Shown here one piece after another: positions 1 to 64,000 of a stretch of 64,000 nucleotides of DNA. The position numbers and the translations under genes are program-made. The notes below the pieces were generated by a model. It saw only the letters and a list, made by a program, of their open reading frames with translations, ran no database searches and was not told where the DNA came from. Location of the stretch: contig NZ_JAUSYD010000001.1 of assembly GCF_030816615.1 (NCBI RefSeq), positions 1,240,001 to 1,304,000 on the forward strand, given 5' to 3'. Origin of the DNA: Streptomyces sp. B1I3. GTDB lineage: Bacteria; Actinomycetota; Actinomycetes; Streptomycetales; Streptomycetaceae. Position 1 is the first letter of the stretch. Each line of letters begins with the position of its first letter.

Positions 1-99
1 TAACGAACCGGAGCGGCCGTGTTCCCGCCGGACGGTGGGTGCGACCATGGCCGCTGCGGCCTCGGGCACCCGGGGACGGCCCGGGGAGGGGTGAGCGCG

Positions 100-1023
100 G
101 TGACGGACGTGATCGTGGTGGGTGGCGGAGTCAGCGGGCTGACGACGGCGCTGCTGCTGGCGGAGCGCGGCCACCGGGTGCGGGTCTGGTCGCGGGACGC
201 GGCCTCGGCCACCACGTCGGCGGTGGCGGGGGCCCTGTGGTGGCCGTACCGGATCGAGCCCGCGGCTCTCGTCGGTGACTGGTCGCTGGAGACGCTCGAG
301 GTGTACGAGGAGCTGGCCGCCGCGCCCGGGGAGACCGGCGTCCGCATGGTCGCCGGGGTGCACGGTGGTGAGCGGCTGTCCGCGCTCGGGGCCTGGGCGC
401 GCCGCCTCGGCCGCGTGTCCGAGGTGGAAGAGGGGCTGCGGGTGACGCTGCCGCTGATCGACATGCCCGTCCACCTCGGCTGGTTGGAGGACCGGCTGGC
501 CGCAGCCGGTGGTGCGGTCGAGCGGCGTACGGTGCGTGGCTTCGAGGAGGCCGCGGCCGAGGCCCCCGTGGTCGTCAACTGCGCGGGGCTCGGCGCGCGG
601 GAGCTGGTGCCGGATCCCGGGGTGCGGCCGGTGCGGGGTCAGCTGGTGGTGGTGGAGAACCCGGGCATCGAGGAGTGGTTCACCCTGGCGGATCCGGCGT
701 CGAGCGCGACGACGTACCTCTTCCCGCAGCCGGGCGGGCTGGTCCTGGGCGGGACCGCCGAGACGGACGACGCGCGTACGGAGCCCGATCCGCGCACGGC
801 CGACGAGATCGTGGCGCGGTGCGCGCGGGTGCGGCCGGAGATCGCCGGGGCGCGGGTCATCGGCCACCGGGTCGGGCTGCGGCCCGCCCGGGACGCGGGC
901 GTGCGGATCGAGGCGGAGGTACTGCCGGGCGGGGGCCTGCTGGTGCACAACTACGGGCACGGGGGCGCCGGGGTGACGGTGGCCAGGGGCTGCGCACGGG
1001 CTGCGGCCCAGCTGGTGGGCTGA
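100..1023 (+). CDS. FAD-dependent amino-acid oxidase (DAO family)
   Basis: Predicted cytoplasmic flavoprotein of 307 aa that oxidatively deaminates an amino acid, probably a D-amino acid, giving keto acid, ammonia and peroxide. The N-terminus has the Rossmann FAD motif VVGGGVSGLT (about residues 6-15). The C-terminus has HNYGHGGAGVT, the conserved flavin-contact motif of D-amino-acid oxidases. The GTG at 100 is preferred over an in-frame GTG at 91 because GGGGAGGG (83-90) ends about 9 bases before it. The length is slightly below the usual 320-340 aa. It stands alone, with no partner gene in view. The substrate cannot be read from the sequence; glycine oxidase or another DAO subfamily remains possible. 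Confidence 0.85.
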   Translation: MTDVIVVGGGVSGLTTALLLAERGHRVRVWSRDAASATTSAVAGALWWPYRIEPAALVGDWSLETLEVYEELAAAPGETGVRMVAGVHGGERLSALGAWARRLGRVSEVEEGLRVTLPLIDMPVHLGWLEDRLAAAGGAVERRTVRGFEEAAAEAPVVVNCAGLGARELVPDPGVRPVRGQLVVVENPGIEEWFTLADPASSATTYLFPQPGGLVLGGTAETDDARTEPDPRTADEIVARCARVRPEIAGARVIGHRVGLRPARDAGVRIEAEVLPGGGLLVHNYGHGGAGVTVARGCARAAAQLVG

Positions 1024-1213
1024 ACCGCCGGCCCCACGGTCCGGAGGCGTGACATCTCGGCCACGGCCCTGGCCCAGGCGCGCGGCACCGCGGCCACGGA
1101 CCGGAGGCACGACGCCGGGGCCTGGCCGGGTCGAACCACGCCGTGCCCCGGTCCGGACGGACGGCGCCGGGCGGGAGGCGGCAGGGGTGCCGGGCCGCAT
1201 GGCGGACGCCGGG

Positions 1214-2962
1214 TCAGGCGGGCGGGTCGTGCTTGTGCCGCTCGTCGGAGGTGACCTCCGCGGGCCCGGGGCCGATCCGGATCTCGAAGTCCCCGTCGTA
1301 CTTGGCGTGCCCCTGGATGACCGCGCTCTCGACGGCTTCCACACCGAACTCCCTGCGGACGATCATCGGGTCACGCCGCAGGTCCCTCATCAGCGCGACG
1401 CACATGCCGATCATCACGAGGGTGAACGGGGCGGCCACCAGGATGGTCAGGTTCTGCAGGCCTGCCAGTGCGTCGCCCTGCCCGTTGCCGATGAGCAGCA
1501 TGACGGCCGCGACCGCACCGGTGACGACGCCCCAGAAGATGACGACCCAGGTGGCGGGCTCCAGCACACCCTTCTGGGAGAGGGTGCCCATGACGATCGA
1601 GGCCGCGTCGGCACCGGAGACGAAGAAGATGCTGACCAGCAGCATGACGAGAACGCTCATCACCGTGGCGATCGGGAACTCGCGGAGCATGCCGAAGAGC
1701 TGGGCCTCCGGGGTGCTTCCGACGCCGCCGAGCCGGCCGGCCTCCTGCAGGCGGATCGCGGAACCACCGAAGATCGCGAACCAGACCAGGCTGACCGCGC
1801 TGGGCACCAGCATGACCCCGCCGACGAACTGACGGATGGTCCGGCCGCGACTGATCCTCGCGATGAACATGCCGACGAAGGGCGTCCACGAGATCCACCA
1901 GGCCCAGTAGAAGACGGTCCAGCTGGCGAGCCAGTCGGCGACCTCGCCCTCACCGGTCGCCTCGGTGCGCCCGGCGAGCTGCGGCAGTTCGCCGAAGTAC
2001 GAGGCGATCGACGTGGGCAGCAGGTCGAGCACGATGATCGTGGGCCCGGCGATGAACACGAAGACGGCCAGGACGAGCGCGAGCACCATGTTGATGTTGG
2101 ACAGCCACTGGATGCCCTTCTCCACGCCCGTGACCGCGGAGAAGACGAAGGCGGCCGTCAGGACGCCGATGATCACGATCAGCAGGCCGGTGCTCGTCTT
2201 CTCCATCCAGTTCAGCTCCTGGAACCCGCTGCCCACCTGGAGTGCGCCCAGGCCCAGGGAGGTCGCGGAGCCGAAGAGGGTCGCGAAGATGGCGAGGATG
2301 TCGATGATCCGGCCCCCGCCGCCGTGTGCGTGCCGTTCCCCGATCAGCGGCTCGAACACGGCACTGATGGTCTGCCGCCGGCGTTTGCGGTAGGTGCTGT
2401 ACGCGATGGCGAGCCCGACGACGGCGTAGATCGCCCAGGGATGCAGAGTCCAGTGGAAGAGTGTGGTCGCCATCGCCGTCTGCATCGCCTCGGCGGCGTC
2501 GGCGGGGTGCGTGCCGGGGGGCGGATTGACGAAGTGGGCCAACGGCTCACTCACACCGTAGAACATCAGGCCGATTCCCATGCCGGCGCTGAACATCATG
2601 GCGACCCAGGAGATGGTCCGGAACTCCGGCTCTTCACCCTCCTGGCCGAGCGAAATCTTCCCGTACCGGCTGATCGCGAGCCAGAGGGCGAAGACCACGA
2701 AGCCCGAGGCCGCCAGCATGAAGGCCCAACCACCGTTGTGGATGAGGCCCTTGAGCATACTGTTGGACACGTCCTCCAGTGAGTCGGTGGCCGTGGACCC
2801 CCATACCACGAAGGCGACGGTGAGCACCGCCGTGACGCCGAAGACCACGCGGTCGGTGGAGGGCCGCCGACCGTGGTGCGGCTCGGCGGGTAGGTCGGCC
2901 GTGACCGCCAGCGGCTCCCCCTGCCCGCCCGATCCCTGCTCGTCTTGTGACACAAATGGCAC
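1214..2962 (-). CDS. BCCT family glycine betaine/choline/carnitine transporter
   Basis: Sodium- or proton-coupled importer for quaternary ammonium compatible solutes, 582 aa. About twelve hydrophobic segments follow an N-terminal cytoplasmic tail of some 45 aa. The family signature around WAWWISWTPFVGMFIARIS is intact, including the tryptophan-rich aromatic segment in the middle of the protein. A GTG start at 2962 is used here (MPFVSQ); a second GTG at 2950 (VSQDEQ) is an alternative and would remove four residues. It lies downstream of the carboxypeptidase on the same strand but is separated from it by a possible hairpin, so it is probably its own unit. A 12-bp perfect palindrome lies just upstream. 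BCCT proteins commonly serve osmoprotection; the exact substrate is not determinable. Confidence 0.93.
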   Translation of the reverse strand: MPFVSQDEQGSGGQGEPLAVTADLPAEPHHGRRPSTDRVVFGVTAVLTVAFVVWGSTATDSLEDVSNSMLKGLIHNGGWAFMLAASGFVVFALWLAISRYGKISLGQEGEEPEFRTISWVAMMFSAGMGIGLMFYGVSEPLAHFVNPPPGTHPADAAEAMQTAMATTLFHWTLHPWAIYAVVGLAIAYSTYRKRRRQTISAVFEPLIGERHAHGGGGRIIDILAIFATLFGSATSLGLGALQVGSGFQELNWMEKTSTGLLIVIIGVLTAAFVFSAVTGVEKGIQWLSNINMVLALVLAVFVFIAGPTIIVLDLLPTSIASYFGELPQLAGRTEATGEGEVADWLASWTVFYWAWWISWTPFVGMFIARISRGRTIRQFVGGVMLVPSAVSLVWFAIFGGSAIRLQEAGRLGGVGSTPEAQLFGMLREFPIATVMSVLVMLLVSIFFVSGADAASIVMGTLSQKGVLEPATWVVIFWGVVTGAVAAVMLLIGNGQGDALAGLQNLTILVAAPFTLVMIGMCVALMRDLRRDPMIVRREFGVEAVESAVIQGHAKYDGDFEIRIGPGPAEVTSDERHKHDPPA

Positions 2963-2974
2963 CTTTCACGCAGT

Positions 2975-2986
2975 GCGAAATTTCGC
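2975..2986. promoter_or_regulatory. Perfect palindrome GCGAAATTTCGC upstream of the BCCT gene
   Basis: A 12-bp perfect inverted repeat with an AT core in otherwise GC-rich DNA, 12 bases ahead of the transporter start codon. Its position fits a repressor operator or an overlap with the 5' leader. No regulator gene is adjacent. Confidence 0.4.
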
Positions 2987-3015
2987 TCCCCGTAGGCAGT
3001 ACCACAAACGACGCG

Positions 3016-3061
3016 CCTCACACGGGATCAACAAGCTCTATCGGCTTGCCCGTTTGTGAGG
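3016..3061 (-). terminator. Possible hairpin at the end of the carboxypeptidase gene
   Basis: On either strand the arms CCTCACA/TGTGAGG, CGGG/CCCG and CAAG/CTTG pair around a 9-base loop, with one small internal bulge on each side. The structure straddles the last codons and stop of the minus-strand carboxypeptidase gene and lies before the BCCT gene. There is no T tract, so termination is only inferred. Confidence 0.35.
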
Positions 3062-4377
3062 TGATATGCGGCCCGTTCGTCCAGAAGCAACGGAATCAGT
3101 GCCCGGGCCGGCTGCCGCATCGGCACGTACGCTCCGTCACCGTCGCGGTGGGAAGCGACGCCGTGCAGCGCGAGTTCGTCCCCGACGTCCGCGTACTGCT
3201 GCGCGTCGAGCCGGTATCCGCAGGGCGGGTCCCGGAGGATCTGACCCGGCCGGGCAGGATCGTTGTCGGCGCCGCCCAGGTACACCGGCCCCGGGTCGCC
3301 GGCCGCCGCGTGGCGGGCGGCCCCGGTCGCGGCGGCGACGAGACCGCGGCGCTCCCCGACGAAGGAGAGCAGACCGTCCAGGGCGGCCCGGTGGGAACGG
3401 ACCCTGCGCCGCTTGTTGAGCGCGTGGTCGGACCGCTCGGCCTCGCCGAGCGGATCCGCCCGGGACTCGACGAGCAGTCCCAGCGCGTGCTTGACGCCCG
3501 CGGCGTTACGCAGGATGCGCTCCTGGCCGTCCCCCGCCGTCTGCCCGACCGGTTCCTGGGTGACGGGGTCGGTCCGGATGCCGTAGTGACCGCTGGTGTA
3601 CCCGGCCGCTGCCGCCGCGGGCCTCACGTAGTCGTCGGCCAGACTCCGCGCGGCGTCGCGCACCCCGGGCGCGGTGTTGCTGTTGCGGGGCCACAGGACG
3701 AAGAGGTCCTCGTCGTAGAACGGCGGGGTGGCACGGTATTCGTGCAGGTCCACGATCACGTCGGGCCGCCGGTCCCGGATCACCCTCGCCACGGCCCGGG
3801 CCTCCGCCGTGCGCAGCGCGATGTGGTCCCGGTTGATGTCGACGCCGTCGGCATTGCCCCGCGTGCCCGCCGCCCGGCCGTCCGGGTTGGCCGTGGGGAT
3901 CACCAGGACACGCGTGCGGGACAGCAGGCCTCGGGTCGTCCGGTCCCCGGCGCGGGCGAGGTCGCGGACGGCCGACAGGCACGCCTCGCGGCCGGCCGGT
4001 TCGTCGCCGTGCTGGCCGCAGACCAGCAGGACCGTGACGGCGGCCGGGCCGGACACGCCGAGGTCGACGAGCCGCAGGGGCCGTCCCTGTCCGGTCGTAC
4101 CGATCCCCTCCACGCGGACGCGGCCGCTCGACCGGTCGACCGCGGCGAGGAACGACCCCTCCTCCGTCTCCCCGGTCCACCGCGCGCCCCCGGTGCGCTC
4201 GAAGCCGGTGCGGGGCACCGGGAGCGCCGCCTCGGCCCGCACCGTCGCGTACGGCACGGCGAGCAGGGCCGCCGCAAGGCCCACGGTCAGGTCGCGGGAG
4301 ACCGTGCGGCGGCGCGGAGGGGCGAGCCGCGGGGTGCGGGCGGGACGTGCGACCACCCGTGACGGCTGGGGGATCAT
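3028..4377 (-). CDS. Secreted or membrane-anchored M14 family zinc carboxypeptidase
   Basis: Zinc metallopeptidase of about 449 aa, predicted to be exported. After a basic N-terminus there is a hydrophobic stretch ([15 protein letters not shown]) acting as signal peptide or anchor. The zinc motif HGDE appears in [16 protein letters not shown], followed by NPDGR and DINRDH, and then DLHEY as the third zinc-ligand region. A glutamate in LLVESRADP is the likely catalytic residue. ATG at 4377 is chosen because GGGAGG lies upstream. The longer reading from 4458 adds 27 residues without a better ribosome binding site. Many M14 enzymes trim peptidoglycan or peptides; which one this is cannot be said. 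Confidence 0.86.
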
Positions 4378-4756
4378 GCGGCGACTGCCTCCCGGAAAAC
4401 GGCGGGGCGAAGGACCCGGTGGTGCCTGTGCGTGCGTGAGTGTGAGCGGACGGTACACCGGACGGCCGCCGAGCGACAGGGGTTGATCACCGGCCCGGCC
4501 GCACGGCCCGTGCGGTCGGGCCGCCTCTCCCGCGACGGGGAGGACGACACCGCGAGCGGGGCTGCGCGGCGTCGGGTACCCGCTCCCTCGTGGACTCCGT
4601 CAGGCCCGCGGTCGTGGGTGCCGTCGGGTGCGGTCGGGGGCGCGATCGTGGGGCCGTCGCGGGCGAGGGAGGCCGTTAGGCTTGCGGCGTTCGTGCTGAA
4701 TCCCGCCAGCTCCGGCCGCTCGCGGCCGGGACGCGCGCGTACGAGGAGCGTCTCCC
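4378..4756. other. Divergent intergenic region, carboxypeptidase / LacI regulator
   Basis: A 379-base gap between divergent genes. It holds the leaders of both, including AGGAGCG at 4743-4749 ahead of the TTG start at 4757. I see no convincing gene, clear dyad operator or structured RNA in it. Open frames crossing it lack a plausible start and ribosome binding site. Confidence 0.6.
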
Positions 4757-5809
4757 TTGCCAGACCCCACCCCCGATCCGCAGCGTGACGTCCGGCCCAC
4801 CCTGGAGGCCGTGGCGGCCCGCGCCGGTGTCTCCCGGGCGACGGCGTCGCGTGTCGTCAACGGTGGTGCGGGCGTACGGCAACCGCTGGTGGACCAGGTG
4901 CGCAGGGCGGTCGACGAACTCGGCTACATCCCCAACCACGCGGCGCGGACGCTGGTCACACGGCGCAACGGCGCGGTCGCCGTGATCATCGACGAGCCCG
5001 AGTTCCGGATCTTCTCCGACCCGTTCTTCTCACGCCAGATCCGCGGGATCAGCCGCGAACTGAACGCGCACGACGCGCAACTGGTGCTCCTGCTCGTGGA
5101 GGGCAGTGGCGACTTCGACCGGGTCACCCGCTATCTGGCCGGTGGGCATGTGGACGGGGTGCTGGCGTTCTCGCTCCACACCGACGACGAACTTTCCGCG
5201 ATCATCCGGCGGTTCAGGGTCCCGACGGTCTACGGAGGCCGCCCGGAGCTTCCGGCCGCGGGAGCGGAGGCCGGCCCGACGGTGCCGTACGTCGACTGCG
5301 ACAACCGGGGCGGCGCCCGGGAGGCCGTCCGCCACCTGGTCTCGCTCGGCCGGCGGCGGATCGGGCACATCGCCGGGCCGCGGGACCAGACGTCGGCTCT
5401 CGACCGGATCGACGGCTACCGCGACGTGCTGCCCGACGCCGATCCGGCACTGGTCGTGGACGGCGACTTCACCGTGGAGGGTGGCGCCCTGGCCATGACG
5501 CGTCTGCTGGAGTCGCGCCCGGACGTGGATGCCGTCTTCGCGTCCAACGACCTGATGGCCTCCGGCGCCCTGCGGGTGCTCCGCGAGCGGGGGATCCCGG
5601 TGCCGGACGAGGTGGCACTGGTGGGCTTCGACGACATGGGTTCGGTGGCGGAGACCACGGATCCGCCCCTGACGACGGTCCGTCAGGACGTGGAGGGGAT
5701 GGGCCGCCTGATGGTCCGGCTGCTGATGGAGCGGCTCAACAGCGACAGCGGCGAGTGGCCCGAGTCCGTAATCACGCCGACCGAGCTGATCCGCCGCGCC
5801 TCGGCCTGA
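4757..5809 (+). CDS. LacI family transcriptional regulator
   Basis: Sugar-responsive DNA-binding repressor of 350 aa. The helix-turn-helix (LEAVAARAGVSRATASRVVN, about residues 16-35) is followed by the hinge region (LGYIPNHAARTLVTRR) and a periplasmic-binding-protein-like effector domain ending with VGFDDMGSVAETTDPPLTTVRQ, a hallmark of the family. The start is TTG with AGGAGCG seven bases upstream. It is transcribed alone; no sugar transporter or glycosidase is adjacent, so the ligand is unknown. Its last 38 bases overlap the end of the convergent MpaB-like gene. Confidence 0.93.
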   Translation: MPDPTPDPQRDVRPTLEAVAARAGVSRATASRVVNGGAGVRQPLVDQVRRAVDELGYIPNHAARTLVTRRNGAVAVIIDEPEFRIFSDPFFSRQIRGISRELNAHDAQLVLLLVEGSGDFDRVTRYLAGGHVDGVLAFSLHTDDELSAIIRRFRVPTVYGGRPELPAAGAEAGPTVPYVDCDNRGGAREAVRHLVSLGRRRIGHIAGPRDQTSALDRIDGYRDVLPDADPALVVDGDFTVEGGALAMTRLLESRPDVDAVFASNDLMASGALRVLRERGIPVPDEVALVGFDDMGSVAETTDPPLTTVRQDVEGMGRLMVRLLMERLNSDSGEWPESVITPTELIRRASA

Positions 5810-6680
5810 GGCCCGCCCGCTCCGCCCGCCACGCGGCCCGCGCCGACCGGGCGAGCGGCAGATAGCGCAGCCGGTCCGGGAGCACCGGCACCACCAGCCG
5901 GATCACGGTGCACAGCCGGCGGAGCCTGCGCTCCTGCACCGGGCTCCAGGTGAGGCCTATGGCCTCTCGGGCGTCCGGTGGCATCAGCCCGACGGTGACG
6001 AAGCTGCGGAACCGGGCCAGCTGCGGGAGCAGCGCCGGCCACACACTCCGCAGGAGCAGCCGTACGGCCGCCGGGCCCCGGTCGAGCGGGGGTACCGCGG
6101 CGTCGGTGGCGACCAGCTCCCGTACGACGGCGGTCGCCTCGATCTCCTCGGCCAGCATCTTGCGGTAGTACGGCCAGAACTCCTCGATCGTCTGCGGCAT
6201 GTCCCGGTCGTGGATGCCGAGGATCCGGCCGACCTGGAGCCACTCGCGGTACAGGGCGCGCTCCTGCTCCCCGGTGAGCGGGCGGACCAGATAGCGCGCC
6301 GCGTGCTGGTACACGGGGAAGCCGGTGGCGTGGACCCAGGCGTAGTTCTCCGGCGTGAGGGCGTGGTAGCGGCGGCCGCGGGTGTCGGTGCCCTGGATGG
6401 TGCGGTGCAACTTCCGCAGCCTGCGCCCCTCCTCGGCGGCACCCTCTCCCCCGTACACCCAGAGCTGGAGCGAGCGCAGGGAGCGTTCGCCGCGGCCCCA
6501 CGGGTCCGTGCGGAAGACCGAGTGCTCGTCGACGCCGGCGCCGACCGCCGGGTGGGCGACCTGGAGCGTGAGGGCGGCGGGCAGCATCAGCAGTCCCCGG
6601 ATGTCGCCGGCGAGGCTCCACAGGACGCCGCCCGGCGGGGGCGGGGCTGGGGCGTCGCCCCTGACTGCTGCGTCGTTCAT
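5772..6680 (-). CDS. Oxygenase MpaB family protein (DUF2236)
   Basis: Predicted 302-aa heme-dependent oxygenase-like protein of the MpaB/latex-clearing/DUF2236 family. The family landmarks are visible: HPAVGAGVDEHSVF, a region RTDPWGRGERSL, then TDTRGRRYHALTPENYAWVHAT with conserved histidines, and a central region of acidic and aromatic residues (EEFWPYYRKMLAEEI). The ATG at 6680 (MNDAAV) is preferred over 6710 because GGGGAGC lies just upstream. The C-terminus is arginine- and alanine-rich and overlaps the LacI gene tail-to-tail by 38 bases. The substrate is unknown; most relatives are uncharacterised. Confidence 0.85.
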   Translation of the reverse strand: MNDAAVRGDAPAPPPPGGVLWSLAGDIRGLLMLPAALTLQVAHPAVGAGVDEHSVFRTDPWGRGERSLRSLQLWVYGGEGAAEEGRRLRKLHRTIQGTDTRGRRYHALTPENYAWVHATGFPVYQHAARYLVRPLTGEQERALYREWLQVGRILGIHDRDMPQTIEEFWPYYRKMLAEEIEATAVVRELVATDAAVPPLDRGPAAVRLLLRSVWPALLPQLARFRSFVTVGLMPPDAREAIGLTWSPVQERRLRRLCTVIRLVVPVLPDRLRYLPLARSARAAWRAERAGLRPRRGGSARSA

Positions 6681-7023
6681 GCGGTGCTCCCCACGGCAGG
6701 CGGGCGACACGGCTCGGTGCCCGGCCCCCTGCGATCCAGTATGCGGGGGGAGCCGCTACGCCGGGCGGGCGGCTCCGCTGCAGGTCGCGGGCATGCCCCG
6801 GGGCGGGCCGCGGGTGGCCGTCCGGATGCTCCGCGTCGGTCGACGTCGTACACGGCCGCCGGTGTGCCCCGGTGCGCGGGCCGTTGTCGACCGGCGGCCC
6901 GATCCGGGACCGCGCGCCCCCGCCGCACGGTCGCCCACCGACGACGAGCACTTACACCGAAGTGGTGAGACAGCAATACTGTTGCACCTGTCGATGCCCG
7001 TCCGACGACAAGGAGCAGCAGAC
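6681..7023. other. Divergent intergenic region, MpaB-like gene / MerR regulator
   Basis: A gap of 343 bases. The right third carries the MerR promoter and dyad (described separately) and AAGGAG at about 7009 for the MerR start. In the left part I see only GC-rich sequence without a gene or hairpin that I can support. Confidence 0.6.
6952..6988 (+). promoter_or_regulatory. MerR-type promoter with 19-bp spacer and 25-bp dyad
   Basis: TTACAC (6952-6957) and TACTGT (6977-6982) are separated by 19 bases, the long spacer typical of MerR-controlled promoters. A 25-bp dyad, GGTG-N2-ACAG-N5-CTGT-N2-CACC (6964-6988), covers the right half of the spacer and the -10 box. The spacing suggests autoregulation by the gene that starts at 7024. 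A related dyad lies at 13646-13670. Confidence 0.6.
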
Positions 7024-7755
7024 ATGGCCACCGGGGCCGAGGAACCGACGCTCACCGTCGACGAGCTGGCGGCGCGCGCCGGGGTGACCGTGCGCACGGT
7101 GCGCTTCTACAGCACCCGCGGGCTGCTGCCCCCGCCGGTGATCGGGCCGCGCCGCGTCGGGCGCTACGGGCCGGACCATCTTTCTCGTCTCGCGCTGATC
7201 GAGGAGCTGCAGCGCCAGGGCATGACGCTCGCCGCGATCGAGCGGTATCTGGAGCAGCTGCCGCCCGATCTGAGCGCGCACGACCTGGCGATCCACCGCG
7301 CCCTCGTGGCGTCCTGGGCGCCGGACTCCTCCGAGGCCATGGGGCAGGCGGAGCTGGAACGGCGCGCCGGGCGGGCGCTCACCGGGCCGGACGTGGACCG
7401 GCTGGCGGCCATGGGCGTGCTGCAGCGCGCGGAGGCCGCCGAGGTCACCTACCGGGTGGATGTGGGGCTGCTGCGGCTCGGGGTGGAGCTCCTGGACGTG
7501 CCGATCGCGCACGAGACGATCCTGGCGGCGCGGACGGTCCTGCTGGAGCACACCCGGTCGGCCGCGCACGAACTGACCCGGTTGTTCCGCGACGAGGTGT
7601 GGAATCCCTACCGGGAGCGGGAGGCGGACCCGGAGCACGTGAAGGCGATGAAGTCGCTGTCGGCCCATATGCAGCCGATGGTGCTCCAGGCGCTGGTGAC
7701 GGCCTTCCAGCGGTCGCTGAAGGAGGAACTGCGGGCCGCGTTCACCGCGGAGTGA
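7024..7755 (+). CDS. MerR family transcriptional regulator
   Basis: A 243-aa DNA-binding regulator. The winged helix-turn-helix of the MerR family is at the N-terminus (LTVDELAARAGVTVRTVRFY, about residues 10-29, then STRGLLPPP and GRYGPDHLSRLALIEELQRQG). The C-terminal ~150 residues form an effector domain without the cysteines of metal sensors. The ATG at 7024 follows AAGGAG. The gene is convergent with the FadB-like gene. Its promoter contains a dyad that recurs in front of the CoA-transferase gene at 13632, so a role in fatty-acid degradation control is inferred. The ligand could be an acyl-CoA, but nothing in the sequence proves that. Confidence 0.9.
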   Translation: MATGAEEPTLTVDELAARAGVTVRTVRFYSTRGLLPPPVIGPRRVGRYGPDHLSRLALIEELQRQGMTLAAIERYLEQLPPDLSAHDLAIHRALVASWAPDSSEAMGQAELERRAGRALTGPDVDRLAAMGVLQRAEAAEVTYRVDVGLLRLGVELLDVPIAHETILAARTVLLEHTRSAAHELTRLFRDEVWNPYREREADPEHVKAMKSLSAHMQPMVLQALVTAFQRSLKEELRAAFTAE

Positions 7756-7788
7756 ACCGCGTGGCCACGGCCCGCAGGGACGCCCCGG

Positions 7789-9963
7789 TCAGTCGTGGAA
7801 GGTCTCGCCCTTCTCCGCCTTCTCCAGCAGGAGCGGGGACGGCAGGAAGCGGTCGCCGTAGCGCTCCGCGAGCTGCCGGGCGCGTGCGACGAAGCCGGGC
7901 AGCCCGCCCTCGTACCCGTTGATGTACTGGAGCACGCCGCCGGTCCAGGCGGGGAAGCCGATGCCCATGACGGAGCCGATGTTGGCGTCGGCGACCGTCA
8001 TGAGGACGTTCTCCTCCAGGCAGCGGACACTGTCCAGTGCCTCCGAGAAGAGCATCCGCTCCTTCATGTCCTCGAAGGGGACGTCCGTGTCCCGTCGCCG
8101 GGTGAAGTGCTCCCGCAGACCCGGCCAGAGCGCGCCCCGGCTGCCGTCCTCGCCGTACTCGTAGAAGCCCGCTCCCCCGCTGCGCCCGGGCCGCCGGAAC
8201 TCGTCGACCATGCGGTCGATGACCTCGTCCGCCGGGTGCGTGACCCAGGTGCCGCCCGCCTCCTCGACGGCGCGCCGGGTCTCGTTGCGGATCTTGCGCG
8301 GCAGGGTGAGGGTCAGTTCGTCCATGAGGGAGAGCACCTTGGCCGGGTAGCCGGCCTGCGCCGCCGCCTGCTCGACCGACGCGGGCTCGACGCCCTCACC
8401 GACCATCGCGACGCCCTCGTTGATGAAGTGCCCGATGACACGTGAGGTGAAGAAGCCGCGCGAGTCGTTGACGACGATCGGGGTCTTCTTGATCCGCCGT
8501 ACCAGGTCGAAGGCGCGCGCCAGAGCCTCGTCGCCGGTGCGTTCACCCTTGATGATCTCGACGAGCGGCATCTTGTCGACGGGCGAGAAGAAGTGCAGCC
8601 CGATGAAGTCGTCCGGCCGCTCCACGCCCTCGGCGAGCACGGTGATGGGCAGCGTCGAGGTGTTGGAGCAGAGGAGCGCGTCGGGCTCCACGATGCTCTG
8701 GATCTCCTCGAAGACCTTGTGCTTGAGCGCGGTGTCCTCGAATACGGCCTCGATCACCGCGTCGCAGCCCGCGAGGTCGGCCGGGTCGCCGGTCGGGGTG
8801 ATGCGGGCCAGCAGCCCGTCGCGCTCCGCCTCGGTCGTGCGGCCCCGGGAGAGCGCCTTGGCCAGCAGCTTCTCGCTGTACGCCTTGCCCTTGGCGGCGG
8901 CCTCGGTGGAGACGTCCTTGAGGACGACGTCGATGCCGGCGCGGGCACAGGAGTACGCGATGCCCGCCCCCATCATCCCGGCCCCGAGGACGGCGACCTT
9001 GCGTACCTGGCGCTCCTCGATCCCCTGGGGGCGGCTGGCACCGGAGTTCACGGCCTGGAGGTCGAAGAAGAACGCCTGGATCATGTTCTTCGCGACCTGG
9101 CCGGTGACCAGTTCGGTGAAGTAGCGGGCCTCGATGGTCAGGGCGGTCTGGAAGTCGACCTGCGCTCCCTCGACGGCGGCGGCCAGGATGTTGCGGGGCG
9201 CGGGCATGGGGGCGCCGGCGAGCTGCTTCTTCAGGTTGGCCGGGAAGGCGGGCAGGTTGGCCGCGAACTTCGGGTTGGCCGGGGTCCCTCCGGGGATGCG
9301 GTACCCCTTGACGTCCCAGGGCTGCTGCGACTCGGGGTTCGCGTCGATGAACGCGCGGGCCTTGGCGAGCATGTCCTGCGCCGTGGCGGCGACCTCGTGG
9401 ATCAGGCCGTTCTCCAGTGCCCGCCGCGGGGTGTACTGGGTGCCCTGGAGGAGGACCTTGAGCAGCGCGTCGGTGATGCCCATCAGGCGTACGGTCCGGG
9501 TGACGCCGCCGCCTGCGGGCAGCAGACCGAGGGTGACCTCGGGCAGGCCGATCCGGGAGCCGGGGGCGTCCAGGGCGACGCGGTGGTGGGCTGCGAGCGC
9601 GATCTCGTAGCCGCCGCCGAGCGCGGCACCGTTGATGGCGGCGACGACGGGCTTGCCGAGGGTCTCGATGCGGCGCAGCGCGTTCTTGATGGCCATGCCG
9701 GCGTCGAAGGCGGTCCGGGCGTTCTCCGGGCCGACCTTGATCATGTCCTTGAGGTCGCCGCCCGCGAAGAACGTCTTCTTGGCGGAGGTGTAGATGATGC
9801 CGCGGATGGAGTCCTTCTCGGCCTCGGCGCGGTCGGCGACGGCTGCGATGGAGTCCTTGAAGGCCTGGTTCATCGTGTTCGCGGACTGGTCGGGGTCGTC
9901 GAGTACGAGGGTGACGACGCCGGTCTCGTCCTGTTCCCAGCGGATGGTCGTGCTCTCGGTCAT
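7789..9963 (-). CDS. Trifunctional-type fatty-acid oxidation protein, FadB/FadJ-like (enoyl-CoA hydratase / 3-hydroxyacyl-CoA dehydrogenase)
   Basis: A 724-aa cytoplasmic enzyme carrying out steps two and three of beta-oxidation. The N-terminal crotonase domain shows the oxyanion segment NGAALGGGYEIALAAH and LPEVTLGLLPAGGG. The central NAD-binding domain begins VLGAGMMGAGIAYSCARAG, and the catalytic histidine is in IGLHFFSPVDKMPL. Two C-terminal helical HAD domains follow. The ATG at 9963 (MTESTT) begins the hydratase domain; the reading frame runs open further upstream but only as antisense of the thiolase gene. The thiolase stop lies 38 bases upstream, so the two form the usual alpha/beta pair. 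From memory, the S. coelicolor counterpart is annotated as a fatty-acid oxidation complex alpha subunit. Confidence 0.95.
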   Translation of the reverse strand: MTESTTIRWEQDETGVVTLVLDDPDQSANTMNQAFKDSIAAVADRAEAEKDSIRGIIYTSAKKTFFAGGDLKDMIKVGPENARTAFDAGMAIKNALRRIETLGKPVVAAINGAALGGGYEIALAAHHRVALDAPGSRIGLPEVTLGLLPAGGGVTRTVRLMGITDALLKVLLQGTQYTPRRALENGLIHEVAATAQDMLAKARAFIDANPESQQPWDVKGYRIPGGTPANPKFAANLPAFPANLKKQLAGAPMPAPRNILAAAVEGAQVDFQTALTIEARYFTELVTGQVAKNMIQAFFFDLQAVNSGASRPQGIEERQVRKVAVLGAGMMGAGIAYSCARAGIDVVLKDVSTEAAAKGKAYSEKLLAKALSRGRTTEAERDGLLARITPTGDPADLAGCDAVIEAVFEDTALKHKVFEEIQSIVEPDALLCSNTSTLPITVLAEGVERPDDFIGLHFFSPVDKMPLVEIIKGERTGDEALARAFDLVRRIKKTPIVVNDSRGFFTSRVIGHFINEGVAMVGEGVEPASVEQAAAQAGYPAKVLSLMDELTLTLPRKIRNETRRAVEEAGGTWVTHPADEVIDRMVDEFRRPGRSGGAGFYEYGEDGSRGALWPGLREHFTRRRDTDVPFEDMKERMLFSEALDSVRCLEENVLMTVADANIGSVMGIGFPAWTGGVLQYINGYEGGLPGFVARARQLAERYGDRFLPSPLLLEKAEKGETFHD

Positions 9964-10001
9964 TGCTTGTCTTCTCCGTAAGCAGGGGTGGCCGGGGACG
10001 G

Positions 10002-11216
10002 TCAGAGACGCTCGATGACGGTGGCGACGCCCATGCCGCCGCCGACGCAGAGGGTGGCGAGGCCGTAACGCAGGTCCCGGCGCTCCAGTTCGTCGACGAG
10101 CGTGCCGAGGATCATGGCGCCGGTCGCCCCGAGGGGGTGTCCGAGCGCGATGGCGCCGCCGTTGACGTTGACCTTGTCGAGGGAGAGGCCCATGTCCCTC
10201 ACGAAGCGCAGGACCACTCCAGCGAACGCCTCGTTGATCTCCACGAGGTCGATGTCGTCGATGGTGAGTCCCGCCTTGGCCAGCGCTTTGCGGGTCGCGG
10301 GCGCCGGGCCGGTGAGCATGATGGTCGGCTCGGAGCCCGAGACGGCGGCGGACACGATCCGGGCGCGCGGGGTGAGGCCGTAGCGTTCGCCCACTTCCTC
10401 GGAGCCGATCGCGACGAGGGCGGCGCCGTCCACGATGCCCGAGGAGTTGCCCGCGTGGTGGACGTGGTCGATCTTCTCGACCCAATGGTACTTCTGCAGG
10501 GCCACGGCGTCGAAGCCGCCCATCTCGCCGATCGTGGCGAACGACGGCTTGAGGGAGGCCAGGGAGTCGGCGGTGGTGCCGGGCCGCATGTGCTCGTCGC
10601 GGTCGAGGACGAGGAGGCCGTTGCGGTCCCTGACGGGGACGACGGAGCGGGCGAAGCGCTCCTCCTTCCACGCCGTCGCGGCACGCTCCTGGGACAGGGC
10701 GGCGTACTCGTCGACGTCCCGGCGTGAGAAGCCCTCGACGGTGGCGATGAGGTCGGCGCCGATGCCCTGCGGGGCGAAGCCGGTCTCGAAGCTGGTCATC
10801 GGGTCCATGGCCCAGGCGCCGCCGTCGGAGCCCATCGGAACGCGGGACATCGACTCGACGCCGCCGGCCAGGACGAGGTCCTCCCAGCCGGAACGGACCT
10901 TCGCGGCGGCCAGGTTGACGGCTTCCAGGCCGGAGGCACAGAAGCGGTTCTCCTGCACGCCGGCGACGGAGTCCGGGAGTCCGGCCGCGACGGCGGCGAT
11001 ACGGGCGATGTCGGAACCCTGGTCGCCGAGCGGGCTGACCACGCCGAGGACGATGTCGTCGATGGCGGCCGGGTCGAGATCCGGGAAGCGGGCCCGGATC
11101 TCGTGGATGAGGCCGACGACGAGGTCGATCGGCTTGGTGCCGTGCAGGGCTCCGTCGGCCTTGCCACGGCCGCGCGGGGTGCGGATCGCGTCGTAGAGGA
11201 ACGCTTCGGTACTCAA
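10002..11216 (-). CDS. Acetyl-CoA C-acyltransferase (thiolase, FadA-like)
   Basis: A 404-aa thiolase that cleaves 3-ketoacyl-CoA with CoA, the last step of beta-oxidation. The nucleophilic cysteine lies in [12 protein letters not shown] (Cys93). The second and third active-site blocks are [17 protein letters not shown] and CVGGGMGVA near the C-terminus. The start is TTG at 11216, preceded by GAAAGG with suitable spacing. It sits between the acyl-CoA dehydrogenase (40 bases upstream) and the FadB-like gene (38 bases downstream), implying one transcript. The length and the order of motifs are complete, with no sign of damage. Confidence 0.95.
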
Positions 11217-11256
11217 GACAACTGCCTTTCGGGGTGGGGGCGGCGCAACAGGGAGG

Positions 11257-12399
11257 TCAGGCGAGCAGCGAGCGGCCGATGATCTCTTTCATGATCTCGG
11301 TCGTGCCGCCGTAGATGGTCTGGATACGGCCGTCGGTGAAGGCTTTGGCAACCCGGTACTCCGTCATGTATCCGTATCCGCCGTGCAGTTGGAGACAGCG
11401 GTCCGCGACGCGCTTCTGCAGTTCGGTGGCCCACCACTTGGCCATCGAGGCGTGCACGGCGTCGAGTGTGCCGTCCGAGTGATCAACGATGCACCGGTCG
11501 AGGAAGGTTCGGGTGACGGCACATTCGGTTGCCATCTCGGCGATCTCGAACCGGATGTGCTGGAGCGCGGAGAGCGGGCGGCCGAAGGCTTCGCGCTCCT
11601 TGACGTACCGGGTGGTGATCTCCAGGAGGTGCTCGGCGGCGGCGATGCCCGCGACCGCTATGCCGATCCGTTCCTGGGCCAGGTTGGTCATGAGGTGGAC
11701 GAAGGCGCCGTCGCGCTCCCCCAGGAGGTTCTCCTTGGGCACCCGTACGTCGTCGAAGAACAGCTCGGCGGTGTCCTGTGACTTCTGGCCGATCTTGTCG
11801 AGGTTGCGGCCCCGCTCGAAACCCTCGGCGCCGCGCTCGACGACCAGCAGTGACAGACCCTTCGCACCGCCCTGCGGTGCGGTCCTCGCGACGACGATCA
11901 CCAGGTCGGCGAGGATGCCGTTGGAGATGAAGGTCTTCGAGCCGTTGAGGAGCCAGTGGTCGCCCTTGTCCTCGGCGGTGGTGCGGATGCCCTGGAGGTC
12001 CGAGCCCGCGCCGGGCTCGGTCATGGCGATGGCCGTGATCGTCCTCCCGCTGCAGAAGCCGGGCAGCCAGCGCCGCTTCTGCTCCTCGGTGCCCAGGCCC
12101 GTGAGGTAGGGGCCGATGATGTCGTTGTGCAGACCGAGCGCGAGCCCGGAGGCGCCGGCCCGGGTGAACTCCTCGGCCAGGACTGCGCTGTATCGGAAGT
12201 CGTCGTTGCCTCCGCCGCCGTACTCCTCGGGCACGGCGAGGCCGAGCAGCCCCTGCTGTCCGGCCGCGAGCCAGGCCCCGCGCGAGACGATGCCGTCCTG
12301 CTCCCACTGCTCGTAGTGCGGGAGGACCTCCTTGGCCAGGAAGGTACGGACGGTCTCGCGGAACGCGTCGTGTTCCTCGGTGAAGATCTGCCGCTGCAC
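11257..12399 (-). CDS. Acyl-CoA dehydrogenase
   Basis: A 380-aa flavoprotein that introduces the alpha-beta double bond into acyl-CoA, the first step of beta-oxidation. Landmarks are the FAD/substrate segment [14 protein letters not shown], the beta-sheet [13 protein letters not shown], and the C-terminal [18 protein letters not shown], which carries the glutamate at the position usual for the catalytic base. The GTG start at 12399 is preceded by AGGAGG six bases away and gives the typical length; the frame extends upstream to 12453 without a good start. It shares its strand with the thiolase and FadB-like genes. Chain-length preference is not visible. Confidence 0.95.
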
Positions 12400-12495
12400 T
12401 TCAGGCCTCCTGGGGTCGGATCCGGACGGTGGAGCCGGCGCTGCGCACGGCACGGCCGCGGCCCGCCGCGCGGGGCGGTGGCGAGGTGGGTTCCA

Positions 12496-13632
12496 TCAGC
12501 CGGTGGCCCCCTTCCTCCACAGGCCCGGCACGCCCCAGTCCGCGGCGACGGACTCGGCGTCCGCCCCGGGCAGGGCGGGGCCGGTGCGTACGGAGACCGG
12601 GGTGGCCGAGAATCTGGGCGCGGGGGCCGGCTGGGTGAGGCCGCCGTGCTCCACGTAGGTGGCACGGGCGGCGAGGTGCGGGTGGTGCGGCGCCTCGCGG
12701 AGCGAGAGGACGGGCGCCACACAGGCGTCCGTCCCTTCGAAGACCTCGGTCCACTCGGCGCGGGTACGTTCCGCGAACCGCTCGGCGACGACGGTGCGCA
12801 GCTCCTCCCAGCGACCGGGGTCGTTGCGGTCCGGGGCGCGGTCCCGGATGCCGAGCAGCGCGGCGAACTCCTCGTAGAAGGGCTCCTCGAGCGCTCCGAC
12901 CGCCATGTACCGGCCGTCGGAGGTCTCGTAGGTGCCGTAGAAGGGGCAACCGCCGTCCAGGAGGTTGGAGCCGCGCCGGTCCTGCCAGGCGCCGGCCGCC
13001 ATCATGCCGTGGATCATCGTCGCGAGGTGGGCGGCGCCGTCGACGATGGCCGCGTCCACCACCTGGCCGGCGCCACCGGGCGTACGGGCGTGCTGCAGGG
13101 CGGCGAGCACGCCGACGACGAGGTAGAGGGAGCCGCCCGCGTAGTCGCCGACCAGATTGGCAGGGACGGTGGGCGGCTCGTCGGCCTTGCCGATCATGGA
13201 GAGCGTGCCGGTGAGGGCGATGTACGAGATGTCGTGGCCCGCCCGCGGGGCCAGTGGCCCTTCCTGGCCCCAACCGGTCATCCGCCCGTAGACGAGGCGC
13301 GGATTGAGGTCCAGACAGACGTCCGGGCCCACGCCGAGACGTTCGGCGACACCGGGGCGGTTGCCCTCGATCAGGACGTCGGCGCGTTCGACGAGGTCCA
13401 GCACCTGCCGGACGCCGTCCTCGGCCTTGAGGTCGACGAGGACCGATCGCTTGTTGCGGTTGGTGAGGTCGCGGGCGGGATCGATGCCGAGCGGGGCGCC
13501 GCCCGGACGGTCGACGCGCACCACGTCCGCACCGAGATCCGCGAGGAGCATCGCGGCGAACGGCCCGGGGCCGATGCCCGCCAGTTCGACGACGCGCACC
13601 CCGGCCAGCGGGCCCTGCCCTGTCGTTGCCAC
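12496..13632 (-). CDS. Family III CoA-transferase / alpha-methylacyl-CoA racemase-like protein (CaiB/BaiF)
   Basis: A 378-aa cytoplasmic enzyme. The N-terminal LAGVRVVELAGIGPGPFAAM and GADVVRVDRPGG are typical of the CaiB/BaiF family, as is KRSVLVDLKAEDG. The aspartate in RAGHDISYIALTG matches the catalytic position shared by family III transferases and alpha-methylacyl-CoA racemase. The segment GHDISYIALTG resembles the racemase branch more, which would fit breakdown of 2-methyl-branched acids, common in streptomycete membranes. It starts with GTG at 13632. It leads the beta-oxidation block, with 96 bases to the next gene, and has a 25-bp dyad just upstream. Confidence 0.88.
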   Translation of the reverse strand: MATTGQGPLAGVRVVELAGIGPGPFAAMLLADLGADVVRVDRPGGAPLGIDPARDLTNRNKRSVLVDLKAEDGVRQVLDLVERADVLIEGNRPGVAERLGVGPDVCLDLNPRLVYGRMTGWGQEGPLAPRAGHDISYIALTGTLSMIGKADEPPTVPANLVGDYAGGSLYLVVGVLAALQHARTPGGAGQVVDAAIVDGAAHLATMIHGMMAAGAWQDRRGSNLLDGGCPFYGTYETSDGRYMAVGALEEPFYEEFAALLGIRDRAPDRNDPGRWEELRTVVAERFAERTRAEWTEVFEGTDACVAPVLSLREAPHHPHLAARATYVEHGGLTQPAPAPRFSATPVSVRTGPALPGADAESVAADWGVPGLWRKGATG

Positions 13633-13645
13633 CGAGCCCCCAAAA

Positions 13646-13670
13646 GGTATGACACAAATGATGTAACACC
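13646..13670. promoter_or_regulatory. 25-bp dyad in the divergent CoA-transferase / reductase promoter
   Basis: GGT-N3-ACA-N7-TGT-N3-ACC, 14 bases upstream of the CoA-transferase GTG. It matches the dyad of the MerR gene promoter (6964-6988) at 17 of 25 positions by eye, including both outer and inner arms. It is a candidate operator for that regulator. Confidence 0.5.
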
Positions 13671-13837
13671 GACGATGCTAAGAACGCACCACGCTCCGCA
13701 CAACCCTTTTGGCCGAGCAAGCGCTTAGCCCTTCCCCCGGATCCTCTCGCACCGGAGCCCGCCCGCGCGTACGACGCCACGAACCGCTCCGCTACCCTCT
13801 GCGTGCCACATCGGCGCCACTTCCCTCGGAGGCACTC

Positions 13838-15028
13838 GTGAACAGGCAGAACGGGGCGGAACGCCCTTACGACGTCGTCCTTTTCGGTGCCACCGGCTTT
13901 GTGGGGAAGCTCACCGCCGCCTACCTGGCCGAGCACGCACCGGACGGCTGCCGCTGGGCCCTGGCGGGCCGCAGCCGGAGCAAGCTGGAGCAGCTGCGCG
14001 GGCACCTCACCACGATCGACCCGCGCTGCGCGGACCTGCCGCTGCTGACGGCGGACGCGGGCGACCCCGGCGCGCTGCGCGAGCTCGCCGAGTCCGCCCA
14101 CGTGGTGGCCTCGACGGTCGGTCCGTACGTCTGGTACGGCGAGAAGCTCGTCGCCGCCTGCGCGGAGGCGGGCACCGACTACGCCGACCTCACCGGCGAG
14201 GCGGAGTTCGTCGACCGGATGTACCTGGCCCACGACGCGCGCGCCCGGGAGACGGGGGCCCGCCTCGTGCACGCCTGCGGCTTCGACTCCGTGCCGCACG
14301 ACCTCGGCGTCCTCTTCACCGTCCAGCAGCTCCCGCAGGACGTGCCGCTCACCGTGGACGGGTTCGTCCGCAGCAACGCCGTCTTCTCGGGCGGTACGTT
14401 CGCCTCCGCGCTCACCGCGATGGCCCGCGGCCCGCAGACGCTGCGGGCCGCGAGGGAACGCCGGCTGCACGAGCCCCGTCTCGTCGGCCGCCGGGTCCGG
14501 GTCCCGCAGGGCTCACCCCACTTCAGCAGGCGGACGGGTACCTGGGCGCTGCCCCTGCCGACCCTGGACCCGCGGATCGTGGAACGTTCGGCACGCGCGC
14601 TGGAGCGCTACGGCCCCGATTTCCGCTACCGGCACTTCGCCTCGGTGAAGCACCTGCCGGTGGCCCTCGGTGGTACGGCGGCCTTGGGGGCGCTGGCCGG
14701 GGCAGCCCAGGTCCCCGCCGTGCGCGACTGGCTGACGAGCCGCTACGAGCCGGGGTCCGGCCCCGACGCGCAGCGCAGGAGGCGCAGCTGGTTCACGGTC
14801 CGCTTCGTCGGGGAGGGCGGCGGGCGGCGGGTCTACACCGAGGTGTCCGGCGGCGACCCCGGCTACGACGAGACGGCGAAGATGCTCGCCGAGTCGGCGC
14901 TCGCCCTCGCGCTGGACGAGCTGCCGGCCACGTCGGGCCAGGTGACGACCGCCGCGGCGATGGGCGACGCGCTGCTGGGCCGGCTGCGGGCGGCCGGGCT
15001 GGGCTTCCGGGTCGCGGCAGTGCGCTGA
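13838..15028 (+). CDS. Saccharopine dehydrogenase-like / trans-acting enoyl reductase family protein
   Basis: A 396-aa NAD(P)-dependent oxidoreductase. The N-terminal Rossmann motif is DVVLFGATGFVGKLTAAYLAEH; the family signatures TVGPYVWYGEKLVAAC and ACGFDSVPHDLG follow. GTG at 13838 is chosen because GGAGG lies six bases before it; the frame also runs upstream from 13709 without such a site. Related mycobacterial proteins act as trans enoyl reductases in lipid synthesis, but most relatives are uncharacterised. It is divergent from the beta-oxidation block, so a link to acyl metabolism is plausible but only inferred. Confidence 0.85.
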   Translation: MNRQNGAERPYDVVLFGATGFVGKLTAAYLAEHAPDGCRWALAGRSRSKLEQLRGHLTTIDPRCADLPLLTADAGDPGALRELAESAHVVASTVGPYVWYGEKLVAACAEAGTDYADLTGEAEFVDRMYLAHDARARETGARLVHACGFDSVPHDLGVLFTVQQLPQDVPLTVDGFVRSNAVFSGGTFASALTAMARGPQTLRAARERRLHEPRLVGRRVRVPQGSPHFSRRTGTWALPLPTLDPRIVERSARALERYGPDFRYRHFASVKHLPVALGGTAALGALAGAAQVPAVRDWLTSRYEPGSGPDAQRRRRSWFTVRFVGEGGGRRVYTEVSGGDPGYDETAKMLAESALALALDELPATSGQVTTAAAMGDALLGRLRAAGLGFRVAAVR

Positions 15029-15102
15029 GCCGGTCCCCTCGGCCCCCGGTACGTCGGTGCCGGGAGGCCGGGTCCGGCCCCGGGGTGCGTCGTACCGGGC
15101 GG

Positions 15103-15249
15103 TCAGAGCATCCAGGAGGCGAGGGTGACCATCATGGAGACGGTCCAGGCCGCTCCCGCGACCACGCCGAGGGTTACGCCCACGGCGACGCCACGCTGGG
15201 AGAGTCGTACGGTTCCGGCGCTCATTCGAGGTGCGTGCTGGTCGATCAT
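15103..15249 (-). CDS. Small predicted membrane protein (48 aa)
   Basis: A 48-residue reading frame, MIDQHAPRMSAG followed by a basic segment and one hydrophobic stretch (GVAVGVTLGVVAGAAWTVSM) that would span the membrane once. It fills the space between the convergent reductase gene and the endonuclease V gene and has nothing opposite it. The Shine-Dalgarno is weak (GGGGCAGG), and in-frame ATGs at 15292 or 15225 are possible starts. No function can be assigned. Confidence 0.5.
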   Translation of the reverse strand: MIDQHAPRMSAGTVRLSQRGVAVGVTLGVVAGAAWTVSMMVTLASWML

Positions 15250-15360
15250 GTGTACCAGCCTGCCCCTGAAGTTCGACAACCAACATCCGTTCATGTACTC
15301 AGACGGCAACAATCCGGCGCGTGCCCGAGAGCGGCCGGCCGCCCGGCGCGCGGGACCCGG

Positions 15361-16038
15361 TCAGGCGACCGCTTCCCGCAGCGCGGCCCGGCACAGTGCG
15401 TCGGCCCTGCGGGTGGTCTCCGGCTGACGGAACTCGCGGGCCAGCGCCAGGGTGTGGGCGCAGGCGTTGTCCAGCCCGGTGCGGTGGCCGACGGAGACGA
15501 ACACGGGTTTGGTGGCGTCCTGCGTGCGCAGTGCCCGGCCCACCTCCTCGTCCCCGTCCAGGAGCGGGGAGAAGTCCCCGCGCGCGGGCCCCGGTTCCTC
15601 GTAACGGAAGGTGAAGGGGTTCTTCGCGACGCCGATGACCGGCAGGCCGGTGAGGACACCGAGGTGACTGGCCAGCCCGAACCTGCGCGGGTGCGCCCGT
15701 CCGTAGCCGTCGCAGACGACCAGGCCCGGGTCGACGGTCAGGGCCTCCAGCGCGGCGAGCACCGTCGGGATCTCCCGGAAGGCCAGCAACCCGGGGACGT
15801 AGGGAAAGGTGACCCGGCCCCGCGCGGTGGACTCGGCGACCACGTCGAGGGTCGCCGAGTCCAGGACGACGGCCGCCGCGACGACGACGTCGCGCTCGTC
15901 GTCGTAGGCCACGTCGACCCCGGTCACCCGGCCCGTGCCGGGCGGCGGCCCTGACTCGTCGAGCACCACGCGGGTGCGCAACGCGTCCTGGACGGCGCGC
16001 GCTTCGGTCTCGTCGGCGGGCGTCCGGAAAGTCGTCAT
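15361..16038 (-). CDS. nfi: Endonuclease V (deoxyinosine 3'-endonuclease)
   Basis: A 225-aa DNA repair nuclease that cuts near deoxyinosine and related lesions. The metal-binding aspartate motif GVDVAYDDERDVVVAAAVVL is near the N-terminus. The segment YVPGLLAFREIPTVLAAL contains the Y-x-P-G-L-L-x-F-R-E lesion-recognition wedge of the family, and VVCDGYGRAHPRRFGLASHLG holds the second aspartate and basic residues. ATG at 16038 gives the usual length; the frame continues upstream across the YciI start. It is divergent from the YciI-like gene 40 bases away. Confidence 0.93.
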   Translation of the reverse strand: MTTFRTPADETEARAVQDALRTRVVLDESGPPPGTGRVTGVDVAYDDERDVVVAAAVVLDSATLDVVAESTARGRVTFPYVPGLLAFREIPTVLAALEALTVDPGLVVCDGYGRAHPRRFGLASHLGVLTGLPVIGVAKNPFTFRYEEPGPARGDFSPLLDGDEEVGRALRTQDATKPVFVSVGHRTGLDNACAHTLALAREFRQPETTRRADALCRAALREAVA

Positions 16039-16078
16039 GGTGCCGCCCATCCTACGGCCGTCCCGTAGCCTGGTGATC

Positions 16079-16378
16079 ATGTTCATCCTCGAACTGACCT
16101 ACACCGCACCGGTCGAACGCGTCGACGCGCTCCTCCCGGACCACGTGGCCTGGCTGGACACCCAGTACGAGGCCGGGGTGTTCATCGCCTCCGGGCGCAA
16201 GGAACCGCGTGACGGCGGTGTGATCCTGGCCGCCGGGGACGACCGCGCACGGATCGAGGCGGTCGCGGCGGGCGACCCCTTCGCCGTCCACGGCGTGTGC
16301 TCCTACCGGATCACGGAGTTCTACGCGACGAAGACGTCGCAGGCTCTCGCGCCGTACCGGCAGGAGCTGCCCGGATAG
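16079..16378 (+). CDS. YciI family protein
   Basis: A 99-aa small dimeric-barrel protein related to muconolactone isomerase and stress-related dehydratase folds. The histidine-aspartate pair typical of YciI is seen in LLPDHVAWLD and in the later HGVCSYRITEFYATK region. The ATG at 16079 has only weak upstream complementarity (GGTGAT) and may lie close to the transcript start. The gene is convergent with the BNR-repeat gene, whose stop lies 6 bases beyond. The physiological role is unknown for most members. Confidence 0.85.
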   Translation: MFILELTYTAPVERVDALLPDHVAWLDTQYEAGVFIASGRKEPRDGGVILAAGDDRARIEAVAAGDPFAVHGVCSYRITEFYATKTSQALAPYRQELPG

Positions 16379-16383
16379 CCGCG

Positions 16384-17502
16384 TCACCGCATCCGCGCGA
16401 CGCGCCCCTTCTCGCCGGAGGCCCAGCAACCTCCCCGCGGGGCGCAGTCCACGGAGTCGTAGGAGCCCGTGTCCACGGTGCGCCAGGTGCGCCCGCCGTC
16501 GCGGGTGAGATCCGTCCCGGTCGGGCCGACCGCCACGGCCGACGACCTGCTGTGCGGCAGCCAGGCCGCTCCGGAGCGGTAGGCGACGGGCGGCACGGAG
16601 GCGCGGCGCCAGCTGCGGCCCCCGTCGCCCGTCACGGCCGCGGCCTCCGGTGACGCCTGGTCCGCCCGGTAGTCGCCGCCGACCGCGATGCCGTGCGTAC
16701 GGTCGCGGAAGGCGAGGCCGAAGACACCGCGCGCCGGATCCCCCGCGGGGATCGTGACCGCGGCCTCGGTCCAGGTCAGGCCGCGGTCGCCGGAGTGCAG
16801 CACCCGTGCGGTGGCCGCGCCGCCCGTGGCCAGCCATACGTCCTTGCCGCCGGAGCTGACGAGGCACTGGCCGCTCGCCGCGAATCCCGCCTCGCCGGGC
16901 CGGGCGGCGGGCATGCCGGCATCGGGCAGCACCCGCCAGTTCCGGCCGCCGTCCGCGGTCGACAGGATGCGGAACCGTCCGTCCACGGGGTCGCTCATCG
17001 CGAGCCCGTGGCGGCTGTCGAAGAAGGTCAGGCAGTCGTAGAAGGCCCGCGCGTCGGTGTTGCGGAAGGACTCGGTCCAGGTGGCCCCGCCGTCGTCGGT
17101 GCGAAAGACCCGGGACGCCTCGCCCTCGCCGATGGCCAGGGCCACCGCGCGGCGCTCGTCGAAGGCCTCGATGTCACGGAATTCGAGCTCCGCCGCACCG
17201 TCCGGGGACACGTCGCGCCAGTGCCGGCCCCCGTCGCCCGTCCGCAGCACCGTTCCCCGGGACCCGGCCACCCAGGCGGCACTGCGGCTGACGGCGGCGA
17301 GGCCGCGGAAGCGCGCGTCCGTGCCCGTGTCGGCGAGCGCCCATCCGGGCCCTCTCTGCTGCGCCCCCGCCGCGTCCCCGACCGTCCGCGCGGAGAGCGC
17401 GGACGGCACCGCTTGCACCGACGGCGCGGCCAGCACGGCGGTCACCGCGGCGCCGCACAGCCCCAGGGACATCAGTCGTCTCGTCTTCCCCATCGCCTTC
17501 AT
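16384..17502 (-). CDS. Secreted BNR/WD40-like beta-propeller protein (Ycf48/sialidase-like fold)
   Basis: A 372-aa exported protein. A signal peptide covers about residues 1-31 (basic start, LGLCGAAVTAVLAAPSVQA, Ala-x-Ala cleavage). The rest consists of repeated blades with Asp-box-like motifs of the type TGDGGRHW, TDDGGATW, TADGGRNW, SGDRGLTW, GDGGRSW and RDGGRTW, i.e. six visible copies. This arrangement matches Ycf48-like and sialidase-type propellers, but the catalytic residues of sialidases are not apparent. ATG at 17502 is used; an ATG three codons later (17493) is preceded by GAAGG and may be the true start. The function is unknown; an extracytoplasmic scaffold is likely. Confidence 0.85.
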   Translation of the reverse strand: MKAMGKTRRLMSLGLCGAAVTAVLAAPSVQAVPSALSARTVGDAAGAQQRGPGWALADTGTDARFRGLAAVSRSAAWVAGSRGTVLRTGDGGRHWRDVSPDGAAELEFRDIEAFDERRAVALAIGEGEASRVFRTDDGGATWTESFRNTDARAFYDCLTFFDSRHGLAMSDPVDGRFRILSTADGGRNWRVLPDAGMPAARPGEAGFAASGQCLVSSGGKDVWLATGGAATARVLHSGDRGLTWTEAAVTIPAGDPARGVFGLAFRDRTHGIAVGGDYRADQASPEAAAVTGDGGRSWRRASVPPVAYRSGAAWLPHSRSSAVAVGPTGTDLTRDGGRTWRTVDTGSYDSVDCAPRGGCWASGEKGRVARMR

Positions 17503-17682
17503 GGCGCTGGAAGCTAGCCGACGGGCCGACGGCCGTCCAGGGTGCGTCGGGCGAAACGGGGCAGGTGACGGGTGGACCGGGCGGTGACGCAGCTCACGCC
17601 GCCGGCCGGTGCACGGATCGAGGCGTTCCGTCGTCTACTCCAGTGCCGGGAACCGTTCTTACGAGGCGAGAGGGAGCAGGTC

Positions 17683-18099
17683 TTGTCCAGCGTCATCGAG
17701 CAGTCCGTGCAGGCCCGCATGGTCGCATCCGCTCCGCGGATGGAAACCCTGCCCGCCACCTTGCACTACGACCTCAGGGACCCTTTCGCGGTCCGCATGG
17801 CTTTCCCGGCACCGGCGACCCTCGAAGGCGCCGAGGTGTCCTGGGAGTTCTCCCGCGAGCTCCTGACGACGGGGATCGACGCGCCCGCGGGTCTCGGCGA
17901 CGTCCGGGTGCGGCCGTTCGGGTACGACCGTACGGTCCTGGAGTTCCACGCCCTCGAGGGCATCGCCATGGTGCACGTCCGCACGGCGGAGCTGCGCCGC
18001 TTCCTGAAGCGGGCGCAGGAGCTGGTGCCGGCGGGGGACGAGCACCGCTTCCTGGACCTGGACCGCGGTCTGGGCGAGTTGCTGGGCGACGCCTCCTGA
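17683..18099 (+). CDS. ssgD: SsgA-like sporulation / cell-division regulator
   Basis: A 138-aa protein of the actinomycete-specific SsgA-like family, which controls septum and spore-wall events. The body VIEQSVQARMVASAPRM..., YDLRDPFAVRMAFP, WEFSRELL, GDVRVRPFGYDR and LRRFLKRAQELVPAGDEHRFLDLD follows the family pattern over its whole length. TTG at 17683, preceded by AGGGAG with seven bases spacing, gives the length normal for the family; an upstream in-frame ATG at 17572 adds 37 unrelated residues. The symbol ssgD is my inference from sequence flavour and from remembered gene order near the small laccase in S. coelicolor (SCO6722). The family call is firm; the paralogue is less so. Confidence 0.85.
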   Translation: MSSVIEQSVQARMVASAPRMETLPATLHYDLRDPFAVRMAFPAPATLEGAEVSWEFSRELLTTGIDAPAGLGDVRVRPFGYDRTVLEFHALEGIAMVHVRTAELRRFLKRAQELVPAGDEHRFLDLDRGLGELLGDAS

Positions 18100-18322
18100 C
18101 CGGGTGGCCCCGGAAAATCCCGTTGCGCAGCCACGGGGCCCGCTCGTAGCGTGAGCGGTGTCCCTGCTGTCGTCGTATCGGAGAAGGACGTTGCTCCACA
18201 TCTGAGGTGTCCGTACCCGCGCCGCACGCCGTGCCGTCACATGGCCATCACGTGCGCGCCAACGGTGCCACCCAGTGTCCGAGCCGTCCTCCGTGTCATT
18301 CCGACGCAGCCGGGAGTCCCTT
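18100..18322 (+). promoter_or_regulatory. Leader region of the ABC-F gene with a possible 4-codon ORF
   Basis: A 223-base gap before the ABC-F start. GGAGAAGG (18180-18187) is followed by TTG-CTC-CAC-ATC-TGA (18191-18205), a possible micro-ORF encoding four residues. Antibiotic-resistance ABC-F genes are often preceded by attenuating leader peptides, so translation-controlled attenuation is conceivable here. I could not identify a defined terminator/antiterminator pair. Confidence 0.3.
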
Positions 18323-19969
18323 GTGCCTGCACCCACGACCCACATCACCTGTTCCTCCCTCTCGTTCTCCTGGCCCGACGGGAGCGAGGTCTTCCACGGC
18401 CTCCAGCTCGCCGTGGGCCCCGGACGGACCGGTCTCATCGGGCTCAACGGCTGCGGCAAGTCCACCCTGTTGCGGCTGATCGCCGGCGAACTCGCCCCGA
18501 CCGGCGGCCGGATCTCCACGGCCGGCGACGTCGGCCACCTTCCGCAGAACCTCGCCCTGGACACCTCACTGCGGGTGGACGAGGCACTGGGCATCGCCCG
18601 GAAGCGGGAAGCGCTCGGCGCCATCGAAGCCGGCGACGTCCGGGAGGAGCACTTCGCCACGGTCGGTGACGACTGGGACGTGGACGAGCGTGCCCGCGTG
18701 ACGCTGGACCGGCTGGGCCTGTCCGGTGTCGGTCTCGACCGGACCGTCGGCGAGATGTCGGGCGGCGAGTGCGTGCTGCTGCGGCTGGCCGCGCTCCTGC
18801 TGGCCCGCCCTGCGGTCCTGCTGCTGGACGAGCCGACCAACGATCTCGACCTGTACGCCCGCCGGCGGCTGTACGACGCCGTCGACGCCTGGCCGGGCGT
18901 GCTGGTCGTCGTCAGCCACGACCGGGAACTGCTGGAGCGGGTCGACCGGATCGCCGACCTCAGGGAAGGTGCCGTGACCTGGTACGGGGGCAGCCTCTCG
19001 GCGTACGAGGAGGCGCTCGCCGTGGAACAGGAGGCCGCCGGGCGGATGGTGCGTGTCGCGGAGGCGGACGTACGGCGCCAGAAGCGCGAGCTGGCCGACG
19101 CCCACGTCAAACTGGCCCGCCGCAAGCGGTACGGACAGAAGATGTGGGACACCAAGCGCGAGCCGAAGGCCGTCATGGGCCAGCGGAAGCAGACCGCGCA
19201 GGAGTCGGCCGGGAAGCACCGCATCATGCACACCGCACGCCTGGCGGACGCCGAGCAGCGGCTCGACGAGGCCGTCGACGCGGTGCGGGACGACGACGAG
19301 ATCCGGATCGAACTGCCGCACACCCGGGTGCATCCGGGCAGCGGCGTCCTGACCCTGCGCGACCTCCGGCCGGCTCACGGGCCACGGCTGCGGGGCGAGT
19401 GGGACCTGCGGGGCCCGGAACGGATCGCGCTGACCGGCCGTAACGGCGCCGGGAAGACGACGCTGCTGCGCACGATCGCCGGCGAGCTGGCCCCGGTCTC
19501 CGGCGAGGCGGACGTGCACGTGCCGGTGGGATTCCTGCCGCAGCGCCTCGACGTCCTGGACGACGGCTCGTCCCTGGTGGAGAACGTGGCCCGCTTCGCG
19601 CCGGGGGTCACGGACAACCGGATCCGGGCCAGGCTGGCCCATTTCCTGTTCAAGGGGGCGCACGCGGACCGCCCTGCCGGGACGCTCTCGGGCGGGGAGC
19701 GCTTCCGGGCCACGCTGGCCGCGCTGCTGCTCGCCGAGCCGGCTCCGCGGCTGCTTATGCTGGACGAGCCGACGAACAGCCTGGATCTCTCCGGCGTGCA
19801 CCGTCTCACGGAGGCACTGGAGGCGTACGAGGGGGCGCTGATCGTGGCGAGCCACGACATGCCCTTCCTCGAGTCGCTGGGAATCACCCGGTGGCTGGTG
19901 CTGGACGCCGGCGGAATCCATGACGCCACTCCCGGCGAATCGCCGCGAATCCGGGCCCAGGACGTGTGA
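18323..19969 (+). CDS. ABC-F family ATP-binding protein (ribosome-associated)
   Basis: A 548-aa soluble protein with two ABC ATPase domains and no membrane segment, as in ABC-F translation factors and ribosome-protection proteins. The first nucleotide domain has Walker A GLNGCGKST (about residues 40-48), signature MSGGE (145-149) and Walker B LLLDEPTNDLD (166-176). The second has GRNGAGKTT, LSGGERFRATLAALLL and LMLDEPTNSLD. Between them lies the charged helical linker (KRKRYGQKMWDTKREPKA region, here LARRKRYGQKMWD), typical of resistance-type members. GTG at 18323 follows CGGGAG; a GTG at 18275 is also possible. The antibiotic, if any, is unknown; there is no biosynthetic cluster in the window. 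Confidence 0.9.
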   Translation: MPAPTTHITCSSLSFSWPDGSEVFHGLQLAVGPGRTGLIGLNGCGKSTLLRLIAGELAPTGGRISTAGDVGHLPQNLALDTSLRVDEALGIARKREALGAIEAGDVREEHFATVGDDWDVDERARVTLDRLGLSGVGLDRTVGEMSGGECVLLRLAALLLARPAVLLLDEPTNDLDLYARRRLYDAVDAWPGVLVVVSHDRELLERVDRIADLREGAVTWYGGSLSAYEEALAVEQEAAGRMVRVAEADVRRQKRELADAHVKLARRKRYGQKMWDTKREPKAVMGQRKQTAQESAGKHRIMHTARLADAEQRLDEAVDAVRDDDEIRIELPHTRVHPGSGVLTLRDLRPAHGPRLRGEWDLRGPERIALTGRNGAGKTTLLRTIAGELAPVSGEADVHVPVGFLPQRLDVLDDGSSLVENVARFAPGVTDNRIRARLAHFLFKGAHADRPAGTLSGGERFRATLAALLLAEPAPRLLMLDEPTNSLDLSGVHRLTEALEAYEGALIVASHDMPFLESLGITRWLVLDAGGIHDATPGESPRIRAQDV

Positions 19970-20019
19970 CTTCCTGCATCGCGGGCACCCGTGACCTGCA
20001 CGAAGGACGACGGTTGCAC

Positions 20020-20036
20020 GGGCCCTGCGAGGGTCC
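20020..20036 (+). terminator. Weak hairpin after the ABC-F gene
   Basis: GGGCCCT and AGGGTCC pair around a GCG loop (one G-U pair), 50 bases after the stop. It has no T tract. Confidence 0.3.
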
Positions 20037-20063
20037 GGCTTGGCGATGCCCTTACCGCCGCCT

Positions 20064-20100
20064 TAACCTACGGTCACGTAACCTACGAAGCCGTAGGTAA
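20064..20100. promoter_or_regulatory. Repeated CCTACG operator boxes before the desaturase
   Basis: Three copies of the element TAACCTACG occur: direct at 20064 and 20079 (15 bases apart) and inverted at 20092-20100 (CGTAGGTAA). The last two form a near-perfect palindrome with a 4-base centre, 23 bases ahead of the desaturase start. This is typical of a TetR-type operator. Confidence 0.6.
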
Positions 20101-20123
20101 TTCTCCCGTCCCCAGGAGCCCCC

Positions 20124-21101
20124 GTGACGATCACCTCTCCCCACCTCGGCAGTCCGAAGGCGTGGACCGACGCCCACCTGCTGTACGCGCTGGAAGAGGT
20201 GGTGGAGAAGGAACTCAACCGCCACCTGAAGGTCGCCAAGGACTGGATGCCCCACGAGTACGTCCCCTTCTCCGACGGCCGGAACTTCCCCGGTATCTTC
20301 GAGGACGGCGAAGCCTGGGAGACGAGCCAGTCCAAGGTCACCGACATCGGCCGGATCGCCCTGGTCGTGAACCTGCTGACCGAGGACAACCTCCCCAGCT
20401 ACCACCACGAGATCGCCTCGCTCTTCGGCCGTGACGGCGCCTGGGGCACCTGGGTGCACCGCTGGACCGCGGAGGAGGGCCGGCACGGCATCGTCATGCG
20501 CGACTACCTGCTCACCTCGCGCGCGGTGGACCCGGACAAGCTCGAGCAGTTCCGCATGGTGCACATGGCCGAAGGCTTCGAGTCCGACAACCGTCACTCG
20601 ATGCTGCACTCCGTGGCGTACGTCGCCTTCCAGGAGCTGGCGACCCGCGTCTCGCACCGCAACACCGGCCACCAGTCGGGCGACCCGGTCTGCGACCGGA
20701 TGCTGGCCCGGATCGCGACCGACGAGAACCTCCACATGGTCTTCTACCGCAACCTGCTGGGTGCGGCCTTCGAGCTCGCCCCGGACCTCACGATGCAGTC
20801 CGTGCGCGATGTCGTCGTCAACTTCCGGATGCCCGGCCACGGGATGCCCGGCTTCGAGCGGGCCGCCGCGCAGATGGCGATCGGCGAGATCTACAACATG
20901 CGCATCCACCATGACGACGTGCTCCAGCCCGTTCTCCGCTACCTGAAGGTCCTCGAGATCGACGGCCTCGGCCCCGAGGGCCTCAAGGCGCAGGAGGAGC
21001 TCGGGCTGTACATGAGCGGGCTGGACAGCGAGGCGTCGAAGTTCGACGCGAAGCTGGCGGCGCGCAAGGCCCGCATGACGGCCCGCGCCGCCCAGGGCTG
21101 A
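20124..21101 (+). CDS. Acyl-ACP desaturase (FA_desaturase_2, soluble di-iron)
   Basis: A 325-aa soluble ferritin-like di-iron enzyme that inserts a double bond into acyl-ACP or acyl-CoA. The iron-ligand motifs are present: the first glutamate and EIASLF region, EEGRHG (E-E-x-R-H) and DENLHM (D-E-x-x-H), plus glutamates in the N-terminal helix ALEEVVEKELNRHLK. The GTG at 20124 follows AGGAG. The length is in the range of actinobacterial DesA1/DesA2-type proteins. It is a single-gene unit, with an operator-like repeat upstream and a strong hairpin downstream. It probably adjusts membrane fluidity. Confidence 0.92.
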   Translation: MTITSPHLGSPKAWTDAHLLYALEEVVEKELNRHLKVAKDWMPHEYVPFSDGRNFPGIFEDGEAWETSQSKVTDIGRIALVVNLLTEDNLPSYHHEIASLFGRDGAWGTWVHRWTAEEGRHGIVMRDYLLTSRAVDPDKLEQFRMVHMAEGFESDNRHSMLHSVAYVAFQELATRVSHRNTGHQSGDPVCDRMLARIATDENLHMVFYRNLLGAAFELAPDLTMQSVRDVVVNFRMPGHGMPGFERAAAQMAIGEIYNMRIHHDDVLQPVLRYLKVLEIDGLGPEGLKAQEELGLYMSGLDSEASKFDAKLAARKARMTARAAQG

Positions 21102-21110
21102 CCGCACGGC

Positions 21111-21149
21111 CCGACGACGGTACGGCGTGCCCGGCCGTACCGTCGTCGG
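21111..21149 (+). terminator. Strong hairpin terminator after the desaturase gene
   Basis: Perfect 15-bp arms (21111-21125 and 21135-21149) surround a 9-base loop, 9 bases after the desaturase stop, followed by CTCCCTTTC. Streptomycete terminators often lack a long T run. Confidence 0.8.
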
Positions 21150-21205
21150 CTCCCTTTCGTGGCGGTTGTAGGGGACGAGGACGCCTCCTGGACTGACCCC
21201 CCGAC

Positions 21206-22117
21206 ATGGCGGAACGTACTCTGTGCCGGGTGAAGCCAGTGACGCGTCTTGTTCTTTTCGGTGGGCCCGTCGTCATAGCTGTTTCGATCTTGTTCAGCAA
21301 TGGCGATTCCGAGCCGCCCACGCTCTCACCGCAGCCCTCCGTGTCCCCGAAGACCGCAGAGGCCACTGCGGACGGCGCCGCGGAGGCCGACGAGACCGAC
21401 GCCCTGCCGCCCGGGCTCGCCGCTCCCCGGATGAAGGAGCTCGCGTCCGAGCTGGTGGCGAGCGCCGAGGCCTCCACCCTGGACTGGCGCAGCCAGTACG
21501 GGGCGATCGAGGACGTCGGTGACGGCAACGGCTACACCGCCGGGATCATCGGATTCTGCTCCGGTACGAACGACATGCTGCAACTGGTCGAGGCGTACAC
21601 CGAGGAACGTCCGGACAACCCGCTCGCCCCGTTCCTCCCGGTGTTGCGCGAGGTGGACGGCACCGACTCGCACGAAGGGCTGGACCCCGGGTTCACCGCC
21701 GCCTGGCGCCAGGCGGCCGAGGACCCCGCCTTCCGCACGGCTCAGGACGCGACGAGGGACAGGCTGTACTTCGATCCCGCGGTGCGGCTGGCGAAGATGG
21801 ACGGCCTCGGCACGCTCGGGCAGTTCATCTACTACGACGCGATGGTCCTGCACGGGCCGGGCATCGAGGAGAACGGCTTCTACGGCATCCGCGACGCCGC
21901 GATGGCCGAGGCGGACACGGCCGCGGAGGGCGGCGACGAGGAGACGTACCTCGACGTCTTCCTCGACGCGAGCCGGTCGGCGATCAAGGCCCGGAAGGTC
22001 CAGCGTGACACCACGCGTATCGACACGGCGCAGCGGGTGTTCCTCTCCGCGGGCAATCTGGAACTGAAGCCGCCGCTGGCGTGGCAGGTGTACGGCGAGG
22101 AGTTCCGCATCCCCTGA
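21206..22117 (+). CDS. GH46 family chitosanase (secreted or anchored)
   Basis: A 303-aa endo-chitosanase that hydrolyses GlcN-containing chitosan. Residues about 12-28 are hydrophobic (LVLFGGPVVIAVSILF) and form a signal peptide or anchor. They are followed by a Ser/Pro/Ala/Glu-rich linker of about 45 residues and then the catalytic domain. The general acid glutamate lies in LVASAEASTLDW and the second catalytic aspartate in DVGDGNGYTAGIIGFCSG. YFDPAVRLAKMDGLGTLGQF and YYDAMVLHGPG follow the family closely. A GTG at 21230 (MKPVTRL) would give a shorter, more signal-like N-terminus. The cytosolic negative linker and the single hydrophobic segment leave open whether the enzyme is released. Confidence 0.9.
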   Translation: MAERTLCRVKPVTRLVLFGGPVVIAVSILFSNGDSEPPTLSPQPSVSPKTAEATADGAAEADETDALPPGLAAPRMKELASELVASAEASTLDWRSQYGAIEDVGDGNGYTAGIIGFCSGTNDMLQLVEAYTEERPDNPLAPFLPVLREVDGTDSHEGLDPGFTAAWRQAAEDPAFRTAQDATRDRLYFDPAVRLAKMDGLGTLGQFIYYDAMVLHGPGIEENGFYGIRDAAMAEADTAAEGGDEETYLDVFLDASRSAIKARKVQRDTTRIDTAQRVFLSAGNLELKPPLAWQVYGEEFRIP

Positions 22118-22133
22118 CCACGGCGGGCCCGGT

Positions 22134-22388
22134 TCAGGCCCGGTCGCCCTGGCCTCTGCGCAGCCGCTCCCGCTCCTTCTCGGAGAGGCCGCCCCACACG
22201 CCGAAGCGTTCGTCGTGGGCGAGTGCGTACTCCAGGCAGGCCACCCGGCCCTCGCAGGCGTTGCACAGCTGCTTGGCCTCACGGGTGGAGCTTCCCGGCG
22301 CCGGGAAGAAGAACTCGGGGCCGGTCTGCGCGCACAACGCCGTCTCCTGCCAGGCCAGCGCGTCGTCGGTCATGGTGTTGATCGGCAT
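22134..22388 (-). CDS. wblJ: WhiB-like Fe-S transcriptional regulator
   Basis: An 84-aa actinobacterial regulator that binds a 4Fe-4S cluster and works with sigma factors. The four cysteines are in ALCAQTG, then LCNACEGRVAC (C-x2-C-x5-C). They are followed by the invariant GVWGGLSEKERERLRR turn and basic tail. ATG at 22388 (MPINTM) is used; starts at 22418 or 22373 are possible. It is convergent with the chitosanase gene, 16 bases apart. The symbol wblJ rests on remembered synteny (SCO6715 lies near the small laccase gene in S. coelicolor) rather than on sequence proof. The family is certain. Confidence 0.87.
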   Translation of the reverse strand: MPINTMTDDALAWQETALCAQTGPEFFFPAPGSSTREAKQLCNACEGRVACLEYALAHDERFGVWGGLSEKERERLRRGQGDRA

Positions 22389-22522
22389 GCGCCCACAGTG
22401 CACGGTGGCGATAAACAAGTGATCAACGCCGCGTCAATGCGCCTCGCTCCCCCGCGGCCCGTTGCGCGGACCGCGGGCCGGGCGCGGCCCCGTCCCGTCC
22501 CGCCGGACCGCTGCGCCGCCGC

Positions 22523-23317
22523 TCAGCCCTCCGGCATCGTGGGCTTGATCACCGCGAACGCCGCACCCGCCGGATCGGCGAAGGTGGCGATCCTGCCGAC
22601 GTCCGGCACGTCCATGGCCGCCAGCGTGACCGAGCCGCCCAGACGCTCCACGTCGGCCACCGCCGTGTCGCAGTCCTCGACGGCGAAGTACGGCAGCCAG
22701 TGGGGCCCCGCGGGGGCCTGGCTCGGCACGCCGTCGATGGGGACGAGCCCGCCGAACCATGACATGTCACGCTCGGTGCCGGCGGGGCGGACCATCGTGT
22801 AGGAGCCACCGGGGTACGCCATGTCCTCGGTCTGCCATCCGAAGACGGTGTGGAAGAACGCGGCGGCGGCGGGGACGTCGGGTGTGTAGAGCTCGGACCA
22901 GATCAGTGCTCCCGGCTCCCTGATCACGTCGAGGCCGGTATTCGTACCCGGCTGCCAGACGCCGAAGTAGGCCCCGGCGTTGTCCGTGAAGCCGCCCATG
23001 CGCCCGTAGTCGAGGACGTCCATCGGGGGGAACGCCGCGGTGCCCCCGGCCTGCTCCACGGTCCTGGCGGTCGCGTCCGCGTCGGGGGTCTGGAAGTAGA
23101 CCGACCAGGCGGGCTTGCCCTGGTCCTCCGGCACCGTCATGGCGCCCGCGACCGTCCTGCCGTTCAGCTGATACATCCCGTATCCGCCGGTCTCGGGTCC
23201 GCCGGGCACCAGCTCCCAGCCGAAGAGGCCGCGGTAGAAGGCCGTTGCCGCGTCGAGGTCGGGTGTGCCGAGGTCGACCCAGTTGGGTGCGCCGGTCACG
23301 AAAGCCGGATCGAGCAT
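22523..23317 (-). CDS. VOC family protein (tandem glyoxalase/bleomycin-resistance domains)
   Basis: A 264-aa protein of two paired vicinal-oxygen-chelate modules. Each starts with a conserved block: PNWVDLGTPDLDAATAFYRGLFGWEL (residues about 11-36) and the second, IWSELYTPDVPAAAAFFHTVFGW. Both halves end with a GRI/GGFxDxxGAxFGVWQP-type strand. Such duplicates are frequent in streptomycetes and act as hydroxylase-like or binding proteins; no substrate can be inferred. ATG at 23317 is preceded by AAGGAG. It is divergent from the SNF2 gene across a palindrome-bearing gap. Confidence 0.9.
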   Translation of the reverse strand: MLDPAFVTGAPNWVDLGTPDLDAATAFYRGLFGWELVPGGPETGGYGMYQLNGRTVAGAMTVPEDQGKPAWSVYFQTPDADATARTVEQAGGTAAFPPMDVLDYGRMGGFTDNAGAYFGVWQPGTNTGLDVIREPGALIWSELYTPDVPAAAAFFHTVFGWQTEDMAYPGGSYTMVRPAGTERDMSWFGGLVPIDGVPSQAPAGPHWLPYFAVEDCDTAVADVERLGGSVTLAAMDVPDVGRIATFADPAGAAFAVIKPTMPEG

Positions 23318-23437
23318 GGTGTGCTCCTTCAGCGATTCTCGCCGTCTCGCTCATTGGTTCGGACAGAGGGGTTCCCTCCCCGAGATCTCCCGCACCGAGT
23401 CTTGCACCGGGGACCGGCAACCGCAGTTCGCGCCGCG

Positions 23438-23456
23438 CCATGCGCACGGCGCATGG
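23438..23456. promoter_or_regulatory. Perfect palindrome CCATGCGC-N3-GCGCATGG in the VOC/SNF2 divergent gap
   Basis: Two 8-bp arms with a 3-base centre, in the 211-base region between divergent genes. It looks like an operator; no dedicated regulator gene adjoins it. Confidence 0.45.
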
Positions 23457-23528
23457 GACCATGGGACACGGCGGGGGCGGCCGGACGGTCCACGATCGTG
23501 GTGGGACAGCGGGGACAGAAGGACGTAC

Positions 23529-25721
23529 ATGACACAGGCCGCACCCACGGGCGCCGGCGCGCCCACGGGAAGAGCCATCCGGGAACTGCTCGACGACGCC
23601 AGGCGGCTCGCCGACGCGGCCGGCGCGGTCCTCGCCGACCACGCCCACGCCGTCGAGGCCGTGCACAGCACGCTCGCTCCACTCCTTGACTCCCTGGTCG
23701 GCCGGGAGCTGGCCGGGATCCCCGCCGGCCGGCTGGGCGACGTCACCGAGGGCCGGCTCCTGCTCGGCGCCCTCGAGCAGGCCGGTTACACGACGGTCGG
23801 CCGGGTCCACGCCGCCGGGCGCTACGAGCTCCGCCAGATCCCCGGCGTCGGGGCGCGGACGGCCGATCAGGCCCTGGCCGCCGCACGCCAGATCGCGCAC
23901 GCGGTCCGGGACACCGTGGCCGTACGGCTGGACGTGCACGAGGCGGACGCGGCGGAAGGCGCCACGACCGCGCTGGTCGTCGCCCTGCACCGGCTCGCCG
24001 GGGCGGGCGACGACGCGCGCCGGGCCGCCACCGCCGCGCGGCGTCTCGCCGCGGAGCTGGAACCGCTGCTTGCCGCGGCCGTACCGGCGGCGAGCCGGCT
24101 GCGCCTGCTGCTCGCGGGGCGCGCGGCCCGTGCCCGGGCACGGGAGGCCGTCGCCTCCGTGCGGGCCGTGCTGGACGAGGCGGTGGCATGTGAACTGCCG
24201 TTGCTGTTCGGGCAGGTGTCGGTGGACCTGCTGCGGTCTCCGGCGTCGCCCGCCGAGGCCTGGGTGGACTTCGAGCTGCGGTCGGCGGAGTACTACGGTC
24301 TGCTCGCCGAGCTGTCCGGCACCGGACCCGGCCGGGACGCCGCCGAAGGTTTCCTGCCCGCCGGCATCGCGGACCGGGTACGGGGGCTGCGGCTCGACGA
24401 CACGCGTCTGCGGGTCTCCCTGCGCGGCTACCAGTCCTTCGGCGCGCGCTTCGCACTCGCACAGAAGCGGGTGATCCTGGGAGACGAGATGGGGCTCGGC
24501 AAGACCGTGCAGGCCATCGCGGCACTGGCCCACCTCGCCGCACACGGCGAGTCGCACTTCCTGGTGGTCTGCCCGGCCAGCGTGCTGATCAACTGGAGGC
24601 GGGAGATCCGGGCCCGCTCCACGCTGCGGGCCGTGCCGGTGCACGGCGCCGAGCGGAGGGACGCGTTCGAGGAGTGGCGCGCGACCGGCGGGGTGGCCGT
24701 GGCCACCTTCGACGCGCTGCACGGCCTGCCGGACGGCCCGGGCTGCGGAATCCGGCCCGGCATGGTCGTCGTGGACGAGGCCCACTTCGTGAAGAACCCC
24801 GCGACCCGGCGGGCCCGTGCCGTGGCCGGCTGGACCGGCCACACCGAACGGGTGCTGTTCCTGACCGGCACCCCGATGGAGAACCGGGTCGAGGAGTTCC
24901 GGAGCCTGGTGCGTCAGCTGCGCCCGGAACTGGCCCCGGCCGTCACCGCCACGCACGGTGTCGCCGGTTCGCACGCCTTCCGCAGAGCCGTCGCCCCGGC
25001 CTATCTCCGTCGCAACCAGGACGACGTCCTCGCCGAACTCCCGGCGCTGGTACCGGCCGACGAGTGGCAGGAGTTCTCCGCCGCCGACCTCGAGGCGTAC
25101 CGCGAGGCGGTCCACTCAGGGCACTTCATGCGGATGCGCCGTGCCGCGTACGCCCGCCCCGCGACGTCGGCGAAGCTGCACCGGCTGCGCGAGCTGGTCG
25201 CGGAGGCCGAGGCCGGCGGGCACAAGGTCGTGGTCTTCTCCTACTTCCGCGACGTGCTGCAGACCGTCCGCGACGCCCTGGGACACCAGGTGTTCGGTCC
25301 GGTCTCCGGGAGCGTTCCGGCGCCCCGCCGGCAGAAACTGGTCGACGCGTTCGGTGCGGCGGACGGACACGCCGTGCTGCTGGGCCAGACACAGGCCGGC
25401 GGTGTCGGGCTCAACATCCAGGCGGCCTCCGTGGTCATCCTGTGCGAGCCGCAGATCAAGCCCACGATGGAACGTCAGGCCGTCGCCAGGGTCCACCGCA
25501 TGGGGCAGATACGGCCGGTCCGCGTCCACCGGCTGCTCGCGGCGGACAGTGTCGACCAGCGGATGCTGGACATCCTGGCGCGCAAGGACCGTCTCTTCGA
25601 CGCGTACGCCCGGCGCAGCGACGTCGCCGAGGCGACGCCGGACGCGGTCGACGTGTCGGACGGGGCGCTGGCCCGGCGCATCGTCGAGGAGGAACAGCGG
25701 CGGCTGGCGGCCGAGGTCTGA
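23529..25721 (+). CDS. SNF2-family DEAD/DEAH-like helicase/translocase with HhH-containing N-terminus
   Basis: A 730-aa ATP-dependent DNA translocase. The first ~300 residues include a helix-hairpin-helix-like segment (YELRQIPGVGARTADQALAAA) and alanine-rich helices. Then come the SNF2 motor motifs: motif I GDEMGLGKTVQAI (about 317-329), motif II VVDEAH (about 414), LTGTPMENR (motif III), and the C-terminal lobe with GGVGLNIQAA and ARVHRMGQIRPVRVHRL (motif VI, about 650). ATG at 23529 follows AGAAGGA. It stands alone. Roles in repair or transcription-coupled remodelling are typical, but the partner is unknown. Confidence 0.9.
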   Translation: MTQAAPTGAGAPTGRAIRELLDDARRLADAAGAVLADHAHAVEAVHSTLAPLLDSLVGRELAGIPAGRLGDVTEGRLLLGALEQAGYTTVGRVHAAGRYELRQIPGVGARTADQALAAARQIAHAVRDTVAVRLDVHEADAAEGATTALVVALHRLAGAGDDARRAATAARRLAAELEPLLAAAVPAASRLRLLLAGRAARARAREAVASVRAVLDEAVACELPLLFGQVSVDLLRSPASPAEAWVDFELRSAEYYGLLAELSGTGPGRDAAEGFLPAGIADRVRGLRLDDTRLRVSLRGYQSFGARFALAQKRVILGDEMGLGKTVQAIAALAHLAAHGESHFLVVCPASVLINWRREIRARSTLRAVPVHGAERRDAFEEWRATGGVAVATFDALHGLPDGPGCGIRPGMVVVDEAHFVKNPATRRARAVAGWTGHTERVLFLTGTPMENRVEEFRSLVRQLRPELAPAVTATHGVAGSHAFRRAVAPAYLRRNQDDVLAELPALVPADEWQEFSAADLEAYREAVHSGHFMRMRRAAYARPATSAKLHRLRELVAEAEAGGHKVVVFSYFRDVLQTVRDALGHQVFGPVSGSVPAPRRQKLVDAFGAADGHAVLLGQTQAGGVGLNIQAASVVILCEPQIKPTMERQAVARVHRMGQIRPVRVHRLLAADSVDQRMLDILARKDRLFDAYARRSDVAEATPDAVDVSDGALARRIVEEEQRRLAAEV

Positions 25722-25743
25722 GCGGCCGCCTCGAACCCGGCCC

Positions 25744-26730
25744 TCAGTGCGTGTGGGTGCTCGCCGCGCCCTCCACATGATGCGGCTCGTACCCGGGGAC
25801 CGTGCCGTCGGGCTTGGCCACCAGCAGCAGTCCGGCCATGCCCATGTCGGAGTGGCTCTGGACGTGGCAGTGGTACATCCAGGCGCCCGCTCCCACGTGT
25901 TCGCCCGCGATGATCTGGAAGCCGAAGGAGTCGGCGGGGCCGCAGATCTTCGTGTCGACGACGCGGCTGGGATCCTCGGGGCCGGTGAGCATCCCGGTCC
26001 TGTTGTCCGCCCAGCGGTGCCCGTGGATGTGGAAGGTGTGGTAGTACTCGCCGTGCGTGATCATGACGACCTCGACCCGGTCGCCCACGGTGGCCTCGAA
26101 GTCGGGACTCTCGTCGGCGGCCTTGTTGTTGATCGTCATGTCGTTGAAGACGATGGTGATCGTACGGTCCGGCAGGACGTCCCCCTTGCGCCGGACGACG
26201 ACGGGTCCGTACAGCCCCTTGCGGATGCCACCGGTGCCGTGATCCGTGCCGACGACGTGGTCGTGGTAGTGCCAGTAGCCGGCGCTGCCCGCCTGCCAGG
26301 TTCCGTCCTTGCGCCGGCCGGGGGCGTGCGTGCGCCAGGTGTACGTACGGGTGCCGCCCGGTTCGACGTGGCTCCGGTTCATGCGCGTGCCGTCGCTCGC
26401 TATGTCGTAGTCGACGCCGTGGACGTGGAGGCTGGCGTCGACGTCCGTGGTGTTCTCGAATTCGATGTGCAGGGTGTCGCCCTCGATGATCTCGATGAGC
26501 GGGCCGGGGATCGACGCCTTGCCCTTCTCCAGGCCGTACCCCATCTGACCGTCCGCCAGCTTCTCGGCGTACAGCTTGAGGTGCCGGACCTGGCCACCCG
26601 CCGGGGCGGTCCTGGCAGGGTTCTCCGCCGGGGTGGCCTGGACGGTGCCGAGCGACATCGATGTCACGCCGGTCGCCGCCGCCACCCCTCCACCCACGAG
26701 CATCCGCCGGTTGAAGGTCCTTCGGTCCAT
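25744..26730 (-). CDS. Two-domain small laccase (multicopper oxidase), Tat-exported
   Basis: A 328-aa extracellular multicopper oxidase of the SLAC type, which oxidises phenols and other reductants and reduces oxygen to water. The N-terminus has a twin-arginine motif (NRRM, in [10 protein letters not shown]) and a hydrophobic core, so it is exported folded with copper. All copper ligands are present: H102, H104, H154/H156/H158, H231, H234, H236, H287, C288, H289, H293 and M298, with Tyr108 in place. The numbering equals that of the S. coelicolor small laccase as I remember it (SCO6712). It is divergent from the ThuA-PQQ gene. The C-terminus is His-rich ([11 protein letters not shown]). Confidence 0.96.
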
Positions 26731-26981
26731 GTCGAACTCCCCAGTGCGAGACGGAAACTGACGCGCTGATCCCCGGAACGGCCCACACCGTAGCCGTGGA
26801 TCCCTCGTTTATCCACACTCAGGACAAAGTTCGTTCGAATGCTGCCGTAGCTATTGGCGAGCCATGAAAAGGGGTCTAGCTTCGTGCGCTGTCGCAGTGA
26901 CCACGAAGGCGCAGTGGCAGTGCATGGAGAGAAGTGCAGTGATCCAGGAAGTGAAGTGACCAAAGAGGGGTGGGTGACCAC
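26731..26981. promoter_or_regulatory. Divergent promoter region, laccase / ThuA-PQQ gene
   Basis: A 251-base shared region. On the plus strand TTGGCG (26854-26859) and TAGCTT (26877-26882) are 17 bases apart, a reasonable housekeeping promoter. An inverted repeat CTTCGTG-N15-CACGAAG (26880-26908) begins within the -10 box, as an operator would. AGAGGGG precedes the plus-strand start. Confidence 0.45.
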
Positions 26982-29480
26982 ATGCAGCGCACACCACATC
27001 ACAGGTCCAGATCGCGTCGCGGGCTCGCGGCGGCGGTGGCGGTCGGCGCTCTGACCGCGTCCCTGCTGGGCGGCAACGCCGCCAGCGCCAGACCGTATCC
27101 GGATCCGGGGCTCGCGGAACGGATGGCGACAACGTTGTCCCTTCCCTCACCGCCGGGCGGGGCCGACGTCAAGGTGCTGGTCTTCCACGCGTCGGCGGGC
27201 GAGGAGTCGCCGACCGTCGACGCGGGGATCGCCGCAGTCGAGAAGATCGGGCTCAGCGGTCCGGCGGCCGGGCGCTTCAAGACCGTGGCCACCGACGACG
27301 CCTCGGTCTTCACCAACGGCAAGCAGCTCGGCAAGTACAACGCCGTCGTCTTCCTGACCGGTGGCGGCGACGTCCTCACCCCGGAGCAGGAGGCGGGTCT
27401 GGAGGCGTACATGGAGGCGGGCGGAGGCTTCCTCGGCATCCATGACGCGGCCCGTACGGAACCGTACTCCGACTGGTTCACCGGCCTGGTCGGTGCCCGC
27501 CCCGCAGCGGGCAGTCCCACGGACGTCCAGCGCGCCACCGTGGAGATCGGCGACCGGCAGCACCCGGCGACCAGGAACCTCCCGCTGGAGTGGAAGCGCC
27601 CGGACACCTGGCTGAACTGGAAGGACAATCCGTCCGGCGACGTGCACACCGTGGCCCGGGTCCGCGAGATCACCTACTCCCCCGGCGAGAGTGCCAACGG
27701 CTGGGACCACCCGGTCTCCTGGTGCCGTGACTACGACGGCGGCCGGTCCTTCTACACGGCCATGGGCGGTACGGTCAGCAGCTTCGCCGAGACCGACTTC
27801 CGGGACCACCTGCGCGGTGCGCTGGCCTGGACGAGCCGCATCTCGCAGGCCGACTGCAAGGCCACCATCGACTCCAACTACACGGCGGAGCGCCTCACCC
27901 GGCCCAACCAGCCCGGGCAGAACGACCAGATCGGTGAGCCGCACGGCCTGGTGACCGCGAAGGACGGGCGGGTCTTCTACGTCGGGCGCGGCGGCACGGA
28001 CAGCAGCGTGCCGGTGGTCACCGACTGGAAGGACCCGAACGTCGGCAAGGGCGAGGGCGAGATCCACGTCTACGACCCGGGGACGAAGAAGGTCACCCTC
28101 GCGGGCAAGCTCAGCGTCTTCGGCAACAAGGGCGGCGGCGACGAGCTGGTCAAGGTGGAGGAGGGACTGCTCGGCATCGAGCTGGACCCGGACTTCACCA
28201 CCAACGGCTGGGTCTACCTGCACTACACCCCGCACGCGAAGATCGATCGCGACAAGCAGACGGCCGTGCGCCAGGTCTCCCGTTTCACCTTCGACCGCGC
28301 CACGAACAAGCTGGACCTGGCATCCGAGAAGGTGCTCCTGCACTGGCCGGTCCAGATCCACAGCTGCTGCCACGCGGGCGGCGGCATGGCCTGGGACTCG
28401 AAGGAGAACCTCTACATCGCGACCGGGGACAACAACTCCTCCGGTTTCAGCGACGGTTACTCCGGCAACAACCCCCAGCCCAACTACAAGGGCCTGTCCT
28501 TCGCCGATGCCCGCCGCACCGCGGGCAACACCAACAACCTCAACGGGAAGATCCTGCGGATCCACCCCGAGGACGACGGCACGTACACCCTGCCGGAGGG
28601 GAACCTCTTCACCGGCGAGGAGTCGGACGAGGGGGGCGGCAAGACACGCGGCGAGATCTACGTGATGGGTGTGCGCAATCCCGCCCGCATCTCCGTCGAC
28701 AAGTCGACCGACACGCTGTACGCCGGCTGGGTCGGCCCCGACGCGGGCGCTCCGAGCACGACCTGGGGTCCCGCCAAGTACGACACGTTCGCGGCGATCA
28801 CGAAGGCCGGCAACCACGGCTGGCCCTACTGCATGGGCAACAAGCAGCCCTACCGCGACCGCAATCTGCCGGACCCGTCCAAGCCGCTGGACTGGTACGA
28901 CTGCGACGCGCCGAAGAACGAGTCGCCCAACAACGACGGACTGGTCAACCTGCCGCCGGTGACCGGCAACACGATCTGGTACTCGCCGCAGGGCGGTGGT
29001 GTGGACTACCCGCGCGACGCCGAGGGCATCCCCAGCTACAAGGTCGAGGACCAGAAGGAGCTCCTGCCCTGGCTCAAGGGCGGCGGCCAGGCCACGATGA
29101 ACGGCCCTGTCTACCGGTACGACGCCGCGAGCGACAGCACGGCCAAGTGGCCCTCGTACTGGGACGGCAAGTGGTTCGTGGGTGACTTCTACGACGACAC
29201 CCAGCCGCGCCACGCCGTGCTCACCGACCCGAAGACGGTCGGCAAGGGCGGGCTCCCCACCCACGCCGAGTCCCTCAAGAAGATCATTCCGGTCGGCGCG
29301 AACGGCATCCGCAACCTCATGGACTGGAAGTTCGCCCCTGACGGTTCCCTCTACGTCCTGGACTACGGGCGCGGCTTCTTCACCTCCGACTCCAAGTCCG
29401 CGCTCTGGCGTGTGACGTACAAGGGCGGCGGTCCGACCCCGGCCGCCGCCGATCTGGCCAGGAAGGCGGCAGCGCAGTGA
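26982..29480 (+). CDS. Secreted ThuA domain + PQQ-type sugar dehydrogenase fusion
   Basis: An 832-aa exported protein. Residues 1-37 form a signal peptide ending in the Ala-Ser-Ala region (SLLGGNAASA). Residues about 63-286 are a ThuA-like domain (VKVLVFHAS, VVFLTGGGDVLTPEQEAGL, GGGFLGIHDAA, FYTAMGG). Residues about 295-832 form a beta-propeller of the soluble glucose/sorbosone dehydrogenase type (PHGLVTAKDGRVFYVGRGG, GLLGIELDPDF, GGGMAWDSKENLYIATGDN, YGRGFF). This would oxidise a sugar outside the cell with PQQ or a similar cofactor. ATG at 26982 is used; GTG codons at 26970 and 26974 lie in the ribosome-binding stretch. It overlaps the next gene by 4 bases (GTGA). Confidence 0.9.
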   Translation: MQRTPHHRSRSRRGLAAAVAVGALTASLLGGNAASARPYPDPGLAERMATTLSLPSPPGGADVKVLVFHASAGEESPTVDAGIAAVEKIGLSGPAAGRFKTVATDDASVFTNGKQLGKYNAVVFLTGGGDVLTPEQEAGLEAYMEAGGGFLGIHDAARTEPYSDWFTGLVGARPAAGSPTDVQRATVEIGDRQHPATRNLPLEWKRPDTWLNWKDNPSGDVHTVARVREITYSPGESANGWDHPVSWCRDYDGGRSFYTAMGGTVSSFAETDFRDHLRGALAWTSRISQADCKATIDSNYTAERLTRPNQPGQNDQIGEPHGLVTAKDGRVFYVGRGGTDSSVPVVTDWKDPNVGKGEGEIHVYDPGTKKVTLAGKLSVFGNKGGGDELVKVEEGLLGIELDPDFTTNGWVYLHYTPHAKIDRDKQTAVRQVSRFTFDRATNKLDLASEKVLLHWPVQIHSCCHAGGGMAWDSKENLYIATGDNNSSGFSDGYSGNNPQPNYKGLSFADARRTAGNTNNLNGKILRIHPEDDGTYTLPEGNLFTGEESDEGGGKTRGEIYVMGVRNPARISVDKSTDTLYAGWVGPDAGAPSTTWGPAKYDTFAAITKAGNHGWPYCMGNKQPYRDRNLPDPSKPLDWYDCDAPKNESPNNDGLVNLPPVTGNTIWYSPQGGGVDYPRDAEGIPSYKVEDQKELLPWLKGGGQATMNGPVYRYDAASDSTAKWPSYWDGKWFVGDFYDDTQPRHAVLTDPKTVGKGGLPTHAESLKKIIPVGANGIRNLMDWKFAPDGSLYVLDYGRGFFTSDSKSALWRVTYKGGGPTPAAADLARKAAAQ

Positions 29481-31711
29481 GACAGCGATCGCTCCTTACG
29501 CGACAGCGGTACCGGCCCGTCAGGGTGTGGCTGGCCCTGCTCGGTTCGTTCCTGATGGTCCTGGGGCTGACGTCGACGGCCGCGTACGGACGTGAGGACG
29601 AACAGGCGGGCGCCGCGGCCGGCCAGGTCCTCGACTGGACCGCCGGCGACCCCATCGACCACTATCTGTCGGCACCGAAGACGGCCGTGGCCGGCGCCGC
29701 GACCATCGTCTTCGAGAACAGCGCCGCCACGGGCAACACGACCGGGATGCCGCACACGCTGACCTTCAGCGTCTCGGACGTGGAATTCAACGACGATGTC
29801 CAGGTGAACATCCTGGCCAACCCCAGCGACAGCGAGGGCGGCAGGCACAGCGTCGAGGTCACCCTCACCCCCGGCCGGTACTTCTACCACTGCACCATTC
29901 CCGGCCACGGGTCCATGCAGGGCATCCTCACCGTGACCGAGGGCGGCGGCGAGGACACCACCGCACCCGAGACCTCGGCGACGGTGGACGGGGACAAGGA
30001 CGCCGACGGCGCGTACATCGGCCAGGCCACCGTCACCGTGGCGGCGACGGACGCCGGTTCGGGCGTCGGCACCGTCGAGTACGCCGTCGGAACCGACGGC
30101 GCCTGGCAGCCGTACACCACGCCCGTCGTGGTCGACCAGGTCGGGACGCACACCGTCCGCTACCGCGCCACCGACAGGTCCGGCAACGTCGCGGCCGAGA
30201 AGGCGGTCGACTTCACCGTCGCCGCACCGCCCACGGACGACGAGACCGCGCCGGAGACCTCGGCGACCGTCTCGGGCGAGAAGGACGACGCGGGTGCCTA
30301 CCTGGGGATGGCCACGGTGACGGTGACCGCGTCGGACACCGGGTCCGGCGTCAACACCATCGAGTACGCCATCGGTGCGGACGGTGCCTGGCAGGCGTAC
30401 ACCGCCCCCGTCATGGTGCACGAGGTCGGGACGCACACGGTCCGCTACCGCGCCACCGACAGGTCCGGCAACGTCGCGGCCGAGAAGGCGGTCGACTTCA
30501 CCGTCACCGCACCGCCGTCGCAGGACAGGACACCGCCGGTGACCGCCGCGGCGGTGACGGGTGACAAGAACTCGGACGGCGCGTTCATCACCAGCGCCAC
30601 GGTCGCGGTCACCGCCACCGATGCCGACTCGGGTGTGGACAAGGTCGAGTACTCCCTCGACGGCGGCCCGTACCTGGCCTACTCCTCCCCCGTCATCGTG
30701 GACCGCGTCGGTCGCCACACCTTCGCCCACCGGGCGACGGACAAGGCGGGCAACACCTCGGAGGCGAAGCAGTCCTCGTTCACCATCGCCGAGAGCGGCG
30801 GTGTGCCCGCACCCAACTGCCCCGAGTACGACGAGCGGCTCACCGTCATCGTCGGTACGGTCGACAGCGGCGTCCCCAACCGGATCACGGGCAATCGCTG
30901 CACGATCAACGAGCTGATCGAGGACGAGAAGGACTGGTCCTCCCACGCCCTGTTCCTCAAGCACGTCGACAAGGTCATCGACAAGCTGCTGGCCGCAGGG
31001 GTGATCGACACCCGTGAGCACAAGAAGATCTACAAGGCGGCCAAGCAGTCCGGCATCGGCAGGCCGGGCCAGGACGAGGGTTACCGCAAGCTCTTCGACG
31101 GCACGGCCGGGTCCCTCGCCGCGTGGGAACAGGTGGGCGGCGGGAAGTTCGGGCTGAACGAGGAGGAGGGCTCGATCACCAGCTCGACCACCGTCGACGG
31201 CATGGGCATGCTGTGGTTCCCGTCCCGGCAGTACGGGGACTTCTCGCTGAAGCTGCAGTGGCGGGACGACGCACCCGGCACGGGCAACGCCAACGGCGGG
31301 GTCTTCGTCCGCTTCCCGAACGTCCACGACCACCCGGAGGAGTCACGTCCCGAGTGGGTCGCCATCAAGTACGGCCATGAGATCCAGGTCAACGACCGGC
31401 CCGACGGCGACATGTACAAGACCGGCTCGATCTACGGCTTCGACCGGGTCGGTCTCGGCGGCGCCGGGGTCACACCCAAGGGCACCTGGAACGACTACGA
31501 GATCCGGGTGGTGGACCAGCACTACTCGGTCTACCGCAACGGTGTCCTGATCAACGAGTTCGACAACAACGGCGGTCAGCTCTTCCAGCCGCCGCGGGGC
31601 GACGACCCGGGCACCGACGGCCGTCGTTACGCCTCCGGCTACATCGGGCTCCAGGTCCACAGCACCACGGACGTGATCTCCTACCGCGACATCCGCATCC
31701 AGGAGTTGTAG
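29477..31711 (+). CDS. Secreted cupredoxin + three OmpL47-type repeats + DUF1080 protein
   Basis: A 744-aa exported protein. A signal peptide covers about residues 1-37. A cupredoxin domain (about 45-157) keeps a full type-1 copper site: H93, C139, H144, M147 (HCTIPGHGSM). Three repeats of about 90 aa with the ATDxSGN signature span 160-249, 256-345 and 352-438. A short helical segment (445-530) leads to a C-terminal DUF1080/3-keto-disaccharide hydrolase-like domain (535-744; YGDFSLKLQWRDDAPGTGNANGG). GTG at 29477 overlaps the upstream stop, so translation is coupled to the ThuA-PQQ gene. Electron acceptance plus sugar binding or cleavage are inferred. Confidence 0.88.
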   Translation: MRQRSLLTRQRYRPVRVWLALLGSFLMVLGLTSTAAYGREDEQAGAAAGQVLDWTAGDPIDHYLSAPKTAVAGAATIVFENSAATGNTTGMPHTLTFSVSDVEFNDDVQVNILANPSDSEGGRHSVEVTLTPGRYFYHCTIPGHGSMQGILTVTEGGGEDTTAPETSATVDGDKDADGAYIGQATVTVAATDAGSGVGTVEYAVGTDGAWQPYTTPVVVDQVGTHTVRYRATDRSGNVAAEKAVDFTVAAPPTDDETAPETSATVSGEKDDAGAYLGMATVTVTASDTGSGVNTIEYAIGADGAWQAYTAPVMVHEVGTHTVRYRATDRSGNVAAEKAVDFTVTAPPSQDRTPPVTAAAVTGDKNSDGAFITSATVAVTATDADSGVDKVEYSLDGGPYLAYSSPVIVDRVGRHTFAHRATDKAGNTSEAKQSSFTIAESGGVPAPNCPEYDERLTVIVGTVDSGVPNRITGNRCTINELIEDEKDWSSHALFLKHVDKVIDKLLAAGVIDTREHKKIYKAAKQSGIGRPGQDEGYRKLFDGTAGSLAAWEQVGGGKFGLNEEEGSITSSTTVDGMGMLWFPSRQYGDFSLKLQWRDDAPGTGNANGGVFVRFPNVHDHPEESRPEWVAIKYGHEIQVNDRPDGDMYKTGSIYGFDRVGLGGAGVTPKGTWNDYEIRVVDQHYSVYRNGVLINEFDNNGGQLFQPPRGDDPGTDGRRYASGYIGLQVHSTTDVISYRDIRIQEL
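30140..30517 (+). repeat. Near-identical internal DNA repeat, ~93 bp, 285 bp apart
   Basis: Bases 30140-30232 and 30425-30517 differ at only about two positions. They encode the same 30-residue stretch of two successive OmpL47-type repeats (ATDRSGNVAAEKAVDFTV). The third repeat is diverged. This indicates recent duplication or gene conversion. Confidence 0.85.
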
Positions 31712-31723
31712 GGCGAGGCACAC

Positions 31724-32803
31724 TCAGGCGGCCGCGGCCGCGTGCTCCGGCACGCGGCCGCGGCCTCCCGGGTGCCGGTGGCGCCACACCCAGAAGACGG
31801 TGCACGAGAGCAGTGACCAGGCCGCCAGCACCAGGAACGGGAACGCGTACTGATGGCCCTGGTAGTAGACCGCCGTGTGCTGTGCGTTGACCGAAGCACC
31901 CGGTGGCAGCCAGCGGCCGATGTGCCCGAGCACCGACGGCAGCAGGGGCCAGGACACCGCGCCACCCGATGACGGGTTGCCCAGCAGCACCATCAGCCCC
32001 CAGGTGGGGAGCATCGCCCAGCGCCCCATGATGGTGTTGAACATGGTGAAGACCATGCCCGACGCGAACATCGTGAGCGCCAGGATCAGCCAGGACTCGA
32101 CGAAGGGCAGATCCAGCGCCCCGAGCCACCAGTCCACCACCGCCGCGATCGCGAAGCCGCCGAGCAGGGCGTAGGCGACGGTGAAGAGGATGCGTTCGAG
32201 GGGATCGAGCGCTCGCGCGTGCACGCTGAGCTGGATGGCCCCCACGAAGCCGATGATGACGGCGGCGAGCGAGATGTAGAAAAGTGCCAGTCCGCGCGGG
32301 TCACCTTCCTGGAGTGGCTTGACGTCCGTGATCGTGACAGGGACCCCGGTGGCCTTCGCGACCTTCGCGCCGGTCTCGGCGAGCAGTTGGGCGACCGTGG
32401 CCCCGCCGGCTCCGGCGATGTCCATGGCCACCCCGCGCTCACCCGGCCGCAGGGTCACGAAGACCTTCTGCTCCTCCATGGCCTGTCGCGCCCCGGCCCG
32501 GGTCGCGTACCGATGCAGGTGGAGGGAGGCGTCGAGGGCCTCATCCATCCCCACGACGAACTTCTTCCCTCCCCGTGCCTCGGCACCGTCGACCACCGCG
32601 GCCGGGATGCTGCGCGGTGTCGGGTCGGCCATCGTGTACGTGTACGAACCGGCGAAGAGGCCGGCCGCGGCGGCGAGGATGAAGAGCAGCACGACCGCCG
32701 GGACGTACGGCGACTGCTTGTACGACGCCCACCTGTCGGCCCGGGTCGGGGGCCTGCCGTGAGCTCCGTGCGCGGGCTGCTCCGCCCCCTCGCCGGCGCT
32801 CAC
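31724..32803 (-). CDS. Six-TM membrane protein, ABC-2/YhgE-type
   Basis: A 359-aa membrane protein. One N-terminal transmembrane helix (YVPAVVLLFILAAAAGLFAG) is followed by an extracytoplasmic domain of about 150 residues and five more helices. This is the plan of YhgE/Pip and ABC-2-type export proteins. No ATPase partner is adjacent. The GTG start at 32803 overlaps the stop of the LigD-type polymerase gene by 4 bases, so the two are co-translated. The C-terminal Arg/Ala tail (EHAAAAA) is encoded by the arm of a long GC hairpin. The function is unknown; the coupling to a DNA polymerase gene may be fortuitous. Confidence 0.8.
   Translation of the reverse strand: MSAGEGAEQPAHGAHGRPPTRADRWASYKQSPYVPAVVLLFILAAAAGLFAGSYTYTMADPTPRSIPAAVVDGAEARGGKKFVVGMDEALDASLHLHRYATRAGARQAMEEQKVFVTLRPGERGVAMDIAGAGGATVAQLLAETGAKVAKATGVPVTITDVKPLQEGDPRGLALFYISLAAVIIGFVGAIQLSVHARALDPLERILFTVAYALLGGFAIAAVVDWWLGALDLPFVESWLILALTMFASGMVFTMFNTIMGRWAMLPTWGLMVLLGNPSSGGAVSWPLLPSVLGHIGRWLPPGASVNAQHTAVYYQGHQYAFPFLVLAAWSLLSCTVFWVWRHRHPGGRGRVPEHAAAAA
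31730..31765. terminator. 15-bp hairpin terminator inside the 3' end of the convergent gene
   Basis: Arms at 31730-31744 and 31751-31765 pair perfectly around a 6-base loop. The hairpin starts 19 bases after the DUF1080 gene stop but lies within the last codons of the convergent membrane gene. It can act for both. Confidence 0.65.
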
Positions 32804-33819
32804 GCTTCACCGTCGTCGTGCCGGGCGCGGCTGGGCTGCACCCGCTTCGGCTCCCCGGGCATCTTGGGGTACTCCGGCGGGTAGGGCAGGTCTCCGAGCC
32901 TGTGCTCCTGCTCGTCGCGCGTGGCCAGCTCCAGCAGCTGGTCGAGCCGGAAGGCGTGGTCGTCCATGTCGGCGTGCAGGTCTCCCACCTCGGCGTACCG
33001 CTCGGGCATCGTCCGGATGTCGAAGTCGCGGGGTTCCGCGTCGTCGATCTCCTCCCAGCGCAGGGGCGCGGAGACCGGGGCGTGCGGGAACGGGCGGACG
33101 GAGTAGGCGCAGGCGATGGTGCGGTCGCGGGCCGTCTGGTTGTAGTCCACGAAGATCCGCTCGCCGCGTTCCTCCTTCCACCACGCGGTGGTCACCCGCT
33201 TCGGCATCCGGCGCTCGAGTTCCCGCCCCACCGCGATCGCGGCGCGGCGCACCTGGGTGAAGGTCCACTCGGGGACCAGGGGGACGAACACGTGGATGCC
33301 GCGCCCGCCCGAGGTCTTGGGCCAGCCGCGCAGCCCGTGGTCCTCCAGGACGGACCGCAGCTCGTGGGCCGCCCGCACGGCGTCGGCGTAGTCGGTGCCG
33401 GGCTGCGGGTCGAGGTCGATGCGCAGCTCGTCGGGGTGATCGGTGTCGGGCCTGCGCACCGGCCACGGGTGGAAGGTCAGCGTGCCGAGATTGGCCGCCC
33501 AGAGAACGGCGCCGAGCTCGGTGGGGCACATCTCGTCGGCGTGCCGGCCGCTGGGGAATTCGATACGCGCGGTGGGTGTCCAGTCGGGCAGGTTCTTCGG
33601 CGCCCGCTTCTGGTAGAAGAACTCTCCCCCGACGCCGTCGACGAAGCGCTGGAGAGTGGTGGGGCGCTCGCGCAGGGCGCGCAGGATCCCGGGCCCGACG
33701 GCCAGGAAGTACTCGGCCACGTCTCTCTTGGTGTAACCCTTCTCTGGGAAGTACACCTTGTCCGGGTTGGACAGCCGTACGGGCCGCCCGTCCGCGTCCA
33801 GCTCGATCGCTGCTCCCAT
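32800..33819 (-). CDS. LigD-type NHEJ DNA polymerase (AEP/primase family)
   Basis: A 339-aa stand-alone polymerase domain like that of LigD, which fills gaps during non-homologous end joining. Visible motifs are SNPDKVYFPEKGYTKRD, the region RIDLDPQPGTDY containing the catalytic aspartates, KTSGGRGIHVFVPL, and VDYNQTARDRTIACAYSVRP. The C-terminus is short and basic. ATG at 33819 lacks a clear Shine-Dalgarno, and the transcript may be leaderless or nearly so. It is divergent from the ligase gene across a 76-base gap bearing a palindrome, and it overlaps the downstream membrane gene by 4 bases. No ku gene is in the window. Confidence 0.92.
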   Translation of the reverse strand: MGAAIELDADGRPVRLSNPDKVYFPEKGYTKRDVAEYFLAVGPGILRALRERPTTLQRFVDGVGGEFFYQKRAPKNLPDWTPTARIEFPSGRHADEMCPTELGAVLWAANLGTLTFHPWPVRRPDTDHPDELRIDLDPQPGTDYADAVRAAHELRSVLEDHGLRGWPKTSGGRGIHVFVPLVPEWTFTQVRRAAIAVGRELERRMPKRVTTAWWKEERGERIFVDYNQTARDRTIACAYSVRPFPHAPVSAPLRWEEIDDAEPRDFDIRTMPERYAEVGDLHADMDDHAFRLDQLLELATRDEQEHRLGDLPYPPEYPKMPGEPKRVQPSRARHDDGEA

Positions 33820-33844
33820 GACGGACACCGTAGGCCGGGGGCAC

Positions 33845-33857
33845 ATATGCCGCATAT
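33845..33857. promoter_or_regulatory. Palindrome ATATGC-C-GCATAT between the polymerase and ligase genes
   Basis: A 13-bp perfect inverted repeat, AT-rich against its surroundings, in the middle of a 76-base divergent promoter. It could be a shared operator for the two repair genes. Confidence 0.5.
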
Positions 33858-33895
33858 CGGGAGACGGGCTCCGTGCGATGGGCCAGAATCGGGCT

Positions 33896-34957
33896 ATGGA
33901 CCTGCCGGTGATGCCTCCTGTGAAACCGATGCTCGCCAAGTCCGTGTCCGCGATTCCGCCCGGCATGCAGTACGAGGCGAAGTGGGACGGCTTCCGCGCG
34001 ATCGTGCACCGGGACGGCGACGAGGTGGTGATCGGCAGCCGGACGGGGAAGCCGCTCACCCGGTACTTCCCGGAACTGGTCACCGCGCTGCGGGACAACC
34101 TGCCGCCGCGCTGTGTGGTCGACGGGGAGATCGTGGTGGCGCACGGCGGCCGTCTCGACTTCGACCGGCTGAGCGAGCGCATCCATCCGGCGGATTCCCG
34201 GGTGCGGCTGCTGGCCGAGCGGACACCGGCCGGTTTCGTGGCCTTCGACATCCTCGCGCTGGACGACACGTCCCTGCTCGCCACCGCACAGAGCGAACGG
34301 CGTGCGGCGCTGGAGACGGCGCTGGCCACCGTGTCGGCCCCCGTCCATCTGGCTCCGGCCACCACGGACCCCGCCGTCGCCCAGGAGTGGTTCGATCGCT
34401 ACGAGGGCGCCGGGCTGGACGGTGTGGTCGCCAAGCCGCTAGGTCTGCCGTACCGGCCGGACGTACGCGCGATGTACAAGATCAAGCACGAGCGTACGGC
34501 CGACTGCGTGGTGGCGGGTTACCGCTTCCACAAGAGCGGCCCGGTGGTCGGCTCGCTGCTCCTCGGTCTCCACGACTCCGGAGGCGCGCTGCAGCACGTC
34601 GGCGTGTGCGCCGCCTTCTCCATGCGACGGCGCGCCGAACTCCTGGAGGAACTCGACCCGTTGCGCATCGATCCGGCCGAACATCCGTGGGCGTCCTGGG
34701 CCGAGGCGGCGGCGCACGAGAGCGCACGGCTGCCCGGCGCCCCGAGCCGCTGGTCGGGCAAGAAGGACCTCTCCTGGGTGGCGTTGCGGCCGGAGCGTGT
34801 CTGCGAGGTGGCCTACGACCACATGGAGGGCGACCGGTTCCGCCACACCACCCAGTTCCGGCGGTGGCGGCCGGACCGCACCCCCGCCAGCTGCACCTAC
34901 GCGCAACTGGAGGAAGTGGTGCGGTACGACCTGTCCGAGGTGCTCGGCACCGGCTGA
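33896..34957 (+). CDS. ATP-dependent DNA ligase (LigC/LigD ligase-type)
   Basis: A 353-aa enzyme sealing DNA nicks. The nucleotidyl lysine is K29 in YEAKWDGFRAI (K-x-D-G motif I). GSRTGKPLTRYFPE (motif Ia region), VVDGEIVV (motif III), GVVAKPL (motif IV) and KIKHERTADCVVAGYR (motif V) follow, with an OB-fold C-terminus. No fused polymerase or nuclease domain is present; the polymerase is encoded divergently. ATG at 33896 is used; the frame is open upstream from 33758 but antisense to the polymerase. It ends 15 bases before the stop of the convergent transglycosylase gene. Confidence 0.92.
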   Translation: MDLPVMPPVKPMLAKSVSAIPPGMQYEAKWDGFRAIVHRDGDEVVIGSRTGKPLTRYFPELVTALRDNLPPRCVVDGEIVVAHGGRLDFDRLSERIHPADSRVRLLAERTPAGFVAFDILALDDTSLLATAQSERRAALETALATVSAPVHLAPATTDPAVAQEWFDRYEGAGLDGVVAKPLGLPYRPDVRAMYKIKHERTADCVVAGYRFHKSGPVVGSLLLGLHDSGGALQHVGVCAAFSMRRRAELLEELDPLRIDPAEHPWASWAEAAAHESARLPGAPSRWSGKKDLSWVALRPERVCEVAYDHMEGDRFRHTTQFRRWRPDRTPASCTYAQLEEVVRYDLSEVLGTG

Positions 34958-34972
34958 CCGCGGGCCGGGCCG

Positions 34973-36223
34973 TCAGGCGGACGGGGTGGCGCAGGGTTCG
35001 TCCGCGGGGGTGGCCGGATCGGTGTCCGCCGAGGCCGTGGGGCAGCCCGGGTCGGAGGTGCTGGGGTCCGGTTCGGGTGTCGTGGTGGGGTCGGGGGTCG
35101 CCGTGGGGTCGGGAGTCGTCGTCGGATCCGGTGTCGTGGTGGGGTCGGGGGTCGTCGTCGGGTCCGGGGAGCCCGTACCGGTGGGATCGGGACGGGGGTC
35201 CGTGGGGGTCGCCGAACCGTCCGGGTCCGGGCTGCCGGACTCCGACGGGGTGGGCGTGGGGGAGGTGGAAGGGCGCGGTGTACCGCTGGGCCTGGGCCCG
35301 ATGACGATGCCTCCGCCGCCCCCCTTCCCGTCGCCGCCCGGGCTGCCCGGCCCTCCACCGACCGGGGCCTTCGGCCCGGTGCGGCTGCCCGCGCCGGGGC
35401 TGCCAGGGACCACGCCCTCGCCGTCTGCGACCGGGTGGGTGCCCCTGCGGTAGAACTCCAGCCACGACAGGACCGTACGCAGGTAGGTGTCCGAGCGGTT
35501 GTAGCTGAGGATCGCCCGGTTCAGGTCACCGCCTACCGACAGGTCGCGCGCTCCGGCGCAGAGGTAGTGGCCGGCGGCCAGGGCCGCGTCGGCGATGTTG
35601 CCGGGGTCCTTGCGCCCGTCGCCGTTGGCGTCCCTGCCCCAGTGCGCCCAGGTGGAGGGGATGAACTGCATCGGGCCGACAGCCCGGTCGTACCGGGTGT
35701 CGCCGTCGTACACCCCGCCGTCGGTGTCAGGGATGTCGGCGAACCCCGCCCCGTCGAGGACCGGGCCCAGGATCGGGGTGAGCGTGGTGCCGCCGGCGTC
35801 CACCCGCCCCCCGCCGGCGTGGCCGGACTCGACCTTGCCGATCGCCGCGAGCAACTGCCAGGGCAGACGGCAGCCGGGGTCGGTGCGGCGGAGGGAGTTC
35901 TGCGCCGTGCGGTAGGCGGCCAGCACGGTCGCCGGGATGCCGGCCTCGGCCCAGGACCGGGCCGCAGCCGGGCCGACCGGCTTCCCGCCGGTCCTCGGCA
36001 GCGGCGTCGGCGGCTCCGGCGACCGCAGGGGCGGCAGTTCGGTGTGATAGCTGTCGTCGTTGGGCACCTCGGTCCAGACCACGTCACCGGCCGCCGCGGT
36101 CTTCTCCCCGGCGGCCGCGCCGCCGGCGAGTCCGGGTGCCTGGGACGCGGTGAGCGCCGCCATGGCGGCGACGGCGGTCGCCGTGCCGGTGAGTCCCCGG
36201 CGCATCGTTCCGTCGAACCTCAC
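34973..36223 (-). CDS. Secreted lytic transglycosylase (SLT domain) with Pro/Thr-rich tail
   Basis: A 416-aa exported cell-wall hydrolase. A signal peptide (TGTATAVAAMAALTASQAPGLAGG region) is followed by a linker and the SLT/MltB-type domain: LPWQLLAAIGKVESGHA (catalytic glutamate), VGPMQFIPSTWAHWG, and NGDGRKDPGNIADAALAAGHYLC with a calcium-loop-like DANGDGRKD. The C-terminal 140 residues are Pro/Thr/Asp-rich, from 18-bp tandem repeats. GTG at 36223 follows GGGGAGGAG; the ATG at 36244 has no such site. It ends the mce operon, and a lytic enzyme fits the need to open peptidoglycan for the import complex. Confidence 0.88.
   Translation of the reverse strand: MRFDGTMRRGLTGTATAVAAMAALTASQAPGLAGGAAAGEKTAAAGDVVWTEVPNDDSYHTELPPLRSPEPPTPLPRTGGKPVGPAAARSWAEAGIPATVLAAYRTAQNSLRRTDPGCRLPWQLLAAIGKVESGHAGGGRVDAGGTTLTPILGPVLDGAGFADIPDTDGGVYDGDTRYDRAVGPMQFIPSTWAHWGRDANGDGRKDPGNIADAALAAGHYLCAGARDLSVGGDLNRAILSYNRSDTYLRTVLSWLEFYRRGTHPVADGEGVVPGSPGAGSRTGPKAPVGGGPGSPGGDGKGGGGGIVIGPRPSGTPRPSTSPTPTPSESGSPDPDGSATPTDPRPDPTGTGSPDPTTTPDPTTTPDPTTTPDPTATPDPTTTPEPDPSTSDPGCPTASADTDPATPADEPCATPSA
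35076..35165 (-). repeat. Five 18-bp tandem repeats encoding PDPTTT-like units
   Basis: Five successive 18-base units, each a variant of the same sequence, encode Pro-Asp-Pro-Thr-Thr-Thr-type hexapeptides in the wall-spanning tail of the transglycosylase. Changes in copy number would keep the frame. Confidence 0.8.
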
Positions 36224-36240
36224 GCGTGCTCCTCCCCGGA

Positions 36241-36969
36241 TCACCTGGTGAACGTGTCGATGGCGGAGATCCGCCAGTTGCCGTCGCGGTGGACGACGTC
36301 CACGGCGAACATGGCCGCCGCGTACGTCGTCTCCTCCTGCTTGCCGGTCCGGGTGTTGCTCTGGTCGGCGAAGACGAGCAGCCGGGCGCGGTCACCGTCG
36401 AGCAGTTCGACCCCGGCCCCGGTGACGGTCGTGGTGAGCACGAGTTTCTGCTTCGGCGCCTGCGCGCGTACCTCGGCCAGCATGTCCTTGTGCTGCTGGA
36501 CCGCCTTGCCCGTCAGGTACTTCTGCGCGGCCAGGTCCGACTTCCCGGGCGAGGCGTAGTCGTAGGAGAACACCGCCGCGACCGCCTCGGTGATCCGGCC
36601 CTTGACCTCGCTGGTCCGGCCGATGTCGGTGAGGGCGGTGTTCTGCCGGGTGGGGTCGTCCCGCAGCGTCGCGGCCGAGGTGAACGCCCAGGCGGAGAAG
36701 GCGCCGAGGAGCACCGTGGCGGCGCAGAGGACGGCGGGCAGCCGGATGCGCAGGCGGGGCAGGCGCCTGCGCGGAGGTTCGGAGGGCTCGTCGGCGCCGG
36801 TGGGTGCCGTGGGTTCCTCGGCGGCCTGAGCCCCCGGTGAGTCCGTGGCCGTCACCACGCCCTTCCGGGGTGCGGGTCCGGGCGCGGCGGCCTCCCGCTG
36901 CGGGGCGGCCGTCGCGGCGGCGACGGCCAGCCGGCGGCGGCGGTTCACGAGGTGTCGGGTCGTCGGCAT
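36241..36969 (-). CDS. Mce-associated membrane protein (Mam), 242 aa
   Basis: A single-pass membrane protein of the Mce-associated type. A long Arg/Ala/Pro-rich cytoplasmic N-terminus (about 75 residues) precedes one transmembrane helix (LPAVLCAATVLLGAFSAWAF). An exported alpha/beta domain of NTF2-like fold follows (RQNTALTDIGRTSEVKGRITEAVAAVFSYDYASP). It lies at the distal end of the mce operon. Mam proteins stabilise the Mce complex in mycobacteria; here the role is inferred. The stop is 18 bases before the transglycosylase GTG start. Confidence 0.85.
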   Translation of the reverse strand: MPTTRHLVNRRRRLAVAAATAAPQREAAAPGPAPRKGVVTATDSPGAQAAEEPTAPTGADEPSEPPRRRLPRLRIRLPAVLCAATVLLGAFSAWAFTSAATLRDDPTRQNTALTDIGRTSEVKGRITEAVAAVFSYDYASPGKSDLAAQKYLTGKAVQQHKDMLAEVRAQAPKQKLVLTTTVTGAGVELLDGDRARLLVFADQSNTRTGKQEETTYAAAMFAVDVVHRDGNWRISAIDTFTR

Positions 36970-37005
36970 GTCAGTGGTCCTCTCGGAGGCGGTGGCGGTG
37001 GCGGG

Positions 37006-37536
37006 TCAGCCGGCGGTGTTGCCGACGGGCGCCTGGCCGAGGGCGCTGAGTTTCCACCCCGCGGAGGTGCGGGTCAGTTGCCCGAGCATCCGGCTCTCCT
37101 TCACGGCGGGCTTGCCCGCCGGCGCGGTCACCGTGACCCGCAGGGCCACCATCACCCCGGCCTTCCCGGCCCGGTCGTCCAGCTCGGTCACCGCTCCCGA
37201 CAGGACCTCGGCGGTGCTGACGGTCTTCGCCGCCTCGATCTGCTTGACGAACGCGCCCCGTCCGTCGACGAGTTGGGAGTGCAGGTCGCCGGTGGTCGAG
37301 TCCTCCCAGCTGTCGAGCCCCTCCTCCAGCTGTGCGTGGTCGAGCGTGTTCATGTTCTGCACGGCCTGCTCCCCCGCGGCCAGCGCGTCGTCGCGCGCCT
37401 GCGCGTAGGCCGCCGAGTCGTCGTGCGCGGCGTCGTAGCGGGACCAGCCGCCCCAGCCCGCGGCGCCGGCCGCCACGACGGTGAGCACGATCGCCACCAC
37501 CACCAGTGGGTTCCTCGTCGTCCGTTCCCGTGCCAT
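37006..37536 (-). CDS. Mce-associated membrane protein (Mam), 176 aa
   Basis: A second Mam protein. An N-terminal transmembrane helix (NPLVVVAIVLTVVAAGAAGW) is followed by an exported NTF2-like domain of about 140 residues (YAQARDDALAAGEQAVQNMNTLDHAQLEEGLDSWEDS). It belongs to the same transcription unit as its neighbours, with 12 bases to the upstream gene and 36 to the downstream one. ATG at 37536. Confidence 0.83.
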   Translation of the reverse strand: MARERTTRNPLVVVAIVLTVVAAGAAGWGGWSRYDAAHDDSAAYAQARDDALAAGEQAVQNMNTLDHAQLEEGLDSWEDSTTGDLHSQLVDGRGAFVKQIEAAKTVSTAEVLSGAVTELDDRAGKAGVMVALRVTVTAPAGKPAVKESRMLGQLTRTSAGWKLSALGQAPVGNTAG

Positions 37537-37548
37537 CGGTGCCTCTCC

Positions 37549-38160
37549 CTACCTGGAGGTGATCTCGACGATTTTCCAGTGGCCGTCACGCAGTCGTGCG
37601 GTCACGGACAGCTGGGCCGCCGCCGTGGTGGCGGGCTTTCCCTGGCGCTCGTACACCTGGTCGAGGAAGACGAGAAGGTGGGCGCTGTCACCGCCGAGCC
37701 GGGTCACTCCGGCGCGTAAAACCTGGCTGGTGAGGGTGAGCCTCTGGTCGGCGGCCTGCTTCTCGACCTGGCCGAACAGTGCGGCGTACTGCTGGAGCGC
37801 CCTGCCCGCGAGGAGGCGCTTCGCCGCCTCCTTGGTGGCGGCGGTGGCCTGTGGGCTGTACGAGAAGACCTTGGCCAGGGCGCTGCTGACGTCGCCGGTG
37901 ACCCTGGTGGTCGCCTCGGTGTCGGTCAGCGCGCGGTTGGAGGTGGCGGGGGTGTCGCGGAGCCGCTGCCCCTCGGAGAAGAGGACGCCTCCCGCGGCCA
38001 GGAGGACGACGGCCAGCAGCGCCGCGAGGACGGTGAGCCGGTGCCGGTGCCCGAGACCGGTGGCTTCCGGCTCCTGGGCCGTTGCCCGGTCCGTGGTGAC
38101 GGCCTCCGCCCCGGTGCCGGTCCCGGTGTCCACCATGGTCGTCCCCCGGGTCTCTTTCAT
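37549..38160 (-). CDS. Mce-associated membrane protein (Mam), 203 aa
   Basis: A third Mam protein, with one transmembrane helix (RLTVLAALLAVVLLAAGGVLF) after a short cytoplasmic part and an exported NTF2-like domain (RALTDTEATTRVTGDVSSALAKVFSYSP). The pattern resembles the 242-aa paralogue, so the cluster contains two Mam subtypes used twice. ATG at 38160 overlaps the upstream stop by 4 bases. Confidence 0.83.
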   Translation of the reverse strand: MKETRGTTMVDTGTGTGAEAVTTDRATAQEPEATGLGHRHRLTVLAALLAVVLLAAGGVLFSEGQRLRDTPATSNRALTDTEATTRVTGDVSSALAKVFSYSPQATAATKEAAKRLLAGRALQQYAALFGQVEKQAADQRLTLTSQVLRAGVTRLGGDSAHLLVFLDQVYERQGKPATTAAAQLSVTARLRDGHWKIVEITSR

Positions 38161-38678
38161 GCGCCGCCCCCGACCGGGATCGCGTCGAGTGCCTTGACCT
38201 TCCAGCCGTCACCGGTGCGGGCGAGGGTCGCCTCGAAGCGTCTGCGCTCCGTGCCCGCCCTGCCGCCGCGTTCGGTGACCTCGACGTCGACGGTCGCGAT
38301 GAGTGCCGCCGTGCCGGCCCGCTCGTCGAGTGCGGTCAGTGCCGCGTCGGTGACCGTGCCGCGTGCCGTGGCCCCCGACCCGGTGAGCGCGACCTCGTCC
38401 TGCTTCCGGGTGCTCTCCAGCCGGTCGTGCAGTGCTCCGGTCGAGGAGCCGAGCCAGGCGGTGAGTCCCGCCGTGACACTGCCGGCGTCCTTTCCGTCCA
38501 TGGTGTTCAGCCGGGCCAGGTGGCGTCTGCCGTCCGCGAGGGCGGCGTCCCGGGCCTTGGCGTACGACAGGGTGCCGTCGCCGCGGGCCTGCGCGTACGA
38601 CCAGCCGCCGAGCGCGCAGACCAGTGCGGCGGTGATCAGGACGGCCCAGCCGCTCAGCGCCTTCGTACGGGCGTTCAT
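38157..38678 (-). CDS. Mce-associated membrane protein (Mam), 173 aa
   Basis: A fourth Mam protein of the shorter subtype. One transmembrane helix (LSGWAVLITAALVCALGGW) leads to the exported domain (SYAKARDAALADGRRHLARLNTMDGKDAGSVTAGLTAWLGSSTG), which resembles the 176-aa paralogue. ATG at 38678 overlaps the stop of the last Mce gene by 4 bases. The stop overlaps the next Mam start by 4 bases, implying coupled translation. Confidence 0.83.
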   Translation of the reverse strand: MNARTKALSGWAVLITAALVCALGGWSYAQARGDGTLSYAKARDAALADGRRHLARLNTMDGKDAGSVTAGLTAWLGSSTGALHDRLESTRKQDEVALTGSGATARGTVTDAALTALDERAGTAALIATVDVEVTERGGRAGTERRRFEATLARTGDGWKVKALDAIPVGGGA

Positions 38679-39910
38679 GCGCCGCCTCCGAGGCCCAGCA
38701 GGCCGGCCATGCCGTCGGCCGTGTCCGGGGTGTCGCCGGTGGTGGTGCCCGGACTGCCGAGGAGCGTCGATCCCGGCGTCGCGGGTTCGGGAACGGGGCC
38801 ACCCTTCGGGGCGTTCGCACTGCCGCGGACGTTGATGCCCGTACCGGGCGGCGAGGCGCACCGGGCCTTGGTGTTGACGGCGGGGGCGGGCGAGAGGTCG
38901 GTGCCCGGGCGGTAGGTGGTGGAGCCGTATCCCGAGGTGCAGGGCAGCGGCTCGAAGAAGGTGACGGACATCCCGAACCGGGCTTTGCCGTCCTCGTCGA
39001 TGATGCTCGCGCCGGCGGCCGCGACCGCGGGCACCTTCACCAGCAGTTCCTCCAGACCGCGTTGCCGGGTGACGGCGACCTCGGAGGTGGTGAGGAGGTT
39101 GGCGACCACGACCCCGAAGGCCGGGTCGAGATCGCGCAGCAGTCCGCTGACCTGTTCCGTGGCGCCCGGGGCGGCGGCGATCAGTCTGCGCAGGTCGGTG
39201 TCGGATCCCTTGAGTCGGGCGGCGAGTTCCTCGGCGCCCGAGGCGAAGCCCTTGAGCGCTTCGCCCTGCTCGGCCTGGGTGCGCAGGACCGTCTCGCCGT
39301 CCGCCATGAGCTTCGTGGTGGTCGGCAGCGCCTCGTCGGCGGCCTCGACGAACTCGCTGCCGGTGTCGAGCAGGACCTGGAGGTCGTCGCCGCGCCCGTC
39401 GAACGCCGCCCCGAACTCGTCGACGACGGTGCGCAGGGCCTCGGCGTCGACGGAGGCCGTCAGGTCGTTGACACCGGTGAGGACGTCGGTGACGGGGGCG
39501 GGGATGGTGGTGTCCGCCTGGTCGATGACCGACCCGTTCTCCAGGAAGGGCCCGTCGGAGCGGGTGGGCCGCAGGTCGACGTACTGTTCGCCGACGGCGG
39601 AGAGGTTGGCGACGACGGCCCGCAGGCTGTCGGGGATGCGCGGCGCGTCGTTCTCGATGCGCAGTTCGGCCTCGACGCCGTCGTCGGTGAGCTCGATCGG
39701 GCCGACCCTCCCGACGGAGACCCCCCGGTACGTGACGTCGGAGTGCGTGAACAGCCCCCCCGTCTGCGGGAGTTGCACTGTCACGGTGTAGTAGCTGCGC
39801 AGGCCGACGTAGTGGCCGAGGTCGGCGTACCGCACACCGAGGTAACCGAGGACGAGCACCGCGATGACGAGGAAGGCGACGTTCTTGATCCGGACGGCGG
39901 GAGTGATCAT
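38675..39910 (-). CDS. MCE family protein, sixth (MceF position)
   Basis: A 411-aa substrate-channel subunit of the Mce lipid transporter. One N-terminal membrane helix (VAFLVIAVLVLGYLGVRYA) is followed by the MCE/MlaD domain (YYTVTVQLPQTGGLFTHSDVTYRGVSVGRVGPIEL), a long helical region and a C-terminal Pro/Gly/Thr-rich tail. Mce subunits assemble into a hexameric tube across the envelope. The start overlaps the MceE gene stop and the stop overlaps the first Mam gene start, each by 4 bases. Confidence 0.9.
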   Translation of the reverse strand: MITPAVRIKNVAFLVIAVLVLGYLGVRYADLGHYVGLRSYYTVTVQLPQTGGLFTHSDVTYRGVSVGRVGPIELTDDGVEAELRIENDAPRIPDSLRAVVANLSAVGEQYVDLRPTRSDGPFLENGSVIDQADTTIPAPVTDVLTGVNDLTASVDAEALRTVVDEFGAAFDGRGDDLQVLLDTGSEFVEAADEALPTTTKLMADGETVLRTQAEQGEALKGFASGAEELAARLKGSDTDLRRLIAAAPGATEQVSGLLRDLDPAFGVVVANLLTTSEVAVTRQRGLEELLVKVPAVAAAGASIIDEDGKARFGMSVTFFEPLPCTSGYGSTTYRPGTDLSPAPAVNTKARCASPPGTGINVRGSANAPKGGPVPEPATPGSTLLGSPGTTTGDTPDTADGMAGLLGLGGGA

Positions 39911-41112
39911 CGGCTGGTGCCCTCCGTGTCGGCCGGTCCGCCGGACGGTGCGTCCGAAGGCGGGTCCGTCCGTGTGTCCGGGGTGGTGAGCGACGGGAGC
40001 GGCAGAGGCAGGGCGGTCCCGGACCTCTGCTGGGCACCGGGGTAGGTGGGCGTGGGATCGCCGGGGGTGAGGGCGGGGATGATCTGCGTGCCGGGCATGG
40101 ACGTCACGTCGAGGTACACGTTGAGGTAGTCCCCCTTCACACCGCGGAGCACCTCGTCGGTGAACGGGTAGGTGAGCAGCACCTGCAGGGAGTCCGGGAG
40201 GTCGTTGCCGGAGTCCGCGAGTGCGGTGAGGGTGGGGGCTATGGCCCGGAGATCGGCGATCATGTCGGCCTTGCTCCTGTTGACGGTGTCGACGGCGACG
40301 GTGGAGAGCGTGTCGAGCGAGCGCAACATGGTGAGCAGGGAGCCGCGCTGTTTCTCCAGGACCTCGAGGCCGGGGCTGAGGCCGGTGAGGACCGTGCCGA
40401 CGTCCTGCTTGCGCGTGGCGAGGGTGGCGGCCAGCCGGTTGACGCCGTCGAGGGCCTGGGTGATGTCCTCCTTGTGGCCGTCCAGGTCGGTGACGAGCGT
40501 GTCGACGCGGCTCAGCATGGAGCGGACCTGCGGTTCCTGTCCGGCCAGTGCCTTGTTGAGTTCGGTGGTGATGGTCTTCAGCTGGGCCACGCCGCCGCCG
40601 TTGAGGAGCATGGACAGGGCGCCGAAGACCTCTTCGACCTCGGGGTTGCGGTTGGTGCGGACCAGGGGGATCCGGTCTCCGTCGGACAACGAGCCCCTGG
40701 CCGTGCCGTCCGCGGGCGGTGAGAGCTGGACGAACTTCTCGCCGAGGAGGCTGGACTGTTCGAGGTGGGCGTAGGCGTTGGCGGGCATCTCGATGTCCCC
40801 GTTGACGCGCATGGTGACCCTGGCGGTCCAGCCGCCCGGGGTGAGGGAGATCTTGGTGACCCGCCCCACGGCCACGTCGTTGACCTTGACGGAGGACTGC
40901 GGGGCGAGGCTCAGGACGTCCCCGAACTCGGCCGTTATCTCGTACGGGTGGTCACCGAGGTCGGCTCCGCCGGGCAGTGGCACCTGTTGGATGCCGGTGA
41001 AGGACGGCATGTCGACGGTGGTGACGACGAGCGCGACGCCGACCCCGAGCGCGACGAGGGCGGCCGTGCCCGTGGCCGCGCGGGCTCCGGGTCTGCGCAG
41101 GGCGCGGCTCAT
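39907..41112 (-). CDS. MCE family protein, fifth (MceE position)
   Basis: A 401-aa subunit with an N-terminal hydrophobic segment (GTAALVALGVGVALVVTTV), the MCE domain (YEITAEFGDVLSLAPQSSVKVNDVAVGRVTKISL), a helical stretch and a Pro/Thr-rich C-terminus. In mycobacteria the fifth Mce is usually a lipoprotein with a cysteine at the signal end; here the N-terminal region has no cysteine at all. So this subunit is probably membrane-anchored by its helix. It overlaps both neighbours by 4 bases. Confidence 0.9.
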   Translation of the reverse strand: MSRALRRPGARAATGTAALVALGVGVALVVTTVDMPSFTGIQQVPLPGGADLGDHPYEITAEFGDVLSLAPQSSVKVNDVAVGRVTKISLTPGGWTARVTMRVNGDIEMPANAYAHLEQSSLLGEKFVQLSPPADGTARGSLSDGDRIPLVRTNRNPEVEEVFGALSMLLNGGGVAQLKTITTELNKALAGQEPQVRSMLSRVDTLVTDLDGHKEDITQALDGVNRLAATLATRKQDVGTVLTGLSPGLEVLEKQRGSLLTMLRSLDTLSTVAVDTVNRSKADMIADLRAIAPTLTALADSGNDLPDSLQVLLTYPFTDEVLRGVKGDYLNVYLDVTSMPGTQIIPALTPGDPTPTYPGAQQRSGTALPLPLPSLTTPDTRTDPPSDAPSGGPADTEGTSR

Positions 41113-42260
41113 CCGTTCTTCTCCTTCTTCTCGCCCGTCCCGGTCTTCCTCGCCGTCCCGCTGTCCGCCGGGGTGCCGAAGACGGTGCCGACGGCCGGCA
41201 GCGGCAGCACGGGCAGCGACTTCTGCCGGTCGGCGTCCACCGGGGCCAGCCCTTCCAGTCCGTCGGCGCCGGATGAGGTGTCCGGCTCGACGAGGGGGCC
41301 GCCCATGGACAGCTCGTTGAGGTCGGTGCGTCCGTCCAGGGTCCGGTTGGCCGGGTTGTAGGCGTTGAGTACATTGCCTGCCGTGAGGGGCAGTGTGTCG
41401 AGGGATTCGGCGAGCGAGGCGCGCTGGTCGACCAGGGTCTGGGTCAGTGGCACCAGGAGGTCCACGTTCTCCTTGAGGGCGCCACGGTTCTTCTGGATGA
41501 AGCCCTTCACCTGGCCGAGTGCGGTGCCCAGCTCCTTCAGCGCCGCGCCGAGGTTCTCCTTGTCGTCGGCGAGGAACCCGGTGACGGTATTGAGCTGCTG
41601 CTCGGCCGCCCGCACCTCGCCGTCGTTGTCCTTCAGCATGGTGGTGAAGGTCTGCAGGTAGGACAGCGTGTCGAAGAGGTTGCCGCTGCTCTTGTCGAGC
41701 GTCTTCGTCGCCTTGCCGAACTGCTCGACGGAGTCCCCGATGGCCTTCCCGTTGCCGTCGAGGTTCTTCGCCCCGGTGTCCAGGAGTTCCGAGAGTGCTC
41801 CGTCGGTGTTGGCGCCGTCCGGGCCCAGTGCCGTGGAGAGTTCCGTGATCGACTCGTAGAGCTGGTCGACCTCGATGGGCGTGGCGTTGTGCGCGGCGGG
41901 CAGGACCGCGTGGTCCTCGAGTCGCGCTCCGCCGGAGTAGGCCGGTGCGAGCTGGACGTACCGGTCGGCGACGAGGCTGGGAGCGACGACGACGGCGTGT
42001 GCGTCCGCGGGGACCTCGACGCCCTCGTCGAGCCGCAGGCTGACCCTGACCTCCTCGCCCCGCGGTTCCACGGACTCGACGGTGCCCACCTTGACGCCGA
42101 GGATCCGCAGGTCCGACCCGGCGTACACGCCGGTGGCCCGGTCGAAGTAGGCGGTGACGGCCGTCGTGCCCTCCTGGTCCATGGCCGTCACCCCGGAGGC
42201 CGCGGCTGCCGCCACGACGGCCAGCCCGGCCCCGATGCCGATGATGCGTGTGCGTCTCAT
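41109..42260 (-). CDS. MCE family protein, fourth (MceD position)
   Basis: A 383-aa subunit: N-terminal helix (IIGIGAGLAVVAAAAASGV), MCE domain (VTAYFDRATGVYAGSDLRILGVKVGTVESVEPRG), extended helix with regularly spaced hydrophobics, and a charged C-terminus (RKTGTGEKKEKNG). It is separated from the third Mce gene by one base and overlaps the fifth by 4. Confidence 0.9.
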   Translation of the reverse strand: MRRTRIIGIGAGLAVVAAAAASGVTAMDQEGTTAVTAYFDRATGVYAGSDLRILGVKVGTVESVEPRGEEVRVSLRLDEGVEVPADAHAVVVAPSLVADRYVQLAPAYSGGARLEDHAVLPAAHNATPIEVDQLYESITELSTALGPDGANTDGALSELLDTGAKNLDGNGKAIGDSVEQFGKATKTLDKSSGNLFDTLSYLQTFTTMLKDNDGEVRAAEQQLNTVTGFLADDKENLGAALKELGTALGQVKGFIQKNRGALKENVDLLVPLTQTLVDQRASLAESLDTLPLTAGNVLNAYNPANRTLDGRTDLNELSMGGPLVEPDTSSGADGLEGLAPVDADRQKSLPVLPLPAVGTVFGTPADSGTARKTGTGEKKEKNG

Positions 42261-42261
42261 G

Positions 42262-43278
42262 TCAGCGGCCCCCCTGCTTCGGCGGCATGCAGTCGTTCTC
42301 CGGGAGCGTGCCGGCGGGCAGGTAGTTCTTGGGGACGACTCCGCAGACGTAGTTGTCGAACCAGCGGCCGTTGCCGAGGGTGTTGCCGACGAGCCGGTTG
42401 TAGGAACCGGCCAGCGAGAGCACCTTGTCGAGGCTCTTGCGGTTCTTCACGAGCACGGTGGTGACCCGGCCCAGCGCGTCGAGGGTGGGCCGCAGCTGTG
42501 CGTTGTTGTCCGTGACGAGTCCGGTGAGCTGGGTGCCGAGGTTCCGTGTCCCGGTGAGCAGGAGGTGGATGGAGTCGCGGCGGGCCTGGATCTCGCCGAG
42601 GAGCAGGTTGCCGTCCTCCAGCAGGGTCTCGAAGCTGCTCTTCCTGGTGGCGAGGGTCTTGGTGAGCCGCTTGCTGCCCTTGAGGAGGGTGGCCAGCTGT
42701 GCGTCCCGCTCGGAGACCGTCCTGGACAGGGCGGAGAGCCCTTTCGCGGCGCTCCGTACGTCGGGCGGCGAGTCCTTGAACGTGTCGGAGATGGTCCGGA
42801 AGCTCTGGGCGAGCTGGGCGGTGTCGATCTCCTCGATGGTCTCGCCGAGTCCGTTGAACGCCTGGGTGACGTCGTACGGGGAGGTGGTGCGGCTCGCGCC
42901 GATGCGGGACCCCGGGTCCTGGGGTGCGTCGCCGAGCGGGTCGACGGCGAGGTACTTCTCGCCCAGGAGGGTCTTGATGGCGATGCCGACGGTGGAGGCG
43001 TTGCCGATCCAGGCGTCCTTCACCGTGAAGTCGACCTTCACCTCGGCGCCGTCGAGCGAGACGCCGGTGACCTCGCCGACCTTCACTCCCGCGATCCGTA
43101 CCTCGTCACCGGAGTCCAGTCCGGCGGATTCGGTGAAGTCGGCACTGTAGGTGGTGCCGCCGCCGATGAAGGGCAGCGCGTCGGCCCGGTAGGCGGCCAG
43201 TCCGACGAGGGCCAGGACGAGGAGTCCGGCGATGCCGACGGCTACGGGGTTGCGTTCCCGGACGGGCTTGATCCTCAT
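42262..43278 (-). CDS. MCE family protein, third (MceC position)
   Basis: A 338-aa subunit with N-terminal helix (NPVAVGIAGLLVLALVGLAAY) and MCE domain (YSADFTESAGLDSGDEVRIAGVKVGEVTGVSLDG). Two cysteines near the C-terminus (VCGVV and NDCMPPK) could form a disulfide. The ATG at 43278 (MRIKPV) is chosen; the frame runs upstream antisense-free to 43383 but overlaps the previous gene. Its start overlaps the second Mce stop by 4 bases. Confidence 0.9.
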   Translation of the reverse strand: MRIKPVRERNPVAVGIAGLLVLALVGLAAYRADALPFIGGGTTYSADFTESAGLDSGDEVRIAGVKVGEVTGVSLDGAEVKVDFTVKDAWIGNASTVGIAIKTLLGEKYLAVDPLGDAPQDPGSRIGASRTTSPYDVTQAFNGLGETIEEIDTAQLAQSFRTISDTFKDSPPDVRSAAKGLSALSRTVSERDAQLATLLKGSKRLTKTLATRKSSFETLLEDGNLLLGEIQARRDSIHLLLTGTRNLGTQLTGLVTDNNAQLRPTLDALGRVTTVLVKNRKSLDKVLSLAGSYNRLVGNTLGNGRWFDNYVCGVVPKNYLPAGTLPENDCMPPKQGGR

Positions 43279-44306
43279 GCCTGGCACCTCGGTTGGCTGA
43301 TCGTGATGCCGGTGGGCGGGGCGCTGCCGTCGTCGGTCGTCACACCGCTGACCTTCGCTTCGCAGAGGTAGAGGTTGAGCCACGATCCGTACGAGGCCAG
43401 GCGGGTGATGGCCGCCATCTTGGCCGGGGTCTTCTCCAGGAAGCTCTCGATCTTCGGCGCGTTCCTGTCGAGTCCTTCGCTCAGGCGCCCGAGCTGTGCG
43501 ATGTCCTCCTTGAGGGGCTCCCGCCCGTCCTGGAGGAGGCCGGCGGTGACCGTGGTGAGCGCGCCCATCGCGGTGACGGCCTCGCCGAGCGGCTTGCGGT
43601 CCCCGGAGAAGCCCGTGACGAGCTTCTGAAGGGTGTCGACGAGGTCGTCGAACCCGGCCTCCCGGTCGTTGACGGTCTTCAGGACCGTGTTGAGGTTCGT
43701 GATCACCTCACCGATCACCTCGTCCTTGGCCGCGACGGTGCCGGTCAGCGATCCGACGTGGGACAGGATGCTGTCCACGGTGCCGCCCTCGCCCTGGAGG
43801 ACCTGCACGATCGAGCCGGCGAGCTGGTTGACGTCCGGCGGGGAGAGTCCTTCGAAGAGGGGCTTGAAGCCGTTGAACAGCTGGGTGAGGTCGAGTGCGG
43901 GCGTGGTCCGTGAGAGCGGGATGGTCGCTCCGGGCCGGAAGCTCGCGCCGACGGGCCCGGCGCCCTGGTCGAGGTCGACGTAGCGCTGGCCGACCATGTT
44001 GAGGTACTTGATCGACGCGGTCACCGAGGCGGGCAGCCTGCGGCCCTTGCGCACGGCGAAGCCGACCTCGGCCAGCCGCCGGTCGGCGACCTCGATGGAC
44101 TCGACCTGCCCGACCTTGACGCCTGCGATGCGGACGCTGTCGCCGACGACGAGTCCGGTGGCGTCGGTGAACCTGGCCTTGTACTCGGTGGTGTCACCGA
44201 CGCCCGTGTCGGCGATGGACAGGGCCAGGACGGTGGTGGCCAGGGCCGTCACGACGACGAAGACGAGGGATTTCGCGAGCGGTCCCGCGAGGGAGCGGCG
44301 CTTCAC
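43275..44306 (-). CDS. MCE family protein, second (MceB position)
   Basis: A 343-aa subunit. N-terminal helix (SLVFVVVTALATTVLALSI), MCE domain (YKARFTDATGLVVGDSVRIAGVKVGQVESIEV) and helical body with a cysteine pair (YLCEAK and QPRCQA). GTG at 44306 overlaps the stop of the first Mce by 4 bases. Confidence 0.9.
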   Translation of the reverse strand: MKRRSLAGPLAKSLVFVVVTALATTVLALSIADTGVGDTTEYKARFTDATGLVVGDSVRIAGVKVGQVESIEVADRRLAEVGFAVRKGRRLPASVTASIKYLNMVGQRYVDLDQGAGPVGASFRPGATIPLSRTTPALDLTQLFNGFKPLFEGLSPPDVNQLAGSIVQVLQGEGGTVDSILSHVGSLTGTVAAKDEVIGEVITNLNTVLKTVNDREAGFDDLVDTLQKLVTGFSGDRKPLGEAVTAMGALTTVTAGLLQDGREPLKEDIAQLGRLSEGLDRNAPKIESFLEKTPAKMAAITRLASYGSWLNLYLCEAKVSGVTTDDGSAPPTGITISQPRCQA

Positions 44307-45610
44307 TTGAGCTTCACCTCCGCACCGCGGAAGGCCGGACCGATGAGCACGCTGCTCCAGTCGGGCAGGGTCTGCGGCCGCACTTTCAGTGAGGGGGCGA
44401 CGAGTTCGTTGACGAGCTCGCTCTCCTGCGGGGAGTTGGGCATGCCCAGTCCCCCGTCGGGGGCGGCGGACCGGTCCGGTGCCTTCCCGTCCTGGGCGGG
44501 GCCGCTGTCCGTGGCGCCGGCGGTGCGGGCGCCGGCGGTGGGTGCCGCCCTGCCGATGTACGGCACCGAGTAGCAGTGCGGCCCGCCGGTCGCGTCGTAG
44601 ACCGGGGTGTCCTTGCCGGCGACGTACTTGCCCTTCGATTCCACGGCCTTGACGGTGACGTGGAGGCCGGGCTCGTCGGTGCCCTTGCCGAGTGCCTTGT
44701 CCATGGCGGGGACGAATCCGGCCATGGTGCGCAGGGTGCAGGGGAAGGCGCCGGAGTACTCCGCGAGGAGTTCCAGCGTCGGCCGGCCCGAGGCGGAGAG
44801 GCGGATGAGGTTGTCCTTGTTCTTGCGCAGGAAGGAGGTGACGTCCTGGGCCGACGCCGTGGTGGCCCCGTACAGGTCGGCGAGCTCCGCCTGCTGCTCG
44901 GCGATCGTTCCGCTGGTGGTGGTGAAGTCCGTGAGCGCGTCGAGGACGTCGGGGGCCGCGTCCGCGTAGAGATGGCTCACCTTGACGAGTTCCTTGATGT
45001 CCGCGTTGAGCGTGGGGAGTTGGGGGTTGAACTTCTTGAGGTGGGCGTCGAGGGTGACCAGGGTGTCGCCGAGCTTGCCGCCGCGGCCCTCGAGCGCCTG
45101 GGAGACGGCGCTCAGGGTGGCGGCGAGCTTCTCCGGCTTGACGGCGGTCAGCATCGGCAGGACGTTGTCGAGGACCTCCTCCAGCTCGATCGCGTTGCTG
45201 GAGCGGTCCTGCGGGATCACCGCACCCGCCCGCAGCGTCCGTGCGGAGGGGACGGCCGGCGGGACGAGGGCGACGAAGCGCTCCCCGAAGAGGGTGGTGG
45301 GCAGCATCTGCGCGGTGACGTCGGCGGGGATCTGCCCCAGCCGGTCCGGTTCGATGGCGAGGGTGAGGCGGGCCCCTTCACCGTCGGTCCGGATGTCACG
45401 CACCTGCCCGATCACGACACCGCGCAGCTTCACATCGGCGTTGTCGTGCATCTCGTTCCCGACGCTCCCGGTGCGTACCGTCACGGTGGCGTCCTCGGTG
45501 AAGTCCTTCCGGTACACCGAGACCGAACCCCACACGAGCACGGCGGGCACGAGCACGAAGGCCACGCCGGCGAGTCTGCGGCGCACCGTCTGCGCCATCG
45601 AGGAATGCAT
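44303..45610 (-). CDS. MCE family protein, first (MceA position)
   Basis: A 435-aa subunit, first of the six. N-terminal helix (LAGVAFVLVPAVLVWGSV), MCE domain (VTVRTGSVGNEMHDNADVKLRGVVIGQVRDIRTD), helical region, and a Gly/Ala/Pro-rich C-terminal extension of about 100 residues. ATG at 45610 shares one base with the stop of the second YrbE gene; a second ATG at 45598 is an alternative. The open frame extends upstream across the permeases, but only as antisense-frame shadow. Confidence 0.9.
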   Translation of the reverse strand: MHSSMAQTVRRRLAGVAFVLVPAVLVWGSVSVYRKDFTEDATVTVRTGSVGNEMHDNADVKLRGVVIGQVRDIRTDGEGARLTLAIEPDRLGQIPADVTAQMLPTTLFGERFVALVPPAVPSARTLRAGAVIPQDRSSNAIELEEVLDNVLPMLTAVKPEKLAATLSAVSQALEGRGGKLGDTLVTLDAHLKKFNPQLPTLNADIKELVKVSHLYADAAPDVLDALTDFTTTSGTIAEQQAELADLYGATTASAQDVTSFLRKNKDNLIRLSASGRPTLELLAEYSGAFPCTLRTMAGFVPAMDKALGKGTDEPGLHVTVKAVESKGKYVAGKDTPVYDATGGPHCYSVPYIGRAAPTAGARTAGATDSGPAQDGKAPDRSAAPDGGLGMPNSPQESELVNELVAPSLKVRPQTLPDWSSVLIGPAFRGAEVKLK

Positions 45611-46413
45611 CAGCCCGCCACCTTCACCGTGGTCGTCGCGCCCCAGATGGCGAGTGAGAGGAAGAAGTCGGTGACGCTGATGAGCACGATGGCGTTGCGC
45701 ACCGACCGGCCCACGGCCACGCCCACTCCGGCGGGGCCGCCGGTGGCGTGGAAGCCGTAGTAGCAGTGGGCGAGGATCACCAGCACGCTGAAGATCAGCA
45801 CCTTGAGGACCGACAGCAGCACGTCGTCCGGGGAGAGGAAGAGATTGAAGTAGTGGTCGTAGGTGCCCGCGGACTGCCCGTTGAACAGGACGGTGATGTA
45901 CCGGGAGGCGACGTAGGAGGAGAGCAGCCCGATCGCGTACAGCGGGATGATCGCGACGACCCCGGCGATGATGCGGGTGGTGACCAGGTAGGGCATGGAC
46001 CGCACGCCCATCGCTTCGAGCGCGTCGACCTCCTCGTTGATCCGCATCGCGCCGAGCTGGGCGGTGAAACCGGCGCCGACGGTCGCGGAGAGGGCGAGCC
46101 CGGCGACGAGCGGGGCGATCTCGCGGGTGTTGAAGTAGGCGGAGATGAAGCCGGTGAAGGCGGAGGTGCCGATCTGGTCGAGGGCGGCGTATCCCTGGAG
46201 GCCGACGACCGAGCCGGTGGCGAGCGTCATCGCGATCATCACGCCGATGGTCCCGCCGACGACTCCGAGGCCGCCGCTGCCGAAGGCGACTTCGGCGAGC
46301 AGCCGTTGCACCTCTTTCAGGTAGCGGCGCAGGGTCCTGGGAATCCAGATCAGCGCACGTACGTAGAAGGTGAGCTGTTCTCCGGAGCGGTCCAGCCAGC
46401 CGAGCATCGACAT
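45610..46413 (-). CDS. MlaE/YrbE family permease (second)
   Basis: A 267-aa membrane permease of the Mce lipid importer. Five or six helices are visible, with the family landmarks GGTIGVMIAMTLATG, LVAGLALSATVGAGFTAQLGAMRINEEVDALEAMG and YLVTTRIIAGVVAIIPL. The glutamate-rich EEVDALEAMGV loop is the coupling element for the ATPase. It is 3 bases downstream of the first permease gene. Confidence 0.93.
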   Translation of the reverse strand: MSMLGWLDRSGEQLTFYVRALIWIPRTLRRYLKEVQRLLAEVAFGSGGLGVVGGTIGVMIAMTLATGSVVGLQGYAALDQIGTSAFTGFISAYFNTREIAPLVAGLALSATVGAGFTAQLGAMRINEEVDALEAMGVRSMPYLVTTRIIAGVVAIIPLYAIGLLSSYVASRYITVLFNGQSAGTYDHYFNLFLSPDDVLLSVLKVLIFSVLVILAHCYYGFHATGGPAGVGVAVGRSVRNAIVLISVTDFFLSLAIWGATTTVKVAG

Positions 46414-46416
46414 CGC

Positions 46417-47271
46417 TCAGCCCCCCTTCGGGGGGACGATCTGCAGGTAGATCGCCGTGAGGACCATGTTGACGGCGAACAGCAGCATGAAGGTGATGAC
46501 GACGGACTGGTTGACCGCGTCGCCGACGCCCTTCGGGCCGCCGCGGGGGTTCAGCCCCCGGTAGGCGGCGACGATGCCGGCGATGAAGCCGAAGACGAGT
46601 GCCTTGAGTTCGCCGACGTACAGGTCGGGCAGCTGGGCGAGGGCGGAGAAGCTGGCGAGGTAGGCGCCGGGGGTCCCGTCCTGCATGATCACGTTGAAGA
46701 AGTAACCGCCCATCGTGCCGACGACGGAGACCAGTCCGTTGAGCAGGACCGCGACGAACATGGTGGCCAGCGCGCGCGGGACGACCAGACGCTGGATGGG
46801 CGAGACTCCCATGACCTCCATCGCGTCGAGCTCCTCGCGGATCTTCCGCGAGCCGAGGTCGGCGCAGATGGCGGAGCCGGCCGCACCGGCGATCAGCAGC
46901 GCCACGATGAGCGGGCTGGCCTGCTGGATGACGGCGAGGACGCTGGCGCCGCCGGTGAAGGACTGGGCGCCGAGCTGCTCGGTGAGGGAGCCGACCTGCA
47001 GGGCGATGACCGCACCGAACGGGATCGAGACCAGGGCGGCGGGCAGGATGGTGACGCTGGCGACGAACCAGAACTGCTCGACGAACTCCCGTACCTGGAA
47101 CGGCCGGCGGAAGACGGCCCGGGCGACGGCCAGGGCCAGGGCGAACAGCTGACCGGTCTGCCGCAGCGGGGCCAGGAGCGGTGACGGCGGTCTCCTCCCG
47201 GGCACCCGCCCTGCGGGCGGTGGCTGAGGTGCGGGAGGCCCGGGCGGCCGCACCGGCAGGGGGGCCGTCAC
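46417..47271 (-). CDS. MlaE/YrbE family permease (first)
   Basis: A 284-aa membrane permease with a Pro-rich N-terminal extension of about 40 residues not usual in Gram-negative MlaE. It contains GAAGSAICADLGSRKIREELDAMEVMGVSPIQRLVVPR, the coupling loop of the family, and five hydrophobic helices. GTG at 47271 overlaps the ATPase stop by 4 bases, so the three import components are translated together. Confidence 0.93.
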   Translation of the reverse strand: MTAPLPVRPPGPPAPQPPPAGRVPGRRPPSPLLAPLRQTGQLFALALAVARAVFRRPFQVREFVEQFWFVASVTILPAALVSIPFGAVIALQVGSLTEQLGAQSFTGGASVLAVIQQASPLIVALLIAGAAGSAICADLGSRKIREELDAMEVMGVSPIQRLVVPRALATMFVAVLLNGLVSVVGTMGGYFFNVIMQDGTPGAYLASFSALAQLPDLYVGELKALVFGFIAGIVAAYRGLNPRGGPKGVGDAVNQSVVITFMLLFAVNMVLTAIYLQIVPPKGG

Positions 47272-48257
47272 AGGCGCCCACCGCCCAGGGTCGGCGTGTA
47301 GCTGTGCATGATGGCCGTCCGGGCGGCCTCCGGCAGCTGGCCCATCATGGACAGGACCCGCTCCCGGCGGCGCAGTGCGCCCTGCCGGACGGGCAGCCCG
47401 GGTGAGGGCTCCAGCTGCGGTACGACGGTCCGGGGGCCGGGGGTGAGGCCGTAGCCGTTGCCGCTCGTCCGCTCGGCCGCCAGGGTGGCCGCGTCCTTCT
47501 CCTCCGACATGCCGATGGGCCCTTCGCGGCGCCCCGAGAGGAACTGAGCCACGACGGGGGTGTCGCTGGTGAGCAGTACCTCGCGTGGCCCGAAGGTGAC
47601 GAGATTGCGGCAGAACAGCATGCCCATGTTGTCGGGGACGGTGGCCGCGATGTCGAGGTTGTGGGTGACGATGAGCATCGTCGCGTCGATCTGCGCGTTG
47701 AGGTCGATGAGCAGCTGCGAGAGATAGGCGGTGCGGACCGGGTCGAGTCCGGAGTCCGGCTCGTCGCAGAGGATGATCTGCGGGTCCAGGACGAGGGCGC
47801 GGGCGAGGCCGGCCCGCTTGCGCATACCGCCGGATATCTCACCGGGCAGTTTCTCCTCGGCGCCGAGGAGACCGACGATGTCGATGCGTTCCATGACGAT
47901 GCGCCGGATCTCGGATTCCTTCTTGCGGGTGTGTTCACGCAGAGGGAAGGCGATGTTGTCGAAGAGGGACATCGAGCCGAAGAGGGCACCGTCCTGGAAC
48001 ATGAGCCCGAAAAGCTTGCGGGTCTCCATGATCTCCCGCTCGGGGCTGTTGACCATGTCGACGCCGTTGATGAGGACGCGTCCCTTTTCCGGCTTCAGGA
48101 GTCCGATGATGGATTTCAGGAACACGGTCTTTCCGGTGCCGGAAGGACCGAGCATGACACTCACCTCACCGGCCGGCAGTGTGAGGGTCACGTCCTGCCA
48201 GATGTTCTGCTTGCCGAAGGACTTGGTGAGGCCTTCGACGACTACTTCGATTCCCAT
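47268..48257 (-). CDS. ABC transporter ATP-binding protein of the mce system (MceG/Mkl/MlaF-like)
   Basis: A 329-aa ATPase that drives lipid import through the YrbE permeases. Walker A is GPSGTGKT, the signature EISGGMRKRAGLARAL, and Walker B IILCDEPDSGLDPV, followed by the His-switch in LIVTHNLD. A C-terminal extension of about 80 residues is typical of actinobacterial MceG-like proteins. In mycobacteria the ATPase gene is often elsewhere; here it leads the operon. ATG at 48257 follows GAAGGAGGG, the strongest site of the cluster. Confidence 0.95.
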   Translation of the reverse strand: MGIEVVVEGLTKSFGKQNIWQDVTLTLPAGEVSVMLGPSGTGKTVFLKSIIGLLKPEKGRVLINGVDMVNSPEREIMETRKLFGLMFQDGALFGSMSLFDNIAFPLREHTRKKESEIRRIVMERIDIVGLLGAEEKLPGEISGGMRKRAGLARALVLDPQIILCDEPDSGLDPVRTAYLSQLLIDLNAQIDATMLIVTHNLDIAATVPDNMGMLFCRNLVTFGPREVLLTSDTPVVAQFLSGRREGPIGMSEEKDAATLAAERTSGNGYGLTPGPRTVVPQLEPSPGLPVRQGALRRRERVLSMMGQLPEAARTAIMHSYTPTLGGGRL

Positions 48258-48956
48258 CGGCCCTCCTTCGAAAGGGTGAAAGACGTCATCTGTCGGCGCT
48301 CCGGCTCCGGTGAATCCATGGGCAACTCGTCACGCGCGCACCGGGAGGCGCACGCTATGTCCGCCGAAACCGCCAGGACAAGCCGTTGAACAGCGGCAAT
48401 CGTCGGACTTCGATCTTTGGGCGGATCACTTGTCACCGAATGACAAATCCGTTCCGCGGCGTTGTCGGAATCTGCGCAAGCACTCCGTGTGCACCGGGGT
48501 CCCGCAGCCCAGGAGGGCGGAGCCGCGGGGCCCCGGCAATGGGAGGGCTCCACCCCGGTTGGAGGGTTCTGGACCGGAGCGCCTCCCGGTGAACCCTGGT
48601 GGCAAGGGGGCGCGACCAGGACTCCACGTACGTCGAACGAGCAGATGAGGACGCGTTTCCGATCTGCTCAACCGGGACGCTACGGGTGAGTAACCTGGCT
48701 GCGCAATACCGCACACAAAGAATTCCGGAAGGACACCCGACCTGCTACCGATATTTGTTCACCGGTGAGCATGCGCGGTACGGCGATTGTCCGTGGGTGA
48801 GCAATCACGGCCACTTGGCCCGCCGACGGAAGGGCAGGGTTTGTCATCGTGCGAGAAGAGGTTCAGCACCATGGGTGCCGGGGCGCGGGAAGAAAGAAAA
48901 TGGCCGGCGGCGCCCTTCCCGTGAGGAATGGGCCCGCCGGCCGGTGTGCGGCCGTC
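48258..48956. other. 700-bp intergenic region upstream of the mce operon
   Basis: It contains an inverted repeat TTGTCA-N5-TGACAA (48430-48446). A long GC hairpin follows (arms 48494-48505 and 48525-48536, inner GCCC/GGGC), and another hairpin has 8-bp arms GAGCAGAT/ATCTGCTC (48639-48646, 48662-48669). No open frame in it has a believable start. It probably holds the mce promoter, an operator and a structured leader or small RNA; no known riboswitch is recognisable. Confidence 0.55.
48889..48942 (-). terminator. Intrinsic terminator of the DUF6801-like secreted protein gene
   Basis: Arms GGCCGGCGG (48902-48910) and CCGCCGGCC (48934-48942) pair perfectly, with inner GCCC/GGGC. Reading the minus strand, the hairpin is followed by TTTTCTTTCTTC (from 48901 down). 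It lies 15 bases after the stop. Confidence 0.88.
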
Positions 48957-50456
48957 TCAGCGCTCAGGCGTGGGCTTCTTCGCCGGGCAGTCCACACTGG
49001 CGGTGTCGTTGAGGACGCAGAGCGGCGCCTGGGTGATCTTTATGTAGTTCCCGCCGCCCGAGATCGAGGAGGTGAGCAGGGAGGACACGTCCTCGTCGGC
49101 GCCGCAGCCCGTGAACGCCGGTATGTAGGTCTCTCCGTCCATGGACCCGCCACGGTTGACGGTGTATCCCGAGGGTGGATTGCCGGTGCCGAACGCGTGC
49201 AGGGTCTGCTTGATCGGTTTCACCGTGTGGCAGCCGGCCCCTACGTCGAGGGGGACTCCGTTGACCTCGACGTCACGGATCCGCAGGTCGAACTCGGCCG
49301 TGACCGTCGTGTACTCCGGCATGGCCGGGTCGCTGGTCACGCTGACCGACTCGATCTGCGCCGGCCCGCCGACCTGGATCAGCTCCATCGTCGCCGTGGT
49401 GGGCATGAACCCGTAGGTGAGGAAGGTGCCCTGGGCCGGGGGGAGCTGACGGCGTCCCCCGTACTCGAATTCCGCCTCGCTCAGCACCTTGAACGTGCTG
49501 GTGCACGGGTCCGGGATGTATTCCTTCATCAGGGTGACGTTCAGGTGCGCGGGCCCCAGCAGGGCCGCCCCGTCCATCTTCTCGACGTTGGTGTATCCGG
49601 CCACGTAGGTGTCGGCGGGGGTGGGGAGCGGGATCGGGGGGAACGGGCACGGATCGGGGCCGTCCGCGAGTGCCTCCACGTCCTGTCGCGCCGCCTCCAG
49701 CTTCTCCCTCGCGCCGGCGGGGAGTCTCCCCTCGATCCGTGGAGCCCCGGGGGCGGCCTCCTCCGGCTCTGCGGTTCCGCCGTTCTCCACGGGCTTTTCC
49801 GGCTCGGCCTCAGCCCCCTCCCCCTCCCCCTCCCCCTCGGCCTCGGCGACGACGACGGTGGCCAGCGTGCCGTCGGATCCGTCCGTGAGCCCGCATTCGA
49901 CCTCGATCGCGGCCGGCTCCGTCGGGGACCCGTCCTCCTGGAGAGGACTCAGAAAGAGCGTCAGGTCCGAGGCCGACAGGGTGGCCGTCCCCGCCGATCC
50001 GAACGTGGCCGTGGGAACGGAACCCTCCGCATGGAGTGTCACCTGCTCCTGGCCGGTGATGCCCTGCGCGGACGCGGAGAGGCCGGACCAGTTCGCCGTG
50101 GCGGTCTCGTCGCCCAGCGTGTGCACCACCGTGAGGTCCGCCCGGGCGGAGACCGAGCCGGCACCGAGACCGGCCAGCTCCGCCACGGCAGGTGCGGGCA
50201 GCTCCAGGGCGAGGGCGATGTCCCGCGGTTCCACTGGCCGGCCCGCCGTCCCGTCGGCCGGAATGCTTCCCGTGATCACGGCCGTCATCGCATGGGATCC
50301 GGAGGGGAACCGGCAGGTGTAGTCGACCGGAACCTCCAGTCCTGGTGCGTCGGCCGCCGATTCGGCACCGGGCAGGAAGGTCGCGGCAGCGATCAGGATG
50401 CTGCCTGCGGCGAATCTCGATGAGTGACGCGTCGTCCGACGCACTCGGGCTGCCAT
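48957..50456 (-). CDS. Secreted protein with DUF6801-like N-terminal domain
   Basis: A 499-aa exported protein of unknown function. A signal peptide is followed by a beta-rich domain starting YTCRFPSGSHAMTAVITGSIPADG, which resembles DUF6801 modules of actinobacteria (recollection, not proved here). An acidic Glu/Gly/Ala linker comes from a hexanucleotide repeat. A second beta-rich domain contains several cysteines (CPFPPIPLP, DPCTSTF, VGAGCHTV, AFTGCG, APLC, VDCP). ATG at 50456 follows GAAGGG. A clear terminator is downstream. It lies with two other secreted-protein genes between mce and a PucR regulator. Confidence 0.75.
   Translation of the reverse strand: MAARVRRTTRHSSRFAAGSILIAAATFLPGAESAADAPGLEVPVDYTCRFPSGSHAMTAVITGSIPADGTAGRPVEPRDIALALELPAPAVAELAGLGAGSVSARADLTVVHTLGDETATANWSGLSASAQGITGQEQVTLHAEGSVPTATFGSAGTATLSASDLTLFLSPLQEDGSPTEPAAIEVECGLTDGSDGTLATVVVAEAEGEGEGEGAEAEPEKPVENGGTAEPEEAAPGAPRIEGRLPAGAREKLEAARQDVEALADGPDPCPFPPIPLPTPADTYVAGYTNVEKMDGAALLGPAHLNVTLMKEYIPDPCTSTFKVLSEAEFEYGGRRQLPPAQGTFLTYGFMPTTATMELIQVGGPAQIESVSVTSDPAMPEYTTVTAEFDLRIRDVEVNGVPLDVGAGCHTVKPIKQTLHAFGTGNPPSGYTVNRGGSMDGETYIPAFTGCGADEDVSSLLTSSISGGGNYIKITQAPLCVLNDTASVDCPAKKPTPER
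49809..49838 (-). repeat. Hexanucleotide repeat (about four CCCCTC units)
   Basis: A run of CCCCTC-like units encoding alternating Glu and Gly in the linker of the secreted protein. Because the unit is 6 bases, slippage changes linker length without frameshift. Confidence 0.75.
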
Positions 50457-50705
50457 GAGTTCATACCCTTCGGGACGCGGCCATGTGTTCACGACCTTCG
50501 GGACCCGGCGTCGGGCAGAGACAGGACCGACCGCTCCCCGGGATGCGCCGATCGGTCTACTCGGCGGTACGGTACGCGCGGCCCCACCCCTTGTGAAGCG
50601 AGCGACGCGTGCCGCCCCACCGCCCGCCTCCTGGATCCGTGAGTGTTGGCAATCGGTGACAACCACCCTGCGGAAAACTGTCAGTCGACGAGTGACGACG
50701 GGGGA

Positions 50706-50743
50706 CGGACGGCCCGGCCGCCCGAGGGCGACCGGGCCGTCCG
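50706..50743 (-). terminator. 12-bp hairpin downstream of the 219-aa secreted protein gene
   Basis: Arms 50706-50717 and 50732-50743 pair perfectly, with an inner CGCC/GGCG extension, 31 bases after the stop at 50774 on the minus strand. It lacks a T tract. The rest of the 317-base gap (50457-50773) carries the promoter and leader of the next gene; no other gene is visible. Confidence 0.65.
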
Positions 50744-50773
50744 CCAGGACCGTTCCGTCGATCCGCCCCCGGG

Positions 50774-51433
50774 TCAGCTGTACTTGATGACCGGGGAGAC
50801 GCCGGAGGTGTGCTTGATCGTGTAGACACCCTTGAACGTCGCAGTCGACCCGACGATGCCGCAGCCGGGGCCGACCTTGCTGCTGATGGTGAGCAGCAGC
50901 GGGCTGGTCGCGGCGGGGGCCACGTCGAGCGTGCCGTTGGCTCCGCCGGTGGACGGGTTGTTGTATTTCGCGTTCACCGATCCGGCCACCTTGAAGGTGC
51001 AGGCGCCCAGCACGCTGGTGCCGGTGACCGTGGCACCGATGGTGCTGATGTTGCCCGTGGTGACTCCCGTCCCGTTGGTTCCTCCCGCCGCGTACGAGGT
51101 TCCGTTCAGCTTCCAGGGCATGGTGGTGGTGATCGTCCAGGTGCTGCTGAACGGGCCGGTGCACGGGGCGTTGAAAGCCGCCGCGGTGATCGAGGCGAGC
51201 TGCGGCCCGGCGGTGGGTGAGGTGGGCGCGTTGCCGGAGGCGGACGCGGTCGTGCACTTGATCGCGTTGCCGATGTTGTCCGTCAGCGTCGTCACGCCGG
51301 CGGTGCCGCTGAAGTTGCCGGTCGGGGTGACGGTCCAGGCGGCGGTGGGGCCGGCGACGGCGGACGGCGCGGCCAGGGCGACCGCGGCAGCGGCGGCACC
51401 GGCCGCTGTGAGAATGCGCGCCTTGTTGAACAT
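50774..51433 (-). CDS. Secreted Ala/Thr/Gly-rich protein of unknown function (219 aa)
   Basis: A 219-aa exported protein. The signal peptide (ILTAAGAAAAAVALAAPSAVAG, about residues 7-28) is clear. The mature part is beta-rich, low in charged residues and contains four cysteines (KCTT, PCTG, ACTF, GCGIV), suggesting two disulfides. Its composition recalls surface or spore-coat-like beta-sandwich proteins, but there is no recognised domain. ATG at 51433 follows GAGGAG. It has its own upstream gap and downstream hairpin, so it is probably a single-gene unit on the same strand as both neighbours. Confidence 0.75.
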   Translation of the reverse strand: MFNKARILTAAGAAAAAVALAAPSAVAGPTAAWTVTPTGNFSGTAGVTTLTDNIGNAIKCTTASASGNAPTSPTAGPQLASITAAAFNAPCTGPFSSTWTITTTMPWKLNGTSYAAGGTNGTGVTTGNISTIGATVTGTSVLGACTFKVAGSVNAKYNNPSTGGANGTLDVAPAATSPLLLTISSKVGPGCGIVGSTATFKGVYTIKHTSGVSPVIKYS

Positions 51434-51736
51434 GTGTTTCTCCTCTTCCGTTGGGGATGTGACCGGCCGGTCGATATCCACGTGCGACACCGCCGGACCG
51501 GTACGGATACCTGGATCAGGCGGTCCGCTCGTCAGGGTCGGATTTCGCCTTGCCGATGGGAGGTGGCGCTGATCCGTCGTGGAACTCACGTGCTCATTGC
51601 CGTCAATTCACCGCACCGAACCGCATGTCGAATCGGTGCTGTGAAATGCCGTACCGCAGCCACGTCGTTCACTGCCGTCCCCGGGGGAACAACGGATCAC
51701 CGGACGCGGAGTTCATGTCGGCCGCCGGGCCGGTCG
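51434..51736. other. Intergenic region upstream of the 219-aa secreted protein
   Basis: A 303-base gap on one strand. It contains the ribosome binding site at 51442-51447 (minus strand) and presumably the promoter. I see no gene, strong dyad or hairpin that I would defend. Confidence 0.55.
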
Positions 51737-52672
51737 TCACTCGGCGGCGGAGTGCCAGAAACCCGACAGGGCCTTGCCCTCGTCCGGCGCGTGGGCCGCC
51801 GGCGCGTACGGGCTGGCGAAGTAGGTCGACGTGTCGTCGAGGGTCAGGCTGTTCTTGCCCGCGGCGGAGGGCAGGCCCGTCTTGAGGTTCACGGCCCAGT
51901 CCAGGAGTCCGGCTCCGCAGCCGCTGGCGCCCGGCACCGCGAACGCGGTGTCGGCCTGGTCGGCCTCTTCGAAGGTGTACCGGCCCATGACGCCGTTCTC
52001 CTCGTCCGGATCCCCGTTGCCCGCGAACCGCTGGAGCGAGAGTTCGGGCGCCGTCGCGTTCTTCGGCTGGAGCAGGACGGGCTTGGACGTCGTGCCGATG
52101 TAGCACTTGTCGCCGAGGAGCGGGTTCTTCAGGTGGACGCGGACCGGCAGGGTGAGGATCGGTACGTCGGTGGTGAAGGCCGCCGCCATGTTGAAGTCAC
52201 GGGGAGCGCCGGCCGGCTCGATGGTCGCCGTGATCCGGTTGAGTTCGACGCTGGTGATCTGCCTGCAGATGGCGGAGACGACCGGCACGCCGCTCGGGCA
52301 CATCAGGCCGAGCAGACCGCCGGGGACCTCCGCGGAATCGGCGACCAGCGCTCCTTCCGCTGGGGCGACCAGGCTCGTCGTGCCGTCGCTGCGCTGGAGC
52401 ACGCCGAGTTGGAGATCTGTGTCGCCGGTCGTCACGACCGTGTTCCCCAGCTTGATGGAGCCGCTGGTGGAACCCGAGGAGATGCACGTCGCGACGGTGT
52501 CGACGCCGTCCGCCGCGAGCATGGCGGGAGCGTCCACCGGACAGCGGTCGAGTGGTGCCCAGTGACCGTTCAGCTGGGTGGCCGCCGTCGCCGTACCGGT
52601 CGAGAACAACGCGCCGAGAGCGGTGACGGCCGCCAGCGTCCCCACACGTGTCCTGTTCGAAACGGATCTCAT
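51737..52672 (-). CDS. Secreted protein of unknown function (311 aa)
   Basis: A 311-aa exported protein. Signal peptide (VGTLAAVTALGALFSTGTATA, about residues 9-30), then a beta-rich mature part with paired cysteines (RCPVD, TCISS, MCPSG, ICRQ, KCYIG, GCGAG). It resembles the other two secreted proteins in size class and cysteine use, but no domain is recognised. ATG at 52672 follows AGAGGGG. It is divergent from the PucR gene across a 684-base gap. Confidence 0.75.
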   Translation of the reverse strand: MRSVSNRTRVGTLAAVTALGALFSTGTATAATQLNGHWAPLDRCPVDAPAMLAADGVDTVATCISSGSTSGSIKLGNTVVTTGDTDLQLGVLQRSDGTTSLVAPAEGALVADSAEVPGGLLGLMCPSGVPVVSAICRQITSVELNRITATIEPAGAPRDFNMAAAFTTDVPILTLPVRVHLKNPLLGDKCYIGTTSKPVLLQPKNATAPELSLQRFAGNGDPDEENGVMGRYTFEEADQADTAFAVPGASGCGAGLLDWAVNLKTGLPSAAGKNSLTLDDTSTYFASPYAPAAHAPDEGKALSGFWHSAAE

Positions 52673-52991
52673 GTCGTCCCCTCTTGACTGACGCCCGGAA
52701 AGGCGACGTCGAAGCACGGAATTGAATGGCTCATCGTCACGTCTCGGCGCGATGGATGGCATGCGCTGACGGCTCGATGTATGCGGTGCATCGTGAGTGG
52801 TGCCGAACACGGGATCTCCGAGCACATAATTCGGGAGGATTTCCTGTCCCAATTCGACGAGCCGTGATGTTACTCGCGGGAAACACAGCGACACAATCCC
52901 GTCGCCAGAAGATCTTTTCGGTCCGGGATTTTTGATCCGGATATGAGCAGCGGCGCGGGTCGTTTTATCAAGGGGTGCGCATGAACGCGGG

Positions 52992-53020
52992 ACGGGGAGG
53001 CCCCTGCGGGGCCTTCCCGT
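52992..53020 (+). terminator. Hairpin with 3-base loop in the divergent gap
   Basis: Thirteen-base arms (52992-53004 and 53008-53020) pair with one G-U or mismatch around TGC. It lies between divergent gene starts, where no terminator is expected, so an unannotated transcript is possible. Confidence 0.45.
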
Positions 53021-53277
53021 GATCGTGATGACCGAATGTGCCAACAGGGCTGCGCGACCGCCTCGGAACCCGGTGACGCACATGTGACCGTTACCGAGGG
53101 TTACCACCAGGCCCAGGGCCGGGCGCGCGGCCGAAAAGATTGTCCGGAAGTGAGCATTCGCGCCCCACCTGCACAGAAGCCCCATAATGAGGGCAAGATG
53201 TGTGCCCCTTGCACTTCGATCTCGTCCGACCGGTGGGCACTCCGCCCGACTTGGTCTATCTTCGGCGCCGATGTTGG

Positions 53278-53310
53278 TATACACCTGTCGGTCCGTGGGA
53301 GCGCTTTCCC
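53278..53310 (+). promoter_or_regulatory. Putative pucR promoter with LacI-type operator
   Basis: TATACA (53278-53283) is a fair -10 box. Right after it, TGGGAGCGCTTTCCC (53296-53310) is close to the streptomycete LacI-family operator TGGGAGCGCTCCCA. Its position at the expected transcript start fits repression. Confidence 0.4.
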
Positions 53311-53356
53311 CCAACTGCCTCACCAACACCGGGCACCGGAGAGCAAGGGGACGGTC

Positions 53357-54571
53357 ATGCCGAGACTCATACAGCCGCTGGACACCGGCGACCCACTGGG
53401 GCCCCTCCCCCAGGAATTCGCCGCCATCATGCGGCCGGAACTGCCGAGCCTGATCAAAGAGATAGGTATGGAAGTGACGCGCGCTTATCCCGAGTACGCG
53501 CGTCTGCTGAACGGCCCCAACGGCCAGTCCATTCGGCTCGGCGTCGAGCAGAGCCTTTCCTCGTTCGTCGACCTGGTGGCCGAGCCGTCGACCCCCACCG
53601 TGTTACGCGACGACATGTGCCGAAGATTCGGGCGGTTCGAGGCGTACGAGGGGCGCACCATGGACGCCCTCCAGGGCGCCTACCGGCTGGGCGCGCGGAT
53701 CGCGCTGCGGCGCGCGAAGAAGGTGGGCCGGAGCTACCACTTCTCGCCGACCCTGATGCTCAGCTTCGCCGACGCCCTGTTCGCCTACGTCGACGAGCTG
53801 GAGTCCCTGTCGCGCGAGGGCTACCTCGAGGTGCAGGCACAGTCCGACCAGCAGAGCGAGTCCATGCGCCGCCGGCTGCTCCACCTGATCCTGGCGGGCA
53901 GGCCCGTGCCCCGTACCGCCATAACGGAGCTGTGCGAGCAGACCGGCTGGACGCTCCCGGAGACCGTCACGCTGGTCGCCGTACGCACTCCCGTAGGCGT
54001 GGACCCCGCCGACCTCCCTCGCGACGCCCTGGTCGACCTCGGCGACCCGCAGCCGCACCTCCTGATCCCGGGCCCCATGGACGAGGCGCGGCGCGAGATG
54101 CTCGACCGCGTCCTGACCGGCACGCGGGCCGTGATCGGGCTGACCGTGCCGACCGCCGACGCCTCCGACTCGGTCCGCTGGGCTCGCCGCGTGGTCGAGC
54201 TCATCGACTCGGGCGTCATCGAGGACCTGCCCGTCGTCCGCTGCGAGGACCACCTCGTCACCCTGTGGCTCCTCAGCGACCCGGCCCTCCTCGACCAGCT
54301 CGCCGAACGTGAACTCGCGCCGGTCTCCGGTATCAGCGCCACCCGCAGGGAGAGGCTGCTCGAGACCCTGCGCATCTGGCTCGACACCCGGGGAACCGCC
54401 GCCCAGATGGGCGAACTGCTGGACGTCCACCCCCAGACGGTCCGCTACCGCATGCGAGGCCTGGAATCCATTTTCGGCGGGCAACTGACCGACCCGGAGA
54501 CCCGGTTCGCCACCGAAGCCGTCCTGCGCGCCCTGCGGCTGCGCGCCCGGACCACGCACACACTTGGCTGA
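53357..54571 (+). CDS. PucR/CdaR family transcriptional regulator
   Basis: A 404-aa DNA-binding regulator. A long N-terminal and central region (RsbRD-like helices, about residues 20-150, and a GGDEF-like/CdaR-type middle) precedes the C-terminal PucR helix-turn-helix: RRERLLETLRIWLDTRGTAAQMGELLDVHPQTVRYRMRGLE (about 340-380). The helix-turn-helix is complete. ATG at 53357 follows AAGGGG; the frame runs upstream from 53036 without a good start. It is divergent from the three secreted-protein genes and next to the lipid genes, so control of these is plausible but not shown. Confidence 0.9.
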   Translation: MPRLIQPLDTGDPLGPLPQEFAAIMRPELPSLIKEIGMEVTRAYPEYARLLNGPNGQSIRLGVEQSLSSFVDLVAEPSTPTVLRDDMCRRFGRFEAYEGRTMDALQGAYRLGARIALRRAKKVGRSYHFSPTLMLSFADALFAYVDELESLSREGYLEVQAQSDQQSESMRRRLLHLILAGRPVPRTAITELCEQTGWTLPETVTLVAVRTPVGVDPADLPRDALVDLGDPQPHLLIPGPMDEARREMLDRVLTGTRAVIGLTVPTADASDSVRWARRVVELIDSGVIEDLPVVRCEDHLVTLWLLSDPALLDQLAERELAPVSGISATRRERLLETLRIWLDTRGTAAQMGELLDVHPQTVRYRMRGLESIFGGQLTDPETRFATEAVLRALRLRARTTHTLG

Positions 54572-54602
54572 CGCCGCATCACAGCTCGGCCCCGTTATCA
54601 AC

Positions 54603-54616
54603 TTACCGACGAGTAA
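54603..54616. promoter_or_regulatory. TTAC-N6-GTAA operator-like site 1
   Basis: TTACCGACGAGTAA, a 14-base inverted repeat with 4-base outer arms, 153 bases ahead of the small ORF at 54769. It shares the TTAC-N6-GTAA layout with two sites at 55063-55092. Confidence 0.45.
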
Positions 54617-54768
54617 CGCGAAATAGACGGTCAGTCCCAAACGGTTGCGACACGGAGACGTTCTCGCCGAAAAACCCGGAACTGCGTCCCGTACACATGG
54701 AGGAGCGGTGGCCCACCGGCCATCGCGGAGCATCACCTCCTGGCCAACCATCCGAGAGGGAACCCCCC

Positions 54769-55032
54769 ATGACCGCCTCGCACCTCCTCGTCCCCGTGCC
54801 GATCCCGGACCGGGTCGCCGCGCTGATCGGGTCCTGCATCCCGCCGCACATCCTGGAGGCGGAGTTCGACGCCGACTGCGCCGCCCGCGAGGTGCGCAGG
54901 TTCCGCGGCCCGCGGCTCTGCGTCGAGGACCAGGCCGACCGCGAGCAGGCCCTGTCCGAGCTCGCCCGGGCCAACAAGGTGCTGGCCGCCCATCACCCCC
55001 GTCTGGCGGTGCGTCCGGGCGGACCTTGGTGA
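54769..55032 (+). CDS. Small protein of unknown function (87 aa)
   Basis: An 87-aa cytoplasmic protein with ATG at 54769 after GAGAGGG. Predicted to be mostly helical, with basic and acidic residues and three cysteines (GSCIPPH, DCAAR, LCVED). No domain is recognised. It lies between the PucR gene and the SCP2 gene and shares the operator-like motif upstream. Codon use (GC-rich third positions) supports it being real. Confidence 0.65.
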   Translation: MTASHLLVPVPIPDRVAALIGSCIPPHILEAEFDADCAAREVRRFRGPRLCVEDQADREQALSELARANKVLAAHHPRLAVRPGGPW

Positions 55033-55062
55033 GGCTTGCGCGGACAGGACGGCACCCTTACC

Positions 55063-55092
55063 TTACTCAGAAGTAAGCTTACTTCGAAGTAA
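55063..55092. promoter_or_regulatory. Paired TTAC-N6-GTAA operator sites 2 and 3 before the SCP2 gene
   Basis: TTAC-TCAGAA-GTAA (55063-55076) and TTAC-TTCGAA-GTAA (55079-55092; CTTACTTCGAAGTAAG is a perfect 16-mer palindrome) lie 16 bases apart centre to centre. They end just before AAGGAG of the SCP2 gene. This is a typical TetR-type tandem operator. Confidence 0.7.
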
Positions 55093-55103
55093 GGAGTTCT
55101 GCC

Positions 55104-55577
55104 GTGCCCGACGACACCTCCGGCAACCTCACCGACGAACTGTCCGGGCTCGACTTCGCCGCGGTCTCCCCGCAGGAGTTCGCGCGGATCGTCAAGGGCC
55201 TGACCGCCAGGCAGCTCGGCGAGGTCATGCACGGAGACCTGCGCGCCCGGGTCCTCAGCGAGGTCTTCGGCCGGATGCGGCAGCAGTTCCGTCCCGAGGC
55301 GGCGGGTCCTCTCAAGGCCCTGATCCGCTGGAGGATCACGGGTGAGAGCGACCGGGTCTACGAGACCTCCATAGCCGACGGGACCTGCACGGTGACCGAG
55401 GGCCGCTCGGAGGCCGAGCCCCGCACGACCCTGGTGATGGGTGACGCGGAGTTCCTCAAGCTCGTGTCCGGCAACGGCAACCCGGTGACGATGTTCATGA
55501 TGCGCAAGCTGAAGGTGGCCGGTGACGTCGGCCTCGCCTCGGGACTCACCCGCTACTTCGACATCCCGAAGGCCTGA
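55104..55577 (+). CDS. SCP2 sterol-binding domain protein
   Basis: A 157-aa cytoplasmic lipid-binding protein. The C-terminal half shows the SCP2 fold features: a hydrophobic, mixed alpha/beta domain with LRARVLSEVFGRMRQQF, IRWRITGESDRVYETSI, RTTLVMGDAEFLKLVSGNGNPVTMFMMRKLKVAGDVGLA. The C-terminal helix is followed by RYFDIP. GTG at 55104 follows AAGGAG. It is 4 bases before the acyl-CoA dehydrogenase gene, so the two form one operon under the TTAC-N6-GTAA sites. It may carry acyl-CoA or sterol. Confidence 0.88.
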   Translation: MPDDTSGNLTDELSGLDFAAVSPQEFARIVKGLTARQLGEVMHGDLRARVLSEVFGRMRQQFRPEAAGPLKALIRWRITGESDRVYETSIADGTCTVTEGRSEAEPRTTLVMGDAEFLKLVSGNGNPVTMFMMRKLKVAGDVGLASGLTRYFDIPKA

Positions 55578-55581
55578 GCCC

Positions 55582-56796
55582 GTGAGCTACTTCTCCCTCG
55601 CCCTCACCGAGGAGCAGCAGGATCTGCGCGACTGGGTGCACGGCTTCGCCGCCCAGGTCGTCCGCCCGGCGGCGGCCGAATGGGACGCCCGGGAGGAGAC
55701 TCCATGGCCCGTCATCCAGGAGGCGGCCCGCATCGGCCTCTACGGGTTCGAGTCGCTGGCCGACATGTACGGCGACCCCAGCGGGCTCTCCCTCCAGATC
55801 GCCAACGAGGAGCTCTTCTGGGGCGACGCGGGGATCGGCATGGCGCTCTTCGGCACCTCGCTCGCGGTCGCCGGCATCTTCGCCTCCGGCACCCCCGACC
55901 AGCTCGCCGAGTGGGTCCCGCAGTGTTACGGCGACGCGGACGACCCCAAGGTCGCGGCCTTCTGCGTCTCCGAACCGCAGGCCGGCTCCGACGTCTCCGC
56001 CATGACGACCAGGGCCCGTTACGACGAGGCCAAGGACGAATGGGTGCTCTCCGGCCAGAAGGCCTGGATCACCAACGGCGGGATCGCCGGGATCCACGTG
56101 GTCGTCGCCTCGGCCGACCCCGCGCTCGGCGTGCGCGGGCAGGCCGCGTTCATCGTGCCGCCCGGCACGCGCGGACTGGCCGCGGGCCGCACCGTCAAGA
56201 AGCTGGGCCTGCGGGCCTCGCACACGGCGGACGTCTTCCTCGACGACGTACGGGTCCCCGGACACTGTCTGCTGGGCGGCAAGGAGAAGCTGGACGCCCG
56301 GCTCGCCCGCGCCCGCGAGGGCGGCAACGCCAAGGGCCAGGCGGCCATGGCGACCTTCGAGGTCAGCCGCCCGACCGTGGGCGCCCAGGCGCTGGGCATC
56401 GCCCGGGCCGCGTACGAGTACGCACTGGAGTACGCCGGTCGGCGCGAGGCCTTCGGCCGGCCCGTGATCGAGAACCAGTCGATCGCGTTCGCGCTCGCCG
56501 ACATCCGCACCGAGATCGAGGCGGTGCGTCTGCTGATCTGGCAGGCCGCCTGGATGGCCCGCAACGACCGGACCTTCGACGCGGGCCAGGGATCCATGTC
56601 CAAGCTGCGCGCGGGTGAACTCGCCGTGGCGGCGACCGAGAAGGCCGTCCAGATCCTCGGCGGCGCCGGGTACAGCAGGGAGCACCCGGTGGAGCGGATG
56701 TACCGCGACGCCAAGATCTACACGATCTTCGAGGGCACCAGCGAGATCCAGCGCCTCGTCATCGCCCGGGCCATATCGGGACGGCACATCCGCTGA
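55582..56796 (+). CDS. Acyl-CoA dehydrogenase (second)
   Basis: A 404-aa flavoenzyme. Landmarks: AFCVSEPQAGSDVSAM, WVLSGQKAWITNGG, KLGLRASHTADVFLDDV, and the C-terminal IFEGTSEIQRLVIARAI with the catalytic glutamate (EGTSEI). The GTG at 55582 is 4 bases after the SCP2 stop. It resembles the subfamily used for branched or bulky acyl groups, but the substrate is not determinable. It is co-transcribed with the SCP2 gene; a hairpin follows. Confidence 0.94.
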   Translation: MSYFSLALTEEQQDLRDWVHGFAAQVVRPAAAEWDAREETPWPVIQEAARIGLYGFESLADMYGDPSGLSLQIANEELFWGDAGIGMALFGTSLAVAGIFASGTPDQLAEWVPQCYGDADDPKVAAFCVSEPQAGSDVSAMTTRARYDEAKDEWVLSGQKAWITNGGIAGIHVVVASADPALGVRGQAAFIVPPGTRGLAAGRTVKKLGLRASHTADVFLDDVRVPGHCLLGGKEKLDARLARAREGGNAKGQAAMATFEVSRPTVGAQALGIARAAYEYALEYAGRREAFGRPVIENQSIAFALADIRTEIEAVRLLIWQAAWMARNDRTFDAGQGSMSKLRAGELAVAATEKAVQILGGAGYSREHPVERMYRDAKIYTIFEGTSEIQRLVIARAISGRHIR

Positions 56797-56807
56797 GGCC
56801 TCAAGGA

Positions 56808-56833
56808 GCCGGTGCGGCGGCCCGCCCACCGGC
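56808..56833. terminator. Hairpin between the acyl-CoA dehydrogenase and P450 genes
   Basis: GCCGGTG (56808-56814) and CACCGGC (56827-56833) pair with a short inner extension in the 43-base convergent gap. It is likely a bidirectional terminator. Confidence 0.5.
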
Positions 56834-56839
56834 CCCCGC

Positions 56840-58066
56840 TCAGACGGCGGCCGGGGTGAACCGCACGGGGAGCGATGCCGGGCCCCGGGTGAAGACGCCC
56901 TCCTCGACCGGGCCGAAGCCGTCGGCGAGCCGAAGGTCCGGCATCGCGTCGAGCAGCTGGTTGACGCCCGTCTCCACCTCGGCCCTGGCCAGGAGCGCGC
57001 CCACGCAGAAGTGCCGCCCGAGCGCGAACGCCAGGTGGTCGGCGGCCGCGGAGAACGCCGTGGTTCCGGTCAGGTCGTCGCGGAACAGGTCGAAGCGGTC
57101 CGGGTCGGTGTAGCGGGCCTCGTCCCGGTTGGCGGAGCCGATCAGGCAGGTGACGGTGGCACCGGCCGGGACGATGCCACCGGAGAGCTGTACCTCGCCC
57201 GCCGTCTGCCGCATGATCATGTGGACCGGTGGGGTGTAGCGCAGCGTCTCGGCGAAGGCCCGGTCGATCAGGGACCGGTCCCGCCGAACGGCGGCGAGCT
57301 GCTCGGGGTGGGCCAGCAGATTGGCGAAGAGCGAGGCGATGGCCTTGTCGGTCGTCTCCCCGCCGGCCGCGAGCAGCAGGCTACAGAAGGCCTTGATGTC
57401 CTCGTCGCTCATCCGTACGCCGTCGACCTCGGCGGCACAGAGTGCGGAGAGCAGGTCGTCCCCCGGCTCCTCCCTGCGCCGCTGGATGACCGGGATCATG
57501 TACTCGGCGAACTCCTGACGGGTGCGTTCGCCCGCCGCCGTGACCGCCGGGTCACCCGCCAGGTTGCCGAGGAAGGCGATGACGTGGGTGTACCAGTCGT
57601 GGAAGCGCTGGTGGTCCTCCCGGTCGAGTCCGAGCATGTCGGCGATGACCAGGACGGGGAAGCGGGTGGCGAACGCCTCGACGAGGTCGGCCTCGCCCTT
57701 GAGGCGGAAGGCGTCGATGAGCTCGCGGGCGTTGCGCTCGATGACGGGCAGGAACTTCTCCTGGAGGTCCGCGCCTCGGAAGGCCGGGGCGACCAGGGCC
57801 CGCCGTACGGCGTGTTCCCTGCCGCTGAGCTGGAGGATCGTCCTGCCGTGGACGGGCTCCAGTTGCCAGTCGTAGTTCTCGGTGGTGAACTCCTGCGCCC
57901 TGTCCTTGAAGACGCGCTCCACGTCCTCGTACCGGGAGACGAGGTAACTTCCGGTGGCTTCGTGGAAGAACAGCGGGGCGCTCTCGCGCAACGTCCGGTA
58001 GACCCCGTAGGGGTCGGCGGCGAAGGCGGGCGAGAGAATGTCGGGCGGTGACGATGCCTGGGACAC
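56840..58066 (-). CDS. Cytochrome P450
   Basis: A 408-aa soluble monooxygenase. The heme-thiolate motif FALGRHFCVGALLARAE has its cysteine at residue 354. The I-helix is LLLAAGGETTDKAIASL (acid-alcohol pair E-T in place of the usual D/E-T), and the K-helix ExxR is ETLR. GTG at 58066 follows AGGAG. The missing membrane anchor and the length are typical of actinomycete class I P450s. No ferredoxin gene is adjacent. It is divergent from the ATP-grasp gene. It may hydroxylate a lipid or steroid, given the neighbours, but this is inference. Confidence 0.93.
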   Translation of the reverse strand: MSQASSPPDILSPAFAADPYGVYRTLRESAPLFFHEATGSYLVSRYEDVERVFKDRAQEFTTENYDWQLEPVHGRTILQLSGREHAVRRALVAPAFRGADLQEKFLPVIERNARELIDAFRLKGEADLVEAFATRFPVLVIADMLGLDREDHQRFHDWYTHVIAFLGNLAGDPAVTAAGERTRQEFAEYMIPVIQRRREEPGDDLLSALCAAEVDGVRMSDEDIKAFCSLLLAAGGETTDKAIASLFANLLAHPEQLAAVRRDRSLIDRAFAETLRYTPPVHMIMRQTAGEVQLSGGIVPAGATVTCLIGSANRDEARYTDPDRFDLFRDDLTGTTAFSAAADHLAFALGRHFCVGALLARAEVETGVNQLLDAMPDLRLADGFGPVEEGVFTRGPASLPVRFTPAAV

Positions 58067-58173
58067 GTGCGACTCCTGTGGGCAGAGATCAAGGTTGGCG
58101 TCATGACCGTGAACGAGCGGCACCAGCAAGGCTATTGACCGGGACCCCGATACCGAACCCCTTGGGAGTATTC

Positions 58174-59010
58174 GTGCACGCCCCATCCGGCGCACCCCGC
58201 CCCTCCGTCCTCTTCGTCACCGATCTCGCCTACGAGGCGCGCGGCAGGCGCTACTGCGACGAGGACATCTTCCTGACGTCCCGGTTGCGCGAGGCCTTCG
58301 ACATCGCGCTCTGTCACCCCCGTGACGCGGCGGCGCTGCTGGGCGGATTCGACGCGGTCGTCGTACGCAACAGCGGCCCGGTCCTGCACTACCAGGAGGC
58401 GTACGACGCCTTTCGCACCCGGGCACGAGAAGCGGGCGCCCGGGTCTACAACACGCTCGACGGGCGCGGGGACATGGCGGGCAAGCAGTATCTGGTCGAT
58501 CTGAGCCGGGCCGGTTTCCCGGTGATCCCGACCGTGGACCGCGCTGCTGACCTCGGACGGCTCCCGCGGTCGGCCGGGTACGTGGTCAAGCCCAAGCTCG
58601 GCGCGGACTCGGTGGGGCTGCGCTTCACGGAGGAGCCCGAGCTGCCCGAGGGTGCCGACGGCACCCTGCTCGTCCAGCCCCGGATCGACTTCCGCTACGA
58701 GGTGTCGTTCTACTTCGTCGACAACGACTTCCAGTACGCCCTCCACGCACCGCACCCGGACAGGCGCTGGGTACTCGAACCGTACGGACCGAGCCCCGCG
58801 GACCTGGAGTTCGCACGCGGCTTCGTCGAGTGGAACACGCTCGCGCACGGCATCCAGCGGGTCGACGCCTGCCGGGCACCGGACGGCGAGCTGCTGCTCG
58901 TCGAGCTGGAGGACCTCAATCCGTACCTGTCGCTGGACCGGGTTCCGCAAGAGCTCCGCGAGGCGTTCGTGGCCCGGATGACCGCATCGGTACGGGATCT
59001 GCTGGCCTGA
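58174..59010 (+). CDS. ATP-grasp domain protein
   Basis: A 278-aa protein with the ATP-grasp fold: the central VVKPKLGADSVGLRF (ATP-binding lysine and glycine-rich loop), TLLVQPRIDFRYEVSFYFVDN, and the metal-binding LVELEDLNPYLSLDRV. It would ligate a carboxylate to an amine or thiol. GTG at 58174 follows TTGGGAG; longer open frames upstream lack such a site. It is divergent from the P450 gene and in the same direction as the MFS gene, 55 bases away. The substrate is unknown. Confidence 0.82.
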   Translation: MHAPSGAPRPSVLFVTDLAYEARGRRYCDEDIFLTSRLREAFDIALCHPRDAAALLGGFDAVVVRNSGPVLHYQEAYDAFRTRAREAGARVYNTLDGRGDMAGKQYLVDLSRAGFPVIPTVDRAADLGRLPRSAGYVVKPKLGADSVGLRFTEEPELPEGADGTLLVQPRIDFRYEVSFYFVDNDFQYALHAPHPDRRWVLEPYGPSPADLEFARGFVEWNTLAHGIQRVDACRAPDGELLLVELEDLNPYLSLDRVPQELREAFVARMTASVRDLLA

Positions 59011-59065
59011 CCCGTCCGGACTTGCCCCGCATGCGCCGTAGCGGGGCCGGTGCGAGGGTGCGAGG

Positions 59066-61138
59066 GTGACCACTGCCAGCGAGACCGCCCCCGCCCAGCA
59101 GAGTGCCACCGCGCCCCCCGTGCTCGACCCCCGCCGCCGCAACATCGTCTTCGGGACGATCGTGCTGGGAATCCTGCTGGCGGCCCTGGACCAGACGATC
59201 GTGGGAACGGCGCTGCCCACCATCGTCTCGGACCTCGGCGGCGCGGAACACATGTCGTGGGTCGTCACCGCCTATCTGCTGGCGGAGACCGTGGCGACGG
59301 TCCTGGTCGGGAAGTTCGGCGACCTGTTCGGCCGGAAGCTGATCTTCCAGATCTCGGCGATCATCTTCATCACCGGCTCGTTCCTCTGTGGCCTCGCCTC
59401 GAACATGCTGCTGCTGATCATCTGGCGGGGCGTGCAGGGCATCGGCGCGGGCGGCCTCATGGTGACGTCCATGGCGCTGATCGCCGATGTCATCCCGCTG
59501 CGCGACCGCGGCAAGTACCAGGGGGCGATCGGCGCGGTCTTCGGTGTCGCCACGGTCGTCGGGCCGCTGCTGGGCGGGCTGTTCACCGACCACCTGACCT
59601 GGCGCTGGGCGTTCTACGTCAATGTGCCCATCGCGGTCGTCGTCGTCATCGCCGCGGCCCGGACGATCCCCGCCGTACGGGCGGCGGGCCGGCCGGTCAT
59701 CGACTACCTGGGCATCGCCCTGGTCGCCGTCGGCGCCAGCGCACTGATCCTCGGGACGAGCTGGGGCGGCAACGAGTACGCCTGGGGCTCGCCGGTCATC
59801 ATCGGCCTCTTCGTCGGTGGCCTCGTCGCCCTGGCTCTCTTCTGCCTCGTCGAGCTGCGGGCGAAGGAACCGATGCTGCCGATGCGGCTCTTCCGCAACC
59901 CGGTCTTCGCGGTCTGCTCCATCCTCAGCTTCATCGTCGGCTTCGCCATGCTCGGCGCGATGATCTACCTGCCGACGTATCTGCAGTACGTGGACGGGGA
60001 CTCGGCCACGCTGTCGGGCGTACGGACCCTGCCCCTGGTGCTGGGGCTGCTGGCCGCCTCCATCTTCAGCGGCAACGTGGTGAGCAGGACCGGCCACTAC
60101 CGGATCTTCCCCGTCGTCGGTTCGCTCGTGATGGCGGCCGGGCTCTACCTCCTGTCGCGGATGGGTCCGGGCAGCGGGGTCTGGCTGGAGTCGCTGTACA
60201 TGCTGGTGCTGGGGGTCGGCATCGGCCTGTCGATGCAGGTGCTGACGATCGCCGTGCAGAACACGGTCGACTACGCGGACCTGGGCACCGCCACGTCCGG
60301 GGTGACGTTCTTCCGTACCCTCGGCAGTTCTTTCGGTACGGCCGTGTTCGGCACGATCTACGCCAACGCGCTCAGGCCGAACCTCACGCAGGGTGTCGAG
60401 CAGGCCGCGCGGGCGGGCGGTGATCCCGCGACGCTCGCGCGGGCCGCGGAGAGTCCGCAGGCCGTGCACGCCCTGCCCGCCGCACAGACCGCTCCCCTGG
60501 CACAGGCCTACGCGGACACGCTGCACACGGTCTTCCTCTGGACGGTTCCGGTGGCCCTGCTCGGGTTCGTCGTCTCCCTCTTCCTCAAGCAGGTGAAGCT
60601 CCGCGACAGCGCCCGGGCCGGCTCGACCGACATGGGTGAGGGCTTCGCCCAGCCCGGCGCAGGCGACTCGGCGAAGCTGCTCGAGTCCCGCCTGGCCAGA
60701 ATCCTCCACGACGCGGATGCCGGTACGGCCCGGCGGATCGTCGCCGAGTCCGATACGCGCCTCGACATGGCGGGGGCCTGGGCGGTGATGCAGGTCGACC
60801 TGTTCACCCGGATGGTCGGGCACGCCGGACTGGGGCTCATCGCCGCGCGTCACCGGATCCCTCCGGAAGTACTGGTACCGGTCTTCGACCGGATGATCGA
60901 GGAGGGTTATCTGACCGGCGACGCCCGTCTCTTCACCCATACGGCGGCGGGGCGGCGGGAGGCGGCGACGATCTCCTCCGCGTGGAGCCAGTGGCTCAAC
61001 GAACGGCTGGCGAAGGACGGCGCCCGGCCCGACGACCGGCAGCTGCGGGCCGCCGTCGACGTCATCGCCAAACGGCTCCTCGCGGAGGACCTGACTCACG
61101 AGCTGGCACCGGCGCCACGGGAGCGGGTCGCCGCCTGA
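59066..61138 (+). CDS. MFS drug/metabolite exporter (DHA2, 14 TM) with extra C-terminal cytoplasmic domain
   Basis: A 690-aa membrane protein. Residues about 1-510 are a 14-TM proton-driven exporter of the EmrB/QacA type, with motif A (GKFGDLFGRK) and motif C-like GAVFGVATVVGPLLGGLF. Residues about 515-690 form an unusual soluble domain (LESRLARILHDADAGTARRIVAESDTRLDMAGAWAVMQVDLF, then a helical stretch with HTAAGRREAATI), reminiscent of a winged-helix MarR-like fold. GTG at 59066 follows GCGAGGG. No separate regulator gene adjoins, and the domain may sense the substrate or nucleic acid; this is inference. Confidence 0.9.
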   Translation: MTTASETAPAQQSATAPPVLDPRRRNIVFGTIVLGILLAALDQTIVGTALPTIVSDLGGAEHMSWVVTAYLLAETVATVLVGKFGDLFGRKLIFQISAIIFITGSFLCGLASNMLLLIIWRGVQGIGAGGLMVTSMALIADVIPLRDRGKYQGAIGAVFGVATVVGPLLGGLFTDHLTWRWAFYVNVPIAVVVVIAAARTIPAVRAAGRPVIDYLGIALVAVGASALILGTSWGGNEYAWGSPVIIGLFVGGLVALALFCLVELRAKEPMLPMRLFRNPVFAVCSILSFIVGFAMLGAMIYLPTYLQYVDGDSATLSGVRTLPLVLGLLAASIFSGNVVSRTGHYRIFPVVGSLVMAAGLYLLSRMGPGSGVWLESLYMLVLGVGIGLSMQVLTIAVQNTVDYADLGTATSGVTFFRTLGSSFGTAVFGTIYANALRPNLTQGVEQAARAGGDPATLARAAESPQAVHALPAAQTAPLAQAYADTLHTVFLWTVPVALLGFVVSLFLKQVKLRDSARAGSTDMGEGFAQPGAGDSAKLLESRLARILHDADAGTARRIVAESDTRLDMAGAWAVMQVDLFTRMVGHAGLGLIAARHRIPPEVLVPVFDRMIEEGYLTGDARLFTHTAAGRREAATISSAWSQWLNERLAKDGARPDDRQLRAAVDVIAKRLLAEDLTHELAPAPRERVAA

Positions 61139-61244
61139 GGCTCCTCACGGCTCCCAGGACCGGGGCGGGCCGGTGCCTCCCACTTGGGGGCCGTCCGCAT
61201 GCGCGGGTCGTACGGGGAGGGCGACCGCCGGCGGCACCGCTGTT

Positions 61245-61694
61245 TCAGTCGACGAAGACCGCCGACGCGTAGACCCAGGCGCCGTCGTGGCGGACGAAGC
61301 GGCTCTGTTCGTGCAGTGAGTCGGGGCGGCCGTCGTCGGTGTAGTGCGCGCGGAAGGTGACCGTGCCGGTGGTGTGGAAGGCGCTGCCCTCCGTCGTCTC
61401 CAGGATCTCCAGGCGCACCCAGCGCAGCGCGGGGTCGAAGTCGACGGACGGCGGCCGGGTCCCGGGGTGCCAGGTGCGCAGCAGGTAGGCGGCGTCCCGG
61501 ACGACGAAGGCGGAGTACCGCGAACGCATCAGCGCCTCGCACGTCGGGGCCGCGGCGGCGGACGCGTGCAGCCGGCCGCAGCAGTCCCCGTAGGTGCCCG
61601 GGAGCCCGCACGGGCAGGGCGAAGCCGGAGTGATCCGCGGGGATGCCTCCACGACGGGGGCGGGCCGGCGCGGGCGTGAGGTACGTCGTGACAT
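61245..61694 (-). CDS. YchJ family (UPF0225) SEC-C motif protein
   Basis: A 149-aa protein. The N-terminal zinc-binding SEC-C motif is CPCGLPGTYGDCCGRLH (C-x-C...CC-H), followed by MRSRYSAFVVRDAAYLLRTWHP and the NTF2-like domain ending in GRPDSLHEQSRFVRHDGAWVY, all typical of YchJ. The N-terminus is Arg/Pro-rich. ATG at 61694. It is convergent with the MFS gene. The function in the cell is not known. Confidence 0.92.
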   Translation of the reverse strand: MSRRTSRPRRPAPVVEASPRITPASPCPCGLPGTYGDCCGRLHASAAAAPTCEALMRSRYSAFVVRDAAYLLRTWHPGTRPPSVDFDPALRWVRLEILETTEGSAFHTTGTVTFRAHYTDDGRPDSLHEQSRFVRHDGAWVYASAVFVD

Positions 61695-61760
61695 GGGTCC
61701 ATTGTGACCCGCGGCCCGCGTCTCTCGACGGCCGGCCGCTCCCCCGTCGGCTCGTGGCGG

Positions 61761-62570
61761 TCAGGGCTTGCGCGCCACGCCTGCGTATCCGGGGATCGGC
61801 TCGTCGCCCGGGACGTCGATGACCTCGCCGAGCTCCGGCCGCCAGTCCGCGGAGAGCGAGACGCCCGGTTCGACGAGCTCCAGCCCGTGGAAGAAGGCGG
61901 TCAGCTCGGCGCGCGAGCGGGGCCGCAGGGTCATCCCGCGCGCCCTGTACATGGCGCGGGCCTGGGCCGCGCCCTCGGGGTCGAAGTCGCCCGTGGTGTG
62001 CGAGAGGACCAGGTAGCTGCCGGAAGGCAGCTGCTCCACCAGCCGGTCCACGAGCTCGGCCGCTCCGTCCTCGTCGTCCAGGAAGTGCAGCAGGGCGAGG
62101 AGGGACAGGGCGACGGGCCTCGTGAGGTCGAGGACCTTGCCGGCCGCTTCGAGGATGGTCTCGGGATGCCGGGCGTCGGCCTGGATGTACTCGGTGGCCC
62201 CCTCGGGGGCGGAGCGCAGCAGGGCGGCGGCGTGCGCGAGCACGATGGGGTCGTTGTCGCAGTAGACGACCCGGGCGTCCGGGGCGGCCTGCTGGGCTAT
62301 CTGGTGGAGGTTGGGCTCGGTGGGGATGCCCGAGCCGATGTCGAGGAACTGCCGTACGCCGTTCTCGGCGAGCCAGCGGGTGGCCCGGTGCATGAAGGCG
62401 CGGTTGACCCGGGCCATGTCGCGGCCGCGGGAGTCCAGGGCCAGCAGTTGCCGGGCCATCTGTTCGTCGACCGGGTAGTTGTCCTTGCCGCCGAGGAACC
62501 AGTCGTACATCCGCGCGGGGTGCGGCTTGCTCGTGTCGATCTCGACGGCGTGGTATTCCTGCCCGGTCAT
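61761..62570 (-). CDS. SAV2177-type SAM-dependent methyltransferase (DUF574)
   Basis: A 269-aa protein of the actinomycete methyltransferase group found in many paralogues. RMYDWFLGGKDNYPVD is the N-terminal signature of the family. Motif I is FLDIGSGIPTEPN, and VVYCDNDPIVLAHA and DARHPE complete the SAM pocket. ATG at 62570 follows GGAGCG. It lies downstream of the DUF397/XRE pair on the same strand, a common streptomycete neighbourhood. The substrate is unknown. Confidence 0.92.
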   Translation of the reverse strand: MTGQEYHAVEIDTSKPHPARMYDWFLGGKDNYPVDEQMARQLLALDSRGRDMARVNRAFMHRATRWLAENGVRQFLDIGSGIPTEPNLHQIAQQAAPDARVVYCDNDPIVLAHAAALLRSAPEGATEYIQADARHPETILEAAGKVLDLTRPVALSLLALLHFLDDEDGAAELVDRLVEQLPSGSYLVLSHTTGDFDPEGAAQARAMYRARGMTLRPRSRAELTAFFHGLELVEPGVSLSADWRPELGEVIDVPGDEPIPGYAGVARKP

Positions 62571-62634
62571 GACGCGCTCCGTTGGTCGGCGGATTCGGCG
62601 AACAGTGTGGGTGGCGGCGCTGGGTGACCGGCTG

Positions 62635-62874
62635 TCAGGTGAGAAGGAAATCGGCCTGGCCGGCCTTGGCGCCCTGGATGAAGGCGGCGATCTCGCCGTG
62701 GGTGTAGATGAGGGCGGGCCCGTCGGGATCCGCCGACTGACGGACCGCCACCCTCCCGTCGGCCAGCTTCATGGCCTCGATGCAGTTTCCCCCGTTACCA
62801 CCGCTCCACGGCTTGTACCAGCCTTCGGTGCCGAGGTCGGCGGCCGGCATGCCGTTGTATATGTGGTTCATCAC
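62635..62874 (-). CDS. DUF397 domain protein
   Basis: A 79-aa protein with the DUF397 pattern WSGGNGGNCIEAMKLADGRVAVRQSADPDGPALIYTHGEIAAFIQGAKAGQADFLL. The start is GTG at 62874 (4-base overlap with the XRE stop) or ATG at 62871. DUF397 proteins pair with DUF5753 XRE regulators (the BldB/WhiJ-type system) and are thought to modulate them. So this and the upstream gene form one functional unit. Confidence 0.9.
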   Translation of the reverse strand: MMNHIYNGMPAADLGTEGWYKPWSGGNGGNCIEAMKLADGRVAVRQSADPDGPALIYTHGEIAAFIQGAKAGQADFLLT

Positions 62875-63731
62875 AGCTCCTTGCGGAAGTCCCGGAGGAT
62901 TTCCTTCGTGCGTTGTGCAGTTGCGGCCTGAGCCGCCATGCGGTCCATGACCTCGAGGTAGGAGGCCACCTCGGGGCGCGCGTCGAAGTAGACGGCACCG
63001 GTCAGGTACTCGCTGTAGACCATGTCGGGCAGTTCCGGGACCGCGAAGCGGAAGAGGACGAACGGCCCGTACGTGCCCGGGTGGTGGCCGGTCGAGAACT
63101 CAGCCATCTGCAGGGTCACGTGGGGCAGGGTGGTCGCCTCGAGAAGGCGGTCGATCTGGGCCCGCATGACGTCCGGGCTGCCGACGGGACGGCGCAGGAC
63201 GGTCTCGTCCATGACCACCCACAGCTTCGGCGCGTCCGCCCTGGTCAGGAGCGACTGCCGTTCCATGCGGAGCGCGACGTGGCGCTCGATGTCCTCGGGC
63301 CTGGTCTGGCCGACGGCCCCGGTGCGCAGCACGGAGCGCGCGTAGTCCTCGGTCTGCAGCAGGCCGGGGACGAAGTGCGGCTCGTACATGCGCAGGAGGC
63401 TCGCGGCGCCCTCCAGGCTGACGTACATGCTGAACCAGTCGGGCAGCACGTCGTGGAAGCGCTGCCACCAGCCCGGCTTGTTCGCCTCCTCGGCGAGTTC
63501 GACGAAGGCCTCGGCCTCGTCGTCGGCGATGCCGTAGGCCTTCAGGAGGAGCTGGACGTAGGGGATCTTCAGCCCGACCTCGGCGGTCTCCATCCTGCGT
63601 ATCGTCCCGGGGGCGACACGGAGCACCTTGGCGGCCTGGTCGCGGCCCATGCCGACACGCTCCCGCAGATCCTGCAGACGCTTGCCGAGGACGACCTGAC
63701 CCACGGTCGGGGCGGACCGCGGTTCGCTCAC
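62871..63731 (-). CDS. XRE family regulator with DUF5753 domain
   Basis: A 286-aa regulator. The helix-turn-helix is at the N-terminus (LRERVGMGRDQAAKVLRVAPGTIRRMETAE, about residues 22-51). DUF5753 follows (YEPHFVPGLLQTEDYARSVL, RMERQSLL, VVMDETVLRRPVG, LPDMVYSEYLTGAVYFDARPEVA). GTG at 63731 follows GGGAGG with good spacing; the longer frame to 63770 lacks one. It overlaps the DUF397 gene by 4 bases. A perfect palindrome lies upstream. Such pairs act in development and secondary metabolism in streptomycetes. Confidence 0.93.
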   Translation of the reverse strand: MSEPRSAPTVGQVVLGKRLQDLRERVGMGRDQAAKVLRVAPGTIRRMETAEVGLKIPYVQLLLKAYGIADDEAEAFVELAEEANKPGWWQRFHDVLPDWFSMYVSLEGAASLLRMYEPHFVPGLLQTEDYARSVLRTGAVGQTRPEDIERHVALRMERQSLLTRADAPKLWVVMDETVLRRPVGSPDVMRAQIDRLLEATTLPHVTLQMAEFSTGHHPGTYGPFVLFRFAVPELPDMVYSEYLTGAVYFDARPEVASYLEVMDRMAAQAATAQRTKEILRDFRKEL

Positions 63732-63793
63732 TTCAGACCTCCCGATGCGCTGTTGCGAGCAGTGTGCCATGCGCGTCGCCCGGAGGACACTGC

Positions 63794-63814
63794 CACTCTG
63801 AATTTTTCAGAGTG
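63794..63814. promoter_or_regulatory. Perfect palindrome CACTCTGAA-TTT-TTCAGAGTG upstream of the XRE gene
   Basis: 9-bp arms with a 3-base centre (21 bases), 63 bases upstream of the XRE start and between it and a divergent gene at 63936. It is a good candidate operator of the XRE regulator. A hairpin role is possible but less likely at this position. Confidence 0.65.
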
Positions 63815-63935
63815 CCTCTTGCCAAGTGTTCTTGTCAGAGAGAGAGTTGGTGCGTGAACCAGTTCACGTGCTCGTACCCGCCCCTTTTCCACCCGGTGCG
63901 AAGCGTGACACAGCCCCCACTGTGAGGAATCGGTC

Positions 63936-64000
63936 GTGGCACCTGGCAGTGCGCTCATCTCCCGGCTCGCGGATCTCAGCCCCGGGACGGAGGCGCTCCG
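63936..64000 (+). CDS. Partial gene at the right edge (truncated)
   Basis: Only the first 21 codons are in the window (VAPGSALISRLADLSPGTEAL). GTG at 63936 follows GAGGAA with suitable spacing, and the frame is open to the end. It is divergent from the XRE gene and shares the palindrome region. Nothing about the function can be said from this fragment. Confidence 0.45.
   Translation, partial: MAPGSALISRLADLSPGTEAL

Follow-up and report, generated by a model that had tools for sequence, protein, structure and literature searches.

A small laccase, a ThuA-GSDH protein and a cupredoxin-DUF1080 protein form a strictly conserved unit in Streptomyces and may constitute a secreted oxidative module

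Among the described systems closest to the locus presented here are the laccases SLAC, EpoA and SilA of Streptomyces. In the part of PMC3918160 used here, SLAC is reported to oxidise many phenols in vitro, with caffeic acid, ferulic acid, resveratrol and quercetin as substrates; mutating the laccase gene silA lowered the amount of lignin solubilised from straw (33 versus 113 mg/g APPL), according to PMC5675413, which also lists the roles proposed for such enzymes. The natural role of bacterial laccases such as SLAC is still debated. In those portions of the published SLAC and SilA accounts that were considered, the laccase is presented on its own and its neighbour genes go unmentioned. On the sugar side, the points of comparison are the DUF1080 3-keto-glycoside eliminase/hydratases (BT2157 3osd, 8tda, 8v31, 8rr2 and 9fbe), the lactose pathway of Caulobacter, in which the oxidoreductase LacABC is paired with DUF1080, and the PQQ aldose/glucose dehydrogenases (sGDH 1c9u, YliI 2g8s, 3a9g, 2ism and 7cdy). 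We found no prior description in the openly licensed literature of ThuA together with a PQQ-dependent sugar dehydrogenase, or of a cupredoxin, a laccase and a sugar dehydrogenase together in Streptomyces. In Streptomyces sp. B1I3 these functions meet in a single locus, whose features are given below by their positions in the window (i.e. the whole stretch of DNA analysed, 64,000 nt):

25744..26730, minus strand: SLAC, two-domain small laccase, 328 aa (homology to S. coelicolor SLAC 3cg8 and copper motifs in the translation)
26731..26981, no strand: divergent intergenic region common to SLAC and gene A (alignment of 81 intergenic regions)
26982..29480, plus strand: gene A, secreted ThuA-GSDH protein, 832 aa (ATG 26982; GTG 26970 is a possible alternative)
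27171..27833, plus strand: ThuA domain of A (Pfam PF06283, E 1.3e-59)
27912..29430, plus strand: GSDH-type propeller of A (Pfam PF07995 and alignments)
29477..31711, plus strand: gene B, secreted cupredoxin - OmpL47 x3 - DUF1080 protein, 744 aa
29618..29941, plus strand: cupredoxin domain of B, ligands H93, C139, H144 and M147 (alignment of 36 and profile match)
29954..30790, plus strand: three OmpL47-type / Ig-like repeats of B (NCBIfam NF047446, 2.2e-79; strand-rich repeats in the model)
31079..31702, plus strand: DUF1080 (3-keto-disaccharide hydrolase) domain of B (Pfam PF06439, 8.6e-33)

Judged by its sequence, SLAC is a laccase of the small, two-domain class: S. coelicolor SLAC (3cg8) matches it over the full length (residues 1-323, E = 1.5e-177), and the translation, as read by eye, contains two copper ligand motifs and a twin-arginine-type signal peptide. 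In the product of A (residues numbered from 26985), Pfam recognised a ThuA domain at residues 63-283 (202.4 bits against a cut-off of 33.4) and a GSDH domain at residues 358-618 (E 1.1e-24), and no copper-protein family. The function of the ThuA family is unsettled, while the GSDH domain places A (by Pfam and by profile) in the same propeller family as the PQQ aldose/glucose dehydrogenases, sGDH 1c9u being matched by the profile of the A family at 6.7e-21. The AlphaFold prediction for A, made with 38 sequences, had a mean pLDDT of 48.9 and was discarded.

Gene B overlaps A by 4 bp (GTGA, 29477-29480). Its N-terminus gave no match to the Pfam cupredoxin models, even at E <= 10; a profile of six relatives matched auracyanin A (1.4e-5), plastocyanin (7.9e-4) and auracyanin B (3.1e-3), all type-1 copper proteins of solved structure, and the AlphaFold model of B, usable in part (overall pLDDT 70.4, pTM 0.33), had pLDDT values between 77 and 91 when residues 51 to 150 were taken in blocks of ten. 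The four copper ligands are invariant in 36 aligned orthologues and intact in all 88 loci read (73 by a strict pattern, 82 by a looser one, and the last six by eye, in which His, Cys, His and Met are kept and a neighbouring Pro differs). At the C-terminus, the Pfam 3keto-disac_hyd match covers residues 535-742 (114.4 bits against a gathering cut-off of 26.8), and the DUF1080 profile matched the structures 3osd (4.2e-7), 8rr2 (5e-7), 8tda (5.7e-7), 8v31 (3.5e-6) and 9fbe (4.4e-6). The same five were retrieved by Foldseek with the whole B model (E ~1e-8 to 6e-8, target TM-score 0.50-0.56), the DUF1080 part of which is only partly confident. These results bear out most of what a preliminary description had put forward from the letters alone, namely a divergent two-domain laccase with its copper ligands, two coupled genes with a 4-bp overlap, an intact type-1 copper site, three Ig-like repeats and a DUF1080/3-keto-disaccharide hydrolase-like domain. 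Its fusion of ThuA with a PQQ dehydrogenase stands as regards the two domains, whereas A lacks some of the PQQ ligands, and ‘PQQ dehydrogenase’ is to be read as a family-level label.

SLAC, A and B form a strictly conserved unit in Streptomyces. With orthologue cut-offs of E <= 1e-130 for A and E <= 1e-90 for B, the 92 genomes with A, out of 150 from the genus, were exactly those with B, so that A never occurred without B; SLAC lay next to A, in divergent orientation, in 91 of the 92, B adjoined A in 91 as well (the exception being in each case at a contig end), and all three genes were missing from 54 of the 150. Among the named loci, B was present in 80/80 and SLAC in 79/80, and in the locus of S. 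sp. SM11 (L086) SLAC was missing upstream of A and B was shortened. The neighbours of the trio vary while SLAC-A-B stays together, as seen in those of the 80 named loci whose flanks were long enough (67), where SLAC and B were each present 67 times, the flanking SNF2 gene 27 times and the downstream membrane-protein gene 36 times. Furthermore, the three genes are inherited together, an rpoB tree that covers 100 of the 150 genomes showing a minimum of 13 changes in the presence of the trio (21 by parsimony). The conserved linkage that the preliminary description had anticipated is near-total within the genus (91/92); outside it, in a phylum sample of 296 actinobacterial genomes, SLAC and A did not co-occur, SLAC standing alone in 8 genomes and A alone in 3. 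Viral contigs scanned with B gave no match. Within Streptomyces, a lineage made up of two sister genomes (G116 and G147) has SLAC but neither A nor B, G058 likewise carries it apart from them in a different setting, and G144 has an additional copy; since it persists in these ways, we argue that SLAC has a use of its own.

Combinations of the same domains recur elsewhere. In the B1I3 genome itself, GSDH, ThuA and DUF1080 are found in two more arrangements, both devoid of a carrier domain visible to Pfam. GSDH relatives carry a fused cupredoxin in haloarchaea and a fused cytochrome c in Runella, and in Natronococcus DUF1080 and GSDH form a single protein. Moreover, on two haloarchaeal plasmids (Natronococcus CG52 and Haladaptatus pallidirubidus) the functions of the Streptomyces trio likewise lie side by side, as clusters of a GSDH-cupredoxin, a DUF1080 protein, a sugar isomerase and a multicopper oxidase (556 and 662 aa, i.e. 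longer than SLAC), the one of Natronococcus being itself fused to a plastocyanin domain; besides these, the clusters hold ABC transporter genes and, in Haladaptatus, Gfo/Idh/MocA genes. The Pfam scan covered nine of the best twelve plasmid relatives (all but H3, H5 and H12, of which H5 is included in the alignment), and four of the nine showed no carrier domain visible to Pfam. Among the openly licensed papers listed for such clusters, none brought all of these elements together.

We tentatively favour the reading, plausible to us without being quite probable, that the secreted proteins SLAC, A and B act together as a copper-dependent module that cleaves glycosides oxidatively, in which electrons would pass from A through B and SLAC to O2. 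The GSDH propeller of A would withdraw two electrons from one of the sugar hydroxyls of a glycoside (the position, C3, being suggested only by the DUF1080 partner) and pass them one by one to the type-1 copper of B; the type-1 copper of SLAC would accept them from B, with O2 being reduced to water, while the keto-glycoside would be opened in the DUF1080 domain of B by elimination and hydration, and ThuA would perhaps handle the keto-sugar. The order of electron flow, the substrate and the place of SLAC as terminal oxidase are what we infer from the domain families and their arrangement; electron transfer to the cupredoxin is supported, by analogy, by the fusions of GSDH to cupredoxin and cytochrome c and by the haloarchaeal clusters. 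Several observations weigh against the module: the missing PQQ ligands and the distribution of PqqE (see below), the occurrence of SLAC apart from A and B, the locus L086 with A and no SLAC, the absence of any SLAC-A pairing beyond the genus in the 296-genome sample, the GSDH relatives and sets in which Pfam showed no carrier domain, and the activity of SLAC on phenols in vitro. The DUF1080 domain of B belongs to the same family as the 3-keto-glycoside eliminase/hydratases, with which it shares fold matches, and its partnership with a sugar oxidoreductase recalls that of Caulobacter. The presumed oxidoreductase is, however, a GSDH propeller instead of LacABC, and, unlike in the Caulobacter pathway, DUF1080 is here fused to a cupredoxin and has a laccase attached.

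A different division of labour, which we consider unlikely, would have A oxidise, and B cleave, an extracellular glycoside that is phenolic or derived from lignin, with SLAC acting on the freed phenol and receiving no electrons from B; the phenol might be polymerised, detoxified, or recycled in quinone form to re-oxidise A. An eliminase with a fold unlike that of DUF1080 releases the phenol phloretin from its C3-oxidised glucoside in a 3-keto pathway described in PMC10628242. The phenolic substrates of SLAC and the straw phenotype of the silA mutant (see above) speak for the same proposal, and, since SLAC oxidises many phenols in vitro, its activity is explicable without a protein donor. Such a scheme leaves unexplained, however, the presence within B of a type-1 copper domain, retained in all 88 loci read, and the fusion of the haloarchaeal multicopper oxidase to a plastocyanin domain.

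A further alternative, in our view distinctly unlikely, would make A a conventional PQQ aldose dehydrogenase that draws its PQQ from the cell's own synthesis or from the soil. In the alignment of A with 13 relatives (sGDH numbering, as checked on the profile alignment), the equivalents of the catalytic His144 and of Arg228-Asn229 are kept in 14 of 14 sequences, as they are in the PQQ aldose/glucose dehydrogenases. The catalytic His of A lies within a CCH motif, and the CC pair that precedes it, present in 11 of the 14, sets the group apart from those enzymes. The Arg406-x-Arg408 motif, which helps to hold PQQ in solved GSDH relatives and is present in all five whose printed alignments reach it (1c9u, 2g8s, 2ism, 3a9g and 7cdy), is absent from all 14 sequences; where sGDH has Lys377, Arg406 and Arg408, A has Tyr, Asn and Met, respectively, and a basic residue is found in 0/14 at the Arg408 position. 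The Lys377 position is likewise basic in 0/14, a weak criterion because the solved 7cdy has Ala there. On the other hand, an Arg stands one place ahead of the Asn at the Arg406 position in A, a Lys occupies that position in three of the 14 (Nonomuraea and two Embleya), and seven of them (A not included) have an Arg one place after Lys377, so that PQQ might be bound in a shifted mode. 

PqqE was detected in 19 of the 92 genomes with A (leaving 73 without it) versus 14 of the 58 lacking A (Fisher p = 0.69). The B1I3 genome does encode pqqABCDE, adjoining the gene of a ThuA protein, and hosts without PQQ synthesis of their own can take up PQQ; moreover, as E. coli, the home of YliI, gave no PqqE match above the cut-off when used as a control, absence of PqqE does not exclude PQQ use. 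With Arg-x-Arg missing in 14/14 and PqqE not co-occurring with A, the binding of PQQ by A, as proposed in the preliminary description, appears doubtful, and we consider that the cofactor is probably not classically bound PQQ.

It is quite improbable, we believe, that the genes are adjacent merely as copper proteins or copper-regulated genes (which would handle copper or protect the cell surface from oxidation) with no common reaction. SCO6710 is listed as a glycosyl hydrolase putatively repressed by CsoR (in the part of PMC6414726 used here), and, because S. coelicolor SLAC is SCO6712 (in the part of PMC3918160 used here), gene order and name indicate that SCO6710 is probably B; A would then probably be SCO6711. 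The divergent region has a near-invariant core at ~26807-26883 (CGTTTATCCACAC.CAGGACAAAGTTCGT ... CTATTGGCG ... AAAGAGGTCTAGCTTC; 81 regions aligned). A CsoR-type palindrome, as defined by the pattern used here, was present in none of the 81 regions; a scan of 26600-27050 gave no match to the sigma-70 consensus, and the Rfam models had no hit within 25000-33000. Copper regulation also leaves unexplained the recurrent GSDH/ThuA/DUF1080 combinations and the constant company of B kept, throughout the 150 genomes, by A, which matches no copper-protein family. A non-redox role of the GSDH propeller, as a scaffold for binding like that of the human hedgehog-interacting protein (not a dehydrogenase, and matched by the family profile at 3.1e-9), with the cupredoxin serving something else, is very improbable, given that the catalytic His and Arg-Asn are invariant in 14/14 together with many further polar residues of the GSDH alignment, and that GSDH relatives are fused to redox carriers.

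Returning to the chain from A through B to SLAC, its most specific form would make SLAC the terminal oxidase of a soluble, all-copper extracellular chain in Streptomyces, coupled to keto-glycoside cleavage and fed by a GSDH propeller that lacks the classical PQQ site and employs another cofactor or binding mode, with an equivalent chain on haloarchaeal plasmids; in this full extent we regard it as doubtful. The GSDH subfamily of A is labelled PQQ-dependent in the annotated records consulted, and its cofactor may have been misassigned. Bacterial laccases such as SLAC have been much studied as catalysts, and the strict partnership of SLAC with a presumed sugar-oxidising and sugar-cleaving pair makes the question of their role a testable one.

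The small laccase gene (SLAC), the ThuA-GSDH gene (A) and the cupredoxin-DUF1080 gene (B) are arranged in the window (1240001-1304000 of a single 7.52-Mb contig) as follows:

25744-26730, minus strand: SLAC, two-domain small laccase (match to S. coelicolor SLAC)
26982-29480, divergent from SLAC: A, ThuA domain and GSDH propeller (domain search)
29477-31711, overlapping A, divergent from SLAC: B, cupredoxin, three OmpL47-type repeats and DUF1080 domain (domain and profile searches)

The domain composition of A and B and the divergent two-domain laccase, as set out in the preliminary description, were borne out, and the cupredoxin copper ligands it named in B were correct: they are invariant in 36 orthologues and present in 88/88 loci read (80 named and 8 unnamed; 82 by pattern, six by eye). 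The named loci whose A protein is closest all carry Streptomyces labels (one is labelled [Kitasatospora]), and two belong to S. griseus.

Each of the three proteins was searched against 150 genomes of the genus, the window's own included (cut-offs E <= 1e-130 for A, 1e-90 for B and 1e-60 for SLAC). A was recovered in 92 genomes, B in the identical 92 and SLAC in 95, with all three genes present in 91 and none in 54. SLAC lies adjacent and divergent to A in 91/92 genomes (median gap 234 bases, range 179-428), the exception being G073, whose contig stops 314 bases past A; B directly follows A in 91/92, the exception (G120) carrying it near the end of a separate contig. Within the named set of 80 loci, B was found in 80 and SLAC in 79. 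Four of the 150 genomes harbor SLAC without A. G116 and G147 (sisters on the rpoB tree) retain SLAC and window-like flanks with A and B absent, and in G048 a SLAC fragment abuts the end of B with A gone (L232, G048:C83, about 5291-6067), a relic that records a deletion in the unit; the SLAC of G058 is diverged and sits in a different gene context, and G144 carries a diverged second copy. The linkage anticipated across actinobacterial genomes holds in Streptomyces; outside the genus, a phylum sample of 296 genomes did not yield the exact trio. Within the genus, the three genes form a firmly conserved unit.

For a comparison of flanks, 67 of the 80 named loci offer 3.5 kb or more upstream together with 5 kb or more downstream. 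All 67 keep both SLAC and B; one LigD/ligase gene is found in 57 and the other in 56, a downstream membrane-protein gene in 36 and an SNF2-type neighbour in 27. A tree was built from 1.8 kb of rpoB for 100 of the 150 genomes, comprising every one of the 58 that lack A and 42 of the 92 that carry it. On this tree the presence of A needs 21 changes, of which strongly supported branches force at least 13, and shuffled labels need 32; therefore, the unit has repeatedly been gained or lost as a whole. Since physical linkage already eases joint loss, this pattern speaks for cohesion of the unit and not for a reaction common to its members. In the 250-base region separating SLAC from A, a core is almost unchanged over 81 loci, and no CsoR-type palindrome was found in these 81 intergenic regions with the pattern used. 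By eye, the reverse complement of the SilA-F primer (excerpt of PMC5675413) resembles this core (window 26731-26981), so silA of S. ipomoeae probably shares the upstream region. In the excerpted text of PMC6414726, SCO6710 is listed as a glycosyl hydrolase under putative CsoR repression, and its transcript fell to half, instead of rising, in cultures started from copper-loaded spores; as SLAC is SCO6712 (PMC3918160, in excerpt), SCO6710 is probably B.

As to whether A may be a redox enzyme, four sequence-based lines say yes. The same genome encodes GSDH, ThuA and DUF1080 in a single protein of 1262 residues, which also has PKD and CBM6 domains, and in a neighbouring pair (GSDH-PKD-CBM6-lectin and ThuA-DUF1080-lectin), and no carrier domain was seen in either set:

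L019, 7909-11697, minus strand: GSDH, ThuA and DUF1080 in other arrangements
L018, 9147-13819: GSDH, ThuA and DUF1080 in other arrangements

Judging by translations, the L019 set seemingly sits amid sugar-isomerase-like, oxidoreductase-like and ABC transporter genes. Of the twelve best-matching plasmid relatives, nine were looked at with Pfam, and five of these have an electron-carrier domain. S. fungicidicus has the same trio (its cupredoxin, missed by Pfam, is assigned by orthology with B), fusion to a cupredoxin is seen in Haladaptatus, in Halocatena and in a second protein of Natronococcus, and the Runella relative is fused to cytochrome c; Pfam gave no carrier in the remaining four (Nonomuraea, Embleya NBC_00888, Paenibacillus and S. 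sp. NBC_00316). The Natronococcus CG52 plasmid encodes a DUF1080-GSDH protein, a xylose-isomerase-like TIM barrel fused to DUF1080 and, as the next gene, a multicopper oxidase with its own plastocyanin domain. That of Haladaptatus gathers DUF1080, Gfo/Idh/MocA, sugar isomerases, a multicopper oxidase, GSDH-cupredoxin and ThuA-GSDH-cupredoxin within 26 kb; at the third haloarchaeal locus (Halocatena) no multicopper oxidase is annotated within 6 kb. On the Natronococcus and Haladaptatus plasmids (loci L245 and L246), GSDH-cupredoxin, DUF1080, sugar isomerase and multicopper oxidase lie clustered.

Of the traits behind the designation of A as a PQQ-type dehydrogenase, the GSDH propeller is present, and the catalytic His and the Arg-Asn pair are conserved in 14/14 aligned sequences, but Arg-x-Arg is absent in all 14. 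The alignment joins A and two paralogues to eleven relatives, which come from Actinomycetota, Bacillota, Bacteroidota and haloarchaea. Lys377, Arg406 and Arg408, which we take to hold PQQ in the glucose dehydrogenase sGDH (numbering checked on the printed alignment), are replaced in A by Tyr, Asn and Met; the Lys377 and Arg408 positions are basic in 0/14, and at the Arg406 position three sequences have Lys and the remainder a non-basic residue. The five solved relatives reached by printed alignments (1c9u, 2g8s, 2ism, 3a9g, 7cdy) have Arg-x-Arg, with the Lys377 position basic in four and Ala in 7cdy. Pointing the other way, A carries an Arg immediately ahead of the Arg406 position, and 7/14 sequences have one immediately after that of Lys377, so a shifted PQQ site is possible. 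A vicinal Cys-Cys pair directly precedes the catalytic His in 11/14; in methanol dehydrogenases, a vicinal disulfide lies next to PQQ. PqqE (over cut-off in 33/150 genomes) does not track A (19/92 genomes with A vs 14/58 without, Fisher p = 0.69). In the window's own genome, the genes for a ThuA-only secreted protein and for a quinoprotein propeller come directly ahead of pqqABCDE (L017, G000:C1:1962000-1981500, about 7343-14387), so PQQ is available in this strain; scavenged PQQ is possible in others. The C-terminal tail of that propeller looks cupredoxin-like by eye, without the Cys ligand. Elsewhere (L021, G000:C1:996000-1010000, 6701-9183) an LPMO10 gene is directly followed by GSDH-CBM2 and GH9-CBM genes; this GSDH, which also lacks Arg-x-Arg, is a possible electron donor for the LPMO.

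The DUF1080 profile of B matches 14 solved entries, including the 3-keto-glycoside eliminase/hydratases 8rr2, 9fbe, 8tda and 8v31, and Foldseek with the B model recovers the same entries. Among relatives in the excerpted PMC9007349, BT2157 is a 3-ketotrehalose hydrolase, a Caulobacter protein is proposed to hydrolyse 3'-ketolactose, and another is an endo-xanthanase/lichenase. Because C3 oxidation followed by elimination (by an enzyme of different fold) releases a phenolic aglycone (PMC10628242, in excerpt), we also weighed a phenolic-glycoside reading, in which SLAC would act on the freed aglycone. No earlier description of the trio was found in the openly licensed literature searched. Taken together, the findings are best read as a module that cleaves glycosides oxidatively and is joined to SLAC by a copper relay, although as a whole mechanism this is offered tentatively, at a little short of an even chance; the weaker claim, of a single process served by all three genes, is very probable.
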